Shown one piece after another: positions 1 to 64,000 of a stretch of DNA of 64,000 bases. The notes below the pieces were generated by a model. That model had not been told where the DNA came from, did not search any database, and saw only the letters and a program-made list of their open reading frames with translations. This DNA is from Chloroflexota bacterium. GTDB lineage: Bacteria; Chloroflexota; UBA11872. The stretch lies in the NCBI GenBank assembly GCA_022820025.1, contig JAJEGF010000078.1, forward strand, positions 1 through 64,000, given 5' to 3'. Position 1 is the stretch's first letter; each line of letters starts with the position of its first letter. The translations under genes were made by a program, and so were the position numbers.

Positions 1-91
1 TTCCCCGCGGCCGCGGGGGGCCGGCCCCCCCCCCGGGGCCACGGCTCGAGACTCGAACGTGCGGCGTGGCGGCGCCGACCGCCGGATTGGC
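1..91. repeat. G/C-only nested palindromes at the window edge
   Basis: The stretch from base 3 to base 40 is entirely G and C. It contains a perfect 16-bp palindrome (CCCCGCGGCCGCGGGG, 3-18) that overlaps a second one (15-30), followed by a run of ten C (25-34). It lies just downstream of the last minus-strand phage gene, so it could act as a terminator hairpin, but there is no T tract. It could equally be a poorly resolved contig end. No gene is seen here. Confidence 0.4.
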
Positions 92-433
92 CTAGGCCGC
101 CAGCCGGCCCTTGATCTGGCCCAGCGAGTCCGCGATCGACGCCTGGTAGCGCGTCACTTCGGTGTGGTGCGTGGTCAGGCTGCGGTCGATGTTCTCCAGC
201 AGTTGTAACGCGCGGGTCTCCGAGTCGGTGCCGCGGGCGCGGCTGCGCCAGCGCACCATTTCGCTGCGTACGACGCGCGCGATGTACACGGTTACGGCCG
301 TGATGATGCCGATGGTTTCGGGTTCCAAGGCGTTTGCCTCCTTCGGGGGATTGATGGAAGGGCCGGGATATGCGTCGGCCGGCGCGTCGAGCGGATTCGG
401 CTCGGTTGAGCCGGGCTGGTCGGGGACGGCCAT
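92..433 (-). CDS. Small phage membrane protein, hypothetical
   Basis: This encodes about 113 residues. The start is taken at the ATG at 433, because TGATG overlaps the stop of the preceding fibre gene, which implies translational coupling; an upstream in-frame start at 457 would lie inside the fibre gene. After a Pro/Asp-rich N-terminus comes one predicted hydrophobic segment (around GIITAVTVYIARVV), then a basic stretch and a helical C-terminus. Size, single membrane span and position after the fibre gene would suit a holin-like or XhlA-like protein. No diagnostic motif is present, so the function is unassigned. Confidence 0.6.
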   Translation of the reverse strand: MAVPDQPGSTEPNPLDAPADAYPGPSINPPKEANALEPETIGIITAVTVYIARVVRSEMVRWRSRARGTDSETRALQLLENIDRSLTTHHTEVTRYQASIADSLGQIKGRLAA

Positions 434-1485
434 CACACCGATCCAATCGCCAGCCAATAGACCAGGCCCGGCGTGGTGTTGCTGAAACTGCGCGCGTCCG
501 CGGTGGCGGCCTGCAGGGTGAAGCCGTTGACGCGCAGGTTGGTGCAGCGCGCAATCACGCGGCGGCCGCCAATATCCTCGCGTGGCGTGGCCAGGGCCGC
601 GTAAACCGTGCGGAAGGCCGTTTCGAACGTCACGTCAAGGTCCGACCAGTTCTGCGAGGTCACGCCCGCCAGCGAGGCCACCCCAACCTCAGCCCGCCAC
701 TGGCCCCGGTCCACGTGGTTGACGGGCGTGCTGTCCTGGAAGTTGGTGAGGCGCAGCGCCTCGTCCATTGGGTTTGGAGCGAACGCGGGCGTAAGCGCGC
801 CCTCGGCGACCTGCAGCCCGTCGAACCAGGCCGTCGTATCGCCCTGCTTGAGCTTGCAGAGCGCCAGCAGCGCCGGCGCCGCGCTATCCGCGACGATCGT
901 CGCGGTCAGCCATTCCCAGGCCGAACTGCCCGAGTGGTAGGCCGAGATGGACGTGGTCACGCCGTCGCCCAACTCCAGTCGCGCTCGATTGGGAACCGTC
1001 GCGTAGACCCAGCCGCCCACGGTGAACGTACGCCCCCGCAGGTAGGTCAGCCCGCCCACATCGTCGGCCAGGCCGCGGCGCAGATCGCAGTCGGCGCCCC
1101 GCCGCGTCAGCGAGGCCGCATAGCGTCCATGCGTCACCACCGACGTCGCGCGCGCGACCTGGGCGTTGGCGCCCGACAGCGTCCAGCCGTCCGGCGCACC
1201 GGTCCCGCCGCCGGACCACGACTCGAAACCACCATTGGGCAGGACGTTGTGAAACTGCTCGGCGTGAAAGCTGTCCGGCGCCAGCTTGTCGGTCGTCACC
1301 GCGCCCGCCGCCAGGGCCGCCGCCGTCAGTTGCGGGCCCTCGCCCGCCCTGCCGGAGTGACCGTGCCCGGTCAGGGCGTGGAAGCCGGCGTCGATCAGAT
1401 CGGCGTTGTTGTTGAACACGTTGATGTCGTATCGCTCGGCGCCCAGCGGCTTGGTCAGCCGCAGGTTTGCCGTGGTTGTTGCCAT
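433..1485 (-). CDS. Phage tail fibre / receptor-binding protein
   Basis: This is a 350-residue virion protein, probably involved in host surface recognition. The N-terminus (about 1-75) has the fibre-like pattern of a short conserved head, a GHGHSG segment and a VTTDKLAPDSFH segment. Residues of about 80-235 look like a carbohydrate-binding jelly roll (NGGFESW followed by GAPDGW, then WVYA and a WEWLT strand). The C-terminal third resembles H-type lectin or fibre-tip sequences (FETAFRTVYAALATP). A Shine-Dalgarno GGAGGG lies 7 nt before the ATG at 1485, and the stop of the upstream tail gene overlaps it. The fold assignments are by pattern only; the fibre role is fairly secure from context. 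Confidence 0.7.
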   Translation of the reverse strand: MATTTANLRLTKPLGAERYDINVFNNNADLIDAGFHALTGHGHSGRAGEGPQLTAAALAAGAVTTDKLAPDSFHAEQFHNVLPNGGFESWSGGGTGAPDGWTLSGANAQVARATSVVTHGRYAASLTRRGADCDLRRGLADDVGGLTYLRGRTFTVGGWVYATVPNRARLELGDGVTTSISAYHSGSSAWEWLTATIVADSAAPALLALCKLKQGDTTAWFDGLQVAEGALTPAFAPNPMDEALRLTNFQDSTPVNHVDRGQWRAEVGVASLAGVTSQNWSDLDVTFETAFRTVYAALATPREDIGGRRVIARCTNLRVNGFTLQAATADARSFSNTTPGLVYWLAIGSV

Positions 1486-1496
1486 GTCGCGCCCTC

Positions 1497-3875
1497 CTAG
1501 AGCCTGGCGAGTTGGCTATGCAGATAGGCGGCCTGGGCCTGGTGGGCATAGGCGGCCAGTCGGTTGTGCGTGCCCGTGCCGGCGGTCGGCCGGTATTCGG
1601 TGGCTGTCACGGGCATCAGCCATTCCAGGTCGCGACCGGCCTCACTGCGTCGGGCCTGGGCCTCGGCGCCGCGCACTAACGCTTCCACGTGCTCGCCGTC
1701 CGGGCTGACCAGCACCACGGGCTCCCGCGTGGCCGCCGCGGCGGCGATCGCGAGCTTGACGTCGCGACCCGACCGCCGGTCGCGTCGCCCGTCCCGCAGC
1801 GGTGTCTGGTCCGCGATCCGAACCACGAATTCAAACACCCGTTTGAAGTCCGCGCGCACCGCGTAGGCCAGGGACGCGGCGTGAAGCACCGGCGACGTTG
1901 TGGGGTCGTCCGTGTGCAGCGTCAGGCGCAGGTCAATCGCCGTCGCCGCGGCTTCCGGTCCAAACTCAATGCGCTGGCCATCGGCGGCGAAGCGTCCGAG
2001 TTGCCGGAATGATGCGCCGTCGCCGTGTCGGTAGAACGCGTCCACCCACGTCGACGACGTCAGGCGCTCGCCGCTCAGGGCCAGCGCCAGGAACGCCTTG
2101 GGCTGGGCTGCGAAGCCCGCGTCGAACCGCGAGAGCGTCAGCTCCGCGGTGCTGGCATACCGGCAATTGGGATCGTGCAGCGGATTAGCCGACCCGCGCG
2201 GCAGCACCATCGCCGCCAGCGATCCGTCCATCGCGACATAGAGCCGTGGATTGGGGCCCGGACGGTCCGATACCCACATGTGGCGACAATCCACGTGTCC
2301 AAGGCGCGCCAGCGGGTGCCAGGTATCCGTGTCCGGGTTGAGCGCCAGCAGGGTGACGTGGCCGGACTCATCCCGCAGCGCCGTGTAGAGGAAGTTGGCG
2401 TCGCCCGCGCAAGCCGTCACGCGTCCGCGGATCGGCGAATTGCTTGCGCGCAGGCGCTCCGGACCCATCGGCGTCAACTCGCCGGGCCGGAACCGGAAGA
2501 GCCCGTGCGGCAGCGGCAACCACAGGTAGCCGCGCCAGACCGAGGCCCCGCGCCCGTTGTAGGAGCTGTGCGCTCGCACCGGCAGCGACCACGCGTGATC
2601 CACGACGGCGCCGGTGTCGGCGCCCGGGCGCAGCGCGTAGAGGCCATCCCCTTTCACGAGAAAGGCCGTATGGCCCAGGCTCTGTAGCGCGGTGACGCCG
2701 GACGTCCCATCACCTACGGGGATGCCATCCGTCCAGGTGGAGTCCGCGCCGCCGTCCACCGAGATCGACAGCATGGGCGCGCCGGTTTCGCTGCTCACTC
2801 GCGCCAATTCCGAACCCACCACCCGAAAGGCCTCGGCCTTGCGGACCTCGCGAACGGCGAGTTCGTTGATGCGAGTCGACGAGTCCAGCGCCGAGGCCAC
2901 GGTTAACCGCAACCAGAACGCCTCGATGTCGTTGATGGCCGTGAGCTGCCAGTCGGTCGGCTCGCGAAAGCTCACGTCACCGTCGCGGGCCAGCGTCTTG
3001 CCATCCCGTGCCGTGCCGTCACGCAGGCCGCGGACGGTCGTCCACGCCGAACCGTTCCAGTACTCAGCCGTAACGTCGGCGGCGTTGCTGTTTGCGGCGA
3101 CGTTCATCTCGACGGCCAGGGCCGCGAACGGCGCCTTTCCGCCAACCAATAGCCACGCCCCGTCGGTCACCGCACCGAGCGAGTCCAGGTGCGCGTAGGT
3201 GCCTGAGTCGCCGTCGCTCACGGCGGCGGTCAGATCCGCGTACGTCTGGCCGCCGTCGCCGGTCCGCAAGACCGCCGCGGGCGTGGCGCGCTGGCCCGTG
3301 TGCTGTGTCCAGGTCGAGCCGTCAAACGTCCAGAACGGCTCGTCGGCCACGGTGCCGCCAACGGCCACGAAGGCCATCGGCCGGTCCGCGCGCCCTTTGA
3401 ATACCGCCGCCGAACGAGCCGTGACGCCGGGCTCGAACGCCTTGGCCAGCGACCAGGTCCGGCCGTCCCGCGATCGGTACACGGCCGGCCCGGCCAGCAC
3501 GTAGGTGGAGTCGCCAAGTTCAAAGTGGTCGGTAAGGGTCCCCGACGCGGTGATTGGCGTGGTCAGGATTTCGGGCGGCAGCGTCACCTGATGCGGGATG
3601 CGCGTATCAGCCACGCCGTGGGCATACGCGTTGGATCCGCCGCGCGGCACAACGCGCTGGCCGTAGCCGCCCGACAGGTCGTCCACGGCCCAGGTCGTTT
3701 CGTCTTCCGGCGGAAACTGCGCATAGGACTGATCCGTCTGACTGACGCGCGGCGCGAAGAAGTCCAGCTTGCGTTCGCGCCACGCGATCTCCGCGCCCGA
3801 CCGCTGGCTCAGCATCAGGCCCACGCCGTCCACGATGCAGTCGTAGGGATAGGGCGGGCGGTTTCCACGCGGCAT
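1497..3875 (-). CDS. Large phage tail protein with propeller-like repeats
   Basis: This encodes 792 residues. The ATG directly follows the stop codon of the preceding gene, with GGAGG 7 nt upstream. The N-terminal 60 residues look like an attachment segment (PYDCIVDGVGLMLSQ). The middle carries repeated beta-strand units such as VYRSRDGRTWSLAKAF, DGGQTYADL and GLYALRPGADTG, which suggest a beta-propeller or stacked sheets. The last 120 residues (EFVVRIADQTPLRDGRRDRR) form a separate domain. Its size and its position between the connector-like gene and the fibre gene suggest a tail or baseplate component. No catalytic motif was seen, and no specific family is recognised. Confidence 0.65.
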   Translation of the reverse strand: MPRGNRPPYPYDCIVDGVGLMLSQRSGAEIAWRERKLDFFAPRVSQTDQSYAQFPPEDETTWAVDDLSGGYGQRVVPRGGSNAYAHGVADTRIPHQVTLPPEILTTPITASGTLTDHFELGDSTYVLAGPAVYRSRDGRTWSLAKAFEPGVTARSAAVFKGRADRPMAFVAVGGTVADEPFWTFDGSTWTQHTGQRATPAAVLRTGDGGQTYADLTAAVSDGDSGTYAHLDSLGAVTDGAWLLVGGKAPFAALAVEMNVAANSNAADVTAEYWNGSAWTTVRGLRDGTARDGKTLARDGDVSFREPTDWQLTAINDIEAFWLRLTVASALDSSTRINELAVREVRKAEAFRVVGSELARVSSETGAPMLSISVDGGADSTWTDGIPVGDGTSGVTALQSLGHTAFLVKGDGLYALRPGADTGAVVDHAWSLPVRAHSSYNGRGASVWRGYLWLPLPHGLFRFRPGELTPMGPERLRASNSPIRGRVTACAGDANFLYTALRDESGHVTLLALNPDTDTWHPLARLGHVDCRHMWVSDRPGPNPRLYVAMDGSLAAMVLPRGSANPLHDPNCRYASTAELTLSRFDAGFAAQPKAFLALALSGERLTSSTWVDAFYRHGDGASFRQLGRFAADGQRIEFGPEAAATAIDLRLTLHTDDPTTSPVLHAASLAYAVRADFKRVFEFVVRIADQTPLRDGRRDRRSGRDVKLAIAAAAATREPVVLVSPDGEHVEALVRGAEAQARRSEAGRDLEWLMPVTATEYRPTAGTGTHNRLAAYAHQAQAAYLHSQLARL

Positions 3876-5096
3876 CTACCAGCCTCCGTTCAACATCACC
3901 CGCCGGGTGGATCGTGGGCGATACAGACGGGACAGGTGCTGAAACTCCAGCGCCGCGTCACGCTGCAGCGCGGCGTAGCGCGCCACGTCCCCCGCCGGCG
4001 CATCCCGATTCAGGTGGCGGTACACCTCAACCAGCGCCCCCTGGGCTACCCAGTCCACGGGCGCATCGGTGGCGGCGACGTCGCTGGCCAGCGGCTGGTA
4101 GGCGCGCAGGCCTTCGATCAGCAGCGTCTCCCCCAGGCTGGGCGGTGGCTCCATCTCCAGCCAGAATTCGGACCCTGCCGGGCCGGGGTTGAGCGTGGTT
4201 CGCCACCAATGCACCGCGGTCATCACGCGCTGCGGGTGGTCCGCCGTCCGGCGCCAGACCTCGACGACCTGCTGCCGCTGCCTGACCCAGGCCGGCAGGG
4301 GAAACCGCCGGCGATTCGCCGCCAGCACCACCACCTGGGACCACCGCGTAATCGCGTCGGCCTCGGCGGCGCCCAGCCGAATCTCAACTGCCTTGCAGCC
4401 GTCCGGCACGACAAATGCCAGGCGCACACGTTGCCGGGCAAGACCCACGGCCGCCGCCCCGTCCATCTCAACGTCGGACGACACGTTGCGCACCGAGAGT
4501 CGCGCCGAGAATCCGCCAGGCGCCACGATCGCCTCAAGTGTGAATGGCTGCCCCGGCAGCACCGCCAGGCTGGTCGACGCCGCATAACCGTCCGCCGCGC
4601 TGTTGCGAACTTCCAGGCTGGCGGCGCCGCCGGCTGCGTCCGCGGAGGCCGCGATCCGGGCCACGGTGGCGTTCCAGGGATGCCAGGCGCGAGTGTCCGG
4701 GTTCTCCATGTCGCCGTCCGGCAGCGCTGTCAGCGGCGCCAGGGTCTGAAACCAGCAGCGGGACAGCGTGGTATCGATGGCTGCGTTGATGACCTCGGGC
4801 GGAACCAAACGCAGAAGCTCATAGGACGCGCCCGCCGTCTCGTTTGGGAAAGCCCGGCTGACGGTGATTGACCCCGCCGCCGCGTCGTACGCCGCCACCC
4901 GCCGCGTTTCGCCGGTGTCCGGACCGCTGAGCAGGTGAACCCAGCTATCGGCCCACACGTCGGCGGATGCGGTCGAGTCCTGGAGCCGCGCCGGGTCGAC
5001 CAGCGTCACTGTAGATCCGCTGTCCGCCGTCCCGGTCAGAAACGGCGCCAGCCGCTGCGCGATTCGCTGGCGCAAGGCGCGCCTCGTCACGCTCAT
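3876..5096 (-). CDS. Phage head-tail connector-like structural protein
   Basis: This encodes 406 residues. The start is placed at the ATG at 5096, which overlaps the stop of the preceding gene as ATGA; the 13-codon upstream extension reads through that gene. The first 60 residues (RALRQRIAQRLAPFL, then a GTADSGSTVTLVDP strand) are typical of connector or completion proteins that sit after the capsid. The middle (about 140-260) is a beta-rich carbohydrate-binding-like domain (FTLEAIVAPGGFSARLSV), and the C-terminus (YAALQRDAALEFQHLSRLYRP) is helical. It abuts the large tail gene with no spacer. The connector role is inferred mainly from position. Confidence 0.6.
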   Translation of the reverse strand: MSVTRRALRQRIAQRLAPFLTGTADSGSTVTLVDPARLQDSTASADVWADSWVHLLSGPDTGETRRVAAYDAAAGSITVSRAFPNETAGASYELLRLVPPEVINAAIDTTLSRCWFQTLAPLTALPDGDMENPDTRAWHPWNATVARIAASADAAGGAASLEVRNSAADGYAASTSLAVLPGQPFTLEAIVAPGGFSARLSVRNVSSDVEMDGAAAVGLARQRVRLAFVVPDGCKAVEIRLGAAEADAITRWSQVVVLAANRRRFPLPAWVRQRQQVVEVWRRTADHPQRVMTAVHWWRTTLNPGPAGSEFWLEMEPPPSLGETLLIEGLRAYQPLASDVAATDAPVDWVAQGALVEVYRHLNRDAPAGDVARYAALQRDAALEFQHLSRLYRPRSTRRVMLNGGW

Positions 5097-5347
5097 CGGC
5101 GGGCCTCCGCGGGCTGGCCGTCCCGCTGGTCCCACGCCGCTCGCTGCGAATCCAGCGCCTCCAGGTCCGCGGCGCCGCGGTCCCGCAGGCGCGCCGCTTG
5201 GCGCTCGCGCATGGCCAGCGCCGTGTCGTGCGCTTCCTGGCGGTCGGGCGTGATCACCAGAATCTGGCGTCCGCCTGCCTCGCCCGGGAAGCGGTGGATC
5301 AGGCGCCGCCGGGGGCGGCGCCTGATCCAGATGATGGGAGCGTGCAT
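5093..5347 (-). CDS. Small phage protein, hypothetical
   Basis: This encodes 84 residues, with a strong AGGAGGAGG ribosome-binding sequence upstream of the ATG at 5347 and an ATGA overlap with the next gene. These two signals are the main reasons to call it real. The N-terminus is very basic (RRRPRRRLIHRF), followed by a short strand (QILVITPD) and a charged helix (ALAMRERQAARLRDRGA). It lies between capsid and connector-like genes, where small head-completion or decoration-type proteins are common. No family is recognised. Confidence 0.6.
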   Translation of the reverse strand: MHAPIIWIRRRPRRRLIHRFPGEAGGRQILVITPDRQEAHDTALAMRERQAARLRDRGAADLEALDSQRAAWDQRDGQPAEARR

Positions 5348-5379
5348 GTGCCGCTACCTCCTCCTGGAATCGGCCAGCC

Positions 5380-6234
5380 TTAGCTGGACGGGGTGGACGC
5401 GTCGAAGTACATCTCCACGCCCCAGGCGTCCGCGTATTCGCCCAGGCCGTAGTCGGCCACCACGTTCAGCTCCCAGGCCCGCAGCGAGGCGTCGCGCTCG
5501 CGCTCCACCGCCCAGTCCTTGAACATCACCAGCACCAGCGCCTCCTTGGAGAACACCGCGCCCTTGGCGTCGTCGCTGCTGTCCACCGCCAGGTTTCCGG
5601 CCTGGAAGACATCCACGCCGAACGCGCGCGCTACCCAGTGGTTTTCCAGCACCGTCTGCGAGATGCCGGCCGGCACCGGGTAGGTGCCCGTGGGCGAAAT
5701 GTCCGCCGCCAGGTCGTGCGCCTGGTACGGGTGCAGCACCGCGTGGAACGGCTGCGGCGCCGGTTCGGTCGCCCCATGCAGACGCGACACCGCGGCGCGC
5801 AGGTGCCCCATCGAAATGTTCTGGCCAGCCCCGCCCAGCGACGCGCTGAAACTGTCCAGCAGCCCCAGCAGGTCCGTGTCCAGCTTGCGGGCGATCGCGT
5901 CGCCCAGCACCCGCCCGGCCGCCCGGGCCATGTCTTCCTTGGCCGTGCGCAACGCGCGGTCGGTCAGCACGATCTGCGCGCCCACCTCGGCCGGCGTGAT
6001 CGTGACCTTGCTGGTGGTCAGCGTTTGCGGGTTGGTCATGTCCACGCCCTCGGTCAGGGCGGCAGCCGCCACCGTGCCGAACTTGGGAATCTCCAGGCGG
6101 TCGCCGGCCCCGCGCGGGACCCGGTAGGTCCGCACCAGCGGTTCCATCACCGTCCGGTGCATCTGCGTGCGTCGGGCTTCCGCAATCACGGTGTCCACGA
6201 CGTCGCCAATTGAATCGCTCTTCGTAATCGCCAC
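5380..6234 (-). CDS. Phage major capsid protein
   Basis: This encodes 284 residues and is the probable shell protein of the phage head. The start is the GTG at 6234, because GGAGGA (6241-6246) lies exactly 6 nt upstream; the open frame extends about 70 codons further into non-coding sequence with no such signal. The protein shows the usual HK97-like order: a helical N-terminus (IGDVVDTVIAEARRTQM), then strands (YRVPRGAGDRLEIPKFG), a VTITPAEVGAQIVLTDRAL segment, and a long helix (LGDAIARKLDTDLLGLLD). The C-terminal part has FGVDVFQAGNLAV and an ALVLVMFKDW strand. It heads the capsid-to-tail gene group. In standard phages the scaffold gene precedes it directly; here cargo separates the two. Confidence 0.8.
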   Translation of the reverse strand: MAITKSDSIGDVVDTVIAEARRTQMHRTVMEPLVRTYRVPRGAGDRLEIPKFGTVAAAALTEGVDMTNPQTLTTSKVTITPAEVGAQIVLTDRALRTAKEDMARAAGRVLGDAIARKLDTDLLGLLDSFSASLGGAGQNISMGHLRAAVSRLHGATEPAPQPFHAVLHPYQAHDLAADISPTGTYPVPAGISQTVLENHWVARAFGVDVFQAGNLAVDSSDDAKGAVFSKEALVLVMFKDWAVERERDASLRAWELNVVADYGLGEYADAWGVEMYFDASTPSS

Positions 6235-6240
6235 TGCGTG

Positions 6241-6246
6241 TCCTCC
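6241..6246 (-). promoter_or_regulatory. Ribosome-binding site that fixes the capsid GTG start
   Basis: On the minus strand the sequence reads GGAGGA, six bases before GTG at 6234. It is the best Shine-Dalgarno match in the neighbourhood and decides against the longer upstream reading frame. Confidence 0.7.
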
Positions 6247-6777
6247 GGAGCGCCTGCCAATGCGCGGCGCTCGTGACGTCTCGTCATCTGTAGGACGCCC
6301 CATGCGGGCGCTCACTCGGCGAAACCTCGCTTCGCCGGCGCTTGACCTCGTGCAGCAACGGGATCGAACTCCCGGCTCCAGGGGGCGGCGGCTACGCACC
6401 GAGCCCGATGTCCTATCGGGCGATGCGCGAACCCCGCCGCCCCCGTACTCCACGCAAGCGCGCTGGGCTGCGATGACGCTAGGCCGGGACTATCGGTGCC
6501 CCGCCGGCGGGTGGGCAATGCAACGTTGCCGCACGCCGCACGCCGGAATCGGATGACCCAGCCTGCGCCGCCGTAGCCCCGCTTCGGCTGACCGCCGCTC
6601 GTCCGGCTGAATCGATCAGGCCCGAAGCGCTACAGCCTTATTGTACACAAGACGTACACGGCACGCAACCTCTATCGCCGGGCGGTCCCAGGATTCGTTC
6701 CCACCCTTAGTGCTTCCCATGCCGCCGGTCTGCGGCTACGATGCCTGTGACTTCCGGGCAGTCCACGGAGGTGGCGG
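6247..6777. other. 531-nt intergenic region with structured segments
   Basis: No convincing gene is present; open frames here lack ribosome-binding sites and family resemblance. The region contains the hairpin structure at 6359-6444 and, at about 6640-6660, a repeated TGTACAC/CGTACAC element (TTGTACACAAGACGTACAC). It separates the minus-strand capsid gene from the plus-strand cargo genes, so it must hold the promoters for both. Confidence 0.6.
6359..6444 (-). ncRNA. Predicted structured RNA upstream of the capsid gene
   Basis: A perfect 10-bp inverted repeat (GGGGGCGGCG at 6381-6390 with 6435-6444) encloses a smaller CGCA/TGCG pairing and a 6-bp hairpin (CCCGAT 6404-6409 with ATCGGG 6415-6420, 5-nt loop). 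A second 5-bp hairpin with the tRNA-like loop sequence lies beside it (6359-6374, CGGGA-TCGAAC-TCCCG). It sits about 125 nt before the capsid start on the capsid-coding strand, so it could be a leader element. It resembles a tRNA T-arm but does not fold as a complete tRNA. No known RNA family is recognised. Confidence 0.35.
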
Positions 6778-8178
6778 ATGCCGGCGATGCATGCATTCCT
6801 CAGCCACATCACGTTCCGCGCAGTTCTTGCCGTCGCGGCCCTGGCCGCGGCTTTGGCGCTCGTATTCACGGCCACGCCGGGCCTGGCTCAATGGCCCACA
6901 AGTTGTGTCGAACTCAACGACATTGTGGAGGCCCATCTGGGCAACAGTCACAACGTCGGCATCTACCAGCGCGTCTTCGGTGACCAGGCCGAGCAGGCCT
7001 GCCAGCGCGACCACCGCTCCGATGTCCAGGGCACCTTCGCCTGGGCCATCCCGACGCCAGCCCCCGGGCCGGCGCCAGCTCCAGCCCCGGCGCCCGGGCC
7101 GTCTCCAATGCCCGCGCCGGCGCCGATGCCCGCGTCGCCGCCCATCGGCGAGATTTCGGTAGTGGCGGCCTCGCCCCTCGTCTTCCAGGACAGCACCATT
7201 TGGCTGGGGACCACCACCGGCGGCGTTCTCCGCTCGGGAGACGCCGGGCAGAGCTTTACCCAGTCGACGAGCGGACTTCCGAATCTGACCATCAACGCCA
7301 TCGCACCGTCGCCGACCGTGTCGGAAGACGGCGTTGTGCTGGCTGCCACAAACAACGGGATTGGACGTTCAGGCGACCGCGGCGCGACCTGGTCAGCCCC
7401 TGCCGGCCTGCCGGGCGGTCGATTCGGTGCTATCGCGGCGTCGCCTCGATTTAATTCCGACCGCACGTTCTACGCCGCCGCTGATGTCGGAACGCTTTTC
7501 CAGTCAACTAACGGCGGCGTGAATTGGTCGGTGGTATCCAATACCCCGGCAAATGGTCTGCCTCCCGCGACCTACCTGGGCATGCTCACGGTTCGGGGAC
7601 GCGGCGACCGAATCCACATCTTCACGTGGACCGAGGCCAACATATTCTTGAGTGACAATCGTGGACAAAACTTCCGGTCAGTGCTCGACGATAAGTCCCT
7701 GCCGAAGGGCCTCAAGATTACGGCCGTCGCTGTCCATCCTGAATGGAACTACGACAACGTCATCTGGGTAGGTTCCCTGGAGCGAGGCATCTACCGTTCA
7801 GAAAACGGCGGCGAGGACTTCGTGAGCGTGCTCCACAATCCGCGGGGCAGGGACCATGAGCTTGGCCGCATCAACGTGATCGCCCTATCGCCCAATGTCA
7901 CGCGCGACGGAACAATTGCGGCGGGTACCGAGCGTCGTGGTTTCTTCCTGAGCAAGCGCGGTCAGCGCGTCGGAACCGTCGACGACATCGGAGCACCGGG
8001 AAGTTGGGACCACCTCAGCGCCAGCCTGGCGATCCGCAATGTCCGCGGGATCGGCTTCAGTAATGGCTTTGCCGGCGACAATACGATCTACGTCGGCGGT
8101 GAGACGAAGTTTGCGTATTCCGGAAACGCTGCGAGGAACTGGCTGACCTACCCCCATCCGGTTGGGCCCACGAGCTAG
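6778..8178 (+). CDS. Secreted beta-propeller protein with sortilin/BNR-like repeats
   Basis: This encodes 466 residues. GGAGG lies 6 nt before the ATG. A signal peptide covers about residues 10-37, ending in a TPGLAQ cleavage-type site. A short helical domain with two Cys (SCVELNDIV, EQACQRDH) is followed by a Pro/Ala linker (about 90-125). The rest holds at least five repeats of the asp-box/VPS10 type, for example RSGDAGQSF, RSGDRGATWS, QSTNGGVNWS, LSDNRGQNFR and RSENGGEDF. Such propellers occur in extracellular binding proteins and sialidase-like enzymes; no sialidase catalytic set was seen. It is a cargo gene in the phage region and ends at a strong hairpin. Confidence 0.75.
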   Translation: MPAMHAFLSHITFRAVLAVAALAAALALVFTATPGLAQWPTSCVELNDIVEAHLGNSHNVGIYQRVFGDQAEQACQRDHRSDVQGTFAWAIPTPAPGPAPAPAPAPGPSPMPAPAPMPASPPIGEISVVAASPLVFQDSTIWLGTTTGGVLRSGDAGQSFTQSTSGLPNLTINAIAPSPTVSEDGVVLAATNNGIGRSGDRGATWSAPAGLPGGRFGAIAASPRFNSDRTFYAAADVGTLFQSTNGGVNWSVVSNTPANGLPPATYLGMLTVRGRGDRIHIFTWTEANIFLSDNRGQNFRSVLDDKSLPKGLKITAVAVHPEWNYDNVIWVGSLERGIYRSENGGEDFVSVLHNPRGRDHELGRINVIALSPNVTRDGTIAAGTERRGFFLSKRGQRVGTVDDIGAPGSWDHLSASLAIRNVRGIGFSNGFAGDNTIYVGGETKFAYSGNAARNWLTYPHPVGPTS

Positions 8179-8202
8179 CGCTTCGTAGCCGGTAGGCGGA
8201 TT

Positions 8203-8234
8203 CCCGGGGGCGACGGCATACCGTCGCCCCCGGG
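8203..8234. terminator. GC-rich hairpin terminator
   Basis: There is a perfect 14-bp inverted repeat (CCCGGGGGCGACGG at 8203-8216 and its complement at 8221-8234) with a 4-nt CATA loop, 25 nt after the propeller stop codon. No T tract follows on either strand. Confidence 0.6.
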
Positions 8235-8347
8235 CTACATGTGCGCCGCCAGCCGCTGTACTCATGGCCGGCGCGTGCTGTCGGATAGGCTCAATGCCTC
8301 AAACGGCCGAGGTGGCACGCTGCGCCCCACGCGAATCCGGAGCCAAC

Positions 8348-9808
8348 GTGAATCCCAAGAATCTCCTGGTTCTCATGTCGGACGAACACAACCCGCGCAT
8401 GCTGGGAGCGTCTGGCCATCCCGTGGTGCATACCCCCAACCTGGACTCGCTGGCCGACGGCGGTACCACATTCGCCGCCGCCTATTGCAACTCCCCAATC
8501 TGCGTCCCCTCGCGCGCCAGCTTCGCCACCGGCCGCTACGTCCATGAGATCGGGGCGTGGGACAACGCCGCGCCCTTCACCGGCAGCGCGGCCTCCGGCT
8601 GGGGTCATCGGCTCACGGAGAACGGCCACGCCGTAACCACCATCGGCAAGCTCCACCACCGCAACGCCACCGACGACATCGGCTTTCCCGACCAGCGCAT
8701 TCCCATGCACGTCATGCACGGGATCGGGGACGTCTATGGCTGCCTTCGCTCCAACATGCCTGTGACGCGCTACCAGCTCGGTCATGTAGACGAAGCCGGC
8801 GCTACCGACTCCGAGTACATCCGCTACGACACCGCCATCGCCGCCGAAGCCGTCCGTTGGCTCCAAACCGAAGCGCAAACGCACGACAAACCCTGGTGCC
8901 TCTTCGTCTCCTTCACCCTGCCCCACTTCCCCTTCGCCGCCCCGGAACACCACCAGCGCCGCTATCGGCTTGACGACATCGACATGCCCATCGCCTGGTC
9001 ACCCGACCAGTGGCCCATGCACCCGCCGCTGGCCGCCTTTCGCGACGCGCGTGTGCAAACCGCTGAAGACGTTCGCTCGGAGGAGGCCATCCGTCGCGCC
9101 CGCCTCGTCTACTACGCCATGTGCTCATTCGTCGATGAGTTGATCGGGGACGTGATTGGCGCGCTGGACAATGCTGGCCTTGCCGACGACACCCGCATCG
9201 TCTACACCAGCGACCACGGCGAAACCCTCGGCGACTACGGCCTCTGGGGCAAGAGCGTCATGTACGACAGCGCCGCCGCCGTCCCCCTCATCCTCGCCGG
9301 GCCCGACGTGCCATCCGGCCGTTCAGTCGACTGCCCCGTATCGCTGGTCGACCTCGCGCCCACCATCATGGCCGGCACCGGCGTCGAACCCGCCGCTGCG
9401 GACGCTGACCTGCCAGGCACTGACCTCTGGTCAATGGCGGCGGGCGAAGAGCCCGACGATCGCACCGTCTTCAGCGAGTACCACGCCACCGGCTCCGCCT
9501 CCGCCACCTACCTGCTGCGCGACCGCCGTTGGAAATACATCCACTTCGTCGGCCACGATCCCCAGCTATTCGACATGCATTCCGATCCTCACGAGTTGAC
9601 CAATCTGGCCGACCAGCCTGCCCACCGGCCGCGCGTCGCGGACTTTCAGCGCCGCCTGGCCGCCATCTGCGACCCCGACGCCACCGACGCCGCCGCCAAA
9701 GCCGACCAGGCGCGCTGCATCCAGGCCAACGGCGGAGAAGCCGCCGTCCTTGCCGCCGGCCAGCAAATCAACTTCACCCGCGCCCCCGAGCAGTTCCGCC
9801 TCGCGTGA
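8348..9808 (+). CDS. Sulfatase (arylsulfatase / choline-sulfatase type)
   Basis: This is a hydrolase of sulfate esters, 486 residues. The GTG at 8348 is chosen because the family N-terminus (NPKNLLVLMSDEHNPRML, metal-binding Asp) begins there and GGAG precedes it; an ATG at 8264 would add 28 unrelated residues. The active-site signature C-V-P-S-R (about Cys52 to Arg56, followed by ASFATGRY) is the cysteine type, which must be converted to formylglycine. The second metal site is in TSDHGETLGDYGLWGK. No transmembrane or clear signal sequence is seen. No formylglycine-generating enzyme or anaerobic maturase is in the window, so maturation must be provided elsewhere. It lies in the cargo segment between phage genes. 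Confidence 0.88.
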   Translation: MNPKNLLVLMSDEHNPRMLGASGHPVVHTPNLDSLADGGTTFAAAYCNSPICVPSRASFATGRYVHEIGAWDNAAPFTGSAASGWGHRLTENGHAVTTIGKLHHRNATDDIGFPDQRIPMHVMHGIGDVYGCLRSNMPVTRYQLGHVDEAGATDSEYIRYDTAIAAEAVRWLQTEAQTHDKPWCLFVSFTLPHFPFAAPEHHQRRYRLDDIDMPIAWSPDQWPMHPPLAAFRDARVQTAEDVRSEEAIRRARLVYYAMCSFVDELIGDVIGALDNAGLADDTRIVYTSDHGETLGDYGLWGKSVMYDSAAAVPLILAGPDVPSGRSVDCPVSLVDLAPTIMAGTGVEPAAADADLPGTDLWSMAAGEEPDDRTVFSEYHATGSASATYLLRDRRWKYIHFVGHDPQLFDMHSDPHELTNLADQPAHRPRVADFQRRLAAICDPDATDAAAKADQARCIQANGGEAAVLAAGQQINFTRAPEQFRLA

Positions 9809-9892
9809 GCCCCAAAAAAGGGCGCGGTGCTACGCTCCTGAATAAGCGGAAAGCGGAATGATCGCCATCGTCACTTGATTCGGAGCGGCCAG

Positions 9893-10336
9893 ATGGATCA
9901 GTTTCGTCGCGTCGTCGCCGTTGCCCTCATCGTTCTAGCCGTCGCTGTTGGACTCAACCTCATGCTCACCCCCGTCTACCACGACGGCGGCGAAACCTAT
10001 CCCGTCTGGCAGGCGATGAATTGGTTCATGGCCGTGGGCGTGGTCATTGCGCTCCTCATCAGCGTCCATCGCGTCCGCGGCCTCAACGGCGGTCCCAACG
10101 ACCCCGTCACCCGCGAGTACCTGGGCGCCACCGCCCTGTTCCTCGGAGCCACGGGCCTCATCATCATCTTCTACTGGAACTGGCTCTGGACGATGTTCCC
10201 GGAGAGCGAAACGGGCATGGCCGCCCAGTCCCATCTCAACCACTTCCCCTGGATGGACGTGCTCTACACATGGGTCACGGGCGCTGCGGGCCTGTACTTG
10301 TGGCGCGCCGTTGGCCAGAAGATGAGCCGCGACTAG
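9893..10336 (+). CDS. Four-helix membrane protein, hypothetical
   Basis: This encodes 147 residues. The ATG at 9893 has GGAG seven bases upstream; a TTG at 9875 is the alternative. Four hydrophobic segments are visible: VVAVALIVLAVAVGLNLML, WFMAVGVVIALLIS, ALFLGATGLIIIFYW and VLYTWVTGAAGLYLW. Polar loops carry EYLGAT and ETGMAAQSHLNH. The pattern recalls small cytochrome-oxidase-associated or DoxX-like membrane proteins, but no haem or quinone motif is clear. It follows the sulfatase by about 80 nt and may be co-transcribed. Function unknown. Confidence 0.65.
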   Translation: MDQFRRVVAVALIVLAVAVGLNLMLTPVYHDGGETYPVWQAMNWFMAVGVVIALLISVHRVRGLNGGPNDPVTREYLGATALFLGATGLIIIFYWNWLWTMFPESETGMAAQSHLNHFPWMDVLYTWVTGAAGLYLWRAVGQKMSRD

Positions 10337-10430
10337 CGGCCGACAACACCCAACGCCTGACCGTAATCCGCGACATCCCCTCCCGCATCGAAACCAAGGA
10401 CTGATTCCACGAGACCAACCCGTTAGACGT

Positions 10431-10463
10431 CAGACAGTCTGTGTAGGACAATCTGTAATACAG
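10431..10463. promoter_or_regulatory. Probable VapB operator, two palindromes
   Basis: Two perfect 11-bp palindromes, CAGACAGTCTG (10431-10441) and CTGTAATACAG (10453-10463), have centres 22 bp apart, about two helical turns. They end 20 nt before the antitoxin start codon. This is the usual layout of a ribbon-helix-helix antitoxin autoregulatory operator. Confidence 0.5.
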
Positions 10464-10483
10464 AAGGACGTTGCGGAGTTGGG

Positions 10484-10744
10484 ATGGGCGTCAGAACCGT
10501 GCGGCTGGACGACGAGGCCGAGCGAACCCTCGCTGCGGTCCGTAAGCGAACCGGCCTCACCATCTCGGAAGTGCTTAAGCGCGGTCTCCGCGCCTACGAC
10601 ATCGCGTCCCGCGAGGAAGCGGCTACCCGACCCTACGATGTGTATCGCCGACTCGATTTAGGATCCGGCGGCTATGCCGTGGCCCCGGCCAGGGACGCGA
10701 AGGCCGCGATAGCCGAGGTAATCACCGCGAAGCACCGACGGTGA
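10484..10744 (+). CDS. VapB-like ribbon-helix-helix antitoxin
   Basis: This encodes 86 residues. Residues 2-40 fit a ribbon-helix-helix DNA-binding fold (VRTVRLDDEAERTLAAVRKR strand-helix, then LTISEVLKRGLRAYD). The variable C-terminal half (PYDVYRRLDLGSGGYA) would wrap the toxin. The stop codon overlaps the toxin start as GTGA, the usual coupling for this type of pair. The two palindromes upstream are the likely autoregulatory site. In this family the antitoxin neutralises a PIN-domain RNase and represses its own operon. Confidence 0.75.
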   Translation: MGVRTVRLDDEAERTLAAVRKRTGLTISEVLKRGLRAYDIASREEAATRPYDVYRRLDLGSGGYAVAPARDAKAAIAEVITAKHRR

Positions 10745-11154
10745 TTCTGGTCGATACCGGCCCGGTAGTCGCGCTGTTCGATCCCGCCGACGCCGACCAT
10801 CAGCGCTGCGTCGATGTCCTGCGGACGGTCGAGCAGCCAATGGCAACAACCGTGCCCGTCCTCACTGAATCATTTCACCTCTTGCAGCCGGCCAGCGTGG
10901 GCGCGCAACGCCTCATGGATTTTCTGGCCGACGATGGCCTGCGAGTTCTCTTCCTGGATGACGAGGATTTGGCGCGCGCATTCCAGCTCATGGCGCGGTA
11001 CGCGGATGCGCCGATGGACTTGGCTGACGCCTCGCTGGTTGTACTGGCGGAGCGGTTGGAACTGCAAGAGATCTTTACCTTCGACCGCAGTCACTTCTAC
11101 GCCTATCGCATTCAACGCGGCCACCGGCATCTGGCGTTTGAGCTGGTCGGCTAG
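10741..11154 (+). CDS. VapC-like PIN-domain toxin ribonuclease
   Basis: This encodes 137 residues, starting at a GTG that overlaps the antitoxin stop. The PIN-domain acidic set is visible: Asp5 (ILVDTGP), Glu43 (LTESFH), Asp96 (MDLADASLV) and Asp115 (TFDRSHF). All four are present, so the nuclease site looks intact. PIN toxins of this group cleave tRNA or rRNA when freed from the antitoxin. In this setting, inside the phage head module, it could stabilise the cargo segment or act against other phages; both are inferences. Confidence 0.8.
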   Translation: MILVDTGPVVALFDPADADHQRCVDVLRTVEQPMATTVPVLTESFHLLQPASVGAQRLMDFLADDGLRVLFLDDEDLARAFQLMARYADAPMDLADASLVVLAERLELQEIFTFDRSHFYAYRIQRGHRHLAFELVG

Positions 11155-11239
11155 GCGCAGAAGTCCGGGCAAGACCACGTGCTGTGATTCAGGGCCACCA
11201 ATGTTCCCGCGGCCCGGCGCCAGCGTCCGTCGGCTCGCT

Positions 11240-11698
11240 CTAGCTTCTCGCCGCCCGCCGCAATCCCTCAATGTCGATCTTTGACATCTCCAGCAGCGCC
11301 TCCGTCACCGCCTGGGGCGCCGGCGCCATGATCTCCGAGAGTCCGGCCGGAATGACCTGCCACGACAGGCCGAACTGGTCCACAAGCCAGCCGCACGGCT
11401 GCGTCTGACCGCCGTCCGATAGCCGCTCCCAGTAGTAGTCGATCTCGTCCTGTGCCTCACACTCCACCACAAACGAGACCGCCGGCGTAAAGCTGTACAT
11501 CGGCCCGCCGTCCACCGCGCCGAATCGCTGACCGTCAAGCTCGAACTCCACGATCGCATCGTCTTCGGCTGGGCCGGCCGCGATCTTCTGCACGTGCAGG
11601 ACCCTCGAGTTCGGAAAGATCGACACGTAAAACCTCGCGGCTTCCTCGGCCCGGCCGTCGAACCACAGAAACGGGTGAATTCTGGAAATCGATGACAT
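11240..11698 (-). CDS. VOC-family protein (PhnB-like)
   Basis: This encodes 152 residues, the normal length for a PhnB/3-demethylubiquinone methyltransferase-like VOC protein. The N-terminus has RIHPFLWFDGRAEEAARFYVSIF, then a FELDGQRFGAVDGGP strand and a C-terminal GWLVDQFGLSWQVIP, all typical of the group. The two beta-alpha-beta-beta-beta modules form a dimer with a metal or ligand site; substrates are mostly unknown. A GGGAGAAGG sequence lies upstream of the ATG. It is convergent with vapC, which ends 85 nt away. Confidence 0.8.
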   Translation of the reverse strand: MSSISRIHPFLWFDGRAEEAARFYVSIFPNSRVLHVQKIAAGPAEDDAIVEFELDGQRFGAVDGGPMYSFTPAVSFVVECEAQDEIDYYWERLSDGGQTQPCGWLVDQFGLSWQVIPAGLSEIMAPAPQAVTEALLEMSKIDIEGLRRAARS

Positions 11699-11860
11699 AT
11701 GTGTTCACCCTTCTCCCTCTGAGGCCAGGCCGCCGTCACGTTGTCGGCGCGGGTATCACGTTGCGGTCAGCGCCCGGCTGCCGGCCAGCCAACCCATTGT
11801 CGATCCACGATAGTCGCTCGGCCAAAGGCCGCGCCCTCAACTGCGGCCGAACCCGAATAC

Positions 11861-11898
11861 GGACACCGGCCCGGTGCTGAAGCGCCGGGCCGGTGTCC
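11861..11898 (-). terminator. GC-rich hairpin after the scaffold-like gene
   Basis: There is a 17-bp inverted repeat with one G-T mismatch (GGACACCGGCCCGGTGC at 11861-11877, complement at 11882-11898) and a 4-nt TGAA loop. It lies 28 nt past the stop of the minus-strand scaffold-like gene. No T tract follows, so termination strength is uncertain. It would end transcription before the cargo segment. Confidence 0.6.
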
Positions 11899-11926
11899 GT
11901 GGCCAAAGCCAGCAGCCGGCGGCCCG

Positions 11927-12622
11927 CTACGTCAACCCACGTCGTCGCCGGGCGGTTTCGTAGGTCTCCAGGTCCACCTCGCCGCGAGCGAACCCGGCCT
12001 CGATCTGCTGAAACGCGTCCGCTGGCGCGCCCCGGCTCGGAAACAGGTCGGGCGAGGGGTCCAGGCTGCGCCGGTCAGCCAGACGTTCCCGCGCCTCGGC
12101 CTCGCGCTCCGGGTCCGCCGCCGGCGACGCAGTCTCCGTCGCCCCGGCGTCGTCTGGCTCGTCCTCCTGCTCCCTGGCCGCCGCGGGGTTCGCGTGGGAT
12201 CCGGCATCCACGGTCTCCGGCTGCGAGTCCTCGGTCTCTTCGTCTGATTCCGCAGCCGCGTCGGACGTTTCCTTCGATGCGGCGTCCAATGCCGGCGCCT
12301 CTGATGCTTGACCAGTCGTCAGCCCCGCCTTCAGCCAGTCGCCCACTTCGCGCGGGTCCGCCTGCGCAATCCAGGCCAGTAGTTCCGGGTCGATAGCTTG
12401 GCCGGCCTCCGACTCCCAGCGCCGCCGGGCGCGGTTCAGCTCGCGGTCCTTGCGCGACTGCCAGCGGCGTTCCACGGCCTCGATACGCCGCGCCACTTCC
12501 GCGTCCAGCGCCGCCTGAAACGCCTCCCTCGAATCTTCGTGGTCCATCGGTTGGCCGGCGCTCATGGCTTCCGGTCCGTCTGCCTCGGTCAGCGTTGCCG
12601 CCTCGGGGGAATCGCTGCTCAT
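11927..12622 (-). CDS. Acidic helical protein, probable phage scaffold
   Basis: This encodes 231 residues. The start is the ATG at 12622, which overlaps the upstream stop as ATGA; a longer frame reaching 12832 runs through the previous gene. The protein is very acidic and largely helical. It has a charged coiled-coil-like segment (EVARRIEAVERRWQSRKDRELNRARRRWE), a long Glu/Asp/Ala-rich disordered part and a short C-terminal helix (EVDLETYETARRRRG). This composition, and its place after the terminase and before the capsid, fit a head scaffolding protein. No protease motif was seen. The capsid gene is displaced about 5.7 kb away. Confidence 0.6.
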   Translation of the reverse strand: MSSDSPEAATLTEADGPEAMSAGQPMDHEDSREAFQAALDAEVARRIEAVERRWQSRKDRELNRARRRWESEAGQAIDPELLAWIAQADPREVGDWLKAGLTTGQASEAPALDAASKETSDAAAESDEETEDSQPETVDAGSHANPAAAREQEDEPDDAGATETASPAADPEREAEARERLADRRSLDPSPDLFPSRGAPADAFQQIEAGFARGEVDLETYETARRRRGLT

Positions 12623-13350
12623 ACCTGCTCCTTCGTGGGTGCGCCCATTGATTGCATGTGGGCGCTGGTCAGGGCCGATGTCAGATCGGCCTCCGGTGTC
12701 GAATCGGGTCCCGCCTGAATCCGGGTTCCCAGCCTGGCCGCCAGGTCCAGCATTTCCGTCGCCCTTACGGCGTGAATCTCGTTCGCTTCTTCCGCCCAGC
12801 GCGTCAGTCGACGCGCCAGACCCGGGCGGCACGCGCGCAACAACGACGTCAGGTCAAACCGAAGACGGCGCAGCCGAGCCGCATGGCCTTCCGCGCCGAT
12901 CCGCTCATAGCCTTCGCTCACCATCAGCGTCAGCAGTTCGTCGGCCGAGGCGACCCGGCATACGTCCCAGTGCGCCAGGCGTTCCGGCGCAGGCTCGTCA
13001 CAAGCAACTCGCAGGCAGCCTGCGGTCCACTGGCTGCCCGGCGCCCCGCACTGCGGGCAATGCCAGTGGGGTCGCAGCAACAGCCCGCGCCGCACGGCTT
13101 CCTCGTTGAGACGCTGGCTGACGTAGCGTCGGAGAGCCGGCGAGACCTCCGTCCCACGGGACAGATCGGCCACGGCCTTGGTCCAGGCGCGTTCAAATCG
13201 GTCGGCATCGGGCTCGCGCAGAGCCTGGGCCACCGCGGCTCGCGCCGCCGCGAGATCGGCGCTCGCGAATCCGTGCGTTGCCGCGTCGTCATGGCCCGGC
13301 GTCCGGGCCAGAAGCATGAGGCGCCCGTCATGGCGCTGAATTGTCAGCAC
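12619..13350 (-). CDS. Phage protein with a zinc-ribbon-like motif, unknown
   Basis: This encodes 243 residues and is the first gene of the head operon. Near residue 98 it has HWHCPQCGAPGSQW followed by CLRVACDEP, a CxxC...CxxxxC pattern that could bind zinc. The C-terminal half is helical and arginine-rich (LRRLRFDLTSLLRACRPGLARRL). It overlaps the scaffold-like gene by ATGA. A promoter with a perfect TTGACA and an operator matching the one before the portal gene lies upstream. No family is recognised; a head assembly or minor head role is only an inference from position. Confidence 0.6.
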   Translation of the reverse strand: MLTIQRHDGRLMLLARTPGHDDAATHGFASADLAAARAAVAQALREPDADRFERAWTKAVADLSRGTEVSPALRRYVSQRLNEEAVRRGLLLRPHWHCPQCGAPGSQWTAGCLRVACDEPAPERLAHWDVCRVASADELLTLMVSEGYERIGAEGHAARLRRLRFDLTSLLRACRPGLARRLTRWAEEANEIHAVRATEMLDLAARLGTRIQAGPDSTPEADLTSALTSAHMQSMGAPTKEQV

Positions 13351-13444
13351 GTCAACCTTTCGTTGCGATGGGGCGTCGACGCCGGGGATTCCGCCCAGGC
13401 CAGCGATGTCTGAATCATCATTTCCCCGGCGTCAACGCCCTCTG

Positions 13445-13482
13445 TACTCCTACAGAGTATAGCGTCACTGGCAGGCTGTCAA
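13445..13482 (-). promoter_or_regulatory. Promoter and operator of the zinc-motif/scaffold operon
   Basis: On the minus strand a perfect -35 TTGACA (13477-13482) is followed by TATACT or TACTCT (15- or 17-nt spacer). The palindrome TACTC-CTACA-GAGTA (13445-13459) covers the -10 region. The sequence GTACTCCTACAGAGTATA matches the site before the portal gene in 17 of 18 positions. The XRE regulator gene starts 48 nt away in the opposite direction. Confidence 0.65.
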
Positions 13483-13506
13483 CCCCATGGGTACAATGAG
13501 GGCACC

Positions 13507-14046
13507 ATGAGCGAACCGCGGCAGGGGATACGCTTCGCGGCCGTGCTGAACAGCACCCGCCGCGAGGCTGGTTTGTCGTACCGGCAGTTGGCCCAGGCCA
13601 GCGGCATCTCGCACTCGTTCCTCAGCCATGTGGAAAAGGGCGAGCGCCGCGCCCCGCCCGCCAAGGCCATCCTTGATCTGGCCGACGCGCTTGACGCCGA
13701 CCGCCTGACCTTTGCTCTGGCCGCCATCGCCGATCGCGCCGGCAGCGATATCGCCACCACCATGGTCGCGGCTCTGCGGCGCGGCCCTGTCGGTCGCGAC
13801 CTTGATCCGACGGCCGGCGGCGTCCTGATCGAGTCCGGCCCCGCCGACGCCGAAACCGAGCTTGTCCACCTCGCGGACCACGACGACGCGGTCGACGAAC
13901 TCGCCAGCCGTCTGGCCTTCGTCGACCTTCAGCTTGATGCCGGCTTCATGCGCCTGGGGCTGAACGCCGGCGACGACGACCCCATCGTCCTGCTCGTCAG
14001 CGCCCACGCCGGCACTGGCTCGCCAAGCGACCAGACCGAGGCTTAG
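13507..14046 (+). CDS. XRE-family phage regulator (probable repressor)
   Basis: This encodes 179 residues. Residues of about 8-62 form a clear XRE/Cro-type helix-turn-helix (FAAVLNSTRREAGLSYRQLA, then SGISHSFLSHVEKGERRAP). The C-terminal 110 residues are acidic and lack the Ser-Lys catalytic dyad of LexA/CI-type repressors, so RecA-triggered self-cleavage is unlikely. It is encoded on the plus strand inside a minus-strand structural cluster, divergent from the zinc-motif gene and convergent with the large terminase. The matching palindromes at 13445-13459 and 17639-17653 are its most likely binding sites. Its regulatory role is inferred from motif and context. Confidence 0.75.
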   Translation: MSEPRQGIRFAAVLNSTRREAGLSYRQLAQASGISHSFLSHVEKGERRAPPAKAILDLADALDADRLTFALAAIADRAGSDIATTMVAALRRGPVGRDLDPTAGGVLIESGPADAETELVHLADHDDAVDELASRLAFVDLQLDAGFMRLGLNAGDDDPIVLLVSAHAGTGSPSDQTEA

Positions 14047-14068
14047 CCGCGGCGAGGCCTGATCTCCA

Positions 14069-15370
14069 CTACCACGTAATCCGAAACGGAATACTCTGGC
14101 GCGGCGGTCGCTCGATCGCGCCAAAGCGGTCGTACAGCCAGTACGTCAGCGCCTTGATGGCGTGGTTATCACGGTCGATTGGGATCTCCGAGATCGGTTC
14201 CAGATCCGTCGCCTCGTGATATCGGTATAGCCCAAACTCCTCAATCAGGTTCGTGCACTCGGGCGCCACGATCAGGCGCGCGTCGCCACTGGCCGGGTCG
14301 CGCAGGAACGTCCGCAGACGGTCAATTCCCGAACGCAGCGGTACCGAGTGCGAGCGCAGCCGCACGCCCGCCAGCGAGGCCCAAACCTCTATCTGGCTAG
14401 GTGCGGCATGGTGTTGCCGGCCGGCCACGTCAATCACTCCACCACGCACTCGAGGCCACCAGGAGCGCTGGCGGCAGGCCGCAATCACGTCTCCCGCCAC
14501 CTTCCGCCGCAGATACACCTCGTCGATGACCGCTACCTCGGACCCACGTTGCTCAATAGCCAGCACCGCATATGCGCCCGCGTATCCCGGGTCGACCGCC
14601 AGTTCCACCGGTGCGTCGCTGCTCCGCGCGTTGACGTGCACGTGTTTGCGCGGATCGAACTCCCGGAAGACCAGCGTCGCCGGCGGACACGGCACGCCGC
14701 CAAAGCGCTCCATGAAGAGATCCGGAGGGAACAGTGCCTCCAATTCCGCGATCTCGGGATCGTGGCGCCCACCCGGATAGAGCGCCCGGTTCTCCCACGA
14801 GGGGATCGAGAAGGACCGCGCATCCTCGCGCGCGGCCGGCTGCCAGGCGCGAAACCTGTCCGCGTACCAGCCGCGCGACCCTTCGAAAGTTCCGCTCAGC
14901 CACAACCAGCCGCGCCGCTCCGCGATTCGTCCCCGCAGGCGCAGAAACACGGACGGCGGAAGCTGAGCGGCCTCACATGCCAGGATCCCGTCCGGTGCCT
15001 CGCCTGCCAACCGTTCTGGCTCACGCGCGCTTCGCGTAACAATACGCGCCCCGGTGCGCGTGATCAGTTCACACCGGCTGCTGCCCGGGAACCGCACCGA
15101 GGCCACGGCGTCAATCCGCCGATATGCGTCCAGGAGGTATTCGAACTCTGGGCGGCAGAGGTCGTACTCGGGACCCACCAGCCAATAAAGCCGCCCCTCC
15201 ACCAGCCGGCCGAAGAGTTCCATGGCGGCGCTTAGACTCTTGCCGGCCCGCTCGCCCCCGGCAATCAGGCGAATCCGTGCCGGAGAGTCGTGCGCCGCGA
15301 GTTGGGCCGCCGACGGGTCGTAGCCCACCCGCGCCCACAGCAGATCACGCGCCGTGCGCCGTGCGCTCAC
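14069..15370 (-). CDS. Phage terminase large subunit
   Basis: This encodes about 433 residues and is the DNA-packaging motor ATPase/nuclease. The start is uncertain: the GTG at 15370 has GGAAGAG upstream and overlaps the previous gene by 26 nt; an in-frame start at 15439 is possible but less likely. The Walker A motif is GGERAGKS, close to the N-terminus. The Walker B region is probably in ILACEAAQLPPS. The C-terminal nuclease domain has ELAVDPGYAGAYAVL and VIDVAGRQ, the usual acidic sites of the RNase-H fold. The length is slightly below the family's typical 450-550. It follows the small-terminase-like gene. Confidence 0.85.
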   Translation of the reverse strand: MSARRTARDLLWARVGYDPSAAQLAAHDSPARIRLIAGGERAGKSLSAAMELFGRLVEGRLYWLVGPEYDLCRPEFEYLLDAYRRIDAVASVRFPGSSRCELITRTGARIVTRSAREPERLAGEAPDGILACEAAQLPPSVFLRLRGRIAERRGWLWLSGTFEGSRGWYADRFRAWQPAAREDARSFSIPSWENRALYPGGRHDPEIAELEALFPPDLFMERFGGVPCPPATLVFREFDPRKHVHVNARSSDAPVELAVDPGYAGAYAVLAIEQRGSEVAVIDEVYLRRKVAGDVIAACRQRSWWPRVRGGVIDVAGRQHHAAPSQIEVWASLAGVRLRSHSVPLRSGIDRLRTFLRDPASGDARLIVAPECTNLIEEFGLYRYHEATDLEPISEIPIDRDNHAIKALTYWLYDRFGAIERPPRQSIPFRITW

Positions 15371-15776
15371 GTAACTCTTCCAGTAGCGTCTGAAACGTGT
15401 CCTCGCCCTCGACAGGGCGCGCGAACACGTTCCGCACAACCAACTCCACCGCCCAGCGCTCGCCGGCCCGTGCCTTGGTCATGATCGTCTCGCACAGCGA
15501 CTCGCACTCCGCGTTCGCGGCGGCAGTCAGACGCTCGGCGAACACGCTGCCCGCGTCCCCGCTAGCGTCCGGCATGGGTCCGCCTCCCTCGACGCGTGTT
15601 TCGATCTCGCGCCCTTTCACCGACGATTCCCTCGCTGCCGCTCGCCGACATTCGTCGCAACAGCGCGTGCTGCCCGGGCCGCCGGAACAGACCGACAGGC
15701 TGAACCTCAGCTCGACGGAGCATTCCAAGTGCGTGCCCGCCGGCTTGTGCCGCGGCGGTCCCGGTGGCGCCGCCAT
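15345..15776 (-). CDS. Small-terminase-like protein with Cys motif
   Basis: This encodes 143 residues. The C-terminal 75 residues (LTAAANAECESLCETIMTKA, then ERWAVELVVRNVFARP) match the helical pattern of proteins encoded just before large terminase genes, where a small-subunit or packaging-associated role is usual. The N-terminal part has several Cys (LECSVELRFSLSVC, RCCDECRR) that could bind metal. An internal ATG before PDASGDAG is an alternative start. Third-position GC is higher in this frame than in the overlapping frame, which supports it. It overlaps the large terminase gene. Confidence 0.55.
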   Translation of the reverse strand: MAAPPGPPRHKPAGTHLECSVELRFSLSVCSGGPGSTRCCDECRRAAARESSVKGREIETRVEGGGPMPDASGDAGSVFAERLTAAANAECESLCETIMTKARAGERWAVELVVRNVFARPVEGEDTFQTLLEELRERTAHGA

Positions 15777-15879
15777 GTTCTAGGCGACGCGCCCGGATTC
15801 GAAGGACCAGTTCCTGGACGAGTCGCTGAACTCGCAGTTGAATCGCCTCAGGTCGATCCAATGACTCAGGCTTGGACAT
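15562..15879 (-). CDS. Possible small overlapping protein after the portal
   Basis: AGGAG lies seven bases before the ATG at 15879, inside the last codons of the portal gene. The first 35 residues form a plausible helix (QLRVQRLVQELVLRIRARR). From about 15776 on, the frame overlaps the small-terminase-like gene, where codon composition favours the other frame. Either only a short leader peptide is made, or a frameshift links this start to the downstream frame. Low confidence. Confidence 0.3.
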   Translation of the reverse strand: MSKPESLDRPEAIQLRVQRLVQELVLRIRARRLEHGGATGTAAAQAGGHALGMLRRAEVQPVGLFRRPGQHALLRRMSASGSEGIVGERARDRNTRRGRRTHAGR

Positions 15880-17575
15880 CTGTCGTCTCCTGGGTGGGTG
15901 AGGGCTGCAATCCGGCTTGGCCGAGGGCTTCGCGGGCGATGGCGGAGCGGACTTCGGGGGTGTCGATGATTTCGTCGAGGAGGATTTCGTCTTCGACGGC
16001 TTCGGCGTCCTCGATGCCCAGCTTTTCGCGCATGGCCCAGCGGCGGGAGGCGAGGCGGGCGCCGACGAGGCTGGCGGCCAAGGTGCCCTGGGCGACGTCA
16101 TCGGCGGGACCGAGCGGATCGAGTCGCACGCGGACGGCGTGGTAGCCATCGATGTCCTGCGGTCCCAGGCCGATCCAGCCCTGGTCGTCCTCGGCCTCGA
16201 ACACGAACACGGTCTCGCCGATGCGGGTTTCCACCAGCCGCCACATCAGGCGCACGATCCGCTCCAGCGCCTGCTCGGCGTGCCGGGCGACCTGCTGGAA
16301 TGAGACGCGCGCGGTGTTGATGAGCTGGTTGAGCAGGTAGCCGCTGGTGTTGCCGTCGGGCGGGACGCCGAACAGCACGCTGGGCGCGCCGGCCTGGTCG
16401 ATCATGGCGCGGGTTTGGGCGATCAGTTCGTCCAGGTCGGGCGGGGTGCCCTGCCACTGCAGGAATGTCAGGTCCTCGCCCTGGTAGAGGGGCAGGATCT
16501 CGCCGGGCCGAAAGTCGAGCGCGCGCGGGCGGCCGTCGTTGCTGAGGCTGGGGTCGATGGGCGAGAAGTTGGTGATCTTGGGCGTGGGATAGGCGTAGAG
16601 GAACAGCGCGTTCTGCTTCATGGTCAGCAGCTGATCCAGCAGCGGGACCAGGTATTCCATGGAGGCCAGCATGGAGACGCCGGCCTTGGCGGGATCGCGG
16701 CTGGGGGTCTGGTCGCCGTAGGCGTGGACGTAGGGAATGGCCCCGTAGTCGTGCCGGCCGCGGCGGACCAGGTGACCGTCCACCAGGTAGGCGAAGTACT
16801 CGTCGTCCCAGTATTCGACGACGCGGGCGGTGGGACGGGCGCCCACAAGGGGCGCTCCGACGGGAGCAGGGTTCGCCTGGGCGTCGCCGCCGGCCGGTAC
16901 CAGGCGTCCGCTGCGCTTGTCGGTGATCAGCCCGTAGCGGCGTTGCACCAGGTGGCGCGGGCGCTCGGCGATCTCGAGGCAGGCTTCCAGGCCGTCTTCG
17001 CCTTCCAGCGGGTAGAACGTGGTGACGTCGACATCCCGCCAGGCGAGCGGGAAGCGGGCCGATTTCTTGAAGCGCTCGGCCCGCTGGAGGAACGTCTCCG
17101 CAGGCTCATCGGTGTCGGCGGAGCGCCGGGGATAGCCCGCCCAGCGGTCCGGCGCGTAGAGCAGCTTCAGCACGCCGGCGCCGTCCGCCACCATGGCGTC
17201 GATCAACATGCCGAACACGTCGCGGGCGGCTTCGCTGTCCATGCGCCGCAGCGCCGCGTTGGTCCAGCGGGCGCGCAGGTCGGCGCCGGCGCGGGCGGCC
17301 TCCGTGGACTCGGCCGGCGGCACGTGCACCAGCGGGCGGTTGGCGGTGAGGCTGCCGATGACCCGTTTCAGTTGCTCGCGCGCCAGCGGGGTGCGCACCT
17401 CGCGGGCGCTGGTGCGATAGGCGGGCGGGATGTCCACCGGCAGTTCCATGTGCCGCAGCCGGCGCAGGCGTTCGATCCGGGCGTTGCGCTCGCCAAACTC
17501 GGCGAGCAGTTGTTCCTCAAGCTCGCGCAGGTACGCCTCGCTCGGCGGCGGGCGCTGCGCGTCTGACTCTGGCAT
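15866..17575 (-). CDS. Phage portal protein
   Basis: This encodes 569 residues (or 572 from an ATG at 17584). It forms the ring at the unique vertex through which DNA is packaged. Typical portal features are the N-terminal helical part (LKRVIGSLTANRPLVHV), a DVDVTTFYPLEG segment, a long central region with SMLASMEYLVPLLDQLLTMK, and a C-terminal helix-rich crown (EDEILLDEIIDTPEVRS). It is the first gene after the operator-controlled promoter. Around residues 240-250 the sequence PVGAPLVGARPT looks like a small in-frame insertion encoded by a hairpin-forming GC repeat (about 16837-16858). Confidence 0.8.
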   Translation of the reverse strand: MPESDAQRPPPSEAYLRELEEQLLAEFGERNARIERLRRLRHMELPVDIPPAYRTSAREVRTPLAREQLKRVIGSLTANRPLVHVPPAESTEAARAGADLRARWTNAALRRMDSEAARDVFGMLIDAMVADGAGVLKLLYAPDRWAGYPRRSADTDEPAETFLQRAERFKKSARFPLAWRDVDVTTFYPLEGEDGLEACLEIAERPRHLVQRRYGLITDKRSGRLVPAGGDAQANPAPVGAPLVGARPTARVVEYWDDEYFAYLVDGHLVRRGRHDYGAIPYVHAYGDQTPSRDPAKAGVSMLASMEYLVPLLDQLLTMKQNALFLYAYPTPKITNFSPIDPSLSNDGRPRALDFRPGEILPLYQGEDLTFLQWQGTPPDLDELIAQTRAMIDQAGAPSVLFGVPPDGNTSGYLLNQLINTARVSFQQVARHAEQALERIVRLMWRLVETRIGETVFVFEAEDDQGWIGLGPQDIDGYHAVRVRLDPLGPADDVAQGTLAASLVGARLASRRWAMREKLGIEDAEAVEDEILLDEIIDTPEVRSAIAREALGQAGLQPSPTQETTDVQA

Positions 17576-17634
17576 AGGTCCCATTCCAGGTCCGGTACAG
17601 CGGACTAGTGGGACATCGCTGGCAAGCTGGGGCG

Positions 17635-17663
17635 ATTATACTCTATAGGAGTACGAATGGCAA
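17635..17663 (-). promoter_or_regulatory. Sigma-70-type promoter and operator of the portal operon
   Basis: On the minus strand, TTGCCA (17658-17663), a 17-nt spacer and a perfect TATAAT (17635-17640) form a strong promoter reading into the portal gene. The palindrome TACTC-TATAG-GAGTA (17639-17653) fills the spacer and touches the -10, so a bound repressor would block RNA polymerase. It matches the site at 13445-13459. Confidence 0.75.
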
Positions 17664-17708
17664 TAGGGGCAGATGCCGCACGCGGTCACTGCTCAGTTCG
17701 CGGCCGGG

Positions 17709-18347
17709 TTACCCGCTCCAGCTCACCGGCCTGGATATGACGCCCGTGCTGTCCGTGAGGGTGCCGGGGAACTGGCACCGCGGCAGCAGCCGCCGGTCGA
17801 GCAGGCGGTAGCTGGTGGCCGCGCTTCGCAAGCGTCGGCTGGACATGCGCCTGGGATCGATGACGTGTACCGGGAAGTTGAATTCCCGGCGCACCATCTG
17901 GATGACTCCCGTGAAGTCGGAGTCGCCGGTGATGACAAATGCGGCCCGGCCATCACGCTTGGCGGCATCCCGCGTCAGCCAAGCCGCCAGGTTGGCGTCG
18001 GAACCCTTCTCCTCGGTCCGAATCACCTTGACCCGCGCAGACTCGCCAGGCCTCGGATTCGCGAGCGGCATCCAGGCTGGGTACGAGAGAAAGTGACCTT
18101 CGTGAAGTTCCAATTCCGGGATCGTCTGGAGCGCGCGAAGGTACATCTGCTGCCTTAGGCGATTCCCAGGATCTCGCCGACCCGCGATGCGCGCGGTGAA
18201 GTACCGGATTCTGTGAAGCGAGAACCCTGGCTCCAGCAACCGGCGTGCAAGCGATTGAAGGTCCAACCACCAATGCGGCGTGTCGGCAAGAGCGCAGTGG
18301 TAGAGGTTGAGACCATCCACATACACGTTGGCAGGAGCGCCGTGCAT
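17709..18347 (-). CDS. NYN-domain (PIN-like) nuclease
   Basis: This encodes 212 residues. The NYN/LabA pattern is complete: VYVDGLNLYH near the N-terminus, EKGSDANLAAWLTRDA in the middle and FVITGDSDFTGVIQMV after it. These give the conserved aspartates of a metal-dependent PIN-like RNase active site. Such proteins process or degrade RNA, and some are linked to defence islands. It lies directly upstream of the phage promoter on the same strand, with no operon partner. Whether it belongs to the phage element or to the host is not clear. Confidence 0.8.
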   Translation of the reverse strand: MHGAPANVYVDGLNLYHCALADTPHWWLDLQSLARRLLEPGFSLHRIRYFTARIAGRRDPGNRLRQQMYLRALQTIPELELHEGHFLSYPAWMPLANPRPGESARVKVIRTEEKGSDANLAAWLTRDAAKRDGRAAFVITGDSDFTGVIQMVRREFNFPVHVIDPRRMSSRRLRSAATSYRLLDRRLLPRCQFPGTLTDSTGVISRPVSWSG

Positions 18348-18709
18348 TGGGTCTCGCTACGCGTGTCTGCTGACTGAATCCGGGCTACACCCCGATCCAA
18401 CTGATGACAGCGCCGGACGCCCGCCCCCAAGGCCGCCAATAGACTCCGGGTTCTCGCCCGCTCCCGGAATCGCGTGTCGCTTGTCGTCGCAGATTCCGGT
18501 GATGCCTTTAAACATGGCAGCGACCGCCCGCGGGCGGTCGCTATCCCAGCCGCCGAAGAGACTGGGGGGGTTACGGAGCAGGTGCCACATGCTCCCCGCA
18601 CTCCAAACGTCTCACTGTCCCCTATTCCTGTCAAGACTCGTTCCGAGCCACGCTGTTTCGCCTTTACTAGACTCCCAGGCTTCCGCCGGTCTTGGGAGTT
18701 CCTGTAGAA
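18348..18709. other. 362-nt intergenic region with hairpins
   Basis: No gene is seen. The region holds the 24-bp palindrome at 18519-18542. It also holds a 7-bp hairpin (ACTCCCA 18671-18677 with TGGGAGT 18693-18699) that would hide the GGGAG ribosome-binding sequence of the following propeller gene. It also must contain the promoters of the two divergent genes on either side. Confidence 0.55.
18519..18542. repeat. Perfect 24-bp GC palindrome
   Basis: The half-site AGCGACCGCCCG is followed directly by its complement. It is far from any gene end, so a terminator role is not obvious; a protein-binding site or REP-like unit is possible. Confidence 0.5.
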
Positions 18710-19378
18710 ATGCACAGCGTGACCGACCGCTGGATTACCCCCGGCCCGCAGCCCAACGGCCTGCAGGCGGCTGACGACGGCCTGTGGGTGATCGACCAGG
18801 ACGACTGTCACCTCTACAAGCTGGACTACGCGGACGGTTCGGTATTGGCGCGCGTACCGACCGAGACCAGCCACGCCAGCGGCGTCACCATTGGCGGCGG
18901 TTACCTGTGGGTGTCCTCAACCATCGGGTCTCGCATCTTCAAGCTGAACGACGACGGGACGACCGTGGCCCACTACGACACTCCCGGCAAGGGCGTCGTG
19001 GCCTTCGTCGACCAGGCCAACGCCCAGGTCACCGGCGCGCACGGTCTGCAGTGGGTGGACGATCGCCACATGTGGATGGCCGTGCCGCCGGCGCAGCAAC
19101 TGTTCCTGGTTGACCCGCGCGACATGTCGGTGCATTACTCGATCCCCACGCCCAGCCACCGCCCGCACGGCGTGTTCGTGGCCGACGGCCACGTCTGGTG
19201 CTCCGACGTGGGACTGCGCCAGATCCATAAGCTCGACCCGGCCACCGGTGAAATCCGGGCCGCTATCGACGTGCCCGACCCCGAAGTCCACGGCATGACC
19301 CTGCACAACGACCAAATCTGGTTCTGCTGCGCCGTCACGCGCCGCGTCTGCACCGTCCCGCTGCCCGACGGGAGCTAG
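18710..19378 (+). CDS. Beta-propeller protein (SMP-30/NHL/Vgb-like), no signal peptide
   Basis: This encodes 222 residues. The ATG at 18710 is used; GGGAG lies 11 nt upstream inside a hairpin, and a TTG at 18692 is the alternative. The chain repeats a blade unit, visible as GLWVIDQDDCHLYKLD, YLWVSSTIGSRIFKLN, HMWMAVPPAQQLFLVD and HVWCSDVGLRQIHKLD. This is the pattern of streptogramin-lyase-like or NHL propellers. Five blades are a short propeller. No signal peptide is visible, so it is probably cytoplasmic. It is convergent with the next gene, which starts its stop 9 nt away. Enzymatic role unknown. Confidence 0.7.
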   Translation: MHSVTDRWITPGPQPNGLQAADDGLWVIDQDDCHLYKLDYADGSVLARVPTETSHASGVTIGGGYLWVSSTIGSRIFKLNDDGTTVAHYDTPGKGVVAFVDQANAQVTGAHGLQWVDDRHMWMAVPPAQQLFLVDPRDMSVHYSIPTPSHRPHGVFVADGHVWCSDVGLRQIHKLDPATGEIRAAIDVPDPEVHGMTLHNDQIWFCCAVTRRVCTVPLPDGS

Positions 19379-19387
19379 CCCCCCTGC

Positions 19388-20836
19388 TCAGCCCGTGAAG
19401 TGCACCTCCACCGAGGTGCTGACGATCAGGGTGCCGTCGATGACGCTTTCGTCTCGGACTTCGATGCGGAGGGGGCCGGGCGCGGCTGTGGCTGGGATGT
19501 CGATGGACTTGGTGAAGGCGCCCGGACCGCCGTAGTCGCCTTCCACCGAGATCCAACTCTGGTCGATGACGCTGCCGGCCTGGTTGTAGATGCGGTAGGT
19601 GAGGTTTTTCTCGAAGGGCAGGGCGCTGATGCGGCCGCGGAGCTCTAGCGTGCGGCCGACGGTCGCGCCGCTGAGGGGCGCTTCCAGGATGAGCTCGGGG
19701 GTGGGTTCGCGGCTGGTTCGTCCGTCCGTTATGGGGGCGGCCTGCAGGATGACGGGGACTGATGTTCGAGCCGATGCCGAACCGTTGGCCGAGTCTTTGT
19801 CGACGATCTCGATGCGGCCGGGTCCGTCCGCGCCGGCGATGAATTCGACCGGCGCGGCGAATGTTCCCGGTTGGTATCCATACCCGTCGACGGGAATGCT
19901 CCCCCTGCCGATGACGCCGCCGCGGGCGTCGTAGACGAGGTAGGCGAGGGTCTCGGCGGACGGATAGACGCTGGTTGTGCCCCGAAGCTCGACGCCGCTG
20001 GCCACCGTTTCGCCGGGTAGCGGCGACTCGATGACCAGGGCCTGGCGCGGGACGAGCCGGTTGCCCTGCAGCGTGAATGCGCGGGTGATTTCGAGCGATG
20101 GGCAGCAGAGGCCGTCGCTGGGGCGGTGGACTACCGTCTCGGCCACGATTTCGCCGCTGGCGATGGCCAGGCTGCGTACCGGCACGCGGTCGCCCAGGTA
20201 GGCCAGGGCGTCCTGCGCCGGCTTGCCGTCTCGATCGAGGACGGCGACCAGGTGGATGAAGGTGCCGCTGCCGCCGCCGGAGATGAAGACGATGACGGCG
20301 GCGTCGGCGAAGCCGTCGCCGTTGAGGTCTCCGAAGGCAACGGTGTCGTTGACGATGCCCGCGGAGACCCGCTCTGTCGCACCTTCGCCGAAGGCGATGT
20401 GGCCCGCGCCGTCGGAGAATTGGATGGGGGTGTTTTCGTCGCCGAGGAGGGGCAGGTGGTATTCGGCGTTGCGCAGCTGGTCCAGCGTCAGGCGCGACTC
20501 ACCGGGTGCGGGGACCGGCGTTTCCCAGGGAAACTGCTCACTATTCAGGCGCTGCTGCAGGCCCTCGGGGCCGTTGATCCAGGTGCGCAGGCCGTCGGTA
20601 AACGCGGTCCAGTTGTCGGCTTTGCGCCAGGTGAGTTGGCCGTTGGTGGTGGTTTGCCGGGTGATCCCTGTTGCGGGGTTGTGCTGCTCGTTGTCCAGGC
20701 AGTCGCCGACGACGTCAGGGATCAGGTCGCGGAGGGTGTTGAACCCCAGTTGGAAGGTGCAGTCCTGGGCGAGGGCGGGCAAGGCGGAGAAGGCGAGGCT
20801 GACCATGGCGATCAGCAGCACGAGCCTGTACTTCAT
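19388..20836 (-). CDS. Secreted protein with two Gmad2-like Ig domains
   Basis: This encodes 482 residues. The start is the ATG at 20836, which begins a normal signal peptide (KYRLVLLIAMVSLAFSALPALAQ); the open frame extends 36 codons upstream without support. The N-terminal part has two Cys (QDCTFQL, GDCLDNE). A middle segment with AFGDLNGDGFADAAV resembles an FG-GAP calcium-binding repeat. Two tandem C-terminal domains of about 95 residues (IESPLPGETVASGVELRG and LEAPLSGATVGRTLELRG) resemble the Gmad2 immunoglobulin-like domain found in germination and secreted proteins. A role at the cell surface is likely; the ligand is unknown. Confidence 0.7.
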   Translation of the reverse strand: MKYRLVLLIAMVSLAFSALPALAQDCTFQLGFNTLRDLIPDVVGDCLDNEQHNPATGITRQTTTNGQLTWRKADNWTAFTDGLRTWINGPEGLQQRLNSEQFPWETPVPAPGESRLTLDQLRNAEYHLPLLGDENTPIQFSDGAGHIAFGEGATERVSAGIVNDTVAFGDLNGDGFADAAVIVFISGGGSGTFIHLVAVLDRDGKPAQDALAYLGDRVPVRSLAIASGEIVAETVVHRPSDGLCCPSLEITRAFTLQGNRLVPRQALVIESPLPGETVASGVELRGTTSVYPSAETLAYLVYDARGGVIGRGSIPVDGYGYQPGTFAAPVEFIAGADGPGRIEIVDKDSANGSASARTSVPVILQAAPITDGRTSREPTPELILEAPLSGATVGRTLELRGRISALPFEKNLTYRIYNQAGSVIDQSWISVEGDYGGPGAFTKSIDIPATAAPGPLRIEVRDESVIDGTLIVSTSVEVHFTG

Positions 20837-20992
20837 TGGGCAGATCCTCGCGTTCGCGCGCGCGCCGATTCTAGAGGCGTCCCGGTGCCCGAGAGTCATC
20901 GGGCGCCGCCAGTCAGCTCCATGGCGGTGTACGGCCCGAGCCAATCGTCACTAGCAGGCGCCCGTCGCGAACTCGGAGGCGGTTGGCCGGGC

Positions 20993-21985
20993 TCAAGAAG
21001 CTGTCTGGCGCGCCTCGGCGTGTGTTCTCGCTTCCAGGTGGTCGACGTGGTGGTTTTCGGTGCAGTCGGCCGCGGACGTTTCGAGCTGCAGCGTGATGTG
21101 GTGAATGCCGAATTCCTCATAAGCGATTTGCCGTAGGCGGCGCAGCAGCGGCTCGTATTCACCCTGATAGTCGGCGTCGATGAGCACGTGCGCCGTGAGG
21201 GCGTCGTAGCCGGAGGTGATCGTCCAGGCATGGACGTCGTGTATCAACGTTACGCCGTCAACATCTTCCAGTGCGCTGCAAAGCTGGTACATATCCAGAC
21301 GTTTTGGCACGCCTTCCAGCAGCACACGAAACACCATGATGGCCAGACGTCCGGAACTGACCAGGATGAATACGGCGATGACTATCCCGGCAATAGGATC
21401 GGCTACATCCCAGTCAAACAGCAATGTAAGGACGCCAGCCACAATCACACCAATAGATCCCAGAAGGTCGACTACGATGTGCCAAAAGACGCCTTCAATG
21501 CTGATGTTATCCCGCACCGATCGGTAGAGCGCCCATACGGCCCCAAGGTTGATGAGAAGCCCGGCGGTTGCCACGATCAGCATGATCGTGGCTTCCAGTT
21601 CGTGCTCGTGCTCCAGACTGATAAGCCGCTGGTACGCCCCGTAGATAATCCAGTTGGCAAGTACCCAGAGAGCAAGCGCATTGAACATCACCACGAGCAC
21701 TTCGATACGCTTGTAGCCAAAGGTGCGGGTGATGGTGGCTGGACGTTCGGCCATCCACATGGCGAAGAGCGCCAGGCCAATGGCAACAACGTCGATGACG
21801 ACGTGACCGGCGTGAGCCAAGAGACCCAAACTGCCTGAAACGATACCGCCAACAATTTCGAGCGCCATATGGATGATCGTCATAATTAAGACGAGTATCA
21901 GAACACGCCGGCCGGCGGCTCGATAGTCGTGATCGTGAACGTCGTCGTGATTGCGGCTGGCATTGCCAGCGTGTCCGGGCGTCAC
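20993..21985 (-). CDS. Cation diffusion facilitator (zinc-type metal exporter)
   Basis: This encodes 330 residues from a GTG. It is an inner-membrane metal/proton antiporter. Six transmembrane helices are visible. The metal site residues occur in helix II (HVVID within LLAHAGHVVIDVVAIG) and helix V (HIVVDLLGSIGV), the HxxxD pair typical of zinc transporters. The C-terminal cytoplasmic domain has the family signature HDVHAWTITSG. The N-terminus (NASRNHDDVHDHD) and the loop after helix IV (EHEHELE) are His/Asp-rich and may bind metal. The C-terminal tail adds HHVDHLEARTHAE. No metal regulator gene is adjacent. Confidence 0.88.
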   Translation of the reverse strand: MTPGHAGNASRNHDDVHDHDYRAAGRRVLILVLIMTIIHMALEIVGGIVSGSLGLLAHAGHVVIDVVAIGLALFAMWMAERPATITRTFGYKRIEVLVVMFNALALWVLANWIIYGAYQRLISLEHEHELEATIMLIVATAGLLINLGAVWALYRSVRDNISIEGVFWHIVVDLLGSIGVIVAGVLTLLFDWDVADPIAGIVIAVFILVSSGRLAIMVFRVLLEGVPKRLDMYQLCSALEDVDGVTLIHDVHAWTITSGYDALTAHVLIDADYQGEYEPLLRRLRQIAYEEFGIHHITLQLETSAADCTENHHVDHLEARTHAEARQTAS

Positions 21986-22393
21986 TCTAGGCTGATTCCA
22001 AGCTAATAGTTTCGGTGAATTGTGATTTCAATTTGTTCGGGGTCGTGGTGACAGGACGAATATGACAGCGGCGTAACAAGCGTGGCTATGTTACCACTTA
22101 GTCTAAAGGTGTACGCGGGTGGGGCGTTCACTTGAACGCCGAGGATCGCGGATGCAAGGAATGAACTCGCGGGTCGCCGCTATGTTCGTTGCGGGAGGTC
22201 CTCGGCCGGGTCAATTGGTGAATCATCAGATTGGTTCCAGGCTGACTCACGACTTGGGAGCCGGTACCTGCGCACTGGGTCAATATAGCGGGCAGGCAGA
22301 TTGCCGTAGGCACCTGTTCGGTCTGGTCCTCATAATGCGCCAGCGAGGTGTTACGTTGTGTGACAGCGGCATACGGGCAAGGCGACCAAAGCC
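21986..22393. other. 408-nt intergenic region, relatively AT-rich
   Basis: No gene is seen. The first 120 bases are AT-richer than the surroundings and probably hold the promoter of the zinc transporter. A 6-bp inverted repeat (GTAACA 22073-22078 with TGTTAC 22089-22094) could be an operator. The rest shows no clear signal; the plus-strand toxin-antitoxin operon starts at its right edge. Confidence 0.5.
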
Positions 22394-22816
22394 ATGAGCC
22401 GGCATCTTTCGGTGCGCGTGGGGGAGGATCTGTTTGAACGGTTGGAGGCGCAGAGCCGGAGGAGCGGGCAGTCGCGGTCGGCGGTCGCGAAGCAGTTGCT
22501 GGAAGAAGGGCTGCGGATGGAGCAGCATCCCGGGATCGTGTTTCGGTCGGGTCCCGGCGGGCGGCGGGCCGGGTTGATTGGCGGTCCGGATGTGTGGGAG
22601 GTGGTGGGAGCGCTGCGCCCAGCGGACGGTGGTGACGCCGACAGCTTGGAAGATGTCTGCGAGCGGACGGGTCTGACGGCCGATCAGGTAAGCGCCGCGC
22701 TGCGCTACTGCGCCGACTACGCCGACGAGGTGGCTGACTGGATTCTTCGAGTCGAGGACGAAGCTGAACGAGCCGAGGCCCGCTGGCGACGGGAGCAGGC
22801 GCTGTTGGGCCGGTGA
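22394..22816 (+). CDS. RHH-DUF433-type antitoxin
   Basis: This encodes 140 residues. The first 45 residues form a ribbon-helix-helix domain (HLSVRVGEDLFERLEAQSRR, then SRSAVAKQLLEEGL). A DUF433-like segment follows (GIVFRSGPGGRRAGLIGGPDVWEV), then a helical part with a LTADQVSAALRYCADY segment. The arrangement is typical of the antitoxin paired with DUF5615 PIN-like proteins. The stop overlaps the next start by GTGA. It likely binds DNA and neutralises the partner protein. Confidence 0.75.
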   Translation: MSRHLSVRVGEDLFERLEAQSRRSGQSRSAVAKQLLEEGLRMEQHPGIVFRSGPGGRRAGLIGGPDVWEVVGALRPADGGDADSLEDVCERTGLTADQVSAALRYCADYADEVADWILRVEDEAERAEARWRREQALLGR

Positions 22817-23166
22817 AACTGCTGCTGGACGAAATGTGGGCGCCGGCGATTGCCCAGGCGTTGCGGGACCGCGGCCATGAGGTCGCGGCGGTGGCCGAAC
22901 GGCCCGACCTGCAAGGGTTGCCTGACGAGGCGATCTTCGCTGCGGCGCAGGCGGAAGGTCGGGTGATCGTGACCGAGAACGTGGTCGACTATCTCCCCCT
23001 CGCGGCCGACGCCATGCGGGCCGGCCGCGCCTACCCGCCGATCATCTACACGACCAACCGGGCCTATCCACGAGCCAGCCGCCGGACGGCCGGAAGGCTC
23101 GTAGTGGCACTGGACTCCTTGCTCGCCACACGCGACACAATCGACAGCGAGCACTGGTTCGACTAG
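22813..23166 (+). CDS. DUF5615 PIN-like toxin
   Basis: This encodes 117 residues from a GTG overlapping the antitoxin stop. The N-terminus KLLLDEMWAPAIAQALRDRGHEV and the middle segment VIVTENVVDYLPL are the signatures of the DUF5615/Mut7-C-like PIN group, with conserved Asp6 and Asp59. In the usual motif the middle reads TxDxDF; here Glu-Asn replaces the first Asp region, so activity may be altered. It forms the second toxin-antitoxin pair in the window. Confidence 0.75.
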   Translation: MKLLLDEMWAPAIAQALRDRGHEVAAVAERPDLQGLPDEAIFAAAQAEGRVIVTENVVDYLPLAADAMRAGRAYPPIIYTTNRAYPRASRRTAGRLVVALDSLLATRDTIDSEHWFD

Positions 23167-23211
23167 GCAGGAATCAAGCCGGGTCGTCTAGCGACGTTCG
23201 ATCGCAGGCGA

Positions 23212-25863
23212 TCAGCCGACGACGAGGTTGATGAGGCGGCCTTGGCGGTAGATGACTTTGCGGACCTGTTTGCCGTTGGTGTGGGTCTGGACACGGGGGC
23301 TGGCCAGGGCGAGCGTTTGGGCGGCGGCTTCGTCGGTCGCGACGGGGGCCTCGATGCGGTCGCGGACGCGGCCGTTGACCTGGACGACCAGGGTGAAGGT
23401 TTCGTCGGCGGCCAGGGCTTCGTCCCACGCCGGCCAGGGCTGGAGGTGGATGCTCTGCGAGTGGCCGGTGCGCTCCCACAGTTCCTCGGCCATGAAGACG
23501 GCGCTGGGGGCCAGCAGGACCAGAAAGGTGTCGATGGTCCGCTTCCAGGCCGGGGTGGCGCGCAGGTCGTCGTCGCCGACTTCGATCAGGAAGTTGGTGA
23601 ACTCCATCAGCGCGGCGACCATGGTGTTGAACTTCAGGGCGTCGATGTCGTTGCTGACGCGGCGGATGGTCTGGTGCAGACGGCGTTGCAGTTCGACCTG
23701 CACGTCGGCGTAGGCGGCGCGGCGGCGGCGGGTGCCGCCCATTTCCTGGCCCAGCACGATGTTCCAGACCCGGCTCAGCCAGCGCGAGACGCCGGCCAGG
23801 CCCAGGTCGCTCCAGGGCAGGGTGCGGTCGAACGGGCCCATGAACAGGATGAAGCACCGCAGCGCGTCGCCGCCGGCGGTGGCGGCGACCTCGTCGGGAA
23901 TGACGACGTTGCGCCAGGACTTGGACATCTTGGTGATGCGGAATTCGACCAGCGCCTGCCCGTTGCGCTGGGCGCGCTTGCCGGTGAGTTCGAAGCGGGC
24001 TTCGAGGGGGTAGCGGCGGAAGGGTTGGGCGGCCTCCGGATTGTCGAAGGCATCTGCGCCGTCGGGATCGGCCACGCGGGCGCCGCCCTGGCTGTCGATG
24101 CGCAGGGCGGACTCCTCCACCCAGCCGGGCTGCGCCAGCATCAGGCCCTGGTGGCGCAGGGCCTGGAAGGGCTCGGTCAGGTCCAGCACGCCGGCATCGC
24201 GCAGGGCCTTGGTCCAGAAGCGGGCGTAGAGCAGGTGCATCACGCTGTGCTCGGCGCCGCCGACGTACAGGTCCACCGGCATCCAGCGGCGGACGGCGTT
24301 GGAATCGAACGCGTTTTCGTGCTCGTCCGGGCTGCAGAAGCGCAGGAAGTACCAGCTGGAGCAGGCGAAACCGCCCAGGGTGTCGGTTTCCCGCCGCCCG
24401 GGCTTGCCGCAGTCGGGACAGGGGGCGTTGACCCAGTCCTCGGCGGCTTCCAGGGGCGACCGGCCGCCCAGCTGCTGCGGGTCGATCTGCTCGACGTAGG
24501 GCAGCAGGACGGGTAGCTGGTCCTCCGGGACCGGGACTTCGCCGCAGTCGTCGCAGTGGACGATGGGGATGGGGGTGCCCCAGTAGCGCTGGCGGGAGAT
24601 CAGCCAGTCGCGCAGCTTGTAATTCACGGCAAAGTCGCCCTTGCCCCGGTCGCGCAGCCACTCGGTGACGGCACGCACGCCGTCCTTGACCGACAGGCCG
24701 TCGAACCGGCCGGAGTTGACCATGGGGCCGTCGCCGACAAAGGCCTCGGACAGCGCTTCACCGTCCCAGTCGGGCGGGGCGATGACGGTGCGGATTTCGA
24801 TGCCGTAGCGGGTGGCGAAGTCGAAGTCGCGCTCGTCGTGGGCCGGCACGGCCATGATGGCGCCGGAGCCGTAGGACATCAGTACGTAGTCGGCGATCCA
24901 GATGGGCAGACGCTCGTTGTTGACCGGGTTGACGGCGTAGCCGCCGGTGAAGACGCCGGTCTTGTCGTCGTCCAGCGCCACGCGCTCCAGTTCGGCCTTG
25001 CGCGCGGCGGCGGCCACGTAGGCCTGGACCTCGTCGGCGTGATCCGGCGTGGTGACGCGGCCGACCAGCGGGTGCTCGGGCGCCAGGACCATGAAGGTGG
25101 CGCCGAAGAGGGTGTCGGGGCGGGTGGTGAAGACGGAGATTTCGTCGCCGGTCTCGGCCGTGAACGTGACGTCGGCGCCGTCGCTGCGGCCGATCCAGTT
25201 GACCTGCGCCGCGTGCGTCTCGTCCGGCCAGTCCAGGCCCTCCAGGTCCTCGATCAGCTGGTCGGCGTAATCGGTGATCTTGAAGAACCACTGGGTCAGC
25301 TCGCGCTGGGTGATGTCGGTGTGGTCGCGCCAGTCGGTTCCGTCGGCGTTGACCTCCTCGTTGGCCAGCGCGCCGCAGATGGGGCACCACCACTGCAGGC
25401 CGGTGGCGCGATAGGCCAGCCCCTGCTCGTACAGCTTCAGGAACATCCACTGGGTCCAGCGGTAGTACTCGGGGTGGGTGGAGTTGATCTCGCGCGCCCA
25501 GTCGTAGGAACCGCCGGCCAAATCCAGTTGCCGCTTGTAGTTGGCGCTCCACTCGCGGGTCAGGTCGGACGGGTGGCGGCCGGTCTCGATGGCGGCGTTC
25601 TCGGTGGGCAGCCCGAAGGCGTCCCAGCCCATGGGGTGCAGCACGTCGTAGCCGCGCATACGCATGGCGCGGGAGAGCACATCGGTCGGCACGTAATTGC
25701 GAAGGTGGCCAACGCTGATGCCGTCGCCGGAGGGGTAGGGGAAGAAGTCCAGGCAGTAAAAGGTGGGGCGGTCGGAGGGCTCGGGCGTGCGGTACAGATC
25801 CTGCTCAGCCCAGCGGGCGCGCCACTTGGGATCGATTTCGGTGGGACGGAATTCGGTGGTCAT
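23212..25863 (-). CDS. leuS: Leucyl-tRNA synthetase
   Basis: This encodes 883 residues, within the bacterial range. It charges tRNA-Leu with leucine in the cytoplasm. The start is the ATG at 25863, where the family N-terminus begins (EFRPTEIDPKWRARW). The class I motifs are present: the HIGH-type sequence FPYPSGDGISVGHLRNYV near residue 45 and KMSKS in RITKMSKSWRNVV. The editing domain (TRPDTLFGATFMVLAPEHPL) and a zinc-binding-type CPDCGKPGRRETDT segment are also visible. The C-terminal domain ends with VIYRQGRLINLVVG. It stands alone, with the two-component genes upstream on the same strand about 150 nt away. Confidence 0.95.
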   Translation of the reverse strand: MTTEFRPTEIDPKWRARWAEQDLYRTPEPSDRPTFYCLDFFPYPSGDGISVGHLRNYVPTDVLSRAMRMRGYDVLHPMGWDAFGLPTENAAIETGRHPSDLTREWSANYKRQLDLAGGSYDWAREINSTHPEYYRWTQWMFLKLYEQGLAYRATGLQWWCPICGALANEEVNADGTDWRDHTDITQRELTQWFFKITDYADQLIEDLEGLDWPDETHAAQVNWIGRSDGADVTFTAETGDEISVFTTRPDTLFGATFMVLAPEHPLVGRVTTPDHADEVQAYVAAAARKAELERVALDDDKTGVFTGGYAVNPVNNERLPIWIADYVLMSYGSGAIMAVPAHDERDFDFATRYGIEIRTVIAPPDWDGEALSEAFVGDGPMVNSGRFDGLSVKDGVRAVTEWLRDRGKGDFAVNYKLRDWLISRQRYWGTPIPIVHCDDCGEVPVPEDQLPVLLPYVEQIDPQQLGGRSPLEAAEDWVNAPCPDCGKPGRRETDTLGGFACSSWYFLRFCSPDEHENAFDSNAVRRWMPVDLYVGGAEHSVMHLLYARFWTKALRDAGVLDLTEPFQALRHQGLMLAQPGWVEESALRIDSQGGARVADPDGADAFDNPEAAQPFRRYPLEARFELTGKRAQRNGQALVEFRITKMSKSWRNVVIPDEVAATAGGDALRCFILFMGPFDRTLPWSDLGLAGVSRWLSRVWNIVLGQEMGGTRRRRAAYADVQVELQRRLHQTIRRVSNDIDALKFNTMVAALMEFTNFLIEVGDDDLRATPAWKRTIDTFLVLLAPSAVFMAEELWERTGHSQSIHLQPWPAWDEALAADETFTLVVQVNGRVRDRIEAPVATDEAAAQTLALASPRVQTHTNGKQVRKVIYRQGRLINLVVG

Positions 25864-26014
25864 GGCAGTACGACGAAACAGTCCGGGAGCGGGGAGGTGG
25901 AGCAATTCTAGGGCAGTCGGGAGGGTATGCGTCGCTCATGCGGAGAAGCCGTCGACGACACCGTTGAATTCACTTCCAGCCTGCACGCCGTCCAGTCCAC
26001 CAGACCTCCCAGAT

Positions 26015-27361
26015 CTAGTCCGCCGCTGGCAGGTAGATGCGAAAGGTTGATCCCTGGCTTGGCGTGCTTTCGGCGGTGAGTCGACCGTTCATGGCCATGA
26101 TGAAGGCGCGCGCGATGGCGAGGCCGAGGCCGCTGCCGCGGGTCTTGCGACCGGAGGCGTCGGTGCCGCGGTAGAAGCGATCAAAGATGTGCGGCAGGTC
26201 CCGCGGGGCGATGCCCTCGCCCGTGTCGGACACCTCGATCCAGGCGGTTGTCGCGTCGACGGCGCCCGAGCGAATGGTTATCGACCCGCCCGGCGGCGTG
26301 TGGCGCAGCGCGTTGTCGAGGAGATTGGCCAGAACCTGGGCGAGACGCGACTCGTCGGCCATGGTCGCACCCGGTGAGGGCTCTACCTCGAGCGTCAGGC
26401 CCGTGCTCAGCGCTTGACCGCGCATGGCTGAGGCCACGGTCTCTAGCGCGCGGGCAAGGGGTACCGGCTCGATGGACAGATCCAGCTTGCCAACTTCGGC
26501 CAGCGATAGATCTCGGATGTCTTCGACGAGCCGGTGAAGCCCTTCGGCCCGATCCAGCGTCAACTGCAGCGTCTCGTCTGAGCGGCTGTAGACCCCGTCG
26601 AGCATGGCCACCAGGTTTCCTTCGATCACGGTGACCGGCGTGCGCAGCTCGTGGGCGATGTCGGCGAACAGGTTGCGGCGGACCGCCTCCTGGGCCTGCA
26701 GGCTGGCCGCCATGTCATCAAAGGCCGCGCCGACCGTGGCCAGTTCATCGCGACCCGCGAGCCTGCTGCGCGCCCCCAAGTCGCCCGCGGCCACGCCACG
26801 GGCCGCCGCGGTCAGCCGCCCCAGCGGTCGGGTAATGCCGGCGGCCAAGAGGACTCCCATGACGAGCGCTACCACCAGGGCAATGCCAAGGCCGATGAGC
26901 AGCGAGCGGATCGTCTCGTTGACGAACGCCTGCTCCAGGTCGGCCCTCGAATCGGCCCCATGGCCTGCTACGTGCCCTTTCTCCAACGCCTGCGGCATGT
27001 GCAACTGCCCGATCTGCTTCCCGGCCGACACAAGGGGCGTGACCTGCCAGTCGTCAGGTACGCGGGATTCGGGGTCGTCCGTGCTCCACACCAGGTTGCC
27101 GGCGAGGTCCACCACCGCCACGGGCAGCCCGCGCGACGATCCCCGGGGAAACACTTGATGCGCCGCCTGCCGGAGGTCGCCGGTTCGCTCATAGGCCGCC
27201 GACAGCCGTTCGGCCGTATGCACGGCGTCGTGGTGGCGGACGTCGCTTGCGAATTTCTCAAACCGGCTGGTCGTGTTGAGGCCGATGATCAGCGCGGCCG
27301 TACCGACAGCCACCGTCGCCACAGTGACGAAGGCCAGTACCAGGCGCAGCGAGAGACGCAT
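26015..27361 (-). CDS. Membrane sensor histidine kinase with HAMP domain
   Basis: This encodes 448 residues. An N-terminal helix (LRLVLAFVTVATVAVGTAALI) and a second one (LLIGLGIALVVALVMGVLLAAG) flank an extracytoplasmic sensor region of about 130 residues. A HAMP linker follows (GRLTAAARGVAAGDLGAR). The dimerisation/phosphoacceptor box has FADIAHELRTPVTVIEG with the active His. The ATPase boxes are NLLDNALRHTPPGG, VSDTGEGIAPRDLPHIF and GSGLGLAIARAF. All motifs are intact. The gene begins 2 nt after the response regulator stop, so they form one operon. The signal is unknown. Confidence 0.9.
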   Translation of the reverse strand: MRLSLRLVLAFVTVATVAVGTAALIIGLNTTSRFEKFASDVRHHDAVHTAERLSAAYERTGDLRQAAHQVFPRGSSRGLPVAVVDLAGNLVWSTDDPESRVPDDWQVTPLVSAGKQIGQLHMPQALEKGHVAGHGADSRADLEQAFVNETIRSLLIGLGIALVVALVMGVLLAAGITRPLGRLTAAARGVAAGDLGARSRLAGRDELATVGAAFDDMAASLQAQEAVRRNLFADIAHELRTPVTVIEGNLVAMLDGVYSRSDETLQLTLDRAEGLHRLVEDIRDLSLAEVGKLDLSIEPVPLARALETVASAMRGQALSTGLTLEVEPSPGATMADESRLAQVLANLLDNALRHTPPGGSITIRSGAVDATTAWIEVSDTGEGIAPRDLPHIFDRFYRGTDASGRKTRGSGLGLAIARAFIMAMNGRLTAESTPSQGSTFRIYLPAAD

Positions 27362-27363
27362 GC

Positions 27364-28047
27364 CTAGGCGTCGCCCAGCCGGTACCCGACGCCCGACACG
27401 GTCACCACGTAACGCGGCCCGCCGGTTGTCGGCTCCACCTTGCGGCGCAGGTTGCGGATGTGGCTGTCGATCGAACGTTCCAGGGCGACGCTGTCCGGGC
27501 CGGCCACAGCGTCCAGCAAATCGGCCCGCGACAAGACCCGTCCATCGGCGCGGACAAGCGCCGCCAGCAGGTCGAACTCGGTTCGCGTGAGTTGAATCGG
27601 CTCACCGTCGCGCCGCACCAGGCGACGCTCGCTGTCGATCTCCAGGTCGCCGACACGCGCGGTCGTCGTGGTCGGCGCTGTCTGGGCGCGCCGCAGGACC
27701 GAATGGACGCGGGCCACGAGTTCGCGCGGATGGAATGGCTTGGTCACGTAGTCGTCGGCGCCCAGTTCCAGGCCAAGGACGCGGTCCGTAACCTCCTCCC
27801 TCGCGGTTAACAGGACGACCGGTCGTGTACCGCGTGCCCGAATGGTGCGCAACACGTCCAGACCGCCAATGCCAGGCAGCATCAGGTCCAGTACCACGAT
27901 ATCGGGCCGCTGCGTGGCCTCTTGAACGAGGGCCGTCTCGCCGTCCTCCGCCGTGATGACCTCCATGCCGTCGCGGTGGAAGTAGGCGCCTACCAGGCGG
28001 CGAATGTCCGGGTCGTCGTCTACGACAAGGATTCGCTGGCGCTTCAC
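27364..28047 (-). CDS. OmpR/PhoB-family response regulator
   Basis: This encodes 227 residues. The receiver domain (1-120) has the acidic pair in ILVVDDDPDIRRL, the phosphorylated Asp in VVLDLMLPGIGG, and the Lys in GADDYVTKPFHPREL. The C-terminal winged helix (about 130-225) has LTRTEFDLLAALVRADG, SRADLLDAV, and SIDSHIRNLRRKVE followed by VTVSGVGYRLGD. It will bind direct repeats near promoters after phosphorylation by the kinase encoded 2 nt downstream. Target genes cannot be predicted from the window. Confidence 0.92.
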   Translation of the reverse strand: MKRQRILVVDDDPDIRRLVGAYFHRDGMEVITAEDGETALVQEATQRPDIVVLDLMLPGIGGLDVLRTIRARGTRPVVLLTAREEVTDRVLGLELGADDYVTKPFHPRELVARVHSVLRRAQTAPTTTTARVGDLEIDSERRLVRRDGEPIQLTRTEFDLLAALVRADGRVLSRADLLDAVAGPDSVALERSIDSHIRNLRRKVEPTTGGPRYVVTVSGVGYRLGDA

Positions 28048-28190
28048 CGGCGATCTCCTGAGCTCATCCCACTGCCGAATGCTTGTTCACGACGTGCACC
28101 GTACCGGTGGAGTTTCAAGTCAGCCCGCAGACGATGTGCAGATTCTGTGCAGTTTGGCGATTCCCGTGGGATTGGCGGGGGTCGCGCGGA

Positions 28191-29072
28191 CTATGAGTCC
28201 TCCGCCGACACGTTGGGGTTGCTGTTCAGCCAATGTTGCGCAATTTCGGCGCCCTCGGTCAGCACGTGCGTGCCCGAGGCAATTGCCGCGCGGCAGGCGG
28301 TGGTGTCGGTGAAGCCGGAGAGGAAGTAGTCCCAGGCGGACAGGTAGAACGCGGAGTAGGAGGCCGCCAGATTGTGATGCGCCAAGTCTCGAAGCGTTGC
28401 CGTGACTCGGGTTCGGTTCAAGGTCCAGACGTGCTTGGTGTCGAGGCCGGAGAGGTGCAGCGCGAGGGGGCCGGCGGGAGAAATCCGCCAGGTCAGCTGA
28501 CTCAGCAGGTCGCGCGAATAGGTCCAGGGTCGATCGATGACTAGCAGCGGCACGCGCTGCACGAACTCGGCTCGCTCCACCAGGTCCGCTGCGTTGCGGC
28601 GGCGGATGGTGTCGGGATTGCTGTAGTCGCCTTGCGGATAGGCCTCGCCGTGGAGCACGACGACGGTGGACTGTGGGGAGTAGACGAAGCCCGGACGCTC
28701 GGCCATGAGCTTGTTCATGACGAGGAGTTGCGGCCGTGGACGGTGAAGGGCCCGCCGGCAACGATTCTCGAAGCACGCCTCGATTGCCGCTTGTACATCG
28801 AGTGCCAGCGGCACAGTGTCCAGGTGCCCGCGCCACGAGATGTCATCGCGGAACGACACATGGATGTCGACGTCGCTGACTTCGGGCACATAGTCCAGCG
28901 GGGAGTCCCAGGCCTTGACCGTTGAGCCGGTGAGATAGATGCCGCAAATCTGGTCTGTGGGAATCAGCGCCAGCAACTGGTCGCGAACGCATTCGGCCAG
29001 GCCGCGGGTCTCAGCCCGCAGTTGATCGCAGTCGGGAAAGCGGTCACTCCACTTCGGAGGCATTTGGCTCAC
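28191..29072 (-). CDS. AadA-like nucleotidyltransferase
   Basis: This encodes 293 residues (a second ATG at 29063 is possible). The pattern GSTVKAWDSPLDYVPEVSDVDIHV contains the Gly-Ser and the Asp-x-Asp of the minimal nucleotidyltransferase fold, with an unusually long spacing between them. The C-terminal helical part has FYLSAWDYFLSGF. The length is close to aminoglycoside 3''-adenylyltransferases, but sequence outside the motif is divergent, so an antibiotic-resistance role is not supported. It could modify another small molecule. No operon partner; the plus-strand lyase gene diverges from it. Confidence 0.6.
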   Translation of the reverse strand: MSQMPPKWSDRFPDCDQLRAETRGLAECVRDQLLALIPTDQICGIYLTGSTVKAWDSPLDYVPEVSDVDIHVSFRDDISWRGHLDTVPLALDVQAAIEACFENRCRRALHRPRPQLLVMNKLMAERPGFVYSPQSTVVVLHGEAYPQGDYSNPDTIRRRNAADLVERAEFVQRVPLLVIDRPWTYSRDLLSQLTWRISPAGPLALHLSGLDTKHVWTLNRTRVTATLRDLAHHNLAASYSAFYLSAWDYFLSGFTDTTACRAAIASGTHVLTEGAEIAQHWLNSNPNVSAEDS

Positions 29073-29198
29073 GACAGGTCAGTTCACGGGGCCGGCGGCA
29101 ACTGTCGAGACTAGCTTCCAAGTCCAGGATGGCAGCAGGTGGCAAAACGGGCGCACTATGGGCGGGATCGTTGGCGTGCGAGACCAGGGAGTCGAGTT

Positions 29199-30158
29199 AT
29201 GGCACGTGAGGAGATGGCCGAGGGGCTGACGCGGGGGAATCTGCATGGGATCTGGATTGCGCTGACGACGCCGTTTACGGCTGACAACAGGATCGACACG
29301 GGCATCGTGCGCGAGAACGTGCGGCGCTGCCATGCCGCCGGGCTGCACGGGGCGTATACGACGGATAGCGACGGCGAGTTCTATGCCATCGAGTTGGACG
29401 ACTTCCGCACCCTGGTGGAGGCGTTTGGCGACGAGTGCCGGAAGGTGGGCATGCCCTCGCAGGCGGGGGTGACCTGGCTGAACACGCAGGGGACGGTGGA
29501 CCGGCTACGCATCGCGGCGGACAGCGGCGTAATGGGCGCGCACGTGGGGCACCCGGTGTTCATGCCGATGACGCCGGCCTCGTTCGACCAGTTCTGGGAG
29601 GACGTCTCGCACGCGGTGCCGGACGACTTCGGCCTGATCCAATACAACACGCCGCGGCAACCGCACGTGCTGAGCGGCGCGGAGTACCGGGCGCTGGCGG
29701 AGCAGATTCCCAAGCTGATCGGAGCCAAGTACGTGCAGGCGGGAGTCGACGGTTTCATGGACGTGCGGCGGCAGGCGCCGGAGTTGAGCTGCTTCGCCGG
29801 CGAGCACGTGCTGACGGCCTTCGCCATGCACGGGGCGCGCGGCAACTACTCGTGGATGGCGGGCTACAACCCGACCTTCATGCTGGACTGGTGGGACGAG
29901 ATCGAGCGCGGCGAGTGGGACAAGGCGGCGCGGCGCAACGAGCGGCTGCAGGCGTTCGGCGCCGTGGTTAAGCGCCACCTGGTCGAGGACGGCAACCTGC
30001 ACGGCATCATCGGCAAGGCCATGTCGGCGGCCTCGCCGTTCCTGGTGGAAACCACCTGGGAAACCCGCCGGCCGTACCTGCCGGTGTCACGCAAGGGCCG
30101 GGAGGCATTCGTGCGCGCGGCGGCCGAGGAGTTTCCGGACCTCGCCTATCAGCCGTGA
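29199..30158 (+). CDS. DHDPS/N-acetylneuraminate lyase-family aldolase
   Basis: This encodes 319 residues. The ATG at 29199 has GGGAG upstream; the frame extends 20 codons further without support. The TIM-barrel family pattern is clear: WIALTTPFTADNRIDTGIVRENV at the start, a QYNTPRQPHVLS segment with the proton-relay Tyr, and KLIGAKYVQAGVDG with the Schiff-base Lys. The usual pyruvate-carboxylate motif (GTTGE) reads TTDSDGEF here, so the substrate is probably not the one of lysine synthesis; a true dapA exists at 48723. A sugar-acid or related aldol cleavage is likely. It is convergent with the solute-binding genes. Confidence 0.8.
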   Translation: MAREEMAEGLTRGNLHGIWIALTTPFTADNRIDTGIVRENVRRCHAAGLHGAYTTDSDGEFYAIELDDFRTLVEAFGDECRKVGMPSQAGVTWLNTQGTVDRLRIAADSGVMGAHVGHPVFMPMTPASFDQFWEDVSHAVPDDFGLIQYNTPRQPHVLSGAEYRALAEQIPKLIGAKYVQAGVDGFMDVRRQAPELSCFAGEHVLTAFAMHGARGNYSWMAGYNPTFMLDWWDEIERGEWDKAARRNERLQAFGAVVKRHLVEDGNLHGIIGKAMSAASPFLVETTWETRRPYLPVSRKGREAFVRAAAEEFPDLAYQP

Positions 30159-30189
30159 GCGGTCGACCCGAGTCAGAGGCTCGCGACCA

Positions 30190-31731
30190 CTAGCCGCCCC
30201 GCTGGGAGCCTTCGGACTCCGACGGCGCCCCGGTTTGCGTCAGCGCATCCGCCGGGCTCTGCCGAAGCAGTTCGTCGATGGCCTGATGCGCGGCGGCGAG
30301 CGCGGTGGCGGCGTCCGCCTGGCCGGTGGCGATAGGAAGATCGACACGGTGGAACATCGCCGCCCTGATGCCCGGCGCGTAGGGTCCGTGGAACGCCTCC
30401 GCAGAGTCGACGGCCTGCATGACGGCGCCGGCATCCGCGTCGCTGTAGCCGCCCTGGAGCTGCAGTTGGGCCGCGGATGCTCCGCGCGCGGGGACGGTGG
30501 CCACCGGGGCGATCCGAGCGGCTATCCAGTCCAGCGTCCGGAAGGCGGCGTCGGGGCTGTCGCTGGCGCTGAGCAGGGTCAGCACGCCAAAGACCATCGC
30601 ATCGGACGCCGCTTGTCGCTGGCGCGGCGGCGCCAACAGCCCGCCGGCGCTGAGTTCGTTGCCGAACAGCCCACCGAACAGCCCGCCAACCGGCGCGCCC
30701 AGCATTGACACCGGGGCGCCTTGGAGCATCATCTCGGCGCTGTCGGACGAGATCGTGATCGAGACTGCCCCGGAATCTGGTTCGGGCCGGGGGCCGATGC
30801 CGTCATCAGAGAGATCGTTCAGGAACTCCACGGCTTCCAGGGCGGCGGTGGTGTCCAGGGCGGCCCGTCGAGCGTTCAGGTTCGCAACCGCGCCGCCGTT
30901 CTGCCAGATCCATTGGTGGCCGGGCATCAGTCCCGGCGGCGCAAACGCTCCCCACCGCTCCGCTTGGCCGGCGGCATCCACCCTGGTGAGACGGCGGGCG
31001 GTCTCCCGGTACTGCTCCCAGTCCCAATCACGCAGTTCTTCGGGATCGACGCCCGCGTCGGCGAAATGGCCGGGGGTATAGCGCAGCATGTTGACGCTCA
31101 TCCACAGCGGCAGCCCGAACAGGTTGCCTTCGGTGGTCAACGGGCCGATGGCGGAGGGAAGAAAATCGTCCGCGCTGAAGTTGGGGGCGGACGTCGCGGG
31201 GCCGTTGACAGGCGCCACGTGGCCGCGCTCGGCGAGGGTCAGGGCGATGCCAGGGTCCAGCACCAGCAGCGCGTCGAGTTCGGGATGGTTGGGGAGCGTG
31301 GCCTCGACCGCGGCCGCAATCTCTCGCGGCTGATACGGGTCATAGTTGAGCGCTTGCTCGAACTGCACGATCCGCAACTCGGCAGGCGCGTCGGCGGCTT
31401 GTGTGGAGTCCGCGGCAAGCCCGGCGATTCTCAGCGCCACCGGGTCGAAGAGCGGGTTACCGGTGGGAATGCCGATAGTGACCGGGGCGGCGGCCCGGGG
31501 CTGTGCGGTGCGTTCCTGGACGGCGACCACGGGCGTGACGGGCCGGGCGGCCGGCGACGCGGCCCGACCCGCGAGGGGCGGCGGCTCGGGCAGTTCGGGA
31601 TCGCCGCAGGCGGACAGCAATGCGACGGCGGAAGCGCCCAGCGCGCCCCAGCCGGCGCCACGCAACAGCGTGCGACGGGCTATAGGGCGCGAGCGCCGGT
31701 TCAGGCGGGACTGTGGGGAATGGCCGGACAT
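30190..31731 (-). CDS. Tat-exported solute-binding lipoprotein (sugar type)
   Basis: This encodes 513 residues. The ATG at 31731 has GGAG 8 nt upstream. The N-terminus combines a twin-arginine motif (RRTLLRGAGWGALGAS) with a lipobox (LLSAC), so it should be exported folded and lipid-anchored. A Pro/Ala linker precedes an extracellular solute-binding domain of the MalE/UgpB type (PHQWIWQNGGAVANLN is the characteristic segment). A Gly-rich hydrophobic loop (GGLFGGLFGNELSAGG) interrupts the second lobe. It is a tandem paralogue of the next gene. No ABC permease or ATPase is near, so it is either an orphan binding protein or shares a transporter encoded elsewhere. Confidence 0.8.
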   Translation of the reverse strand: MSGHSPQSRLNRRSRPIARRTLLRGAGWGALGASAVALLSACGDPELPEPPPLAGRAASPAARPVTPVVAVQERTAQPRAAAPVTIGIPTGNPLFDPVALRIAGLAADSTQAADAPAELRIVQFEQALNYDPYQPREIAAAVEATLPNHPELDALLVLDPGIALTLAERGHVAPVNGPATSAPNFSADDFLPSAIGPLTTEGNLFGLPLWMSVNMLRYTPGHFADAGVDPEELRDWDWEQYRETARRLTRVDAAGQAERWGAFAPPGLMPGHQWIWQNGGAVANLNARRAALDTTAALEAVEFLNDLSDDGIGPRPEPDSGAVSITISSDSAEMMLQGAPVSMLGAPVGGLFGGLFGNELSAGGLLAPPRQRQAASDAMVFGVLTLLSASDSPDAAFRTLDWIAARIAPVATVPARGASAAQLQLQGGYSDADAGAVMQAVDSAEAFHGPYAPGIRAAMFHRVDLPIATGQADAATALAAAHQAIDELLRQSPADALTQTGAPSESEGSQRGG

Positions 31732-31931
31732 GCTGCTCACTCCGCGGCATGGAGGTACCAAGCCACAGGTTGATCGGCGGCGCGAGCCCGGTCATCGCCC
31801 AATCTCCATAATTCTGGAAACAGCAACTACGCCGAACGGGCTAGTCCGAAGGGCCTAGCGGTGGCGCGATGTTCCCGCGCGGGTCTTGCGACCCGTCTTT
31901 CGGACGTGTTTGGCGCGGGCCGTAGTTGGGA

Positions 31932-33506
31932 TCAGCCGCCGCGGAGTTGGGTGCTGCTGCTGGCGCCTATCTGGATGCCGGCGCCGGCGGTTTGGGATAG
32001 CGCCGCCTCGGCGTCTTGCTCGAGGAGTTCGTCGATGGCGGCCGCGGCGGCCGTGAGCGCCTCCGATGGGTCCGCCTGGCCCATGGTCATCGGGCCGTCC
32101 ACGTGCCTCAACAGTTCGCCCTTGATTGGGGAGGCGTAGGGGCCCGGGATGGCGCGGGCGGCCTCGATCGCCTGCATGATGGCTCCGGCGTCGGCGTCGT
32201 CGTAGCCGCCCTGACCGCGTAGCTGCTCGGCCGAAGCCCCGCGCGCGGGCACGGTGGCCGCGGGCGCGATCTGGGCCGCCACCCAGTCCAGGGTCCGGAA
32301 CGCGACGTCCGGGTTGGCGCTGGTGGTGAGCAGGCTCAGCACGCCGAAGACCTCCGATTCAACGGCCGCGGCGCGGCGGCTGGGCGGGGCGAGTAACACG
32401 CCGCCGCCAAACGGGTTGCCGATGGCGCCGCCGCCGAATAGCCCGCCGAGCAGGCCGCCGATGGGCGTGCCGGACATGGCGACCGGTGCGCCTTGAATCG
32501 TCATCCGGCCATCGGTGATCTCCACGGCGACGGCGCTCTGGCCCGAGGCGTCGGGGTCGAATCTCGGACTCACGTCGTCGTTGGCCAGGTCGCGCAAGAA
32601 TTGCACGGCCTCCAGGGCGTCGGTGGTGTCCAGGGCGGCCCGGCGCGCTTCCAGGTCCACGACCGCGCCGCCGTTCTGCCAGATCCACTGCTGGCTGGGC
32701 AGCATGGTGGGCGGCATCCAGAGTCCCCACTGCGAGGGATTGCCGGCGGCGTCCACCTGCATGAGCCGTCGGGCGGTGTCCCGGAACTGGTCCCACTCCC
32801 AGTCTCGCAGGCTTTCCAAATCAACGCCGGCGTCCTGCAGGAGTTCCGGGCTGCATTGCAGCAGGTTGACGGACACCCAGAGCGGCAGCCCGAAGAGGTC
32901 GCCGTCCCAGGTCAGCGTGTCGATGGCGGAGGGCAGAAAGTCGGCGGAGTTGAAGTCGGGCGCGGAGGCGGCGGGGCCGTTGACCGCCGCCACGTGCCCG
33001 CGCGCGGCCAGCAGCAGGGCCAGGTCGGCGTTCAGGAGCAGCAGCGCGTCGAGTTGCGGGTGACTGGCCAGCAGGGCCTCGACCGCGGTCGCGATCTCCG
33101 TCGCATCGAACGTGAGGGCCTGCTCGAACTGCACGACGCGCAGTTCGGCGGGGGCTTGGGCAGCGCGGGCTGCGTCGGCGGCCAGTCCGGTGACCCGCAG
33201 GGCTACCTGGTCGAAGAGCGGGTTGCCGGTGGGCACGCCGATGGTGACCGGCGCGCCGGGCTGCGGCCGGGCCTCGCGTTCATTCGCGGCAACGACGGGC
33301 GTAACGCGCTGAGGAACCGGCGAAGCGGTTTGGCCCGAGGTCCGAGGCGGGTCGGGTAGTTCCGGATCGCCGCAGGCGGCCAGCAGGGCGGCGGCCGAGG
33401 CGCCGACGGCGGCCCAACCGGCGCCCCGAAGCAGGGTGCGGCGCGAGACGCGGCTAGCCGTGGTGCGCGTGCAGAATCCGGCAGTTTGGCGCCGAAAACG
33501 TTGCAT
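31932..33506 (-). CDS. Tat-exported solute-binding lipoprotein, paralogue of the previous gene
   Basis: This encodes 524 residues. It shares nearly all features with the 30190-31731 protein: twin-arginine motif plus lipobox (RRTLLRGAGWAAVGAS, LLAAC), the same GDPELPDPP start of the mature chain, the QQWIWQNGGAVVDLE segment and a Gly-rich loop (GGLLGGLFGGGAIGN). Both end in a short polar tail with a terminal RGG. The pair clearly arose by tandem duplication. No good ribosome-binding site is seen at the ATG at 33506. No permease genes are adjacent. The ligand is probably a sugar, inferred from family and neighbourhood. Confidence 0.8.
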   Translation of the reverse strand: MQRFRRQTAGFCTRTTASRVSRRTLLRGAGWAAVGASAAALLAACGDPELPDPPRTSGQTASPVPQRVTPVVAANEREARPQPGAPVTIGVPTGNPLFDQVALRVTGLAADAARAAQAPAELRVVQFEQALTFDATEIATAVEALLASHPQLDALLLLNADLALLLAARGHVAAVNGPAASAPDFNSADFLPSAIDTLTWDGDLFGLPLWVSVNLLQCSPELLQDAGVDLESLRDWEWDQFRDTARRLMQVDAAGNPSQWGLWMPPTMLPSQQWIWQNGGAVVDLEARRAALDTTDALEAVQFLRDLANDDVSPRFDPDASGQSAVAVEITDGRMTIQGAPVAMSGTPIGGLLGGLFGGGAIGNPFGGGVLLAPPSRRAAAVESEVFGVLSLLTTSANPDVAFRTLDWVAAQIAPAATVPARGASAEQLRGQGGYDDADAGAIMQAIEAARAIPGPYASPIKGELLRHVDGPMTMGQADPSEALTAAAAAIDELLEQDAEAALSQTAGAGIQIGASSSTQLRGG

Positions 33507-33602
33507 GGCACACCGTCGGTAACTGTCGCGAAGAGTAATTTACCCTTGATTACCGGCTTGAGTCGTGAAGACTTTTACAGTCCGGCGAAGAGCCGCGACG
33601 GT

Positions 33603-34349
33603 TTAGCGAGTAAAGACGGTGCCGCGGACGTAGTCGGCTTCATCGGAAGCCAGAAAGGCGAGGACGCGGGCTACGCCGACCGGGTCGCCGAGATCGGCCT
33701 GGCGGCGGCGGATTTCTTCGTCGGAGACGCCGGCGGCCTGGCCGACATCCACCACGTTTTGCAGCTTGAGGGCGGTGGCAATGCTGCCGGGGGCCACGGT
33801 GTTGACCCGTATGGGGTCATAGCCCATTCGTCCTTGCAAGACCAGGCCCAGGCCATGCACCGCGCCCTTGCTGGTTCCATACGCGAACGACGAACTACCG
33901 CTGGTGACGCCGGCGCCGGAGGCCAGCAGCAGGATCACGCCGCCGGCTTCGCCCATGGCGCGCACGGCGTGCTTGGCGCAGAGAAACATGCCGCGGGCGT
34001 TGACGCCGAGGACGCGGTCGAAGGTTTCGGTCTCGAAGTCCTGGATCGGCACCGTGGCGCCGTGGAGGATGCCGGCGCAGGCGATCAGGACGTTAAGGCG
34101 GCCAAGCTCGGATGTGGCGGCGAGCAGGTGCTCGACGTCGGACTCCTCGGAAACGTCGCAGGGGACGAAGCGGACGGTGTGCCCTTCGGCCGCCAGGTTG
34201 TCGGCAATGGCCGCGCCCTGGCTCTGCGGCAGGTCGGCCAGCGCCACATGGGCGCCGCGCCGGGCGCAAAGCTCGACGGTGGCGCGGCCGATGCCGGATG
34301 CGCCGCCAGTGACGATGATGACGCGGTCCTGTAGCGAGTCGGTGGTCAT
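33603..34349 (-). CDS. Short-chain dehydrogenase/reductase (SDR)
   Basis: This encodes 248 residues, the classical SDR length. The start is the ATG at 34349; the frame extends 26 codons across the parS site. The cofactor motif TGGASGIG is at residue 14. The structural NAG-type motif is ACAGIL. The catalytic Ser is in LLLASGAG and the Tyr-Lys pair in YGTSKGAVH (YxxxK). DLPQS after the second strand suggests NAD(H) rather than NADP(H). The substrate is probably a sugar or polyol derivative, inferred from the surrounding carbohydrate genes. It lies downstream of the isomerase gene on the same strand. Confidence 0.88.
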   Translation of the reverse strand: MTTDSLQDRVIIVTGGASGIGRATVELCARRGAHVALADLPQSQGAAIADNLAAEGHTVRFVPCDVSEESDVEHLLAATSELGRLNVLIACAGILHGATVPIQDFETETFDRVLGVNARGMFLCAKHAVRAMGEAGGVILLLASGAGVTSGSSSFAYGTSKGAVHGLGLVLQGRMGYDPIRVNTVAPGSIATALKLQNVVDVGQAAGVSDEEIRRRQADLGDPVGVARVLAFLASDEADYVRGTVFTR

Positions 34350-34376
34350 GGGACAGCGTCCTCGTGGAGGCTGCGA

Positions 34377-34392
34377 TGTTTCACGTGAAACA
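34377..34392. promoter_or_regulatory. Canonical parS site (ParB binding)
   Basis: The sequence TGTTTCACGTGAAACA is a perfect 16-bp palindrome, identical to the bacterial parS consensus bound by ParB/Spo0J. It lies in the 90-nt intergenic gap between the SDR gene and the isomerase/epimerase gene. parS sites cluster near the chromosome origin, so this window may be in the origin half of the chromosome. No parA, parB or dnaA gene is in the window. Confidence 0.85.
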
Positions 34393-34439
34393 TTCGCGAT
34401 CTGAATCGCGACCAAGTCCGGCCACAAACGTCTGCCGCA

Positions 34440-35300
34440 TCAGGCGGGATCCCAGCTTAAGCCGGCTTTGGCCATTGCCGCGTCGAGGACGCGTTTGGCT
34501 TCGGGGATGAGGTCGGGCGGCAGGTGTTCGATGAGGACCCAGGCGCGGGGGGCGACTTCGTTGAGGGCCGTGAGCCAGGCGGCGTGATTGATGACGCCCT
34601 TGCCGAGGGGGACTTCTTCGATGTGCAGGACAAGGCGGTCCTCGAGGGTGTAGTCCTTCCAGTGCGCGGCCGGAATGCGCCCGCGGGCGGCCTCCAGCAG
34701 GCGGGCGTAGACGGGGTCGGGGTTCCAGGCGTCCCAGATGCTGCCGATGAAGTTGACGGGGTCCAGGTTGAAGCCGAGGGCCCGGGTGGGAATCCGGTGG
34801 AATAGCTCGGCGATGCGCTCAGGCCGGTCCAGCACGGAGAGCACGTGGCCTTCGACCGTCAGCGTAATGCCTTCGGACTCGGCGGCCTCGGCAATGGCGC
34901 CGATGCTCTCGACGGCGCGCTCGAAGGCGGCGTCCTGGTGATGGTCGGGATGGGGATACCAGGGACCGACGGGGTTGAGGCCGCCCGGCCGGATGTAGAG
35001 CGTCTCGGCCCGCAGCGCGTGCGCGGCCTGCATGTGCCGCTTCATTCCGTCGATCCCAGCCTGTCGAACGGCCGGGTCGAGCGAGATGAGCGAGGGGTAC
35101 TGGCCGTTGGCCTGGGCGACGGTCAGGCCTTCCGCGGCCAGCAGGTCGCCAACGCGGCGAAACTCGTCCAGCGAGTAGGTGTCCGGTTGGCCGAGCTGGA
35201 CGCTGCTGCCGGTGAAGCCCAACTCAAGGGCGCGCTGGGCGCCGGCCGCCGAGATCGACGGGGGATCCGACGGCAGCAGGCCGACGACTCCACTACGCAT
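34440..35300 (-). CDS. Sugar phosphate isomerase/epimerase-like TIM barrel (AP endonuclease 2 family)
   Basis: This encodes 286 residues. The ATG at 35300 has GGAG 7 nt upstream. The family pattern of xylose isomerase-like barrels is visible: GFTGSSVQLGQPDTYSLDEF early, then TLYIRPGGLNPVG, ITLTVEGHVLSVLDRPE with a metal-ligand Glu, GFNLDPVNFIG with a metal-ligand Asp, and HWKDYTL with the His-x-Asp pair; a final Glu lies in VLIEHL. Such enzymes isomerise or epimerise sugars, inositols or sugar acids with a divalent metal. It precedes the SDR gene on the same strand. Confidence 0.82.
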   Translation of the reverse strand: MRSGVVGLLPSDPPSISAAGAQRALELGFTGSSVQLGQPDTYSLDEFRRVGDLLAAEGLTVAQANGQYPSLISLDPAVRQAGIDGMKRHMQAAHALRAETLYIRPGGLNPVGPWYPHPDHHQDAAFERAVESIGAIAEAAESEGITLTVEGHVLSVLDRPERIAELFHRIPTRALGFNLDPVNFIGSIWDAWNPDPVYARLLEAARGRIPAAHWKDYTLEDRLVLHIEEVPLGKGVINHAAWLTALNEVAPRAWVLIEHLPPDLIPEAKRVLDAAMAKAGLSWDPA

Positions 35301-35352
35301 GCGCCGTCTCCGTTCGCGAAGGGCTGAGCGATGGTAGTACGACCATGCCGCG

Positions 35353-36663
35353 TCAGTGCTCGGAGGGGTCGACCGCGGCTTCGGCGTCGAGGGTCCAAAG
35401 CTCACGGCCCCAAACCATGATGAAGAGCACCACGGCGACGCTGAGGCTGCCGCCGAGGACCATGGCGGTCGGCATGCCGAGGTTTTCGGCCACGATCGAA
35501 ATCGGCATCAGCCCAAGCGGCGTGAGTCCCCAGCCCAGCATCCAGATGGACATCACGCGACCGCGCAGCCGGGTGGGCGCCAGCAGTTGAATCATCGTCT
35601 GGTTGTTGGCCATGTAGACAGCCGAGAAGAAACCGGCGACCGCCATGACGATCCCGGCCGCCAGGGGCGAGCGGGTCAGGCCGAGCACCGCGATCGCGGC
35701 GCCAAAGGCGGCGGCGCTGAGCATGACGACGGGGCCTTTGCGGCGGTTGCCCGAGTGGGCGACCACAGCGACTGACCCTGCCACGGCGCCAATACCCTGC
35801 GCCGACAGCACCAGGCCCAGTTCGAAGGACCCAGCCTGCAAGTCCTGCTGCACAAAGATGGGCAGGATGAAGATCATCGGCATGCTGAAAAGGGACGGCG
35901 AGAGTCCCAGGAGGAGCAGCGCGGCCAGAGGGCGGGTGCTAAAGGCGAATTTGAATCCGTCGCGTAGCGCGGCGAAGGGTGATCCTCGAGTCCTTGGATG
36001 TTGGTCTCCGCCGCGAACCAAAAGGACATTGAGCATGCCCCACACGTATCCGCCGGTCTGTACGAAGTACGTGCCGGCTATATCGATCAGGCCGACCAAG
36101 GCACCGGCCAGGGCCGGTCCAGCGATGCGGGAGGCATTCATGGTGGTGCTGGTGAGCGCGATGGCGTTGCTGACGTGGCGGCGCGGCACCAGGTCGGACA
36201 CCAGGGCGTTGCGCGAGGGCACGCTGATAGCGAACGAGGTGCCGGCCATAACGCTGGAGACCGCCAGGTGCCACACCTCGATGCGGCCGGTCGCGACCAG
36301 CACGCCAATGGCAAGCCCGGCCACAGTAAAGAGCAACTGCGAGGTGATGAGCAGCTTCGTGCGGCTGACGCGATCGGCCAGGACGCCGCCGAACGGCGAC
36401 AGCAACAGCATCGGGATGGCCCGAATCATGGCCAGGGTCGCCAGGACGAACGCCGATTCGGTGAGGATTGCGACTAGCCAGCCCTGGGCGACGTTCTGCA
36501 TCCAGAACGCCATCATGGTTCCCAGGTTGGCGCGCCACAGCCGGACAAAGTCGGTGTGGGCGAAGGCGGGCGCCAGGCGATCGCGGTGGCGGGCCAGGCG
36601 CGAGCGCCGGCCGGCGGGAGCCTCAAGCGGCGAGGGCGGGGCTGCCGGACTATCGCTGGTCAT
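35353..36663 (-). CDS. Major facilitator superfamily transporter
   Basis: This encodes 436 residues with about 12 hydrophobic segments. It belongs to the MFS group of EntS/DHA3-type exporters, with LWRANLGTMMAFWMQNVAQGW at the first helix, the loop 2-3 signature GGVLADRVSRTKLL and a second repeat in the C-terminal half. A polar N-terminal tail of about 35 residues precedes the first helix. It is related to the second MFS gene at 41526 (GGVVADRMDRRTLL in the same loop). Substrate unknown; sugar-related efflux is one possibility given the neighbours. Confidence 0.85.
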   Translation of the reverse strand: MTSDSPAAPPSPLEAPAGRRSRLARHRDRLAPAFAHTDFVRLWRANLGTMMAFWMQNVAQGWLVAILTESAFVLATLAMIRAIPMLLLSPFGGVLADRVSRTKLLITSQLLFTVAGLAIGVLVATGRIEVWHLAVSSVMAGTSFAISVPSRNALVSDLVPRRHVSNAIALTSTTMNASRIAGPALAGALVGLIDIAGTYFVQTGGYVWGMLNVLLVRGGDQHPRTRGSPFAALRDGFKFAFSTRPLAALLLLGLSPSLFSMPMIFILPIFVQQDLQAGSFELGLVLSAQGIGAVAGSVAVVAHSGNRRKGPVVMLSAAAFGAAIAVLGLTRSPLAAGIVMAVAGFFSAVYMANNQTMIQLLAPTRLRGRVMSIWMLGWGLTPLGLMPISIVAENLGMPTAMVLGGSLSVAVVLFIMVWGRELWTLDAEAAVDPSEH

Positions 36664-36733
36664 GGGTCGAGCCTGCGCGGGTCCTCCCGGCGAAAACCCG
36701 AGATCAGGCCCCGCCTTTCCGCATGATTGACCA

Positions 36734-36751
36734 TTGGCGCGCGCGCGCCAA
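36734..36751. terminator. 18-bp GC palindrome after the Gfo/Idh gene
   Basis: The sequence TTGGCGCGCGCGCGCCAA is a perfect palindrome 8 nt beyond the stop of the minus-strand Gfo/Idh gene. It could stop transcription before the MFS gene, although no T tract follows. Confidence 0.4.
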
Positions 36752-36759
36752 CTGGCGGA

Positions 36760-37746
36760 TCAGATTTCGGCGAAAGCGGAGCCGGCGTCGGCCGACCGGC
36801 GGGCAGCGTCGATGATGTCGACGACCCGTGCGGCTTCCCGTGCGGAGACGGACATGGGGCGGCCCTGGCGAATGGCGGCGACGAACTCGCTCAACTCGTC
36901 GTCCCAGGGGTCTCCGTCGGGAATCAGCAGCATCCGTGGCCCATCGGCGTCGGTGACGCCGATGTGATCGGCGGCCTCGCTGAAGTCGACCACGCCCTGC
37001 CGGCAGACGACCTTGCGGCCCGACTCGGCATCACCGTCGAAGCCGCGGCGGTAGGTAATGGTCGCCAGGCCGCCATCCCGGAAGCGCAGGTTGACGACCG
37101 CCACGGCCCGGTCGAAGACATGGCCCGCCGGCTCCATGGTGGCGGCCGCGGCGATGTGGGTGATCGGCCCGCGACCGTAGATGGCGGGGTAGCCCAGGAG
37201 GATCCCGTAGACGAGCGGGTGCCCGCTGATGCGCTGGTCGAACCCGGCGTCGCGGCCGGCGCGCAAGTCGTGGGGAAAGTGGACGACCAGGTCGTCGTGG
37301 AGCGCGCCGCCGAGTACGGCGATCTGCTCGCGGACCAGGCGCGGTCCTGGACGGAGCGGGCTTGTGTGGCCGACGCGAATGACCAGGTCGCGCTGATCGG
37401 CGAGGCGGAGTAGCCGGGAAGCATCAAGGGGCGTCAGGGCCAGCGGCGACTCGCTGAAGAGGTGCTTGCCGGCCGCCAGAGCCGCCGCGCCCATTGGGGC
37501 GTGCGTGTCGGGGTGGGTGGTGACGATGACCGCGTCCACGTCCGCACGCGCAACGGTGGCTTCCCAGTCCCGCGTGTGCTCGATTCCAAAGCGCGCGGCC
37601 AATGCGGCGCAGGTGTCAGGATTGCGGCCGGCAATGACCACCAGTTCCATGTCGGAGCGCGCGGAAATGCGCTCGGCACGAGCCGCAGCCATTCCGCCGC
37701 TGCCGACGATGGCAACGCGCAGTGGGGTGGACGCGGGATCGGTCAT
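36760..37746 (-). CDS. Gfo/Idh/MocA-family oxidoreductase
   Basis: This encodes 328 residues. The Rossmann NAD(P) motif is at the N-terminus (VAIVGSGGMAAARAERI). The family's conserved Glu-Lys-Pro motif reads SESPLALT, so the Lys is replaced by Ser. The C-terminal alpha/beta domain has HPLVYGILLGYPAIYGRGP, where the usual His-containing substrate motif lies. The substrate is expected to be a sugar, inositol or related compound, but loss of the Lys makes activity uncertain. It is divergent from a second family member 160 nt away; the two share an intergenic control region. Confidence 0.82.
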   Translation of the reverse strand: MTDPASTPLRVAIVGSGGMAAARAERISARSDMELVVIAGRNPDTCAALAARFGIEHTRDWEATVARADVDAVIVTTHPDTHAPMGAAALAAGKHLFSESPLALTPLDASRLLRLADQRDLVIRVGHTSPLRPGPRLVREQIAVLGGALHDDLVVHFPHDLRAGRDAGFDQRISGHPLVYGILLGYPAIYGRGPITHIAAAATMEPAGHVFDRAVAVVNLRFRDGGLATITYRRGFDGDAESGRKVVCRQGVVDFSEAADHIGVTDADGPRMLLIPDGDPWDDELSEFVAAIRQGRPMSVSAREAARVVDIIDAARRSADAGSAFAEI

Positions 37747-37908
37747 ACGGCTCTCTCACGCGCTTTTGGACAAATCGGCCGGTCCGAATGTCGGTCGTCG
37801 ATTGGAACTTGCCATGGCACACATTCTGGACGGCGGACGCGCGGTACGCGAACCGGCGCGGGGCGTGCCATGATGCCGCGGCAGGGATTCCCCGAATCAG
37901 GAACTCAC
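37747..37908. promoter_or_regulatory. Divergent control region of two Gfo/Idh genes
   Basis: This 162-nt gap must hold promoters for both divergent oxidoreductase genes. It contains a perfect 10-bp palindrome TGCCATGGCA (37810-37819), a possible operator. No convincing -35/-10 pair was found. AGGAA lies 6 nt before the plus-strand ATG at 37909. Confidence 0.35.
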
Positions 37909-38961
37909 ATGTCGAATGGCAGCCTCGGCATCGGCATCGTCGGCGCGGGCGACATCGTGCGCACGCGGCACATGCCGAACCTGGCGGATGTAGACGACAT
38001 CGCCTTCGTGGCGGTGACGAACCGGCGTCGAGAAACAGCCGAGGCGTTCGCCGCCGACTACAACGTGCCGAACGTGCTGGGCAACTGGCGCGAGGTGGTT
38101 GACCACCCCGACGTGGACGTCGTGTGGATCGGGGCCACGCCTTACTTGCACGCCCTGGTGTCGGTGGCTGCGCTCGATGCCGGCAAGCACGTGTTTTGCC
38201 AGGCGCGCATGGCGCGCAAGCTGGCCGAAGCGCGGGAGATGCTGGAAGCCGCCGAGCGAAATCCGGGACTGGTGGCGGCCGTCTGTCCACCGGGGATCGG
38301 GGTGGCCGGCGACCGCACGATGCTGCGCCTACTGAAGGTGGACCGCTTCGCCGGTGCGCTGCGCCAGGTGCGAATGTCGTCGTTCGGCGACACCGCCGTC
38401 ACCAACGACATCCTGCACTGGCGGCACGACTTCGACATCAGCGGCTACAACGTGATGAACGTCGGAATCATGGTGGAAGCCCTGCAGCGTTGGGTGGGTC
38501 CGGAGCGCGACGTTCAGGCGATGACCAAGGTCCACATCAAGGAGCGCCGCAACGCGGAGACCGACGCCTTCGAGGCCGTGCGGGTTCCGGACTCCTTCAC
38601 CGCGATGGGCGAGTTGGTATCGGGCGCGGACTACGTGTACCAGTGGTCGGGCCTGGCGCACCACGAACCGGCCACCGAGGTCTGGCTCTACGGCGACGAG
38701 GGGACCCTGGTCTACGACTTCGACCACGACACCATCGCCGGCGCCAAGGCGGGCGAGGACGAATTGTCCCCCATCGACATCCCGGCCGACGAGCACTACG
38801 ACCCGAACGTGGAAACCGATTTCATCGACGCCATCCGCAGCGGCAGCCACGACACCGGGCTGGCGCCCAGCTTCGCGCGCGCGTTCAAGTACATGGAGTT
38901 CATGGAGGCGGCCACGCGGTCCGCTCGGGAGGGGCGGCGGGTCAGCATTCCGCTTGAGTAA
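37909..38961 (+). CDS. Gfo/Idh/MocA-family oxidoreductase
   Basis: This encodes 350 residues. The ATG at 37909 is preceded by AGGAA. The nucleotide-binding motif is GIGIVGAGDIVRTRHMPNL. The Glu-Lys-Pro motif is replaced by QARMARKLA, so the usual catalytic Lys is absent at this position although a Lys follows a few residues later. The second domain has HWRHDFDISGYNVMNVGIM and a final FARAFKYMEFMEAA helix. It is divergent from the other family member. Both probably act in oxidation or epimerisation of sugar derivatives. The open frame extends far upstream antisense to the neighbour and is not coding. Confidence 0.85.
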   Translation: MSNGSLGIGIVGAGDIVRTRHMPNLADVDDIAFVAVTNRRRETAEAFAADYNVPNVLGNWREVVDHPDVDVVWIGATPYLHALVSVAALDAGKHVFCQARMARKLAEAREMLEAAERNPGLVAAVCPPGIGVAGDRTMLRLLKVDRFAGALRQVRMSSFGDTAVTNDILHWRHDFDISGYNVMNVGIMVEALQRWVGPERDVQAMTKVHIKERRNAETDAFEAVRVPDSFTAMGELVSGADYVYQWSGLAHHEPATEVWLYGDEGTLVYDFDHDTIAGAKAGEDELSPIDIPADEHYDPNVETDFIDAIRSGSHDTGLAPSFARAFKYMEFMEAATRSAREGRRVSIPLE

Positions 38962-39009
38962 GCCGCCAAGGGCCACAGGGGCCCAACGGGTCATGCCGTT
39001 GCCCCGGTT

Positions 39010-41415
39010 ATGACGGCCCTCGTCGGCTGGCCGCAACCGGCGGGGACCCTGCGCCTGGCCCTGCTCGGGATCTTCCTTGCGCTGGCGGCAACCACGGCGT
39101 CCGGCGTTCAGTCGTCGGAGCAAGCCGCCCCGAGCACGGACGCCGCCTTCTTCGCCACCGAAGCGCCGGACCGAGGGTTCGCGGTGACCGACTTCGAAGA
39201 CGTCCGCCTCTGGTCGTCGTGGCGGGACCTGGGGGGCGAACTAACGTTTGGCGCCCCGGTCTCGCGACGTTTTCCCTACCAGGGCCAGGTTGCCCAGATC
39301 TTTGAGCGCGGCATGCTGCGCTGGGATCCCGACCGCGGCATCTCCGTGGCTAACGTCATGGACCTGCTGGCTTCGAACGGCTACGACGGCCAACTGCTCA
39401 GCGACTTCGGAATCCCGGCGTCCGCCGACTGGTCGGGCAACACCGGTCTGGCCTGGCCGGAGGTCCAGCAACGGCACCTGGCACTGCTGGAGGGGGCTGA
39501 GCCCTGGCGCAACGCGCTGCGCCAGGCGTTCTACACGGCGGGCGCGGTCCTGGGCAACGACGCCGCGGCCATCCTGGTCCACGGGCTTCCGCTGGCCCTG
39601 GCCCAGGCTGATGGCGTCTACGCGTTACGGGCCCAGCGAGCGGCCTGGATCTACGCGCCCGACGTGGACGCTGCCCCGCGTCGCGTGGACATTTCCGAAT
39701 TCCTGAAAGGCACGTCGCTCATCCCGCGGCGCGCGACTGTCCCGCACGGCCCGGACTACCGGCTGCCGCCACGTCCGGTCAGCGTGGTGCAGTTCTTTGA
39801 CTGGTGGGACCACGACTATCTACCGACCGAGTACTTCACCCACCAGCTGTCCTGGGACCGGATTGGCATCACGCGGGAGCAGGTCGGATCGCCCGCCTAC
39901 TACGACGCCAACTTCCGGCTGATCCGCGACCTGGGCGTCGACGGCGTGATGTGGGAGTGGTATCTCACCGGCGACAGCCTCACTCCCACCGACGTGGTGT
40001 TGGACTCGCTGCGCCGCCACGACCTGCGGATCGGGTTGTTCTACGACTGGGAGCTGCTGCACGCGGGCGGCCAGGCCGTGTTGAGCGACCGCGCCTATAT
40101 CGCCGCCGACGAGGAAAGCCTCAGCAAGATCGCGGACGAAGTCATCGCCTTCTACCAGGGAATTCCGCGAGACCTCTGGCTCTACGACGCCGACGGCCAG
40201 CTGCCCGTGATCGTCTACGCCTACGGCTTTCCCGACGTTTTGGAAGACACCGAGGCCTGGACCTGGTTCTTTACCGAGCTCGTGCAGCGCGTCGAGGACG
40301 CCCTGGACGTGGACGTGATCTTTGATTGGTCGGCCTCGTCGCGCGTCCAGGAGTTGGCATTCGAGCGCTGGCCGGACGACTACGCGCCGTTCAACTTCGT
40401 GGTGGACACGCCGCAGTGGCAGTTCGGGCATCACGTGGTGACCTGGAACTACATCTTCGACAACCGCGGCGTGGCCGCGCGCGACCGGCTGCAACGCGTG
40501 GTCCGGGACGACAACCGGTACCTGCAGGAAACCGCCTGGCTGGCCGCGAACACCGGGCCAAGCCTGGTGTTCATCTATAGCTGGAACGAGTTCTGGGAAG
40601 GCTCGCACCTCTTTCCCGACGACACCTACCAATGGCGCCGCTACGAACTGGCGCAGGCGCAACTGGCGGAACTGGCCGAGAAGCGGACCGACGACCTGCC
40701 CCGGGCCGTCATTATTGGCGACCCGGCTGACGCCTTTGCGGCGCACACCGATGGGCTATTCGAAAGCCAGCGACTGCACATTCGCCACACGTTGCGGCGT
40801 TACGTGCCGCAGGCCGATTTCATGACCGCTGACCAGGCCACGGCCGACGCGCTGGCCCCTTATGACCTGGTGGTCAGCATGGCTACCGACCGCACCGTTG
40901 ACCCGGTGTTGGCCGCGCTGCCCGACGAGGTGCTGATCGTGTACTGGAACGCCACGGATCGAGACAGCGAAATGCTGCAGCGCTTTGCGCAGATCGCGGT
41001 GGAATGGATGCGGCCCGAGAGCGATCTGGGTCTTCTCGACAGTGCGGGGCAGCCGACGGCTGACACGGTCAACCTCGGCGGCGACGCGTGGTTGGCAACG
41101 GCCGCGGAGGGCACGACGACCACGTTGGCGTTCATGTACAACGACCAGCCCCACCCGCTGGTGGTGCAAGCCGGCAACGACTTCTGGATCAACGTCTACG
41201 GCCCCAACGAGGCGGTCCTGGCCGCGGCGTTCGAGTCCGTGTACGGCCGCGAACTCGAACAGGCGATTACCTTCGCGCTGGGTGACCGCAGTCAGCGGCT
41301 GGAGATCTACCCGGACGGGCGGGTGGTGCAGAACACATTCAGCGCGCCCGCGGTATTCGTTCACGAACCGCTGGCGATACCGGACTTTGAGCCGGTACCT
41401 CCGAGCGGTGTCTAA
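39010..41415 (+). CDS. Secreted GH99/WbsX-like protein with LGFP-like N-terminal region
   Basis: This encodes 801 residues. A signal peptide covers about residues 12-33. Residues of about 55-110 carry an LGFP-like segment (FGAPVSRRFPYQGQVAQIFERG). The central domain (about 255-560) resembles the GH99/GH71/WbsX glycosidase-like barrels: VQFFDWWDHDYL at its start, DGVMWEWYLTGDS, and the hallmark SWNEFWEGSHLFPD with conserved acidic residues. The last 200 residues form a distinct alpha/beta domain (PRAVIIGDPADAFAAHTDG) ending in a strand-rich tail. Action on alpha-mannose-type polysaccharides is possible by analogy. It lies among sugar-related genes on the plus strand. Confidence 0.7.
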   Translation: MTALVGWPQPAGTLRLALLGIFLALAATTASGVQSSEQAAPSTDAAFFATEAPDRGFAVTDFEDVRLWSSWRDLGGELTFGAPVSRRFPYQGQVAQIFERGMLRWDPDRGISVANVMDLLASNGYDGQLLSDFGIPASADWSGNTGLAWPEVQQRHLALLEGAEPWRNALRQAFYTAGAVLGNDAAAILVHGLPLALAQADGVYALRAQRAAWIYAPDVDAAPRRVDISEFLKGTSLIPRRATVPHGPDYRLPPRPVSVVQFFDWWDHDYLPTEYFTHQLSWDRIGITREQVGSPAYYDANFRLIRDLGVDGVMWEWYLTGDSLTPTDVVLDSLRRHDLRIGLFYDWELLHAGGQAVLSDRAYIAADEESLSKIADEVIAFYQGIPRDLWLYDADGQLPVIVYAYGFPDVLEDTEAWTWFFTELVQRVEDALDVDVIFDWSASSRVQELAFERWPDDYAPFNFVVDTPQWQFGHHVVTWNYIFDNRGVAARDRLQRVVRDDNRYLQETAWLAANTGPSLVFIYSWNEFWEGSHLFPDDTYQWRRYELAQAQLAELAEKRTDDLPRAVIIGDPADAFAAHTDGLFESQRLHIRHTLRRYVPQADFMTADQATADALAPYDLVVSMATDRTVDPVLAALPDEVLIVYWNATDRDSEMLQRFAQIAVEWMRPESDLGLLDSAGQPTADTVNLGGDAWLATAAEGTTTTLAFMYNDQPHPLVVQAGNDFWINVYGPNEAVLAAAFESVYGRELEQAITFALGDRSQRLEIYPDGRVVQNTFSAPAVFVHEPLAIPDFEPVPPSGV

Positions 41416-41525
41416 GTCAGGCTGTCCGCGAGGCCGATGCGTGGCCTGCGCCAGGTCGCCAATGGTTCGCCCAGCGATTCCGACCGATATGGTTCCCTGA
41501 CTCGACACGAGCGCGGCGTACCAAC

Positions 41526-42782
41526 ATGAGCCCACGGCGGACTTCACGGGCCGCGCGACCGACGCCTGCGTGGCTCCAATGGCCGCGGCTAGGCGTGCTT
41601 GGACACCGCAACTTTGCGCTGTTCTGGTTCAGCCTGGTGATCTCGCATTCGGGGACCTGGATGCAGATCATGGTGGTGGGGTGGCTGACCGACGAGATGA
41701 CGCGCTCGGCCTTCTGGGTCGGGATGGTGGCCGCGGCGCGCGGCGTGCCCATGGTGGTGCTGCCCTTCTTTGGCGGCGTGGTGGCGGACCGGATGGACCG
41801 GCGGACGCTGCTCTGGATCACCCAGGTCAGCCAGGCACTGCTGGGACTGATGCTCGCGATCATTGTGGCCGCCGACGTGGCGCAGGTCTGGCACTTCGCC
41901 GTCATCGCCATGCTGGCCTCCGTCGCCGGAGCCTTTGACCAACCGACCCGCCAGGCCATCGTGCCCGCCCTGGTTCCACGTGAAGACCTGCGCAAGGCCA
42001 TTGCTCTCAACGCCGTGGTCTTTACGGGCGGCGCGCTTATCGGACCGTCGATCGCCGGCTTGCTGGTGCCGGTGATCGGCGCCGCAGGGGTCCTCTTCAT
42101 CAATGCCACCACGACCCTGCCGGTTTTCGCGGCCCTGGCGCTGATGCGGCTGCCACGGTTCAGGCCGCGCCCGCCCGAGGCGGTCCTGCATACCGTCCGG
42201 GACGGCCTGCGGTTCGCGTTCAGCCGCGAACTGATCGTGCTGGTGCTGCTGGTGTCGGCCGTCGCCAGCCTGTTCGGGCGTTCGTTCCAGCAACTGGCCC
42301 CGGTCTTCGCCAGGGAAGTGCTGTTCGCGGACGTTACCGGTTTGGGTTGGCTGGTTGCCGCACCGGGTTTAGGCGCGGTGATGGGCGCTTTCCTGGTGGC
42401 CAGCGGCAACTGGCTGCCGGCGAACGGACGTCTGGCCGGAATATCCGTCGCGGGTTACCTGGCCGCCCTGGCCGGCTTCGCGGCCTCGACGTCCTTCGGC
42501 CTGTCGCTGGTGTTGCTGGTGCTCGTGGGGATGCTGAATACCGTCTTCTCCGCCAGCGTGCGCACGATGCTGCAACTGGAAGCCACCGAGGCCTACTACG
42601 GCCGTGTGATGAGCCTGAACACCATCACCTTCATTGGCCTGTCGCCAATCGGCGCACTGATCATCGGCGCCATCGCCGAGTCGGCCGGCATCCAGGCCGC
42701 CACCCTCCTCGGCGTGGTGGTGGTGACCACGGTGTTTGGGGCCGTGTGGCTCATGCGCCCCACCCTGCGACGAGCCGCGTAG
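41526..42782 (+). CDS. Major facilitator superfamily transporter
   Basis: This encodes 418 residues with 12 predicted helices. It is of the same DHA3/EntS-like MFS group as the 35353 gene (first helix FALFWFSLVISHSGTWMQIM, loop signature GGVVADRMDRRTLLW). The second half repeats the pattern (RSFQQLAPVFAREVLF). No strong ribosome-binding site precedes the ATG. It lies 110 nt after the GH99-like gene and 35 nt before the LacI-type binding-domain gene, so the three may form an operon. The cargo is unknown. Confidence 0.85.
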   Translation: MSPRRTSRAARPTPAWLQWPRLGVLGHRNFALFWFSLVISHSGTWMQIMVVGWLTDEMTRSAFWVGMVAAARGVPMVVLPFFGGVVADRMDRRTLLWITQVSQALLGLMLAIIVAADVAQVWHFAVIAMLASVAGAFDQPTRQAIVPALVPREDLRKAIALNAVVFTGGALIGPSIAGLLVPVIGAAGVLFINATTTLPVFAALALMRLPRFRPRPPEAVLHTVRDGLRFAFSRELIVLVLLVSAVASLFGRSFQQLAPVFAREVLFADVTGLGWLVAAPGLGAVMGAFLVASGNWLPANGRLAGISVAGYLAALAGFAASTSFGLSLVLLVLVGMLNTVFSASVRTMLQLEATEAYYGRVMSLNTITFIGLSPIGALIIGAIAESAGIQAATLLGVVVVTTVFGAVWLMRPTLRRAA

Positions 42783-42817
42783 ACTGCGCCGGATCAGGTT
42801 CGACGGGGTACCGACGA

Positions 42818-43666
42818 ATGGCGCACATCGGCGTGTTCTACAGCGAAGGCTTTGATCCCGGCGCCTATAGCGTGGCGTTGTATCACGCGCAGTTGGAGGC
42901 GGCGCGGGGCGCGCACCGGCTGAGCATTCACCAGTTTCCCGAGGGCTCGCTGGCGGATGCCGCCGAGCGCGCGCCGGAGGTGGACGGCTTGCTGGCGTTC
43001 GCCACGGGAGCGGCGGACCTGGAATTCCTGCGCGGGCACTCGCGACCGTCGGTGGTGTGCGAGCGCGTCGCGCCCGGCTGTGCGTGGGTGGCTCCGGACA
43101 ATCACGACATTGGGGGCACGGCGGCCCGGCATCTGCTGGACCTGGGACACGAGCGGCTGGCGGTAGTGCTGCCGGGCGACCCCGCAAACCTGGATAGCTA
43201 TCACGGCTCCCGCTTCGCCGGGGTTCGGGACACGGCCGCAGCGGCCGGCCATCCGCTGGACGACGCGGACATCTACTTTGGCGCGAAGGTGGAGACCACC
43301 GGCCAGGACGCGGCCGAGGCCATGCTGGCGCGGGGCGACCTGCCGGACGCCATCTACTTGCAGAACATGCCCATGGCGCTGGCGGCGCTGCGGACGCTGA
43401 CGCAGGCGGGCGTGGCTGTTCCGGACGACGTTTCAGTGCTTGGGACCACGTTCATCCAGCTCAATGCGCCGGCGGCTACCGATCACACCACGCCGCCAAT
43501 GACGGCGGTGACCTTCGAGAAAGAGGAGATGGGCCGGCAGGGCGTGGCTTACCTGGCCGCCGCCGCCGAAGGCCGGACGAATGAGCGCCTGGAAGTGCTG
43601 TTGCCGGGGGTGCTGGTTCCAGGCAAGTCAACGTCCGAGGCTCGGACTGCAGCGATGATTACCTGA
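42818..43666 (+). CDS. LacI-family effector-binding domain without DNA-binding domain
   Basis: This encodes 282 residues. The ATG at 42818 starts directly with the first strand of a periplasmic-binding-protein fold (HIGVFYSEGFDPGAY). Typical LacI/GalR core features follow: the HDIGGTAARHLLDLGHERLAV segment, a RFAGVRDTAA segment, and VPDDVSVLGTTF near the end. The helix-turn-helix and hinge that should precede the core are missing, and no signal peptide is present, so it is probably a cytoplasmic sugar sensor or a truncated regulator. The upstream frame only overlaps the MFS gene antiparallel in content and shows no HTH. Function as a regulator is not supported. Confidence 0.7.
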   Translation: MAHIGVFYSEGFDPGAYSVALYHAQLEAARGAHRLSIHQFPEGSLADAAERAPEVDGLLAFATGAADLEFLRGHSRPSVVCERVAPGCAWVAPDNHDIGGTAARHLLDLGHERLAVVLPGDPANLDSYHGSRFAGVRDTAAAAGHPLDDADIYFGAKVETTGQDAAEAMLARGDLPDAIYLQNMPMALAALRTLTQAGVAVPDDVSVLGTTFIQLNAPAATDHTTPPMTAVTFEKEEMGRQGVAYLAAAAEGRTNERLEVLLPGVLVPGKSTSEARTAAMIT

Positions 43667-43826
43667 CCAGTTCGGCATCGTTATGTGCGCGGCTTGGTGA
43701 TTCCACATGAGGAGTTGCACACATCACACGGCTTCAGGCACGTTCGCTCCCTTGCCTAATCCAACCGATTGCTGACCTACCCCCATAAACAGGAGAAGAG
43801 TCGCAGTTAATGCGGAGAGATTTACG

Positions 43827-44129
43827 GTGACGGCCTGGACAAATGGCGGTGGAACATACGGATTTCGTGTGCGAATGGCCGATCGAGCGTCGTACTTCGA
43901 ACAGAGTTGGACTAGAGTCTCGCTAAGGCTGGTCGGGGGTATACGACCCGCGACAGCGCACACAGACATAACCTCCAGTTTCTGGCGCAATTGCCCCGAG
44001 TTGCGAGGTAGAGCCATTCGAGACTGGCTCTTCGAAAACGAACTTGCTCCATGGAAACGTGGGGCCCCGCCGAGATTCCGGGTTGCACCAACGGCTAAAC
44101 GCGAGTTCACGGTCGCCATCGACAACTGA
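43827..44129 (+). CDS. Conserved small hypothetical protein
   Basis: This encodes 100 residues from a GTG with GGAGAG upstream. The sequence (TAWTNGGGTYGFRV, then FFxxSW-like YFEQSWTRVSLRL, and SSFWRNCPELRG with LAPWKRGAPPRFRV) resembles a small protein family that I have seen in unrelated bacteria, with the Trp-Thr-x-Gly-Gly-Gly-Thr-Tyr-Gly start. Its base composition is less GC-rich than the neighbours, which suggests acquisition by transfer. Function unknown. An antisense open frame over the same bases is not credible. Confidence 0.65.
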   Translation: MTAWTNGGGTYGFRVRMADRASYFEQSWTRVSLRLVGGIRPATAHTDITSSFWRNCPELRGRAIRDWLFENELAPWKRGAPPRFRVAPTAKREFTVAIDN

Positions 44130-44142
44130 GCCGTCCGCCGAG

Positions 44143-44168
44143 GGCCCAGGCTGCGCGCAGCCTGGGCC
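44143..44168 (-). terminator. Perfect 26-bp palindrome after ftsK
   Basis: The half-site GGCCCAGGCTGCG is followed by its exact complement with no loop, 18 nt past the ftsK stop and 14 nt past the convergent small gene. It could terminate both transcripts. No T tract follows. Confidence 0.55.
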
Positions 44169-44186
44169 GGTGCTGAAGGTCGCGGC

Positions 44187-46349
44187 TTAGTCGGCGGGCT
44201 GTCGCTGGAGGACCGGCCGCCGCAGGGACTGCGGAAGCGGCGGCCCGACGAAGCCTTCCTCCTGCAGCCGGTGTCCCAGCTTGAGAGCCAGCGAGCGGCC
44301 GATGCCCAGTTCACGCGCCAACTGGTCGGGCGTGACGCTGTCGTGGCGCATCACCAGTTCGGTGGCTTCCACGAAGATCTCGTCCTCCTCGTCCTCCTCC
44401 GACTGCTGAAGTTCCTGCCTGGACACCTGGTTGGGCTCGCCCTGGTCACGCCAGTGCTGGACTACCGCGCGAACTTCCTCGTCGGTTACGCGGGCGCCCT
44501 GAATGCGCTGCGCCTTGCCGCCCTCCGGCGGTGCGTAGAGCATGTCGCCGCGCCCAATAAGCCGCTCGGCACCGGCGCTATCCAGCACGGTGCGCGAGTC
44601 GGCCTGGCTGCTGACCATGAAGGAGATACGGGTGGGGAAGTTGGCCTTGATCAGGCCGGTAATCACGTCTACCGACGGGCGCTGGGTGGCGATGACCAAG
44701 TGGATGCCGGTGGCGCGCGCCATCTGCGCCAAGCGCGCCAGGAGCCGCTCCACGTCGCCGGGGGCCGTCATCATCAGGTCAGCCAGTTCGTCGATCACGA
44801 CCACGATGTTGGGCAGCGGGCCGTCCGAGTCCTCCGGCGGGGCCGCGTTGTAGGACGCCAGGTTGCGCACGCCAGCCTTGCTGAACGTGCGGTAGCGGCG
44901 GGCCATCTCGTTGCTGACCCAGGTCAGCACGTCCACGACCTCGTTGACGTCGGTGACTACCGGCATGCGCAGGTGCGGGATGCCCTCGAACGCCACCAGT
45001 TCGACCATCTTGGGGTCGATCAGAACGAACTGCATTTCCTCGGGCGTCTTGTTGAACATGATGCCGGTGATGAACGAGGTCAGGCAGACCGACTTGCCGG
45101 ACCCAGTGGCGCCGGCGATCAGGACGTGCGGCATCCTGGCCAGGTCGGCGACGCGCACGTTGCCGGCGACGTCCTGGCCAAGCGCGACTTTGATGTCCGA
45201 GTCGGACGAGGCCCAGGTCTGGCTCTCCATGACCTCGCGCAGCGTGACCACCGCCGGGTTGTCGTTGGGCGTCTCCAGCCCCACGAACGGCTGCCCGGGC
45301 ACCGGGGCTTCGATGCGTACGCTGCGGGCGGCCAGCTTCAGGGCCAGGTCGTTGGCCAGCGCGGTGATGCGCGCGACCTTGACGCCCGGGCCCGGCTCCA
45401 GGAGGTATTGGGTCACGACGGGCCCTGGCACGGCTTCGGCAACCCTGACCTGCACCTTGAAGGATTCCAGGGTCTCCTCGATCGAGGCGGCCTTGCTGAC
45501 GATCTCGTCTTCCGGAACCTCGCCGGAATCCTCGGCGGGGAGCAATAGCTCCATGCCCGGCAGCTGCCAGCGGCCTTCCTGCTGCGGGGGCGCGGCGGCG
45601 GCCGGCATCCGGTCGGCGACGCGAATCAGCGGCTGCTGGCCCCAGGCCGGCCCTTCGCCGGCGTCGTCTTCCAACGATGCGTCCTCAGAGTCCGGCCGCG
45701 CCTGGTCGGCGCTCTCGTGGGCGTCCGCCTGCTGAGCCGGCGAAAACCATGGCCGCGCCCGGGTATTGGCGGCGGCAATCACCGACATCAAACCGACGCC
45801 CAGGTAGCGCGTGGCCCGGATGACTACGCGCCCGGGTCGCATCACGGTTTCGGTGCCCCACGGAGACGCGGCCATGCCGTAGGCAAGAGCCAGGACAGCG
45901 GCCGCGGCCAGCACCAGGAACGCGGGAACGGCGCCAATCGCTGTGCGAATGGCCGACCCGATGAGCCCGCCGATCACGCCGCCGCCGCCAGGCTGTCCCT
46001 GGTTGGCGACGGCGGCGGCCAGATCGGTCATTGCCGCCAGCGCCGCCACGAACACGGCCGCCGCCACGAAGTGGGTGACGTCGATGATGGCCCGCCGACG
46101 TGCGCCGGCGACCAGCACGGCCACACCAATCAGCGCGCCCGCCAATGCGCCCAACGGCGCGGCACGGCCCACACCGGCGGCCACGGTTGCGGCGGCGCCC
46201 GTCACGACCAAGGCGTCGTCGACGACCAGGCCAACGAACGAAAGCAGGCCGAAGGCGGCCACGATGAAGCCGCCAAAGCCCGCAATGTCCCAATGTTCGG
46301 GCCGCGTCGCGCGCGCAGGCAGCGCGGCGGCCTTTCGGCTCGTGGCCAC
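44187..46349 (-). CDS. ftsK: FtsK/SpoIIIE DNA translocase
   Basis: This encodes 720 residues from a GTG with AGGAGGG 6 nt upstream. It pumps chromosomal DNA at the division septum during segregation and dimer resolution. The N-terminus has four transmembrane helices, followed by an acidic linker (about 210-260). The motor has the alpha/beta domains with Walker A in LIAGATGSGKSVCL and Walker B in IVVVIDELADLMM. The C-terminal gamma winged helix (TELVMRHDSVTPDQLARELG, ending in HRLQEEGFVGPP) would read KOPS-type DNA signals. It is the last gene of the core cluster, 41 nt after RNase J. Confidence 0.93.
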   Translation of the reverse strand: MATSRKAAALPARATRPEHWDIAGFGGFIVAAFGLLSFVGLVVDDALVVTGAAATVAAGVGRAAPLGALAGALIGVAVLVAGARRRAIIDVTHFVAAAVFVAALAAMTDLAAAVANQGQPGGGGVIGGLIGSAIRTAIGAVPAFLVLAAAAVLALAYGMAASPWGTETVMRPGRVVIRATRYLGVGLMSVIAAANTRARPWFSPAQQADAHESADQARPDSEDASLEDDAGEGPAWGQQPLIRVADRMPAAAAPPQQEGRWQLPGMELLLPAEDSGEVPEDEIVSKAASIEETLESFKVQVRVAEAVPGPVVTQYLLEPGPGVKVARITALANDLALKLAARSVRIEAPVPGQPFVGLETPNDNPAVVTLREVMESQTWASSDSDIKVALGQDVAGNVRVADLARMPHVLIAGATGSGKSVCLTSFITGIMFNKTPEEMQFVLIDPKMVELVAFEGIPHLRMPVVTDVNEVVDVLTWVSNEMARRYRTFSKAGVRNLASYNAAPPEDSDGPLPNIVVVIDELADLMMTAPGDVERLLARLAQMARATGIHLVIATQRPSVDVITGLIKANFPTRISFMVSSQADSRTVLDSAGAERLIGRGDMLYAPPEGGKAQRIQGARVTDEEVRAVVQHWRDQGEPNQVSRQELQQSEEDEEDEIFVEATELVMRHDSVTPDQLARELGIGRSLALKLGHRLQEEGFVGPPLPQSLRRPVLQRQPAD

Positions 46350-46390
46350 GGGAGGCCCTCCTCAGGTGCGAACTGTCGCCCGCCCCTTAG

Positions 46391-48067
46391 CTAGACCTCA
46401 GTGACGATCGGCAAAATGACCGGTCGCCGCCGGGTCTCCCGGAACAAACGCCTCCCGAGTGCGTTCCGGATCTTCCTCTGTAGATGTTCGGGGGATACGT
46501 CCGCATGGTCGCCAGTGTCCACCACCGACAGCACGGTGTCGCGCGCACGCGTCAGCAACTCGTCCTGAGCATCCGACGCGTACACAAATCCCCTTGTGAT
46601 GATATCCGGGTCTGTCAAGCATTGACCAGTGTGACGGTCGACGTTGACAACGGTAATCACGAGGCCGCCTTCCGCCAGGTGCTGACGGTCGCGAATAGTG
46701 GCGTCGCTCTCCTCGCCGACGGTGAGTCCGTCAACGTAGACGTTGCTCACGTCGGTCTCGCCGACCACGCCGATGTCGTCCGCGGATAGCTCCACGATGT
46801 TCCCGGACTCGGCCACCAGCACGTGCTCGGCGTCTACACCGACACGCTCCGCCAGGCGCCGGTGCTCCTCCAGGTGCCGGAACTCGCCGTGGACCGGCAT
46901 GAAGAACTTGGGCTGAAGGGCGCTGAGCATGTACTTGAGGTCTTCCTGCCCGGCGTGGCCGGAAACGTGGACAGGGAGCAGACGCTCGTAGAGCACGCGG
47001 GCGCCCTGCCGCGCCAGCCGGTCAATCGTCTGGTTGACGGCCTCTTCGTTGCCGGGAATGGCCGAGGCCGAGACCACCACCGTGTCGTCGGGCAGCAGGT
47101 CAATGAACCGATGGTCGCGGTTGGCCATCCGCACCAGCGCGGAGCGCGGCTCGCCCTGCGAGCCGGTGCAGATGACGGCCAGTTCATCCGCCGGGTAATC
47201 CCGCAGGTCGCGCGGGTCAACTTCCATGGCGTCGTCGGGCACGTGCAGATAGCCGAGGTCGCGGGCCACCCGCACGTTGCGCTCCATGCTGCGCCCCACG
47301 AAGGCCACACGGCGCCCGTAGGCATAGGCGGCGTCGATGACCTGCTGCACACGGGAGATTAGCGACGAGAAGGTGGCGACGATGATGCGGCCGGGCGCGT
47401 CGTTGAAGACCCGGTCGAAGGACTCGGCAATCACCGCCTCGGACGGCGTATGGCCGGGCTGGTCGGCGTAGGTGCTGTCGGACATCAGCAGCAGCACGCC
47501 GTCGTCCCCCAGGCGGCCCAGGGTCTGGAAGTCCGGGGGGATTCCGTCCACCGGCGTGTGGTCGATCTTGAAGTCGCCGGTATGCACGATGGTTCCGATG
47601 GGCGTCTGGATAGCGATGCCCATGGCGTCGGGGATGCTGTGGCAGACGTGAAAGAACTGGCAGCGGAAAGGGCCGACGGTGATGGTCTCGCGCGCTTTGA
47701 CCACGCGCAGGTCCGCCTGATCGCGCAGGCCCGGCTCTTCCAGCTTCACGCCGACCAATCCGAGCGTGAGCTTGGAGCCGTAGATCGGCAGATTGAACTC
47801 GCGCAGGGCGTAAGGCAGCGCCCCGATGTGATCTTCATGGCCGTGGGTGATGACAAAGGCGCGCAGCTTGTGCCGGATTTCGCGCAGGTAGTTGAAGTTC
47901 GGCAGTACGAGATCGACGCCCAACATGCCGGCGTCGGGGAAGGTGATGCCGCAGTCGAGCACGATGGCGTCGTCGCCATACTCGATCACGGTGCAGTTCT
48001 TGCCGATTTCGCCAATGCCGCCAAGAGAGACGACGCGCACGACCTCGGCTGGAGATTCGCGTGTCAT
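46391..48067 (-). CDS. rnj: Ribonuclease J
   Basis: This encodes 558 residues, near the family length of about 555. It is a 5'-3' exo- and endoribonuclease in mRNA decay and RNA maturation. The ATG at 48067 is used; a TTG at 48100 would overlap the udg stop. The metallo-beta-lactamase motifs are visible: HGHEDHIGA (His75, His77, Asp79, His80), a conserved DHTPVDG loop, the beta-CASP segment with CTGSQGEPRSAL and the HVSGHAGQEDL motif, and a C-terminal domain with TEV end. It is followed by ftsK and preceded by udg. Confidence 0.92.
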   Translation of the reverse strand: MTRESPAEVVRVVSLGGIGEIGKNCTVIEYGDDAIVLDCGITFPDAGMLGVDLVLPNFNYLREIRHKLRAFVITHGHEDHIGALPYALREFNLPIYGSKLTLGLVGVKLEEPGLRDQADLRVVKARETITVGPFRCQFFHVCHSIPDAMGIAIQTPIGTIVHTGDFKIDHTPVDGIPPDFQTLGRLGDDGVLLLMSDSTYADQPGHTPSEAVIAESFDRVFNDAPGRIIVATFSSLISRVQQVIDAAYAYGRRVAFVGRSMERNVRVARDLGYLHVPDDAMEVDPRDLRDYPADELAVICTGSQGEPRSALVRMANRDHRFIDLLPDDTVVVSASAIPGNEEAVNQTIDRLARQGARVLYERLLPVHVSGHAGQEDLKYMLSALQPKFFMPVHGEFRHLEEHRRLAERVGVDAEHVLVAESGNIVELSADDIGVVGETDVSNVYVDGLTVGEESDATIRDRQHLAEGGLVITVVNVDRHTGQCLTDPDIITRGFVYASDAQDELLTRARDTVLSVVDTGDHADVSPEHLQRKIRNALGRRLFRETRRRPVILPIVTEV

Positions 48068-48092
48068 AGGTGAAGTTCCGGGTTCTGTTGCG

Positions 48093-48719
48093 TCAGGCAA
48101 AAAGTGAGAGTTGCTGCGTATCGGGCGGTGGCGGTGGGTCGGGTTCGACCTCGGTCGCGTCGGCCAGCAGCTTGGGGATCATCTGAAAGTCTTGCGACAG
48201 GATGTCGCGCAGCCGTAGTTGGCGCAGCGCCGCCGCCGGATGGTAGACGGGCAGGTACACCCGCCCGTTCAGCCGCCGCGCCACGCCGCGAGCCCGCGAG
48301 ATGCGCGCCTCGGGAAAGAACGCGTTCAAGGCGTGACGACCCAAGAGAACGATCAAGTCGGGATTGATCAACGCCAACTGCTGCTCCAGATAGGGACGGC
48401 AGGCTTCCGCCTCGTCCGGCAGCGGGTCGCGGTTGTTGGGCGGGCGGCACTTCAAGACGTTGGCGATGAACACGTCCGCCCGGCGCATGCCGATGCCCTG
48501 GATCAACTCGTCCAGCAACTGCCCGGCCTGGCCCACGAACGGACGGCCCAGCCGGTCCTCGTGAAAGCCCGGACCCTCGCCGATGAAGACGACGCGGGCC
48601 GTCGGTGAGCCCTCGCCGGGGACCGCGTTGTTTCGGCCGCGGTGCAAGCCGCACCGCTCACAGGTCCGAACGACAGACGCGAGGCTGGTGAGGTCAGGAA
48701 AAGTCGGAAGGCCGATCAC
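48093..48719 (-). CDS. Uracil-DNA glycosylase, family 4 (Fe-S)
   Basis: This encodes 208 residues. It removes uracil from DNA. The four cysteines of the iron-sulfur cluster are present: TCERCGL (Cys20, Cys23), VLKCRPPNNRDP and EACRPYL. The family-4 motifs GEGPGFHEDRLGRPFVG and YHPAAALR (the final His motif) are intact. The last residues QQLSLFA contain a QLSLF-type sequence that fits the beta-clamp-binding motif QL(S/D)LF, suggesting docking to the replisome sliding clamp. It lies between dapA (3 nt apart) and rnj in the core operon, an unusual position for this gene. Confidence 0.9.
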   Translation of the reverse strand: MIGLPTFPDLTSLASVVRTCERCGLHRGRNNAVPGEGSPTARVVFIGEGPGFHEDRLGRPFVGQAGQLLDELIQGIGMRRADVFIANVLKCRPPNNRDPLPDEAEACRPYLEQQLALINPDLIVLLGRHALNAFFPEARISRARGVARRLNGRVYLPVYHPAAALRQLRLRDILSQDFQMIPKLLADATEVEPDPPPPPDTQQLSLFA

Positions 48720-48722
48720 GCG

Positions 48723-49640
48723 CTACGCATGCACCGCGGCGGGCTGGAGGAAGGCGTCGAGTTCGTAGAGGTCGAGCACCGACTTCAGGTCGTCCTGCAT
48801 GTCGGCGGGAAACTCGATCAACGGGGAGCGTGGGACGCCCACCGAAAAACCGCTGAGGTTCACGGCGGCCTTGACGGCGATGGGGTTGGGCCAGCCGGCG
48901 GGAAACAGCGCTCGAGCGATCGGCAACAGGTGCAGATGCTTCTGGCGCGCCGTTTCGAGGTCGCCTTCCACGAAGGCGTCGATCATGTCGCGGGTTTCAC
49001 CGCTCACGACGTGCGACTGGACGCTGACCACGCCAACGCCGCCCAACGCCATGAGCAGGTAGGTGTCGCTGTCGTTGCCGCTGTAGATGTCGAATCCGTC
49101 CTCGGCCGTGCGGGCGATCTCCGCGATCTGGTCGAAGTCGCCGCTGGCCTCCTTGACGGCCACGATGTTGTCCACGGCGCTCAGGCGCGCCACCGTGTCG
49201 GCGGTCATGTTCAGGCTGGTGCGGGCCGGCACGTTGTAGAGCATGTTGGGCAGCGGGGTGGCCTCCGCGATCGTCTCGAAATGGAGGACCAGCCCGTCCT
49301 GGGGCGGCTTGTTGTAGTAGGGCGTGACTTGCAGGAGGCCGTGCACGCCGATCTCGGCGGCCTCGCGCGACAGGTGCACGCTCTCGGTGGTGTTGTAGCC
49401 GCCGGTTCCGGCGATCACCAGGGCGCGGTCGCCTACCGCCGATAGGGCCTCGCGGTAGAGCTGAAAGCGCTCGTCGTCGCTGAGCACCGGGGATTCGCCG
49501 GTGGTGCCGGTGACGACGACCGCGTCGTTGCCGGCATCGACGAGTCCGGAGACGAGGCGTCCGAACGTGTCGTAGTCCACCGAGCCGTCATCGGCGAATG
49601 GGGTGATCACCGCGGTAATGAGCCGGCCAAAGGTCAACAT
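48723..49640 (-). CDS. dapA: 4-hydroxy-tetrahydrodipicolinate synthase
   Basis: This encodes 305 residues. It condenses pyruvate with aspartate semialdehyde in the lysine/diaminopimelate pathway. The motifs are canonical: GTTGES near residue 45, YYNKPPQDG, the proton-relay segment YNVPARTSLN, and the Schiff-base Lys in IVAVKEASGD. The GYNTTESVHL segment is typical. The gene lies 3 nt before udg and downstream of two membrane-protein genes and asd. With dapB and asd it supplies precursors for lysine and peptidoglycan. Confidence 0.93.
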   Translation of the reverse strand: MLTFGRLITAVITPFADDGSVDYDTFGRLVSGLVDAGNDAVVVTGTTGESPVLSDDERFQLYREALSAVGDRALVIAGTGGYNTTESVHLSREAAEIGVHGLLQVTPYYNKPPQDGLVLHFETIAEATPLPNMLYNVPARTSLNMTADTVARLSAVDNIVAVKEASGDFDQIAEIARTAEDGFDIYSGNDSDTYLLMALGGVGVVSVQSHVVSGETRDMIDAFVEGDLETARQKHLHLLPIARALFPAGWPNPIAVKAAVNLSGFSVGVPRSPLIEFPADMQDDLKSVLDLYELDAFLQPAAVHA

Positions 49641-49771
49641 GGGACAGCCTCCGCCCGCGACCGTACGAATGGCCGCGATACGCCGTGCTGTAAGGGCTGA
49701 TTGTACCTAGCGAGTGCGAACGCCCTCGCCGCGTGGGGAAGGCGACGTTCGGATGGACGCAGTTGGAAGTG

Positions 49772-50182
49772 CTAGGCGGACGTCGGTGTGCTCGCTGTCA
49801 CGGACTGTCGGGGATGGTCGGCCGGTTCGTCGCCTGTCTCGAGAGATGTTGGCTGGGCAGGCAGATCGCCCGTCGGTCGGGTGCGCTCTTCAATGCGGGA
49901 CAGGGTGGCCAGCATGGCCTGTTGGGTAGCTTCCAGTCGCCCGACGGTTTGAGCGATTTCGTACTGACGCGCCTCAAACGTGACCATGCGGGCGTCCATT
50001 CGGTCCATACGAGCATCCATACCGTCCATGCGGGCACTCAGACGCTCTTCCATAGCGTCCATGCGATCACCTGAACGGCTATCAAGCCGCAACATCAGGC
50101 CGACAAGGGCGCCGGCGGTGGCCAGGCCGCCCACCACTAGCGTCGCGCCAACGCTCAGGATGCCGACCAACTCGGCGCTCAT
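49772..50182 (-). CDS. Small membrane protein with coiled-coil repeats
   Basis: This encodes 136 residues. One N-terminal hydrophobic helix (VGILSVGATLVVGGLATAGALVGLML) is followed by Met/Asp/Arg heptad-like repeats (RMDAMEERLSARMDGMDARM) of a coiled coil, then a disordered Thr/Pro tail. The layout recalls small coiled-coil membrane-anchored proteins seen near many genes. It is a plausible structural or trafficking factor. No family function is known. It lies between the 50307 gene and dapA. Confidence 0.6.
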   Translation of the reverse strand: MSAELVGILSVGATLVVGGLATAGALVGLMLRLDSRSGDRMDAMEERLSARMDGMDARMDRMDARMVTFEARQYEIAQTVGRLEATQQAMLATLSRIEERTRPTGDLPAQPTSLETGDEPADHPRQSVTASTPTSA

Positions 50183-50306
50183 GGCGAGGGGTCGTTCGTT
50201 CCCGTGCGCGATTCAACGGGGCGACTCTAGCACGACGTCATCCGCCCTCCGTTTGACGGTGCGAGAGCCGGCGCGGCCAACGGCGCGCTGAACCGCGGGT
50301 ACCGCC

Positions 50307-51131
50307 CTACCAGTTAACGCGGCGGCTGAAGTAGCGGTGCCAGCGGCGCCAGACGCCCTTGCCGTAGAAGGCCTCTTCCTGGCGCTCGATGATGACGGCT
50401 TCGGTCGTGAGAATCTGCGAGGCCAAACCAGCGGCGTTGTAAGGACTGAGCGCCTTGAGGATGTCGGGGAAGGCGGAGCGCCACAGCGAGCGAAACAGCA
50501 AGAGCCCAAGGGCCAACAGGAACAGCACCGGCACCGCACTGGACTCGCGCAGATACGGGGTCAGCGCCAGCAGCAGCGGAGCCAGCATGGCGACCCACAG
50601 GAGGATTTCGACCTGCGCGTTGATTCGCCGCGTACGGCGACGGTGGGCAAAGGAATAGGGCGCGCGCTGCCGCTCGAACCGCGCCCGCTCCAGCAAGGCC
50701 AGGCCGGCGCCCATGACGCCGAACACGGCCGATATGGCCAGGCCGGCGGCAATGAGAACGCCGCCCGGCGTTCCGACCGGCGGGCCCTCGCGCTCTCGCG
50801 GAATCTGCTCTTCGGCCACGGCCCGGCTGCCTTTGCCTTCCGGGTCGATCAGTAACTCGACCACGCCCGTCGCGACAATCATGACGATGAAGAGTGCCAA
50901 GGCCGCCAGGACAACCCCCATGCCGGCCAGAAAACCGGACTTCAGGAGATCGAGCGTAGGAGTTCGAGCCGCGCGAATCTCCTCCAGGTAGATATCCAAC
51001 TCTTCCTGGGATGCCTCCGGCGACATGCCGGCCCGCACCAGCGCCTGCTGGGCCTGGCGGTAGTCGTCGCGCCGGTCCGCCGGACGCCGAACCTCGCGCC
51101 ACCATGTCTGAATCGAGTACACCAGCGCCAT
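50307..51131 (-). CDS. Multi-span membrane protein, hypothetical
   Basis: This encodes 274 residues. About four to five hydrophobic helices are visible: GFLAGMGVVLAALALFIVMI, GVLIAAGLAISAVFGVMGAGL, ILLWVAMLAPLLLAL and AVPVLFLLALGLLLF. The N-terminus is soluble with a helical segment (DDYRQAQQALVRAGMS). The C-terminal soluble part (TEAVIIERQEEAFYGKGVWRR) is cytoplasmic. The gene lies within the rpsO-to-ftsK block but has no clear relation to its neighbours. No family is recognised. Confidence 0.6.
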   Translation of the reverse strand: MALVYSIQTWWREVRRPADRRDDYRQAQQALVRAGMSPEASQEELDIYLEEIRAARTPTLDLLKSGFLAGMGVVLAALALFIVMIVATGVVELLIDPEGKGSRAVAEEQIPREREGPPVGTPGGVLIAAGLAISAVFGVMGAGLALLERARFERQRAPYSFAHRRRTRRINAQVEILLWVAMLAPLLLALTPYLRESSAVPVLFLLALGLLLFRSLWRSAFPDILKALSPYNAAGLASQILTTEAVIIERQEEAFYGKGVWRRWHRYFSRRVNW

Positions 51132-51196
51132 GGCCCCATCCTAGCCGGGCCACGATCAGCCTATGGACTACGACTGGCCGCTGGCAGACCTCCGGC

Positions 51197-52216
51197 TCAG
51201 ACCAGCCCCTGCTCGATCATCGACTCGGCGATCTGGAGCGAGTTGGTGGCCGCGCCCTTGCGCAGGTTGTCGGAGACGACCCAGAAGACCAGGCCGTTGG
51301 GATGCGACATGTCCTGCCGAAGGCGGCCGACCCAGGTGGTGTCGTTGCCTTCGGCGGTCATGGGCATGGGGTAGACCTCGGCGGCCAGGTCGTCCACGAT
51401 CTCGACGCCCGGGACGTCTTCCAGCAGCGAGCGGGCGAGATCGGCGTCGATCGGATCGCTGAACTCGGCGTGAACGGCAGCCGAATGCGCCCGGAACACC
51501 GGCACGCGCACGCAGGTCGCGGACACGGCCAAGTCTGGGATGTGCATGATCTTGCGCGTCTCCGCCGAGACCTTCCACTCCTCCTTGGAGTAGCCGTCGT
51601 CGCGCGGATCGTCGATGGACGGGATCAGGTTGGAGGCGATCTGGTGCGGAAACACGTCCGGCGTCAACTCGGCGCCGTTGGACATGGCGGCGCTCTGCTC
51701 GGCCAGTTCCTCCATCGCCATGCCGCCCGCGCCGGATACCGACTGGTACGTGTCGGCAATCACACGCCGCACCGGGCTGTGCTCGTGCAGCGGCGCCAGC
51801 ACCTGGACAATCGGCGTCGTCGAGCAGTTGGGAATCGCCACGATGCCCTTGTGCTCCTGGAGATCCTCAGCGTTGACCTCGGGAACCACCAGCGGCACGT
51901 CGTCGTCGTAGCGGAAGGCGGAACTGTCGTCGATGGCGATGACCCCGGCGGCGGCGACCCGCGGCGCCACGGCTCGGCTGATGGAGCCCGACGCCGAGAT
52001 CAGCACGAAGTCCAGGCCCGAGAAATCGCTGTCGTCGTCCAGCACCATCACGGTGTGGGACTCGCCGTTGAATTCGATCTGCTTGCCGCGACTGCGCGCC
52101 GAGGCCCACAGGCGCAACTCACCAACCGGGAAGTTGCGCTCTTCCATCACGCTCAGGAACTCGCGGCCCACGGCGCCCGTGGCGCCAACAACCCCGATAC
52201 CAAAACTGCGGCTCAT
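51197..52216 (-). CDS. asd: Aspartate-semialdehyde dehydrogenase
   Basis: This encodes 339 residues. It reduces aspartyl phosphate to aspartate semialdehyde with NADPH. The N-terminal motif GVVGATGAVGREFLSVM binds the cofactor. The catalytic cysteine is in the family signature IPNCSTTPIVQVL, and the active-site His is in RVPVFRAHSAAVHAEF. The gene overlaps dapB as ATGA, so translation is coupled. Together with dapB and dapA it feeds lysine and diaminopimelate synthesis. Confidence 0.94.
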   Translation of the reverse strand: MSRSFGIGVVGATGAVGREFLSVMEERNFPVGELRLWASARSRGKQIEFNGESHTVMVLDDDSDFSGLDFVLISASGSISRAVAPRVAAAGVIAIDDSSAFRYDDDVPLVVPEVNAEDLQEHKGIVAIPNCSTTPIVQVLAPLHEHSPVRRVIADTYQSVSGAGGMAMEELAEQSAAMSNGAELTPDVFPHQIASNLIPSIDDPRDDGYSKEEWKVSAETRKIMHIPDLAVSATCVRVPVFRAHSAAVHAEFSDPIDADLARSLLEDVPGVEIVDDLAAEVYPMPMTAEGNDTTWVGRLRQDMSHPNGLVFWVVSDNLRKGAATNSLQIAESMIEQGLV

Positions 52217-53004
52217 GCGTCGTCTCTTTCCTCAAAGAGCAGGTGCTCAAGGCCTATGACCAGGCCGGGCAAGTCTCGCACCCGGCGGGCTGCCATCAAC
52301 ACGCCGGGCATAAACGAATCACGGCTCGTGGAGTCATGGCGAATGGTGAGCGTCTGGCCCAGCGCGCCGAAGATGACCTCCTGGTGGGCCACGAATCCCG
52401 GCAGGCGCACGCTATGCACGCGCACGCCGTGGTTCACGCCGCCGCGCACTCCCGGCAGGGTGAAGCGCTCGGTGGGCGCGTCGATGGACGCCCGGCCGTC
52501 GCGCGCCTGGGCGATCAGCTCAGCCGTGTGGGCGGCCGTGCCCGAGGGCGCGTCGATCTTCTGATCGTGGTGAAGCTCAATCACCTCAACGTGGTCCAGG
52601 TGCGGCGCGGCCAGTTGCGCCATCGCCATCATTAACACCGCGCCAATGGCGAAGTTGGGGGCGATAAAAGCGCCCACGCCCGCGCGCTCGGCGGCCGAAC
52701 GAATAGCCTCGAGCTGGTCGGGGGTCATCCCCGTGGTTCCGATAACGGGTGAAACGCCGGCCGCAATGGCCATCAGTGCGTTCTCCGCCGCCGCGTCGGC
52801 CACGGTGAAGTCAATGGCGACATCAGGGCTTGTCTCGCGAATGGCCGTTTCCACGTCGGTAAACCAGGGGAAATCCGTGTCCCGATGCATTCGGTTGACG
52901 CCCGCCGCGAGTTCCATGTCGGGAGCGCCCTTCACGGCATCCACCACGGTCAGCCCCACGCGGCCTGAGGCCCCGAAAACGGCGACTCGCAACGGCGATC
53001 CCAT
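52213..53004 (-). CDS. dapB: 4-hydroxy-tetrahydrodipicolinate reductase
   Basis: This encodes 263 residues from the ATG at 53004 (a GTG immediately before it is an alternative), with GGAG upstream. It reduces the dapA product with NAD(P)H. The N-terminal Rossmann motif is VAVFGASGRVG. The signature EVIELHHDQKIDAPSGTA contains the catalytic His pair and Lys, and GVNHGVRVHSVRLPG is the substrate segment. It lies 12 nt after pnp and overlaps asd, so it is part of the core operon. Confidence 0.94.
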   Translation of the reverse strand: MGSPLRVAVFGASGRVGLTVVDAVKGAPDMELAAGVNRMHRDTDFPWFTDVETAIRETSPDVAIDFTVADAAAENALMAIAAGVSPVIGTTGMTPDQLEAIRSAAERAGVGAFIAPNFAIGAVLMMAMAQLAAPHLDHVEVIELHHDQKIDAPSGTAAHTAELIAQARDGRASIDAPTERFTLPGVRGGVNHGVRVHSVRLPGFVAHQEVIFGALGQTLTIRHDSTSRDSFMPGVLMAARRVRDLPGLVIGLEHLLFEERDDA

Positions 53005-53016
53005 CACAGCGCTCCT

Positions 53017-55287
53017 TTAGTCCCGGTAGCGGCCTCGTCGTGGTCCCCGACCGCCGCCGCCGCGTCCGCCCCGATCGTTCCGATCAAAGCGACCGCGCCC
53101 ACCGCGGCCACCGCGGCCATCGCGACCGCCGCCGTCACGGCGTGGGCCGCCGCGTCCGCCGCCGCGCGGGGCGGGGGCGGCGGTAGCCAGCGTTTCTTCG
53201 GGCGAAAGACCCATCAGCACGGCCCGCCGCGACAGGTTGACGCGGCCCTGGTCGTCGGTCTCGATCACCATCACCATGATGTCGTCGCCGACGTTGACCA
53301 CGTCCTCGATCATGCCGGGCGGCTCCTCGGCCAACTCGTGGCGCGGGACCAGGCCCTCGCGACCAGGCATGAACTCGACCATGGCGCCAAACCCGAAGAT
53401 GCGGGTCACCTTGCCAAGCATGGTGCGCCCGGCGTCGATTTCACCGGTCATGTCCCGGATCATCTGGACGGCCTGCTCGGCGCCTTCGCGCGACGGCGAG
53501 CCGACCATGATGGTGCCGTCTTCCTGGATGTCGATCGACGCGCCGGTGTCGGCTTCGAGCTGGCGAATCATGCGGCCGCCAGGGCCGATGACGCTGCCAA
53601 TGTTCTCGGGGTTGATCTGGGTTCGCATGATTTTGGGCGCGAACTCGCCCACCTCGGAGCGCGGAGCAGCCAGGGCGCCGTTCATGACTTCCAGGATCTT
53701 CATCCGCGCGTCGCGTCCGCGCCGGACGGCCAGTTCCACGATCTCCGGCGTCAGGTACTTGACCTTGATGTCCAGCTGGATGGCGGTAATGCCCTTCTCC
53801 GTGCCGGCCACCTTGAAGTCCATGTCGCCAAAGTGGTCTTCGGCGCCCTGGATGTCGGTCAGCACCTTGAACGCGCCGTTGTCGGACGTAACCAGGCCCA
53901 TGGAGATCCCCGCCACCGACGCGCTGATCGGCACGCCGGCGTCCAGCAGCGCCAGCGTGCTGCCGCAGGTGGAAGCCATGGAGGTCGATCCGTTGGACGA
54001 CAGAACCTCGGAGACCACGCGCATGGAATAGGGGAAGTCCTCATAGCTGGGGACCACCGGCAGCAGCGCGCGTTCGGCCAGGGCGCCGTGCCCGATCTCG
54101 CGCCGACGCGGCGAGCCGAGCCGGCCCGCCTCGCCGGAGGCGAAGGGCGGCATGTTGTAGTGGTGCATGTAGCGCTTGGGCTGGGCCAGTTCCTCAAGGT
54201 CGCGGAGACCGATCTTCTGCTCGTCGCGCTGGGTGCCCAGCGTCACGATCGAAAGCACCTGGGTCTCACCGCGCTCGAACAGGCCGGTGCCATGCGTGCG
54301 CGGGAGGATTCCCACGTCGGCGGATAGGTTCCGCAGCGCGTCGTCCGAGCGTCCATCCGGCCGGATGCCCTCGTCCACGATGGCTCGGCGCGTGTAGGCG
54401 CTCTCCAGGTCGTGGAAGGCCTCGCCGATGTCGCCGGCGTCGTGCTCGTCGGCGAAGGCTTCCGCGGCTTCGGCCTGGACCGCGGACAGCTTCTCGCTTC
54501 GTTCGGCGCGATCGGTTATGCGCGCGGCCTCGGCAATGATCGAGCCGAAGCGGCCGTCGACGGCTTCAAGAATCTCGTCGTCGAGCTTCTCAATCTTGAC
54601 GGCCCGCGGTTCGGGGTTGATGAGGTCGCGGAGTTCAAGTTGCAAGTCAATGGCGGCCTGCAACTGTTCCTGGCCCCAGGCGATGGCGCGGATCATCGTG
54701 TCGTCGTCGACCTCGCGGGCGCCGGCTTCCAGCATGACCACGCCGTCGCGGGTCCCGGACACGACCAGGTCCAGGTCGCCGCTGGCGTTCTCCTCAATGG
54801 TCGGGTTGAGCGTGAACTCACCGTCGCGCAGACCCACGCGTACCGCGCCCACCGGACCCTCGAACGGGATACCGGAAATCATCAGCGCGGCCGACGCGGC
54901 TATGGTGCCGATCACGTCGGTCTCGGCCGTGCCGTCGTGCGAGAGCACGGTCAGGATGATCTGCACCTCGTTGCGCATGCCCTTCGGGAAGAGCGGGCGC
55001 AGCGGGCGGTCGGTGAGCCGGGACGCCAGGATGCCGGTCAGCGGCGGCCGGCCCTCACGCCGGAACACGCTGCCCGGGATCTTGCCGATGGAATAGCTGC
55101 GCTCTTCGTAGTCCACGGAGAGCGGGAAATAGTCAATCCCCTCGCGCAGGCGGTCGGACATCACCACGGTGCCGAGAATCACGGCGTCGCCGTAGGTCAC
55201 CACGACGGCGCCATCCGCCTGCTGGGCCAAGCGGCCGGTCTCGAACGCGAGCCGGCGCCCCCCGAACTGGGTCTCAACGGTATGCAT
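53017..55287 (-). CDS. pnp: Polynucleotide phosphorylase
   Basis: This encodes 756 residues. It degrades RNA from the 3' end by phosphorolysis. The ATG at 55287 has GAGGAG 8 nt upstream. Two RNase PH domains with a helical linker are visible; the KH domain shows IGSVIGPGGRMIRQLEAD and the S1 domain LGKVTRIFGFGAMVEF. The C-terminal tail of about 50 residues is Arg/Gly-rich with RGG-type repeats, which is longer than usual and may bind RNA or partners. The gene follows rpsO, from which it is separated by a terminator-like hairpin. Confidence 0.95.
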   Translation of the reverse strand: MHTVETQFGGRRLAFETGRLAQQADGAVVVTYGDAVILGTVVMSDRLREGIDYFPLSVDYEERSYSIGKIPGSVFRREGRPPLTGILASRLTDRPLRPLFPKGMRNEVQIILTVLSHDGTAETDVIGTIAASAALMISGIPFEGPVGAVRVGLRDGEFTLNPTIEENASGDLDLVVSGTRDGVVMLEAGAREVDDDTMIRAIAWGQEQLQAAIDLQLELRDLINPEPRAVKIEKLDDEILEAVDGRFGSIIAEAARITDRAERSEKLSAVQAEAAEAFADEHDAGDIGEAFHDLESAYTRRAIVDEGIRPDGRSDDALRNLSADVGILPRTHGTGLFERGETQVLSIVTLGTQRDEQKIGLRDLEELAQPKRYMHHYNMPPFASGEAGRLGSPRRREIGHGALAERALLPVVPSYEDFPYSMRVVSEVLSSNGSTSMASTCGSTLALLDAGVPISASVAGISMGLVTSDNGAFKVLTDIQGAEDHFGDMDFKVAGTEKGITAIQLDIKVKYLTPEIVELAVRRGRDARMKILEVMNGALAAPRSEVGEFAPKIMRTQINPENIGSVIGPGGRMIRQLEADTGASIDIQEDGTIMVGSPSREGAEQAVQMIRDMTGEIDAGRTMLGKVTRIFGFGAMVEFMPGREGLVPRHELAEEPPGMIEDVVNVGDDIMVMVIETDDQGRVNLSRRAVLMGLSPEETLATAAPAPRGGGRGGPRRDGGGRDGRGGRGGRGRFDRNDRGGRGGGGRGPRRGRYRD

Positions 55288-55421
55288 ACAGGTCACTCCT
55301 CGCCGGCGGTCTGGACGAAGAGCGAAGAAGAGAGCCCGCAACCGGCGTTGCGCCCTCGGTTCTTGGCTCTTCCGTCAGGTCCCCCCGGCGTTCTGATCCG
55401 AAGCCGTCTACAACAACGAAA

Positions 55422-55448
55422 AGCGGTCCGGCTTCGGAGTGGACCGCT
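55422..55448 (-). terminator. Intrinsic terminator between rpsO and pnp
   Basis: On the minus strand, AGCGGTCC and GGACCGCT form an 8-bp stem with an 11-nt loop, followed by TTTTCGTTGTTG. It would end or attenuate rpsO transcription before pnp. It is the only hairpin I found in the window with a T-rich tail. Confidence 0.65.
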
Positions 55449-55515
55449 GATCAATCCGTGCGTGCTCGCCGCGCCTTGGGCGGCGGGCCGCATATCGCCT
55501 GGAATTCACGCGCCG

Positions 55516-55788
55516 TTAGCGCCGCGCTCGAATCTGGAGCTTGTCGATCACCTGCCGGTACCGTTCCGGGTCGCGATCCTGCAGGTACTTCAGGAGCCGC
55601 CGGCGACGGCCGACCATCTTGAGCAGTCCGTAACGGGAGTGTTTGTCCTTCTTGTGCTGCTTGAGATGTTCGGTGAGCTCTTCGATTCGGGCGCTGAGCA
55701 ACGCAATCTGCACCGGCGCCGAGCCGGTGTCGTCCGGGTTCAAGCGAAGCTCGCCTACGAGTTCGCGCTTGGGTGAGGTTACGACCAT
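55516..55788 (-). CDS. rpsO: Ribosomal protein S15
   Basis: This encodes 90 residues, the typical S15 length. It binds the 16S rRNA three-way junction during 30S assembly. The signature region [21 protein letters not shown] and [20 protein letters not shown] with LLKYLQ is intact. The ATG at 55788 is chosen by family alignment; the frame upstream is not conserved. Unusually there is no Shine-Dalgarno sequence; the bases immediately before the ATG read CACCTCCTT, the anti-Shine-Dalgarno sequence of 16S rRNA. In other bacteria S15 represses its own translation. It heads the rpsO-pnp cluster. Confidence 0.93.
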
Positions 55789-55797
55789 AAGGAGGTG
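55789..55797 (-). promoter_or_regulatory. Anti-Shine-Dalgarno-like sequence before rpsO
   Basis: The minus strand reads CACCTCCTT directly before the rpsO ATG. This equals the 3' end of 16S rRNA rather than its complement. It could pair with a GGAGG-type sequence in the same leader (GGGAGGCG at about 55854-55861) to form a control hairpin. Significance uncertain. Confidence 0.35.
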
Positions 55798-55930
55798 TCT
55801 GATCTCGCCGACCCTGCACGGGCCTTGGCGTAGCGGAAGGAAGGCGTTCAACGCGCCTCCCGGATGTCGCAAGTGTAGCGCACGGCACCTGGTTGTGGAC
55901 CGCATTTTCGCGGTGCGATGTACGACCGAG

Positions 55931-55975
55931 TTGCCCTGCGAGTTTTAGTCGCATAAACTAGTTTGTATTACAAAC
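55931..55975 (+). promoter_or_regulatory. Promoter and palindromic operator of the membrane/wHTH operon
   Basis: A -35 TTGCCC (55931-55936), a 17-nt spacer and -10 TAAACT (55954-55959) precede a perfect 15-bp palindrome GTTTGTA-T-TACAAAC (55961-55975). The palindrome begins right after the -10, so a bound regulator would block initiation. It lies 42 nt before the membrane-protein ATG. The likely binder is the winged-helix protein encoded downstream. Confidence 0.65.
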
Positions 55976-56017
55976 CTAGCAGTGACCGACGACCGCCGCA
56001 CGACCTGGAGGCACCCA

Positions 56018-56653
56018 ATGCCAAACGCAGAACAAAAGGTCTCGGCGCTTCAGCCCGAGGAAAGCTGGAACGCCATCCACGACACCATGGACCGGGCGCG
56101 AAGTTCCATGTATGTCGCCGGCATGGAGACGATCTTGCTCCTGTGGGGCGCCATCGTGGCCATGGGCCTGCTCGGGCAATACGCCATCGCGACGCTTACC
56201 CCCGAGTTTGCTTCGGGACGTCCATGGTTTCCTGCGCTGCTGTGGGGCGTGTTGACAGCAGTGGGGTTTGCCGCCAGCGCCATGCTGGGGCACCGCGCGA
56301 GCGTCACGAATGCGACGGGCTCTGCATCGCAGCGCGCGGGACTCCGCGTGTTTTTCTTCTGGCTGACAGTGGCCGGCGCTTCGTTTGCCATTCCCGCGGC
56401 GGCCGGCCTGTGGACTGCCGAGGTCGAGGGAATCACGATCGCGCGCGTCTCCATTGGCATCGTGGCCCTGGGCTACATCCTGTTCGGCATCATGCACCGC
56501 CCGGTGCTCGTGGCCGTGGGCCTGGGCTTTGCCACGCCCTTCTACCTGGCCAGCCACTTCGCCGGCGAAGCCGCCTTGGTGATCTCGGCAGCCGCAACGC
56601 TGCTCGTGGTCGCATTGAGCGCGGCCTGGATCCGCTGGAGCGACAGCCGTTGA
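56018..56653 (+). CDS. Multi-span membrane protein paired with a wHTH regulator
   Basis: This encodes 211 residues; GGAGG lies 7 nt before the ATG at 56018. After a soluble N-terminus (EESWNAIHDTMDRARSSMYV), about six hydrophobic helices follow (for example ILLLWGAIVAMGLLGQY, LLWGVLTAVGFAASAML, VFFFWLTVAGASFAIPAAAG). It overlaps the regulator gene as TTGA. Membrane proteins paired with a winged-helix protein of this kind are common in several phyla; the role is unknown. A stress-sensing function is possible by analogy only. Confidence 0.65.
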   Translation: MPNAEQKVSALQPEESWNAIHDTMDRARSSMYVAGMETILLLWGAIVAMGLLGQYAIATLTPEFASGRPWFPALLWGVLTAVGFAASAMLGHRASVTNATGSASQRAGLRVFFFWLTVAGASFAIPAAAGLWTAEVEGITIARVSIGIVALGYILFGIMHRPVLVAVGLGFATPFYLASHFAGEAALVISAAATLLVVALSAAWIRWSDSR

Positions 56654-57021
56654 CCGACGAGGCCATCGTCCTCAACGAAACCATCCACCAGTCCACCCGA
56701 CTGCGGATCATGACGATGCTGGTAAGTCAGGCCGCGACGGACCGCGTGGCCTACGGCTTCATCCAGGAAACCCTCCAACTCACCGGCGGCAACCTCACGA
56801 CGCATCTGCGAAGGCTGGAGGACGCGGGCTACCTGCTCATCGTCAAGGAGTTCCAGGGCGTCAAGCCGCGCACCTGGCTGCAGGCCACGCCCGCCGGCCG
56901 CCGCGCGTTTGCCGAGTACCTGGACAACCTGGAGCGAGCATTGAACTGGCGGCCAGGCGCCTGGGCCCACCGAGACCGAACCAGACCGATGCGCTCGTCT
57001 CACGAGCCTAGCGGCGCGTAA
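56650..57021 (+). CDS. Winged-helix transcriptional regulator (ArsR/MarR-like)
   Basis: This encodes 123 residues, starting from a TTG that overlaps the stop of the membrane-protein gene; other upstream frames run through the membrane gene. The core has HQSTRLRIMTMLVSQ, FIQETLQLTGGNLTTHLRRLEDAGYL as the recognition helix region, and VKEFQGVKPRTWLQATPAGRRAF as the wing. It is a DNA-binding repressor-like protein of the ArsR-related group that binds DNA as a dimer. It probably controls its own operon through the palindrome at 55961-55975. It is convergent with the next gene and overlaps its end by 14 nt. Confidence 0.78.
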   Translation: MTDEAIVLNETIHQSTRLRIMTMLVSQAATDRVAYGFIQETLQLTGGNLTTHLRRLEDAGYLLIVKEFQGVKPRTWLQATPAGRRAFAEYLDNLERALNWRPGAWAHRDRTRPMRSSHEPSGA

Positions 57022-58861
57022 CCCGGTAGATGTGTTTCCCGACGTGGTCACTAATGACCACCGCGCCATCCGGGGCGATGACCACGTCCGTCGGCCGGTC
57101 GAGGCCGGTAACAAACGGGTAGACCTCGCCGCTAAACGTCTCGCCCTGCGGCTCCAGGCGTACGCGCAGCACGTTGTGGGTGTAGGAACTGCGGCCCAGC
57201 CCCGGGCCCCAGGTCGCAATCAGGGCGTCACCCTCGAACTCACGCGCCTGCGGGCCGGTGAAGAACGTGATTCCGGTGGCCGCCGCATGCGCCGGCAGCG
57301 CGGCGACGGGACCCTGGACGGATGGATCCTCGGGCGGATAGTCCCAGGCATGCGGATGCCCGTAATCACGGCCTTCGATCACGTGGTTGAGCTCGTCCGG
57401 CGCGTCGTCAGCCGCGCGCACCGGCACATCCGGGGCGTTGTCGGTGCAGAAAAGCTCGCCGTCCGGAGCAAAGGCGAGGTCGAACGGATTCCTGAATCCG
57501 CGCGCCACCACCTCCACGCGCGACCCGTCCGGTGCGATGCGCAAGATCGTGCCCGAATGCTCGGTCTCCGGCAGTTCCCCGGCATTGCTGGTGCTGCCGA
57601 CGGCCACGTAGAGCATGCCGTCGGGACCAGCCACGATTCCGTTGTTGCGGTGGAGCAAATGGGCCTGTTCCGGCAGGCCCGCCACGATCTCCACCGACTC
57701 GTCAGCCGCGCCCGTGCCGGTGGTATCGCGCAGGCGGATGATCTTCTGCCGCACGGAGGCATACGCGGCGTCGCCGATGAAGGCGACCCCGCGCGGTTCG
57801 TCCACGCCCAACGGGTCCAATCCCTGGGCAAAAACGACCGGAGCATCGGCCCCGGGCATGCCGGCATGCGTGAGGATGGCGTTGCTGGACATTGCCATGT
57901 ACAGACGGTCGTCAGGCCCAAAGGCCAGAGCCACAGGCAGGCCCAGATCCGCGGTGTCAAGCAAACGCGCGATGGCAAAGCCCGCCGCGGCCCGCGGTGC
58001 GCCCGTGGCGGTTACGCCCAGGCCGCGTTGCAGCGGCTCCAGTTCGATCCCGTCGCCGGCCTGCCACCGACTGGCTGAACGAAAGCTGCGAATCAGCGTC
58101 CAGAGACCCGCCGGGTAGACACGATTGCGCACCGCATCGCCGCTGAGACGCAGGCGAACCGGTTCGGTTCGCCCGGGCGCGAACTCCATCACGCCCGCTT
58201 GAAAGTACTGCCGGATGACGCCCGCTTCGGCCGTTGGGTCAATCACGGTGCCCGGATCGCCCGTGTCGAGTCGCGCTTCGGTCTTGGGGAATCCAAGGCC
58301 AGCGGCGCCGCCGAACGCCTGGAACGCGTCCAGGAATCCGATGGCCTCCCCCTCGACGGAGGTGTTGGACACCACGTGACCGAACGGCCCAACGGCCGTA
58401 CCGCCGTGGGGATTTGCCGTGCCGGCTTCCGTGCCGAGATCGGGGCTTCCTTCCAGCCCGCCGCCGATGAAGTCCCAGACCGGGCGCGGCGTCGGTGCGG
58501 CATCGGTCGCTTCGCCGGACCACTCCATAACGCCGCGTTGAAAATACTGAACCAGCACGCCATTTTCGATCACCGGCTCGGAGACCGCGTGACCCCAGCG
58601 CCGCAGCCCGCCGGAAGCGACGTAGTGGCTCAGCAGCGAAGCGGCGTGCGCGACACCGTTGAGACGCACGGTCAGATCGGCAATGTTGTGTCCCAGGGCC
58701 GAATCAAAGGTGACGCGGCGCACCGTAACGGCGCCAAGTCCGGGCAGCGCGCCGGCCCTGGGCGTCAGCAACGCCGGCAGGCCAAATGCGGCGGCGGCCA
58801 GGACTGCCCGGCGGCCGATCCGATGGCCTGCCGAGGTGAGACGCAGGCGTTGAGGATTCAC
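57008..58861 (-). CDS. Tat-exported PQQ-type sorbosone/glucose dehydrogenase-like protein with LGFP-like repeats
   Basis: This encodes about 617 residues from the GTG at 58861, the first start that gives a Tat-like signal (GRRAVLAAAAFGLPALL). The upstream frame is long but not convincing. Two LGFP-like segments (VLVQYFQRGVMEWSG and IRQYFQAGVMEFAPG, with AGLGFPKTEAR between) precede a propeller of the GSDH/sorbosone dehydrogenase type: FGPDDRLYMAMSSNA, HRNNGIVAGPDGMLYVAVG, RNPFDLAFAPDGELFCTDN, and DYGHPHAWDYP. Such proteins oxidise sugars in the periplasm. The LGFP segments may anchor it to the cell wall. Confidence 0.75.
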   Translation of the reverse strand: MNPQRLRLTSAGHRIGRRAVLAAAAFGLPALLTPRAGALPGLGAVTVRRVTFDSALGHNIADLTVRLNGVAHAASLLSHYVASGGLRRWGHAVSEPVIENGVLVQYFQRGVMEWSGEATDAAPTPRPVWDFIGGGLEGSPDLGTEAGTANPHGGTAVGPFGHVVSNTSVEGEAIGFLDAFQAFGGAAGLGFPKTEARLDTGDPGTVIDPTAEAGVIRQYFQAGVMEFAPGRTEPVRLRLSGDAVRNRVYPAGLWTLIRSFRSASRWQAGDGIELEPLQRGLGVTATGAPRAAAGFAIARLLDTADLGLPVALAFGPDDRLYMAMSSNAILTHAGMPGADAPVVFAQGLDPLGVDEPRGVAFIGDAAYASVRQKIIRLRDTTGTGAADESVEIVAGLPEQAHLLHRNNGIVAGPDGMLYVAVGSTSNAGELPETEHSGTILRIAPDGSRVEVVARGFRNPFDLAFAPDGELFCTDNAPDVPVRAADDAPDELNHVIEGRDYGHPHAWDYPPEDPSVQGPVAALPAHAAATGITFFTGPQAREFEGDALIATWGPGLGRSSYTHNVLRVRLEPQGETFSGEVYPFVTGLDRPTDVVIAPDGAVVISDHVGKHIYRVTRR

Positions 58862-58956
58862 GCGGCGATAACCGTGGGCGCGCGAACGCGCAATAGTAAC
58901 CAGACCGACGGCCGATTTCCCTATACTCGCGGCACCCCATTCCCAGGTGAAGCCCC

Positions 58957-59628
58957 ATGGCCTCGCGCCGCCGACGTCGCACCCGCCGCCAATCCGGCGG
59001 GGGCCAGAGCAACCCCGCACGCGACGCCAGCCGCGCATCCGGGACAAAACAGGCCGAAAAACGCGAGCAGCGCAAGGGCGGGCGGGGCAGCCAGCAGAAG
59101 GGCGGTCTGGGACGCGGGTTCTGGCTCTACATGATCGCGGTCATGGCCCTGTTCATCCCGCTCAACCTGTACTGCTTGAACCAGGCCAGTCCACCCGGTC
59201 CCGGCGAGGAGACAGACCAGCAGGCGGCCACAATTCTCAATGCCGTCACCGACCCGCACGAGCCGTATGCCACCGATCCGCCCACCTCGGGACCGCACGT
59301 GACCCAACTGGCCCCGCACGGCTTCCGGACCGACACCCTGCCCGACGAGATTCAGGTCGCCAACCTGTCGCGCGGGTTCGTAATCGTCCACTTCAGCGAC
59401 GCGGGCCTGAGCAACGAAATGCGGCAACTGGCCGCGGAGTTCGAAGGGCACGATGTCATCGTGCAGCCCGACGTCAACTTGCCGGCCGAGACGCCCGTGG
59501 CGCTGACGGCCTGGGGCCGCATCGAGCGCCTGGACTCCTTCGACAAGGGCCGCGTCTACAACTTCGTCCGCAACTACGCGGGCCTTGCACAGCCCGTGGC
59601 GCCGCCCGCCGCCGGGGGCGGCGGTTAG
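58957..59628 (+). CDS. DUF3105-family membrane-anchored protein
   Basis: This encodes 223 residues; AGGTGA lies upstream of the ATG. A very basic, Arg/Gly/Lys-rich N-terminus (about 50 residues) is followed by one transmembrane helix (FWLYMIAVMALFIPLNLYCL). The extracytoplasmic part has YATDPPTSGPHVTQLAPHG and VIVHFSDAGLSNEM, the DUF3105 pattern. DUF3105 proteins are surface proteins of unknown function, common in Actinobacteria and Chloroflexi. It is divergent from the GSDH-like gene, and its stop overlaps the convergent rhamnosidase stop. Confidence 0.75.
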   Translation: MASRRRRRTRRQSGGGQSNPARDASRASGTKQAEKREQRKGGRGSQQKGGLGRGFWLYMIAVMALFIPLNLYCLNQASPPGPGEETDQQAATILNAVTDPHEPYATDPPTSGPHVTQLAPHGFRTDTLPDEIQVANLSRGFVIVHFSDAGLSNEMRQLAAEFEGHDVIVQPDVNLPAETPVALTAWGRIERLDSFDKGRVYNFVRNYAGLAQPVAPPAAGGGG

Positions 59629-62600
59629 CTCACGCGCAACTGCACCGGGCCGAGCATTCCGGAAACCAGCGACTCGGCCTCAATGTTGTCCTCGTGCCAG
59701 TAGCGGTGCCAGGCATTCCCCATCTTCGTGTCGTCCCGCTTCCAGCGCATTTCGTTGGCATAGAGATTGCTCACCCGAACCCGCAGGCTGTTGGATCCGG
59801 ACTGCACGAAGCCGCTGAGATCGAACTGGTACGGCGGCCAGAGCCGCTTGCTCACGAGCCGGTTGTTCACAAGGACTTCGGCGTGATAGCGCACCTCGCC
59901 CAGATCCAGCGACACCGCCGAATTCGCCTGCTCCGCCGTAAGCTCGAAGCTGCGCTCATAGATGGCCGTGCCGGAAAACCAGCCGTAGCCAAAGTTCGCC
60001 CACGGCTGGAGGGCAATGGTTGTTGGCCGCGTGAAGAGCTCCAGCGGCGCCAGGATGCCGTTGGAAAAGTCGGCCGCCTCGATCTCAACCGTGAGCATCC
60101 GGCCTGTCGTGATGTTGTAGATGCCCTGAATGTCCGGCGTCCGTTCGCGTACGTCCACGTACACCTTGTGCGTACCCTTGATGTTGGGTATCCCAATGCC
60201 AACGCAGCCGACCGGCAGGCGCTGGCGGTACACCACCGTGCGGGGAAAGGCCACCGGCTCGCCCAGCAGCGGAATGTGGCGCCACGGCTCAACCGGCGGA
60301 CGGCCGCGCTCCCATGTCACCAGCGGCGTGTCGCGCTCGTACGACAAACCGGACCACACCTCGGTGGGCGGCGCCTGCACGTCCCATGACTCGTCGGACA
60401 CGATGACGATGGAACCGCCCGAGCGCAGGTCGATTTGGCCTTCGAACAGGAACGAAATCGGCGCGTCCGACACACACTCCACGTCGGCGACGATGGTGTT
60501 CTGGCCCGGCCGCAGGTAGGGCATGATGTTGTAGGTCACGGGGCTGGACCAGTCCTCGGACTCGCCCAATTGCGTGCCGTTCATGTACACGGCGACGCGG
60601 TCCACCCCCACAAAGGTGGCCCAGGCCTTGATCGGCGGCTCGGTCAGGTCGATCGTACGGCGAAATCGCAGGCGCCGGTGCTGATCGCTTGTGCGCGTGA
60701 CCGCCCATCCGCCGTACTTGCGGACACCCGTGATCCAACTGGCTCGCCAGTTGCCCACGGTGTCGGCCCCGGCCCGGGCCAGCCAGGTCTCCGGCCATTC
60801 CGAGTCGTCGAACGCCGGGTCGCGCAATTGCTCCAGGCGGCCGGCGCCGAGCGAGAAGCTGGCGACGCGCATCACCGGAAGTTCGAAACGGCGAATCGAT
60901 CCCTGGCCGGTCGGAATCCCGCCGTCCATCGCAAAGGTCCAGTCCGTCTTGAATTCCAGGTCCTTCTGCGGTGGCGGCTGGCCCACGGGAACCCGATGGC
61001 GGGCGGCCCGAACCGACGTGTCGAAGACCACCACGCGGGCCGCGTGCGGCGGCAGGTCAAGCCTGAACCGCCGTTGCCCATGCCGGCCGCTGATCGACAG
61101 GGCTTCGGCCGTCCCCGACTCGGGACTCCACACCTCGGGCCGGCCGGGCACGTCGGTTGTCACCGTCGCTGTCGTGCTTTCGGCCGAGCGGTTGACAACC
61201 ATCAACACCTCGGCGCCGTCCAGTCGCCGGGGAACGACGATCACGTCGGTCGCACTGTCCACGGTGGTTCCCGGCGACAGGATCGCCGCGATGCGCTCGA
61301 GTGCCTCTGGCAGCACGTCGGACGTCTGAAACGTGCGGCCCTTTCCGACCAGGGCGCCCGTCGGCGTGGATGACTCGTCGCCGAACAGCGTGCCCGCGGC
61401 GCGCGTAATCGGGCGGTGCCGCCAGCCGCCCTCGTTGCTGCCCGAGGGGCGTTCGCCCATCACGATCAAGGTGCCGCCCGAGCGCACAAAGGCGCCCAGG
61501 CGCCGCATGGCCTGGGGGCTGATCACCGGCGTTGGCGGGAGTATCAGCGTCGTAATCGTCAGCGCGCCCTGCCGCAACCGTCCGTTCTCCAGCCGCGCCT
61601 GGCCGTGGCTGATGAATCGCTCGTCCACGATATGGACATCGATGCTGGCATCCGTCAAACCGTCAATCAGGCCTTCGTAGGCGTCGGCAATGGCGCGCGC
61701 CCGGGCATTGGGTCGCCCGTCGGCGGTATTGGCGGCCACGCTGGTCCAGGGATACAGCACACCCACCGCGGTTGCGGCCCTGGAGTGCCCCACCACCGCT
61801 GACAAGCGGGCCACGTATTCCGACAGATCCTTGAAATGCGTCCAATAGGGGTTGTGGTGGCCAAAACTCGGCGGCCAATCGTCGGCGGCCTCGGCGGTGG
61901 CCATGGAATAGAACAGCCCATGGAGCACCTGCATGTTGATGCCGTAGGCGGCCAGCAGGTTGGCGCCGTGCCGAATCTCGTCCAGCGTCACGCCCCACCC
62001 GGCGCCGCCGAAGGCCTCGGCCATCACGCGCGGCCGACCCGTCATGGCCGCGACCGACACCGCCGGCTTGACCTCCGCGGCCTGCACCGTTCGAGGTCGG
62101 GCGTAGCGGAACCCGTGATGATCGGTGCCCGGAATCGTGAGGTGGCGCAGACCTCGAAAATAATCGCCCTGCCGGGCGGGATGGGTGGCCACATGCTCTT
62201 CCGTGTGACCTGTCCATTCCAGGCCATGACGCTGGCACCACGCACTGATCTGGGCGAACCAGGCTTCCTCGTAGAGCGTGGCCACCGTGTCGTAGAAGTC
62301 GCAGCGAACCTTCACGGTGTCGTTCCCGCCCCGCAGCACCAGCAGCGGCAGTGACGTCAGCAGGTCGTACCCCTTGTCCTTCTCGAACCGCGCCGGCAGA
62401 TCGTCGGTCCACGGCAGCGGTTCCGCCGTGATGTACGGCTCGTCGAAAAAGACGCCGGGAATCCCATCGCCAAACGCGGCCGCGTGACGCTCCGCGTAGT
62501 TTTCGTAGGCCGAATCAAGAAAGGCCTTGACCGTGGCTGCGCGCAGGTAATCGATCCGGTCCTCAAAGCTGCGGACCGAGAAACTCAGAACACGCCAAAC

Positions 62601-63146
62601 GCCTTCCGGGCACTCCCAGGTGTTCAGCTTGGTCACGTCCGTGAGCGTCTCGGGATCCAGATCCCCATTGGCGTCCAGCCGAGCGGCAACCTGGCCAAGC
62701 GGCGTCCCGGTCGGATAGCGGCCTTCCAGCCCGACCTCGGCCGGACCTTCGACCTCGTGAATCATCCGCGTCAGGGTCTTGGCGTAGTGTTCGCTGCCCT
62801 GGGTCAGGACCGCGGACTCGGTCTGCCCGTTGCGGCCGCCGGGCGAACCCGCGGGTCCGCTGGGCCAGGCGTATTCGTCGTAGATCCAGGTCTTCAGCCC
62901 GGCCTCGCGACCCTTCCGGACCGCAAAGTCCACGGCGTCCCACCACCGCTCGCCGCCGTAGGGCGTCTGCAGACTTTCGCGCGCGTGCATGAACACGCCG
63001 CTGATGCCCTTGTCGGCAAACTCCTTGATCTGTCGACCAAGCTCGGCTTCGTGCAGCCGGCCGTTCCAAAACCAGAGCGCCAGCGGCGCAAAATCGCCGT
63101 CCGGCTGGCCAAAGGCCGTTCGCAAACGATCAAGTGCTCGGCTCAC
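59625..63146 (-). CDS. GH106-type alpha-L-rhamnosidase
   Basis: This encodes 1173 residues and is the largest gene in the window. The GH106 N-terminal barrel is clear: PLALWFWNGRLHEAELGRQI, KGISGVFMHARESLQTPYGG, GLKTWIYDEYAWPSG, and IPGVFFDEPYITAEPLPW with acidic residues. A later segment GHTEEHVATHPARQGD and the MAEAFGGAGWGVTLDE region fit the family core. A C-terminal jelly-roll domain and a sandwich domain with a conserved WFSGTAIYERSFELTAE segment follow. No signal peptide is visible, so it may act in the cytoplasm. It probably removes terminal alpha-L-rhamnose from polysaccharides or glycosides. Confidence 0.85.
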   Translation of the reverse strand: MSRALDRLRTAFGQPDGDFAPLALWFWNGRLHEAELGRQIKEFADKGISGVFMHARESLQTPYGGERWWDAVDFAVRKGREAGLKTWIYDEYAWPSGPAGSPGGRNGQTESAVLTQGSEHYAKTLTRMIHEVEGPAEVGLEGRYPTGTPLGQVAARLDANGDLDPETLTDVTKLNTWECPEGVWRVLSFSVRSFEDRIDYLRAATVKAFLDSAYENYAERHAAAFGDGIPGVFFDEPYITAEPLPWTDDLPARFEKDKGYDLLTSLPLLVLRGGNDTVKVRCDFYDTVATLYEEAWFAQISAWCQRHGLEWTGHTEEHVATHPARQGDYFRGLRHLTIPGTDHHGFRYARPRTVQAAEVKPAVSVAAMTGRPRVMAEAFGGAGWGVTLDEIRHGANLLAAYGINMQVLHGLFYSMATAEAADDWPPSFGHHNPYWTHFKDLSEYVARLSAVVGHSRAATAVGVLYPWTSVAANTADGRPNARARAIADAYEGLIDGLTDASIDVHIVDERFISHGQARLENGRLRQGALTITTLILPPTPVISPQAMRRLGAFVRSGGTLIVMGERPSGSNEGGWRHRPITRAAGTLFGDESSTPTGALVGKGRTFQTSDVLPEALERIAAILSPGTTVDSATDVIVVPRRLDGAEVLMVVNRSAESTTATVTTDVPGRPEVWSPESGTAEALSISGRHGQRRFRLDLPPHAARVVVFDTSVRAARHRVPVGQPPPQKDLEFKTDWTFAMDGGIPTGQGSIRRFELPVMRVASFSLGAGRLEQLRDPAFDDSEWPETWLARAGADTVGNWRASWITGVRKYGGWAVTRTSDQHRRLRFRRTIDLTEPPIKAWATFVGVDRVAVYMNGTQLGESEDWSSPVTYNIMPYLRPGQNTIVADVECVSDAPISFLFEGQIDLRSGGSIVIVSDESWDVQAPPTEVWSGLSYERDTPLVTWERGRPPVEPWRHIPLLGEPVAFPRTVVYRQRLPVGCVGIGIPNIKGTHKVYVDVRERTPDIQGIYNITTGRMLTVEIEAADFSNGILAPLELFTRPTTIALQPWANFGYGWFSGTAIYERSFELTAEQANSAVSLDLGEVRYHAEVLVNNRLVSKRLWPPYQFDLSGFVQSGSNSLRVRVSNLYANEMRWKRDDTKMGNAWHRYWHEDNIEAESLVSGMLGPVQLRVS

Positions 63147-63282
63147 AGTGGGTTAGTCCTGACAGGAGTGCGCGGACGGTGCGCAGCAGCGGGTCATCGT
63201 CAGCGCAGGTGCGTGTTGGGAGGCGCGACGAGTGGGTTGAAAAATGCGAAAAAAGATCGCGCCGGAGCGGCACGCAAGGCCC

Positions 63283-63312
63283 ATTATAAGAGCCAGCCCA
63301 AAATTACACCAA
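63283..63312 (-). promoter_or_regulatory. Probable promoter of the rhamnosidase gene
   Basis: On the minus strand a perfect TATAAT (63283-63288) lies 137 nt before the rhamnosidase ATG. A weak TTGGTG (63307-63312) sits upstream with an 18-nt spacer. The surrounding 273-nt gap (63147-63419) is AT-richer than average; nothing else was recognised apart from the hairpin at 63371-63402. Confidence 0.5.
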
Positions 63313-63370
63313 ATTGCTTGACATAACCTCAATTTTGACGCTCGCCAGGCCGATCCCTATCGCCCGCGCC

Positions 63371-63402
63371 GCTGGCCCCGGGCGCACGTACCCGGGACCA
63401 GC
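63371..63402 (-). terminator. GC-rich hairpin after the betaine-binding gene
   Basis: A 12-bp stem with one mismatch (GCTGGCCCCGGG at 63371-63382 with CCCGGGACCAGC at 63391-63402) and an 8-nt loop lies 18 nt past the stop codon of the minus-strand gene at 63420. There is no T tract. Confidence 0.5.
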
Positions 63403-63419
63403 GGCGGCGGAGAGCTGGT

Positions 63420-64000
63420 CTATTCCACCGGCCAGCCGTCAGGCGTTTCGTTGGCGTCCAGGGCCGACTGAATGGCGGTGGCCGCGTCAGCCGTAACCCA
63501 GCCGGTCCAGATCCCGGGGTTGCTCTTCAGCCACCAGAGGGCGGCGTCGTTCGTGCTGGCGCCTTCGTTCTCACGCTGCCACTGCGCAATGGCGCTATAG
63601 ACCTGGATGTTGAGGCCCCAGGCCCTGAGCATGTCCACCACGTCAGGCGCGCCCGTCAGCACATCGGGATGCACCGCGATAAGGATCGTCGCGTCCTCGT
63701 ACGCGCAGGCCTTGGTGGTGAACCAGCATTCGTCGCTGTAGTCCGGCTCCTTCAGCCGCACCAGGTCCAGCACCAGCGACGGATCGTTCGTACCCCATTG
63801 GTACCCCAGCCACGGCTCGCCCCGTTCATAGGCGCCGTAGAGGTCGGCGTTCGCGGCCGCGCCATCCCCCGGATTGACGATGTGTACGTGATCGGTGAGA
63901 CCGTAAGCCTCGATCTGGGCGGCGTTCACCTCTTCACAGGCCCACCCGATCACGCACGAGACAAGGCGCGCCTTGTCTCCGGATTCTGTGGTTTGGAACA
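63420..64000 (-). CDS. Glycine betaine/proline-type ABC solute-binding protein, 3' part
   Basis: The reading frame is open to the window edge, so only the C-terminal 193 or so residues are seen; a GTG at 63953 is not the true start. The sequence matches the OpuAC/ProX family: WACEEVNAAQIEAYGLTDH, NPGDGAAANADLYGAYERGE, PWLGYQWGTNDPSLVLDL and the cysteine segment DECWFTTKACAYEDATILIA. The binding pocket of this family normally uses Trp/Tyr cages; WLGYQW could provide some. The permease and ATPase genes would lie outside the window to the right. Confidence 0.85.
   Translation of the reverse strand, partial: FQTTESGDKARLVSCVIGWACEEVNAAQIEAYGLTDHVHIVNPGDGAAANADLYGAYERGEPWLGYQWGTNDPSLVLDLVRLKEPDYSDECWFTTKACAYEDATILIAVHPDVLTGAPDVVDMLRAWGLNIQVYSAIAQWQRENEGASTNDAALWWLKSNPGIWTGWVTADAATAIQSALDANETPDGWPVE

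Follow-up and report, generated by a model that had tools for sequence, protein, structure and literature searches.

What kind of genetic element is represented by a cluster of phage structural genes in an uncultured Chloroflexota bacterium, and how might its expression be controlled? The cluster lies in the window, by which we mean the whole stretch of DNA that was analysed: 64,000 nt of contig JAJEGF010000078.1 from Chloroflexota bacterium GCA_022820025.1 (3.63 Mb; the source genome, G000). A preliminary description of this DNA had proposed that a shared operator links a gene for an XRE-family regulator to the adjacent portal and zn-scaf units. Comparison across relatives upholds this link and adds further units with the site, namely the capsid operon, a lysin gene at an unlinked locus, and another TerS-TerL operon. 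We consider it likely that the window contains the principal part of a domesticated phage that an entire Chloroflexota family has retained, most probably a gene transfer agent (GTA), in which the XRE protein would act as a repressor directly on the structural promoters.

Gene content and maintenance of the cluster

The minus strand of the window carries three units: the portal gene with a TerS-position ORF and TerL, zn with scaf, and the capsid gene with five tail-like ORFs. The XRE gene, on the plus strand, sits between TerL and zn.

15866 to 17584, minus strand: portal protein (phrog_156, E 1.3e-5, a weak match)
15345 to 15575, minus strand: TerS-position ORF, 76 aa, named by position; without Pfam or PHROG family
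14069 to 15370, minus strand: terminase large subunit, TerL (phrog_2, E 6e-21)
13507 to 14046, plus strand: XRE-family regulator, 179 aa (HTH only by Pfam)
12619 to 13350, minus strand: zn gene, 243 aa, first of the zn-scaf unit; without Pfam or PHROG family
11927 to 12622, minus strand: scaf gene, 231 aa, called a scaffold from the preliminary description and position only; without PHROG family
5380 to 6234, minus strand: major capsid protein (phrog_544, E 8e-12)
92 to 5347, minus strand: remainder of the capsid operon, tail-like by position, with weak family matches only
5093 to 5347, 3876 to 5096, 1497 to 3875, 433 to 1485, and 92 to 433, minus strand: the individual ORFs after capsid

Terminase, portal, and capsid genes of phage derivation, one trait of GTAs, are present according to these PHROG matches, that of the portal being weak. 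The interval between scaf and capsid is occupied by host-type genes, including sulfatase-like, PIN-like, and VOC-like ORFs (judged from their translations), relatives of which hold the same place in many genomes. Ten large ORFs farther along the window fall into housekeeping or metabolic families or into no family. The proteins of the window that were scanned, a subset of the ORFs, included none for integration or replication. The ORFs in the TerS position (n = 15, identified by position) span 58–90 aa, the intact ones 76–90 aa. Pfam scans of three of them returned no family at E ≤ 1 for two and a sub-threshold HTH_16 match for the third (E 0.0079; 16.7 bits against a cut-off of 22). The predicted structure of ORF 3876–5096 was unusable (pLDDT 33.9). 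A podovirus-like particle, read from the best capsid match in a Pelagibacter phage, was dropped as a candidate because the annotation of this phage includes a tape measure gene.

The distribution of these genes follows the host family (f1), which comprises the genus of the window (g1) and a sister genus (g2). All 10 of the records that bear names are Chloroflexota MAGs. The portal gene was found in 18 of 61 genomes, corresponding to 18 of the 19 from f1 and none of the 42 others, in one copy each and with no internal stops. Among the matches listed, the capsid gene occurs in 17 of 301 Chloroflexota genomes, all from f1, again once each with no internal stop, and it is also present in G010, beyond the listed matches. 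The f1 genome that is missing portal, XRE, and capsid, G002, is a 76%-complete bin from which rpoB is absent too.

In comparisons of up to seven genome pairs, dN/dS values were 0.02–0.09 for capsid, 0.06–0.15 for portal, and 0.07–0.16 for TerL, compared with 0.04–0.10 for rpoB; they were 0.17–0.30 for XRE and 0.08–0.47 for scaf. Gene trees that include G001 recover the deep split between g2, G001, and the other g1 genomes. Within g1, the splits held in common with the rpoB tree number 4 of 15 for portal, 5 of 15 for XRE, and 9 of 12 for TerL, and this discordance makes recombination inside the genus likely. Single copies throughout f1, dN/dS, and the deep tree splits thus speak for vertical maintenance under purifying selection, as seen in GTAs. 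A further GTA trait, the dispersal of genes over several loci without an excisable unit, is evident both in G001, where XRE and portal lie 410 kb apart on one contig, and in the source genome, where the lysin gene is on contig C45 and the second TerL gene on contig C16.

The viral_contigs set yielded no portal relative, one capsid relative at 41%, and 18 TerL relatives of which the best reached 44%; six of these loci have a portal at 20–24%. In phage records, the best matches were 28.9% for TerL and 36% for capsid, and matches of the XRE protein to phage sequences were confined to the HTH range. The phage or prophage nature assumed in the preliminary description was not borne out by the distribution, selection, and dispersion of the genes, which form a vertically kept, dispersed set belonging to a whole bacterial family.

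As a GTA, the element would form particles that carry host DNA. A domesticated particle with some other job, such as killing or delivery, could be under the same XRE switch. The conservation and regulation would fit this reading equally well, and the regulon includes a peptidoglycan-degrading M23+SLT protein. It is nonetheless unlikely, as purifying selection on terminase, portal, and capsid is to be expected if DNA packaging has been kept, and a second terminase pair is under equal control.

Operator sites and the units that carry them

17638 to 17654: operator at the portal promoter, between −35 and −10 (motif score 21.2, rank 1 in the window)
13444 to 13460: operator at XRE/zn-scaf, covering the zn-scaf −10 (score 18.9, rank 2)
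6643 to 6659: third operator, at the capsid-operon promoter, diverged (score 15.6, rank 4)
13492 to 13497, plus strand: XRE −10, TACAAT, 9 bp from the oppositely directed zn-scaf −35 and kept in relatives

The two palindromes of the preliminary description are present as reported, with GTACTCCTAYAGAGTATA occurring exactly at 13444–13461 (plus strand) and 17637–17654 (minus strand) and in none of 100 dinucleotide shuffles of the window. No further copy exists in the 3.63-Mb genome at up to three mismatches, and the exact core TACTC-N5-GAGTA has two extra copies there, both outside the cluster. The promoter readings before portal and zn-scaf also hold on sequence, each palindrome overlapping a minus-strand promoter with good consensus elements. 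The minus-strand portal promoter has TTGCCA (17658–17663), a 17-nt spacer, and TATAAT (17635–17640), and the zn-scaf promoter has TTGACA (13477–13482), a spacer of the same length, and TACTCT (13454–13459). That of the capsid operon combines TTGCGT (6663–6668) and TACAAT (6640–6645), again 17 nt apart. From the palindrome core to the XRE start is 47 nt.

Ranks in the window were obtained with a motif built on 38 sites from other genomes. Position 60159, within a glycoside-hydrolase-like host gene, scored 17.1 and stands third, above the capsid site, which itself falls to 14.0 when capsid sites are left out of the training. The best scores of 100 shuffled windows averaged 11.6 and reached 20.6 at most.

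Among relatives the site takes the form of a 17-bp consensus, GTAYnC-N5-GnRTAC. It is found at XRE/zn-scaf in 18 of 18 genomes (including G001), at the same place in the capsid-operon promoter in 18 of 18, and at the portal promoter in all 12 g1 genomes and none of the six from g2. Agreement with the majority is 0.86 and 0.85 in the two arms at the portal site, with 0.47 in the spacer, and 0.88 and 0.89 at zn-scaf, with 0.57 in the spacer; at the capsid promoter the arms reach 0.81 and 0.85, and the spacer, at 0.70, is nearly as conserved. The two copies in the window have near-identical spacers, but in relatives the 5-nt spacer varies while the arms persist, and it is not the essential part. 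Since one half-site shares bases with the −10, the promoter itself accounts for some of the conservation of the site.

With the motif free of capsid sites, the capsid site tops its locus in eight of the 12 genomes first examined. In the remaining four, where the locus contains portal and zn sites too, it comes second to fifth; that of G010 is weak (6.1 bits). Six additional capsid promoters, unused before, were then searched blind, and the site ranked first in each locus with scores of 13.9–17.9. The neighbours of XRE are nearly constant as well: zn is adjacent in 16 of the 18 genomes, scaf is nearby in 17 of them, and G004 has neither.

In the six g2 genomes the best XRE-type motif scores at the portal promoter are −1.2 to 9.7, and a GTTAC-N4-GTAAC palindrome is present there in all six. 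At the capsid promoter of g2, a palindrome resembling it comes after the XRE-type site, and the g2 portal gene has probably been taken over by a second regulator.

Units that are rearranged or unlinked provide a separate test, for which a motif from 42 sites of the XRE/zn-scaf, capsid, and portal units was applied to the other units. Where portal, TerS, and TerL are contiguous (13 of 13 genomes), the gap contains no site, with best scores of 1.8 or less. In several genomes TerL has become detached through an insertion with a type-ISP restriction gene, and all four detached TerL genes that are visible have a site upstream (G005, 21.3; G007, 23.8; G010, 21.7; G011, 19.9). In G004, a site lies 418 nt before a contig end and the first-type TerL is not visible. 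A 64–66% paralogue in seven g1 genomes rules out that TerL is single-copy; these seven have a second TerS-TerL pair, preceded by a site in every case (best scores 17.0–20.0), and fragments of a second TerL are found in G003, G005, and G011.

The lysin gene encodes the M23+SLT protein, which is peptidoglycan-degrading and has an internal virion protein with endolysin domain as its closest PHROG. In G001 and g2 it lies downstream of the capsid and tail genes, and in six such loci no site was found directly upstream of it; G016 has one downstream. At other loci in g1, overlapping pairs of sites precede the gene in all six cases with a readable upstream region, the best score of each pair being 12.2–21.4. 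Three more g1 matches are on cut contigs, G003 and G012 are without a match, and the extra copies in G010 and G013 are without a site. The control with 500-nt pieces used in scoring lysin and TerL contains genuine sites and therefore falls short of a clean null. Collectively, these comparisons support one operator common to the XRE gene and the portal, zn-scaf, capsid, unlinked lysin, and second TerS-TerL units, and the candidate regulon of the source genome amounts to five promoters on three contigs.

Regulator and leader RNAs

The preliminary description gave the XRE protein no LexA- or CI-type peptidase part and on that ground predicted RecA-independent induction. Pfam agrees on the domains, with matches to HTH_31 (5.5e-13) and HTH_3 (7e-10), both above cut-off, and no S24 peptidase domain in the 179 aa. 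Its structure, predicted from the single sequence, is usable for the HTH only (mean pLDDT 54.8). One homologue matches in each of 18 of the 19 f1 genomes. These 18 proteins are 41–90% identical overall and have an invariant HTH core, with the stretch GxSHSFLSHxEKGERR in most of them, and a near-invariant HTH region fits with a site that is kept across both genera.

The sites, their positions, their conservation, and their co-occurrence with XRE are observed directly. We infer that XRE is the protein that binds the operator. Its position on or between −35 and −10 suggests repression, since a protein bound there usually blocks polymerase. According to this model, the transcription units are portal-TerS-TerL, zn-scaf, and capsid-tail, together with the lysin elsewhere and, in part of the genus, the second TerS-TerL pair, and each promoter would have a copy of the 17-bp inverted repeat at or next to its −10. 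A dimer of the divergently encoded XRE protein would bind the repeat, block RNA polymerase at all units, and keep particle production off in most cells, until some trigger presumably releases the repressor. At XRE/zn-scaf, binding of the repressor would shut off zn-scaf while the XRE promoter stayed accessible. These two promoters overlap in opposite directions, which makes a two-state switch plausible. In the lambda-type CI switch, an operator bound by an HTH repressor similarly lies between divergent overlapping promoters. Unlike CI, XRE has no peptidase domain by Pfam and its candidate targets are structural units, not early genes.

The palindrome could instead be the site of a more global regulator, with XRE a bystander or merely one of the targets. 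The preliminary description had treated copies far from phage genes as counting against a phage operator, and such copies do exist in part: the 13 g1 genomes hold 36 exact core sites, of which 14 are in the cluster and 22 outside, compared with one for a reversed-pattern control in the same genomes. Nineteen of the 22 were fetched and belong to two families of dispersed intergenic repeats. In both families the surroundings of the site resemble a promoter, and the nearby genes include those for aldehyde dehydrogenase, aldo-keto reductase, MurT, and MatE. The outside sites are the main result counting against a cluster-only regulon. Such copies might represent extra targets in the host, act as decoys, or simply have been inherited as part of the repeats. 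Although this placement near host-gene promoters favours a global regulator, and binding by XRE is a prediction, we regard such a regulator as rather improbable: XRE and the site occur together in 18 of 18 genomes, even where the XRE locus is far from portal, the HTH core is invariant, and the 18-mer at up to three mismatches is confined to the cluster in the source genome.

Activation by XRE through these sites has a precedent in known GTA clusters, which are driven by the direct activators GafA and GafYZ according to the sections of PMC11150451 compared here, but the placement of the sites relative to −35 and −10 makes it distinctly improbable. Very little speaks for an ordinary prophage, intact or decaying, with its phage repressor, which would account for phage structural genes with an XRE gene among them but not for single copies in every f1 genome except one, with none found outside f1 in the sample, low dN/dS with open portal and capsid frames, host-type genes between zn-scaf and capsid, and units at separate loci.

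Repression by XRE may not be the only layer of control, as the leaders of two units contain complementary sequences.

13370 to 13440, minus strand: hairpin in the zn-scaf leader, with the invariant 12-mer GACATCGCTGGC at 13399–13410
17612 to 17623, minus strand: 12-mer GCCAGCGATGTC in the portal leader, the exact complement of the zn-scaf 12-mer

The sequence GCCAGCGATGTC opens the portal leader in 12 of 12 g1 genomes and occurs in the opposite sense in the XRE/zn-scaf region of 12 of 12, so that the zn-scaf RNA carries its complement. The 12-mer is also found at four of five detached TerL-type sites. The source genome has three occurrences, two of them in the cluster, and 2 of 3000 random pieces of the window share 12 nt with the portal leader. 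In an alignment of 11 zn-scaf leaders, which omits G004 because it has no zn, the 12-mer is invariant within the hairpin, and 5 of the 19 predicted pairs are changed on both sides; in G001 a different sequence makes up the stem. According to RNAalifold, some of the 12-mer is base-paired within an inner stem, and the covariation term is only −0.36. The portal-leader fold varies between genomes, and a stem over its start codon shows little variation and depends on the choice of ATG. The whole-leader duplex energy in the source genome is no better than that of shuffles (−47.0 vs a mean of −49.5, with 313 of 500 as low), and Rfam gave no match at E up to 0.5 within 5000–19000. The 12-mer could equally well serve as a binding site for a protein. 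We put forward only tentatively, as a possibility that falls well short of probable, a Chloroflexota GTA in which all the dispersed structural, packaging, and lysis units are repressed directly through the XRE operator and the zn-scaf 12-mer, presented in its conserved hairpin, additionally pairs with the 5′ end of the portal mRNA and of detached TerL mRNAs to adjust when, or in what proportion, portal and zn-scaf products are made.

Relation to known gene transfer agents

Among the closest known systems is CcGTA of Caulobacter, a domesticated phage cluster held off by the HTH repressor RogA. According to the portions of PMC9632790 and PMC11150451 compared, RogA resembles LexA, has a degenerate S24-type domain, and recognizes GGAA-N4-TTCC sites at the promoter of the gafYZ activator genes. 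Both systems have a dedicated HTH repressor, a candidate in our case, and accessory genes at other loci. They differ in that the Chloroflexota protein is a short HTH protein with its candidate site in the structural promoters, whereas RogA acts one step higher, on activator genes.

FpGTA of Faecalibacterium has two unlinked operons, with lysis genes in the second, and a TerS in which no DNA-binding domain is obvious, and its particles and packaged DNA have been shown (PMC12946183, as excerpted). By description, it resembles the present cluster in having GTA-like operons outside the Alphaproteobacteria, split operons, and a short TerS; it belongs to a different phylum. In those excerpts a shared operator is not described for FpGTA (PMC12946183). 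With RcGTA of Rhodobacter, the cluster shares, again by description, a short TerS directly upstream of TerL, dispersed genes, and vertical inheritance (PMC6854486 and PMC11841831, in part). The TerS-type proteins of RcGTA are given as 92–125 aa in the portion of PMC6854486 compared, in contrast to 76–90 aa for the intact ORFs here.

In the excerpts of the literature compared, direct operators on every structural unit are not described for CcGTA or FpGTA, and a literature search, judged from titles and the openings of abstracts, found no paper on a Chloroflexota GTA. The element is a probable GTA that appears to be new in its regulation. Few GTAs are known outside the Alphaproteobacteria (PMC12946183, in part), and a family-wide GTA in uncultured Chloroflexota would, if true, widen the range of capsid-mediated gene transfer. 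The operator motif led us to the capsid promoter, the lysin unit, and the second terminase pair, and a one-step operator regulon of this kind would provide a signature for gathering scattered GTA genes from genome sequence alone.

Operator matches outside the main cluster

A second TerS-TerL operon, whose TerL is 66% identical, lies on another contig of the same genome (G000:C16:413-1904, locus L270) and has its own operator site. An unlinked M23+SLT protein of 652 aa is encoded on a further contig (G000:C45, L238), with overlapping operator sites approximately 350 nt upstream. The operator core is also found within promoter-like sequence in two dispersed intergenic repeat families located close to host genes (L072, L073, L075-L091). 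Within the window, a strong motif match at 60159-60175 falls inside a glycoside-hydrolase-like gene and probably reflects chance.

Neighbors of terminase and portal genes

A type-ISP restriction gene is inserted close to detached terminase sites (L037:6612-12341; L074:551-3934), accompanied in the relative G005 by ImuA/ImuB-like genes. One gene near portal occupies the same place in only some relatives:

17709-18347, NYN-domain protein (phrog_7929), upstream of portal

Portal and capsid upstream regions

In the sister genus, the portal promoter carries the palindrome GTTAC..GTAAC (L039-L044), and a similar palindrome adjoins the operator at the capsid promoter (L039-L044 and L224). The capsid leader in the window (6235-6640, approximately 400 nt) has a conserved start, TGTAGCGCTTCGG, and likely forms hairpins.

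Follow-up and report, generated by a model that had tools for sequence, protein, structure and literature searches.

Gene content of the locus

The window, that is, the whole 64,000-nucleotide stretch of DNA that was analysed, is contig C64 of a Chloroflexota genome of 3.6 Mb in 92 contigs. Analysis of its open reading frames (ORFs) along with Pfam and NCBIfam searches revealed eight core genes between positions 44187 and 55788, with strong matches in these collections, and two further ORFs between asd and dapA. All of them are located on the minus strand in the order rpsO-pnp-dapB-asd-[274-aa ORF, 136-aa ORF]-dapA-udg-rnj-ftsK. The features of the locus are the following:

55516..55788, minus strand: rpsO, ribosomal protein S15 (Pfam PF00312, E 3e-34; TIGR00952 above cut-off)
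53017..55341, minus strand: pnp, polyribonucleotide nucleotidyltransferase (TIGR03591, 881 bits, above cut-off)
52213..53007, minus strand: dapB (TIGR00036 above cut-off)
51197..52216, minus strand: asd (TIGR01296 above cut-off), with a 4-base overlap with dapB
50307..51131, minus strand: predicted membrane protein of 274 aa that matched neither a Pfam nor an NCBIfam family at E 0.001
49772..50182, minus strand: 136-aa protein, with an N-terminal hydrophobic segment, a variable 7-residue repeat zone, a conserved coiled-coil stretch and a variable tail
49984..50036, minus strand: 21-base tandem repeat coding for the 7-residue repeat (TRF score 71; repeat family D1)
48723..49640, minus strand: dapA (TIGR00674 above cut-off)
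48093..48719, minus strand: udg, family-4 uracil-DNA glycosylase (TIGR00758, 191 bits versus a cut-off of 125.3)
46391..48100, minus strand: rnj, RNase J (TIGR00649 above cut-off)
44187..46349, minus strand: ftsK (Pfam FtsK_SpoIIIE, E 1e-62; FtsK_alpha)
42806..43666, plus strand: LacI-type ligand-binding-domain protein (Peripla_BP_3, E 1e-27), convergent with ftsK

These matches confirmed the identities and the order of the core genes put forward in the original prediction. Position 55788 corresponds to the start codon of the 90-aa S15 protein, which lies within a longer ORF (55516-55905). The true start of pnp is probably internal to its ORF, near position 55287, and that of rnj is probably internal as well. 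The asd, dapA, rnj and pnp genes are each represented by a single above-cut-off copy in their own genome. A search of the window against Rfam at gathering scores gave no match, and promoter- and terminator-like sites were about as numerous as the mean of shuffled sequences.

Conservation of the block in Chloroflexota

The asd gene was searched in 61 genomes, and the surrounding DNA was then examined for the relatives. These relatives included 13 genomes of the same genus (counting the genome of the window, G000) and six of a sister genus, making up 19 genomes of the family, along with five genomes of a neighbouring family. The eight core genes were found in a single run in 11 of the 13 genus genomes, with the block being split in G001 and G005. 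In the sister genus, the genes from rpsO to rnj formed a single run in 5/6 genomes, the block of G017 being split; ftsK was located 2.9-5.4 kb after rnj in four of the five unsplit genomes and was not seen within the DNA stretch examined in the remaining one (G014). The run from rpsO to rnj was also present in the five genomes of the neighbouring family, four of which showed ftsK as well, with the rnj gene of G023 being cut by the contig end. In addition, udg was found between dapA and rnj in all 24 genomes of the family and the neighbouring family, split ones included, and therefore it has long belonged to the block and forms a standard part of it in this order of bacteria. This result corrects the view that the glycosylase had been inserted into the block.

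Beyond the neighbouring family, the block thins with distance. The surroundings of asd were examined in 13 of 17 other genomes of the class, those of G034, G037, G038 and G040 being left out for an absent or weak asd match. Among them, dapB was kept near asd in all six genomes of one family (f4), and asd stood alone, within the DNA stretches examined, in all seven of another (f3). In the wider phylum, where 11 of 20 other genomes were examined, three showed rpsO-pnp-dapB-asd-dapA, two rpsO-pnp-asd, one had asd, dapA and dapB together, and asd was found alone in the other five.

Distribution of the two membrane ORFs

In 10/13 genus genomes (G000, G003, G004, G006-G012), asd and dapA are separated by both the 274-aa and the 136-aa ORF. 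In the outcome that the original prediction had named as refuting it, both genes are missing from this position in G002, whose asd/dapA joint measures 285 bases, in all six sister-genus genomes and in all five genomes of the neighbouring family. The membrane ORFs are thus lineage-specific and not part of the conserved block. The 274-aa gene was present in 12 of 41 genomes, all of one genus (12/13), and the search detected none in the six sister-genus, five neighbouring-family and 17 class genomes. The sole genus genome without a match, G002, is 76% complete. A profile search of genome contigs with the 274-aa orthologues retrieved 11 loci in Chloroflexota metagenome-assembled genomes (MAGs), corresponding to G001 and G003-G012, with no independent addition. 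The isolate names of these MAGs hint at a possible marine-sponge origin. In G005, the 274-aa gene adjoins asd, with no 136-aa gene beside it, and dapA-udg-rnj-ftsK are on another contig. The 136-aa query gave matches in 18/41 genomes, weak outside the genus, the extra matches being relatives at other loci.

The 274-aa protein

Twelve of the 13 genus genomes, counting that of the window, carry a copy of the 274-aa gene free of internal stops, at 69-100% identity. The dN/dS values against G003, G009, G010 and G007 were 0.04, 0.04, 0.07 and 0.06, respectively, similar to those of asd (0.02-0.08) and dapA (0.03); the rpsO values were set aside, as some of them take in the non-conserved extension upstream of its start. 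The stop-free copies and low ratios show that the 274-aa ORF is a genuine gene, and it is under strong purifying selection, about as strong as that acting on asd and dapA. Mean column identity among the 12 orthologues was 93%.

Hydropathy analysis predicted four hydrophobic regions in the protein. An AlphaFold2 model based on 22 sequences (mean pLDDT 74.6) showed a confident N-terminal helical hairpin (residues 21-56), long helices at residues 59-95, 122-154, 172-189 and 199-228, and further helices beyond. A Foldseek search of the PDB with this model returned 22 matches with E values up to 10, none of them at 0.001. Paralogues with 24-29% identity also have the hairpin motif; three of them lie in tandem on contig C34 and two on contig C74 of the genome of the window.

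The arrangement in G001, a genome assembled as a single contig, gives insight into the history of the gene. In this genome the 274-aa gene (0.83 Mb) is separate from asd (1.64 Mb) and also from dapA-udg-rnj-ftsK (0.87 Mb), and has thus been kept there without the block. A DNA comparison placed the LacI-type gene, together with the sequence that follows it, near the 274-aa gene of G001, in the order and orientation of the window. The LacI-type gene also stands beside ftsK in G002, G003 and G005, marking the ancestral neighbour beyond ftsK. The simplest reading of these data is that the common ancestor of G001 and the clade of the window had the order asd-274-dapA-udg-rnj-ftsK-LacI, and that both core halves disappeared from the ancestral site in G001, which kept the 274-aa gene. 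Identity between G001 and the window was 69% for the 274-aa protein, 80% for asd, 82% for dapA, 77% for udg, 78% for rnj and 70-79% for two pieces of ftsK. In G002 the LacI-type gene directly follows ftsK and the 274-aa gene is missing; a tree of pnp, dapB and asd placed this genome outside, with a support of only 0.47, and G002 may either have lost the 274-aa gene or have branched off earlier.

The 136-aa protein

The 136-aa protein has a single N-terminal hydrophobic segment according to its hydropathy profile. It matched no Pfam family at E 0.001, and its sole NCBIfam match, to the sll1863 family stress response protein NF052504, reached 20.3 bits, below the cut-off of 35. The repeat zone, delimited by two fixed anchor points, ranged from 6 to 63 residues across 10 genomes; it comprises 31 residues in the copy of the window versus 6 in G006, whose asd is 99% identical. 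The counterpart in G012 is shortened, its frame ending at 92 aa. The dN/dS values, which are rough because the repeats align poorly, were 0.34, 0.25, 0.41 and 0.20 against G003, G009, G010 and G007, respectively. The gene evolves fast and is predicted to encode a coiled-coil protein anchored in the membrane.

The N-terminal motif recurs in relatives elsewhere, for example on contig C48, between cysteine-desulfurase-like and FtsY-like ORFs, and in G001, between ABC-transporter-like ORFs, these neighbours being named from their translations. Among plasmid records there was one weak match, obtained for a paralogue of the 136-aa family. A role in defence was also considered and rejected: the best PADLOC matches of the 136-aa ORF, DruG (E 5e-5) and ZorA (E 0.002), were read as coiled-coil likeness, and PADLOC gave no match for the 274-aa ORF.

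Spacing and rearrangement at the asd/dapA joint

Gaps between block genes were measured in the 19 family genomes from the end of one gene to the start of the tblastn match of the next. The pnp-dapB, dapB-asd and dapA-udg gaps were of 14 bases or fewer wherever measurable. The asd-dapA gap without insert was of 102-292 bases; overall, the asd-dapA distance ranged from 102 to 1654 bases and the joint was broken in three genomes. The rpsO-pnp gap (109-214 bases) was never broken.

The three breaks between asd and dapA were observed in G001, G005 and G017, with both halves of the block found elsewhere in each genome. At all three the DNA continues with other ORFs, so they are not contig ends; most of the genomes are MAGs and the splits in G005 and G017 could be assembly errors, G001 being a single contig. 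In the sister genus, the joint measured 102 or 292 bases in G013 and G015, was broken in G017, and extended to about 1.04 kb in G014, G016 and G018. The latter three carry a different insert, encoding a 159-aa ORF which matches Asp_protease_2 (Pfam) above the cut-off in G016 and just under it in G014. A small ORF lies ahead of it, with 88 aa in both G016 and G018 and 129 aa in G014. The rnj/ftsK joint also holds inserts in the sister genus, of 2.9-5.4 kb.

In a count made post hoc, over joints that differ in length and overlap, five of six rearrangement events in the family (three breaks and two inserts at asd/dapA, and one insert at rnj/ftsK) fell on asd/dapA, one of seven joints (rough P 2e-3). 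Furthermore, in both Bacillota records described below the same joint is occupied by dapG, a gene of the pathway, which argues for a permissive joint, yet also against calling every gene found there a passenger. Altogether, the asd/dapA joint is most likely looser than most joints of the block and tolerates breaks and inserts.

Interpretation of the locus

We consider it likely that two conserved units meet at a permissive asd/dapA joint and that the membrane ORFs are lineage-specific passengers in it. Two co-directional core units, rpsO-pnp-dapB-asd and dapA-udg-rnj-ftsK, would lie end to end in this order of bacteria, a division drawn from spacing and breakpoints, promoter- and terminator-like sites being about as frequent as expected from shuffling. 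The 274-aa and 136-aa genes would have settled in the joint in the ancestor of part of the genus, where they could be co-transcribed with the block; the 274-aa protein belongs to a family with tandem expansions at other sites of these genomes. A function in the membrane is probable for the 274-aa protein, whose N-terminal helical hairpin would be a putative interaction module, and the 136-aa protein may be a length-variable spacer or oligomerisation protein. The two-unit reading is weakened because the rpsO-pnp gap is also loose, yet unbroken, and because the rnj/ftsK joint takes inserts as well.

The passenger reading also has to face the selection on the 274-aa gene, comparable to that on asd and dapA, and the retention of this gene at the joint in 10/13 genus genomes, to which G005 adds one more in which it adjoins asd. 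The same data would favour the participation of both membrane proteins in the process of their neighbours, be it RNA decay or the supply of lysine/DAP and cell-wall precursors, as would the shared direction of the membrane ORFs and the block and the presence of a pathway gene, dapG, at the same joint in Bacillota. We regard such participation as unlikely. G002 and the 11 sister-genus and neighbouring-family genomes retain asd, dapA, udg and rnj and have neither membrane gene at the joint; the 274-aa gene persists in G001 away from both halves; and paralogues of both proteins lie among seemingly unrelated genes. The suggestion that the two membrane proteins are candidate partners in the process of the block thus found no support: since close relatives have neither gene at the joint, position alone says little about what the two proteins do.

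A more specific proposal would see in the 136-aa protein a membrane tether for RNase J and PNPase, in the manner of the N-terminal region of RNase Y (PF12072), which consists of a membrane segment followed by a coiled coil. The 136-aa ORF resembles this region in both elements, two RNases are encoded in the same block, and a sub-threshold Pfam match to RNase_Y_N was obtained (E 0.009). However, this match reached 15.9 bits versus a gathering score of 32, other coiled-coil families scored alike, and no other domain was matched in the 136-aa ORF. Moreover, G005, G001 and G002 have rnj and pnp yet no copy of the gene next to the block, its repeat length differs among near relatives, and its relatives with the same N-terminal motif adjoin other genes, so that we judge the tether to be very improbable. 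Equally doubtful is a broader variant in which the 136-aa protein would be a length-tunable membrane-anchored spacer, adjusted by slippage of the 21-base repeat, that forms with the 274-aa protein a lineage-specific scaffold positioning the enzymes of the block. The repeated inserts and breaks at one joint might instead denote an integration hotspot with the membrane-gene pair as mobile cargo. The 274-aa gene lies between the arms of an imperfect inverted repeat (20 nt, 80%), one of them inside asd; this repeat was taken for chance. No tRNA was found in the 42-57 kb region, no recombinase or transposase family was matched by the two membrane ORFs of the window or by the insert ORFs tested in G014 and G016, and a search of viral contigs with the 136-aa protein found no relative; mobile cargo is therefore quite unlikely.

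If the joint is indeed permissive and its membrane genes passengers, the locus advises caution in deducing function from neighbourhood, as a strongly selected gene may be in a core block throughout a clade only by way of a permissive operon joint. The data also point to an expanded Chloroflexota membrane-protein family with no Pfam or NCBIfam match, and to a coiled-coil gene with repeat numbers that differ among near relatives.

Comparison with known gene orders

Three more distant Chloroflexota, G046 (family f11) and G047 and G059 (family f12), resemble the window in having rpsO-pnp-dapB-asd-dapA in a single run. They differ from it in that udg, rnj and ftsK were not seen in the stretch examined, and in that their asd/dapA joint has no membrane ORFs, with gaps of 25 bases in G046 and 2 bases in G047.

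Outside the phylum, four chromosome-like records of a plasmid collection were opened, picked for close-lying or annotated matches and thus not an unbiased sample. Bacillus velezensis NZ_CP083716.1, filed as a plasmid, shows rpsO-pnp-(5 genes)-asd-dapG-dapA-rnjB-(2 genes)-ftsK, and Cytobacillus spongiae NZ_CP089998.1 shows asd-dapG-dapA-rnj-(2 genes)-ftsK in a record that starts downstream of the rpsO-pnp position. Both Bacillota records therefore have asd, dapA, the RNase J gene and ftsK in the order of the window and in one direction, with rpsO-pnp upstream in B. velezensis as in the window. On the contrary, they have neither dapB nor udg in the stretch, dapG stands between asd and dapA, sporulation genes separate pnp and asd, and ClpP-like and YlzJ-like genes precede ftsK. 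Among Actinomycetota, tblastn located rpsO-pnp-dapB-dapA-rnj within about 10.4 kb in Streptomyces sp. BHT-5-2 NZ_CP081497.1, and Tsukamurella tyrosinosolvens NZ_LR134457.1 has dapB-(5 genes)-dapA-rnj-(6 genes)-ftsK. Both include dapB within the block, as in the window, and depart from it in that asd was unmatched in the stretches examined and ftsK does not adjoin rnj; in Tsukamurella, thymidylate synthase and dihydrofolate reductase genes separate dapB and dapA. Neither the 274-aa nor the 136-aa protein gave a match in the stretches examined from Bacillus, Streptomyces and Tsukamurella.

The literature search found no direct statement of this gene order. In the portions available, one study places thyX, rpsO, pnp and dapB of Streptomyces in one syntenic region and spoIIIE and rnj in another (PMC13118837), and a second gives gene lists only (PMC6925170).

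The relative gene order is common to the four opened Bacillota and Actinomycetota records. The pnp and asd genes were at least about 289 kb apart in five Pseudomonadota records (Aeromonas, Shinella and three Sinorhizobium), taken as circular and chosen as records listed for both genes rather than as a systematic sample. These two observations are in line with the terrabacterial ancestry contained in the original prediction; counting against it, about 194 kb separate pnp from the best rnj match in Acetoanaerobium, which we take to be a member of the Bacillota. Within this small sample, a terrabacterial origin of the gene order is consistent with the data, and the likeness to the Bacillus order that had been proposed was indeed seen in B. 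velezensis and Cytobacillus and extends, with dapB included, to Actinomycetota.

ORFs in and around the core block

The following features were recorded in and around the block in the window, in G001 and in the sister genus:

Window 42806-43666, protein with a LacI-type ligand-binding domain, beyond ftsK
L061 (G001) 10652-14148, two long ORFs of 436 and 556 aa, after asd
L065 10576-11308, L066 9773-10628 and L093 5681-6413, sister-genus insert at the asd-dapA joint
L093 9983-12478, oppositely oriented ORF of 831 aa in the rnj-ftsK interval of the sister genus

The sister-genus insert at the asd-dapA joint consists of a small ORF followed by an aspartyl-protease-like ORF; another protease-like ORF, located in the genome of the window (L138 5627-5989), passed the Pfam cut-off. 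No Pfam match at E 0.001 was obtained for the 831-aa ORF of the sister genus or for the 436-aa and 556-aa ORFs of G001. These two G001 ORFs, apparently tandem copies of one protein, occupy the expected place of dapA.

Regarding the LacI-type protein, Pfam revealed no DNA-binding domain in the tested stretch, and two matches to this protein were found in tandem in G005.

Paralogues of the 274-aa membrane protein

The genome of the window contains three paralogues of the 274-aa protein in tandem on contig C34 (L094 6004-10429), with a shorter ORF among them that, by eye, seems related to them. Searches with the 274-aa protein matched arrays resembling this one in further genomes of the genus. 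A further pair of distant relatives lies side by side on contig C74 (L095 8098-10045), downstream of an ORF named ATPase-like from its sequence.

Plasmid-filed records

Four records (NZ_CP083716.1, NZ_CP089998.1, NZ_LR134457.1 and NZ_CP081497.1; stretches L140-L143) are filed as plasmids and carry genes of the chromosomal core, among them rpsO, pnp, dapA and ftsK.
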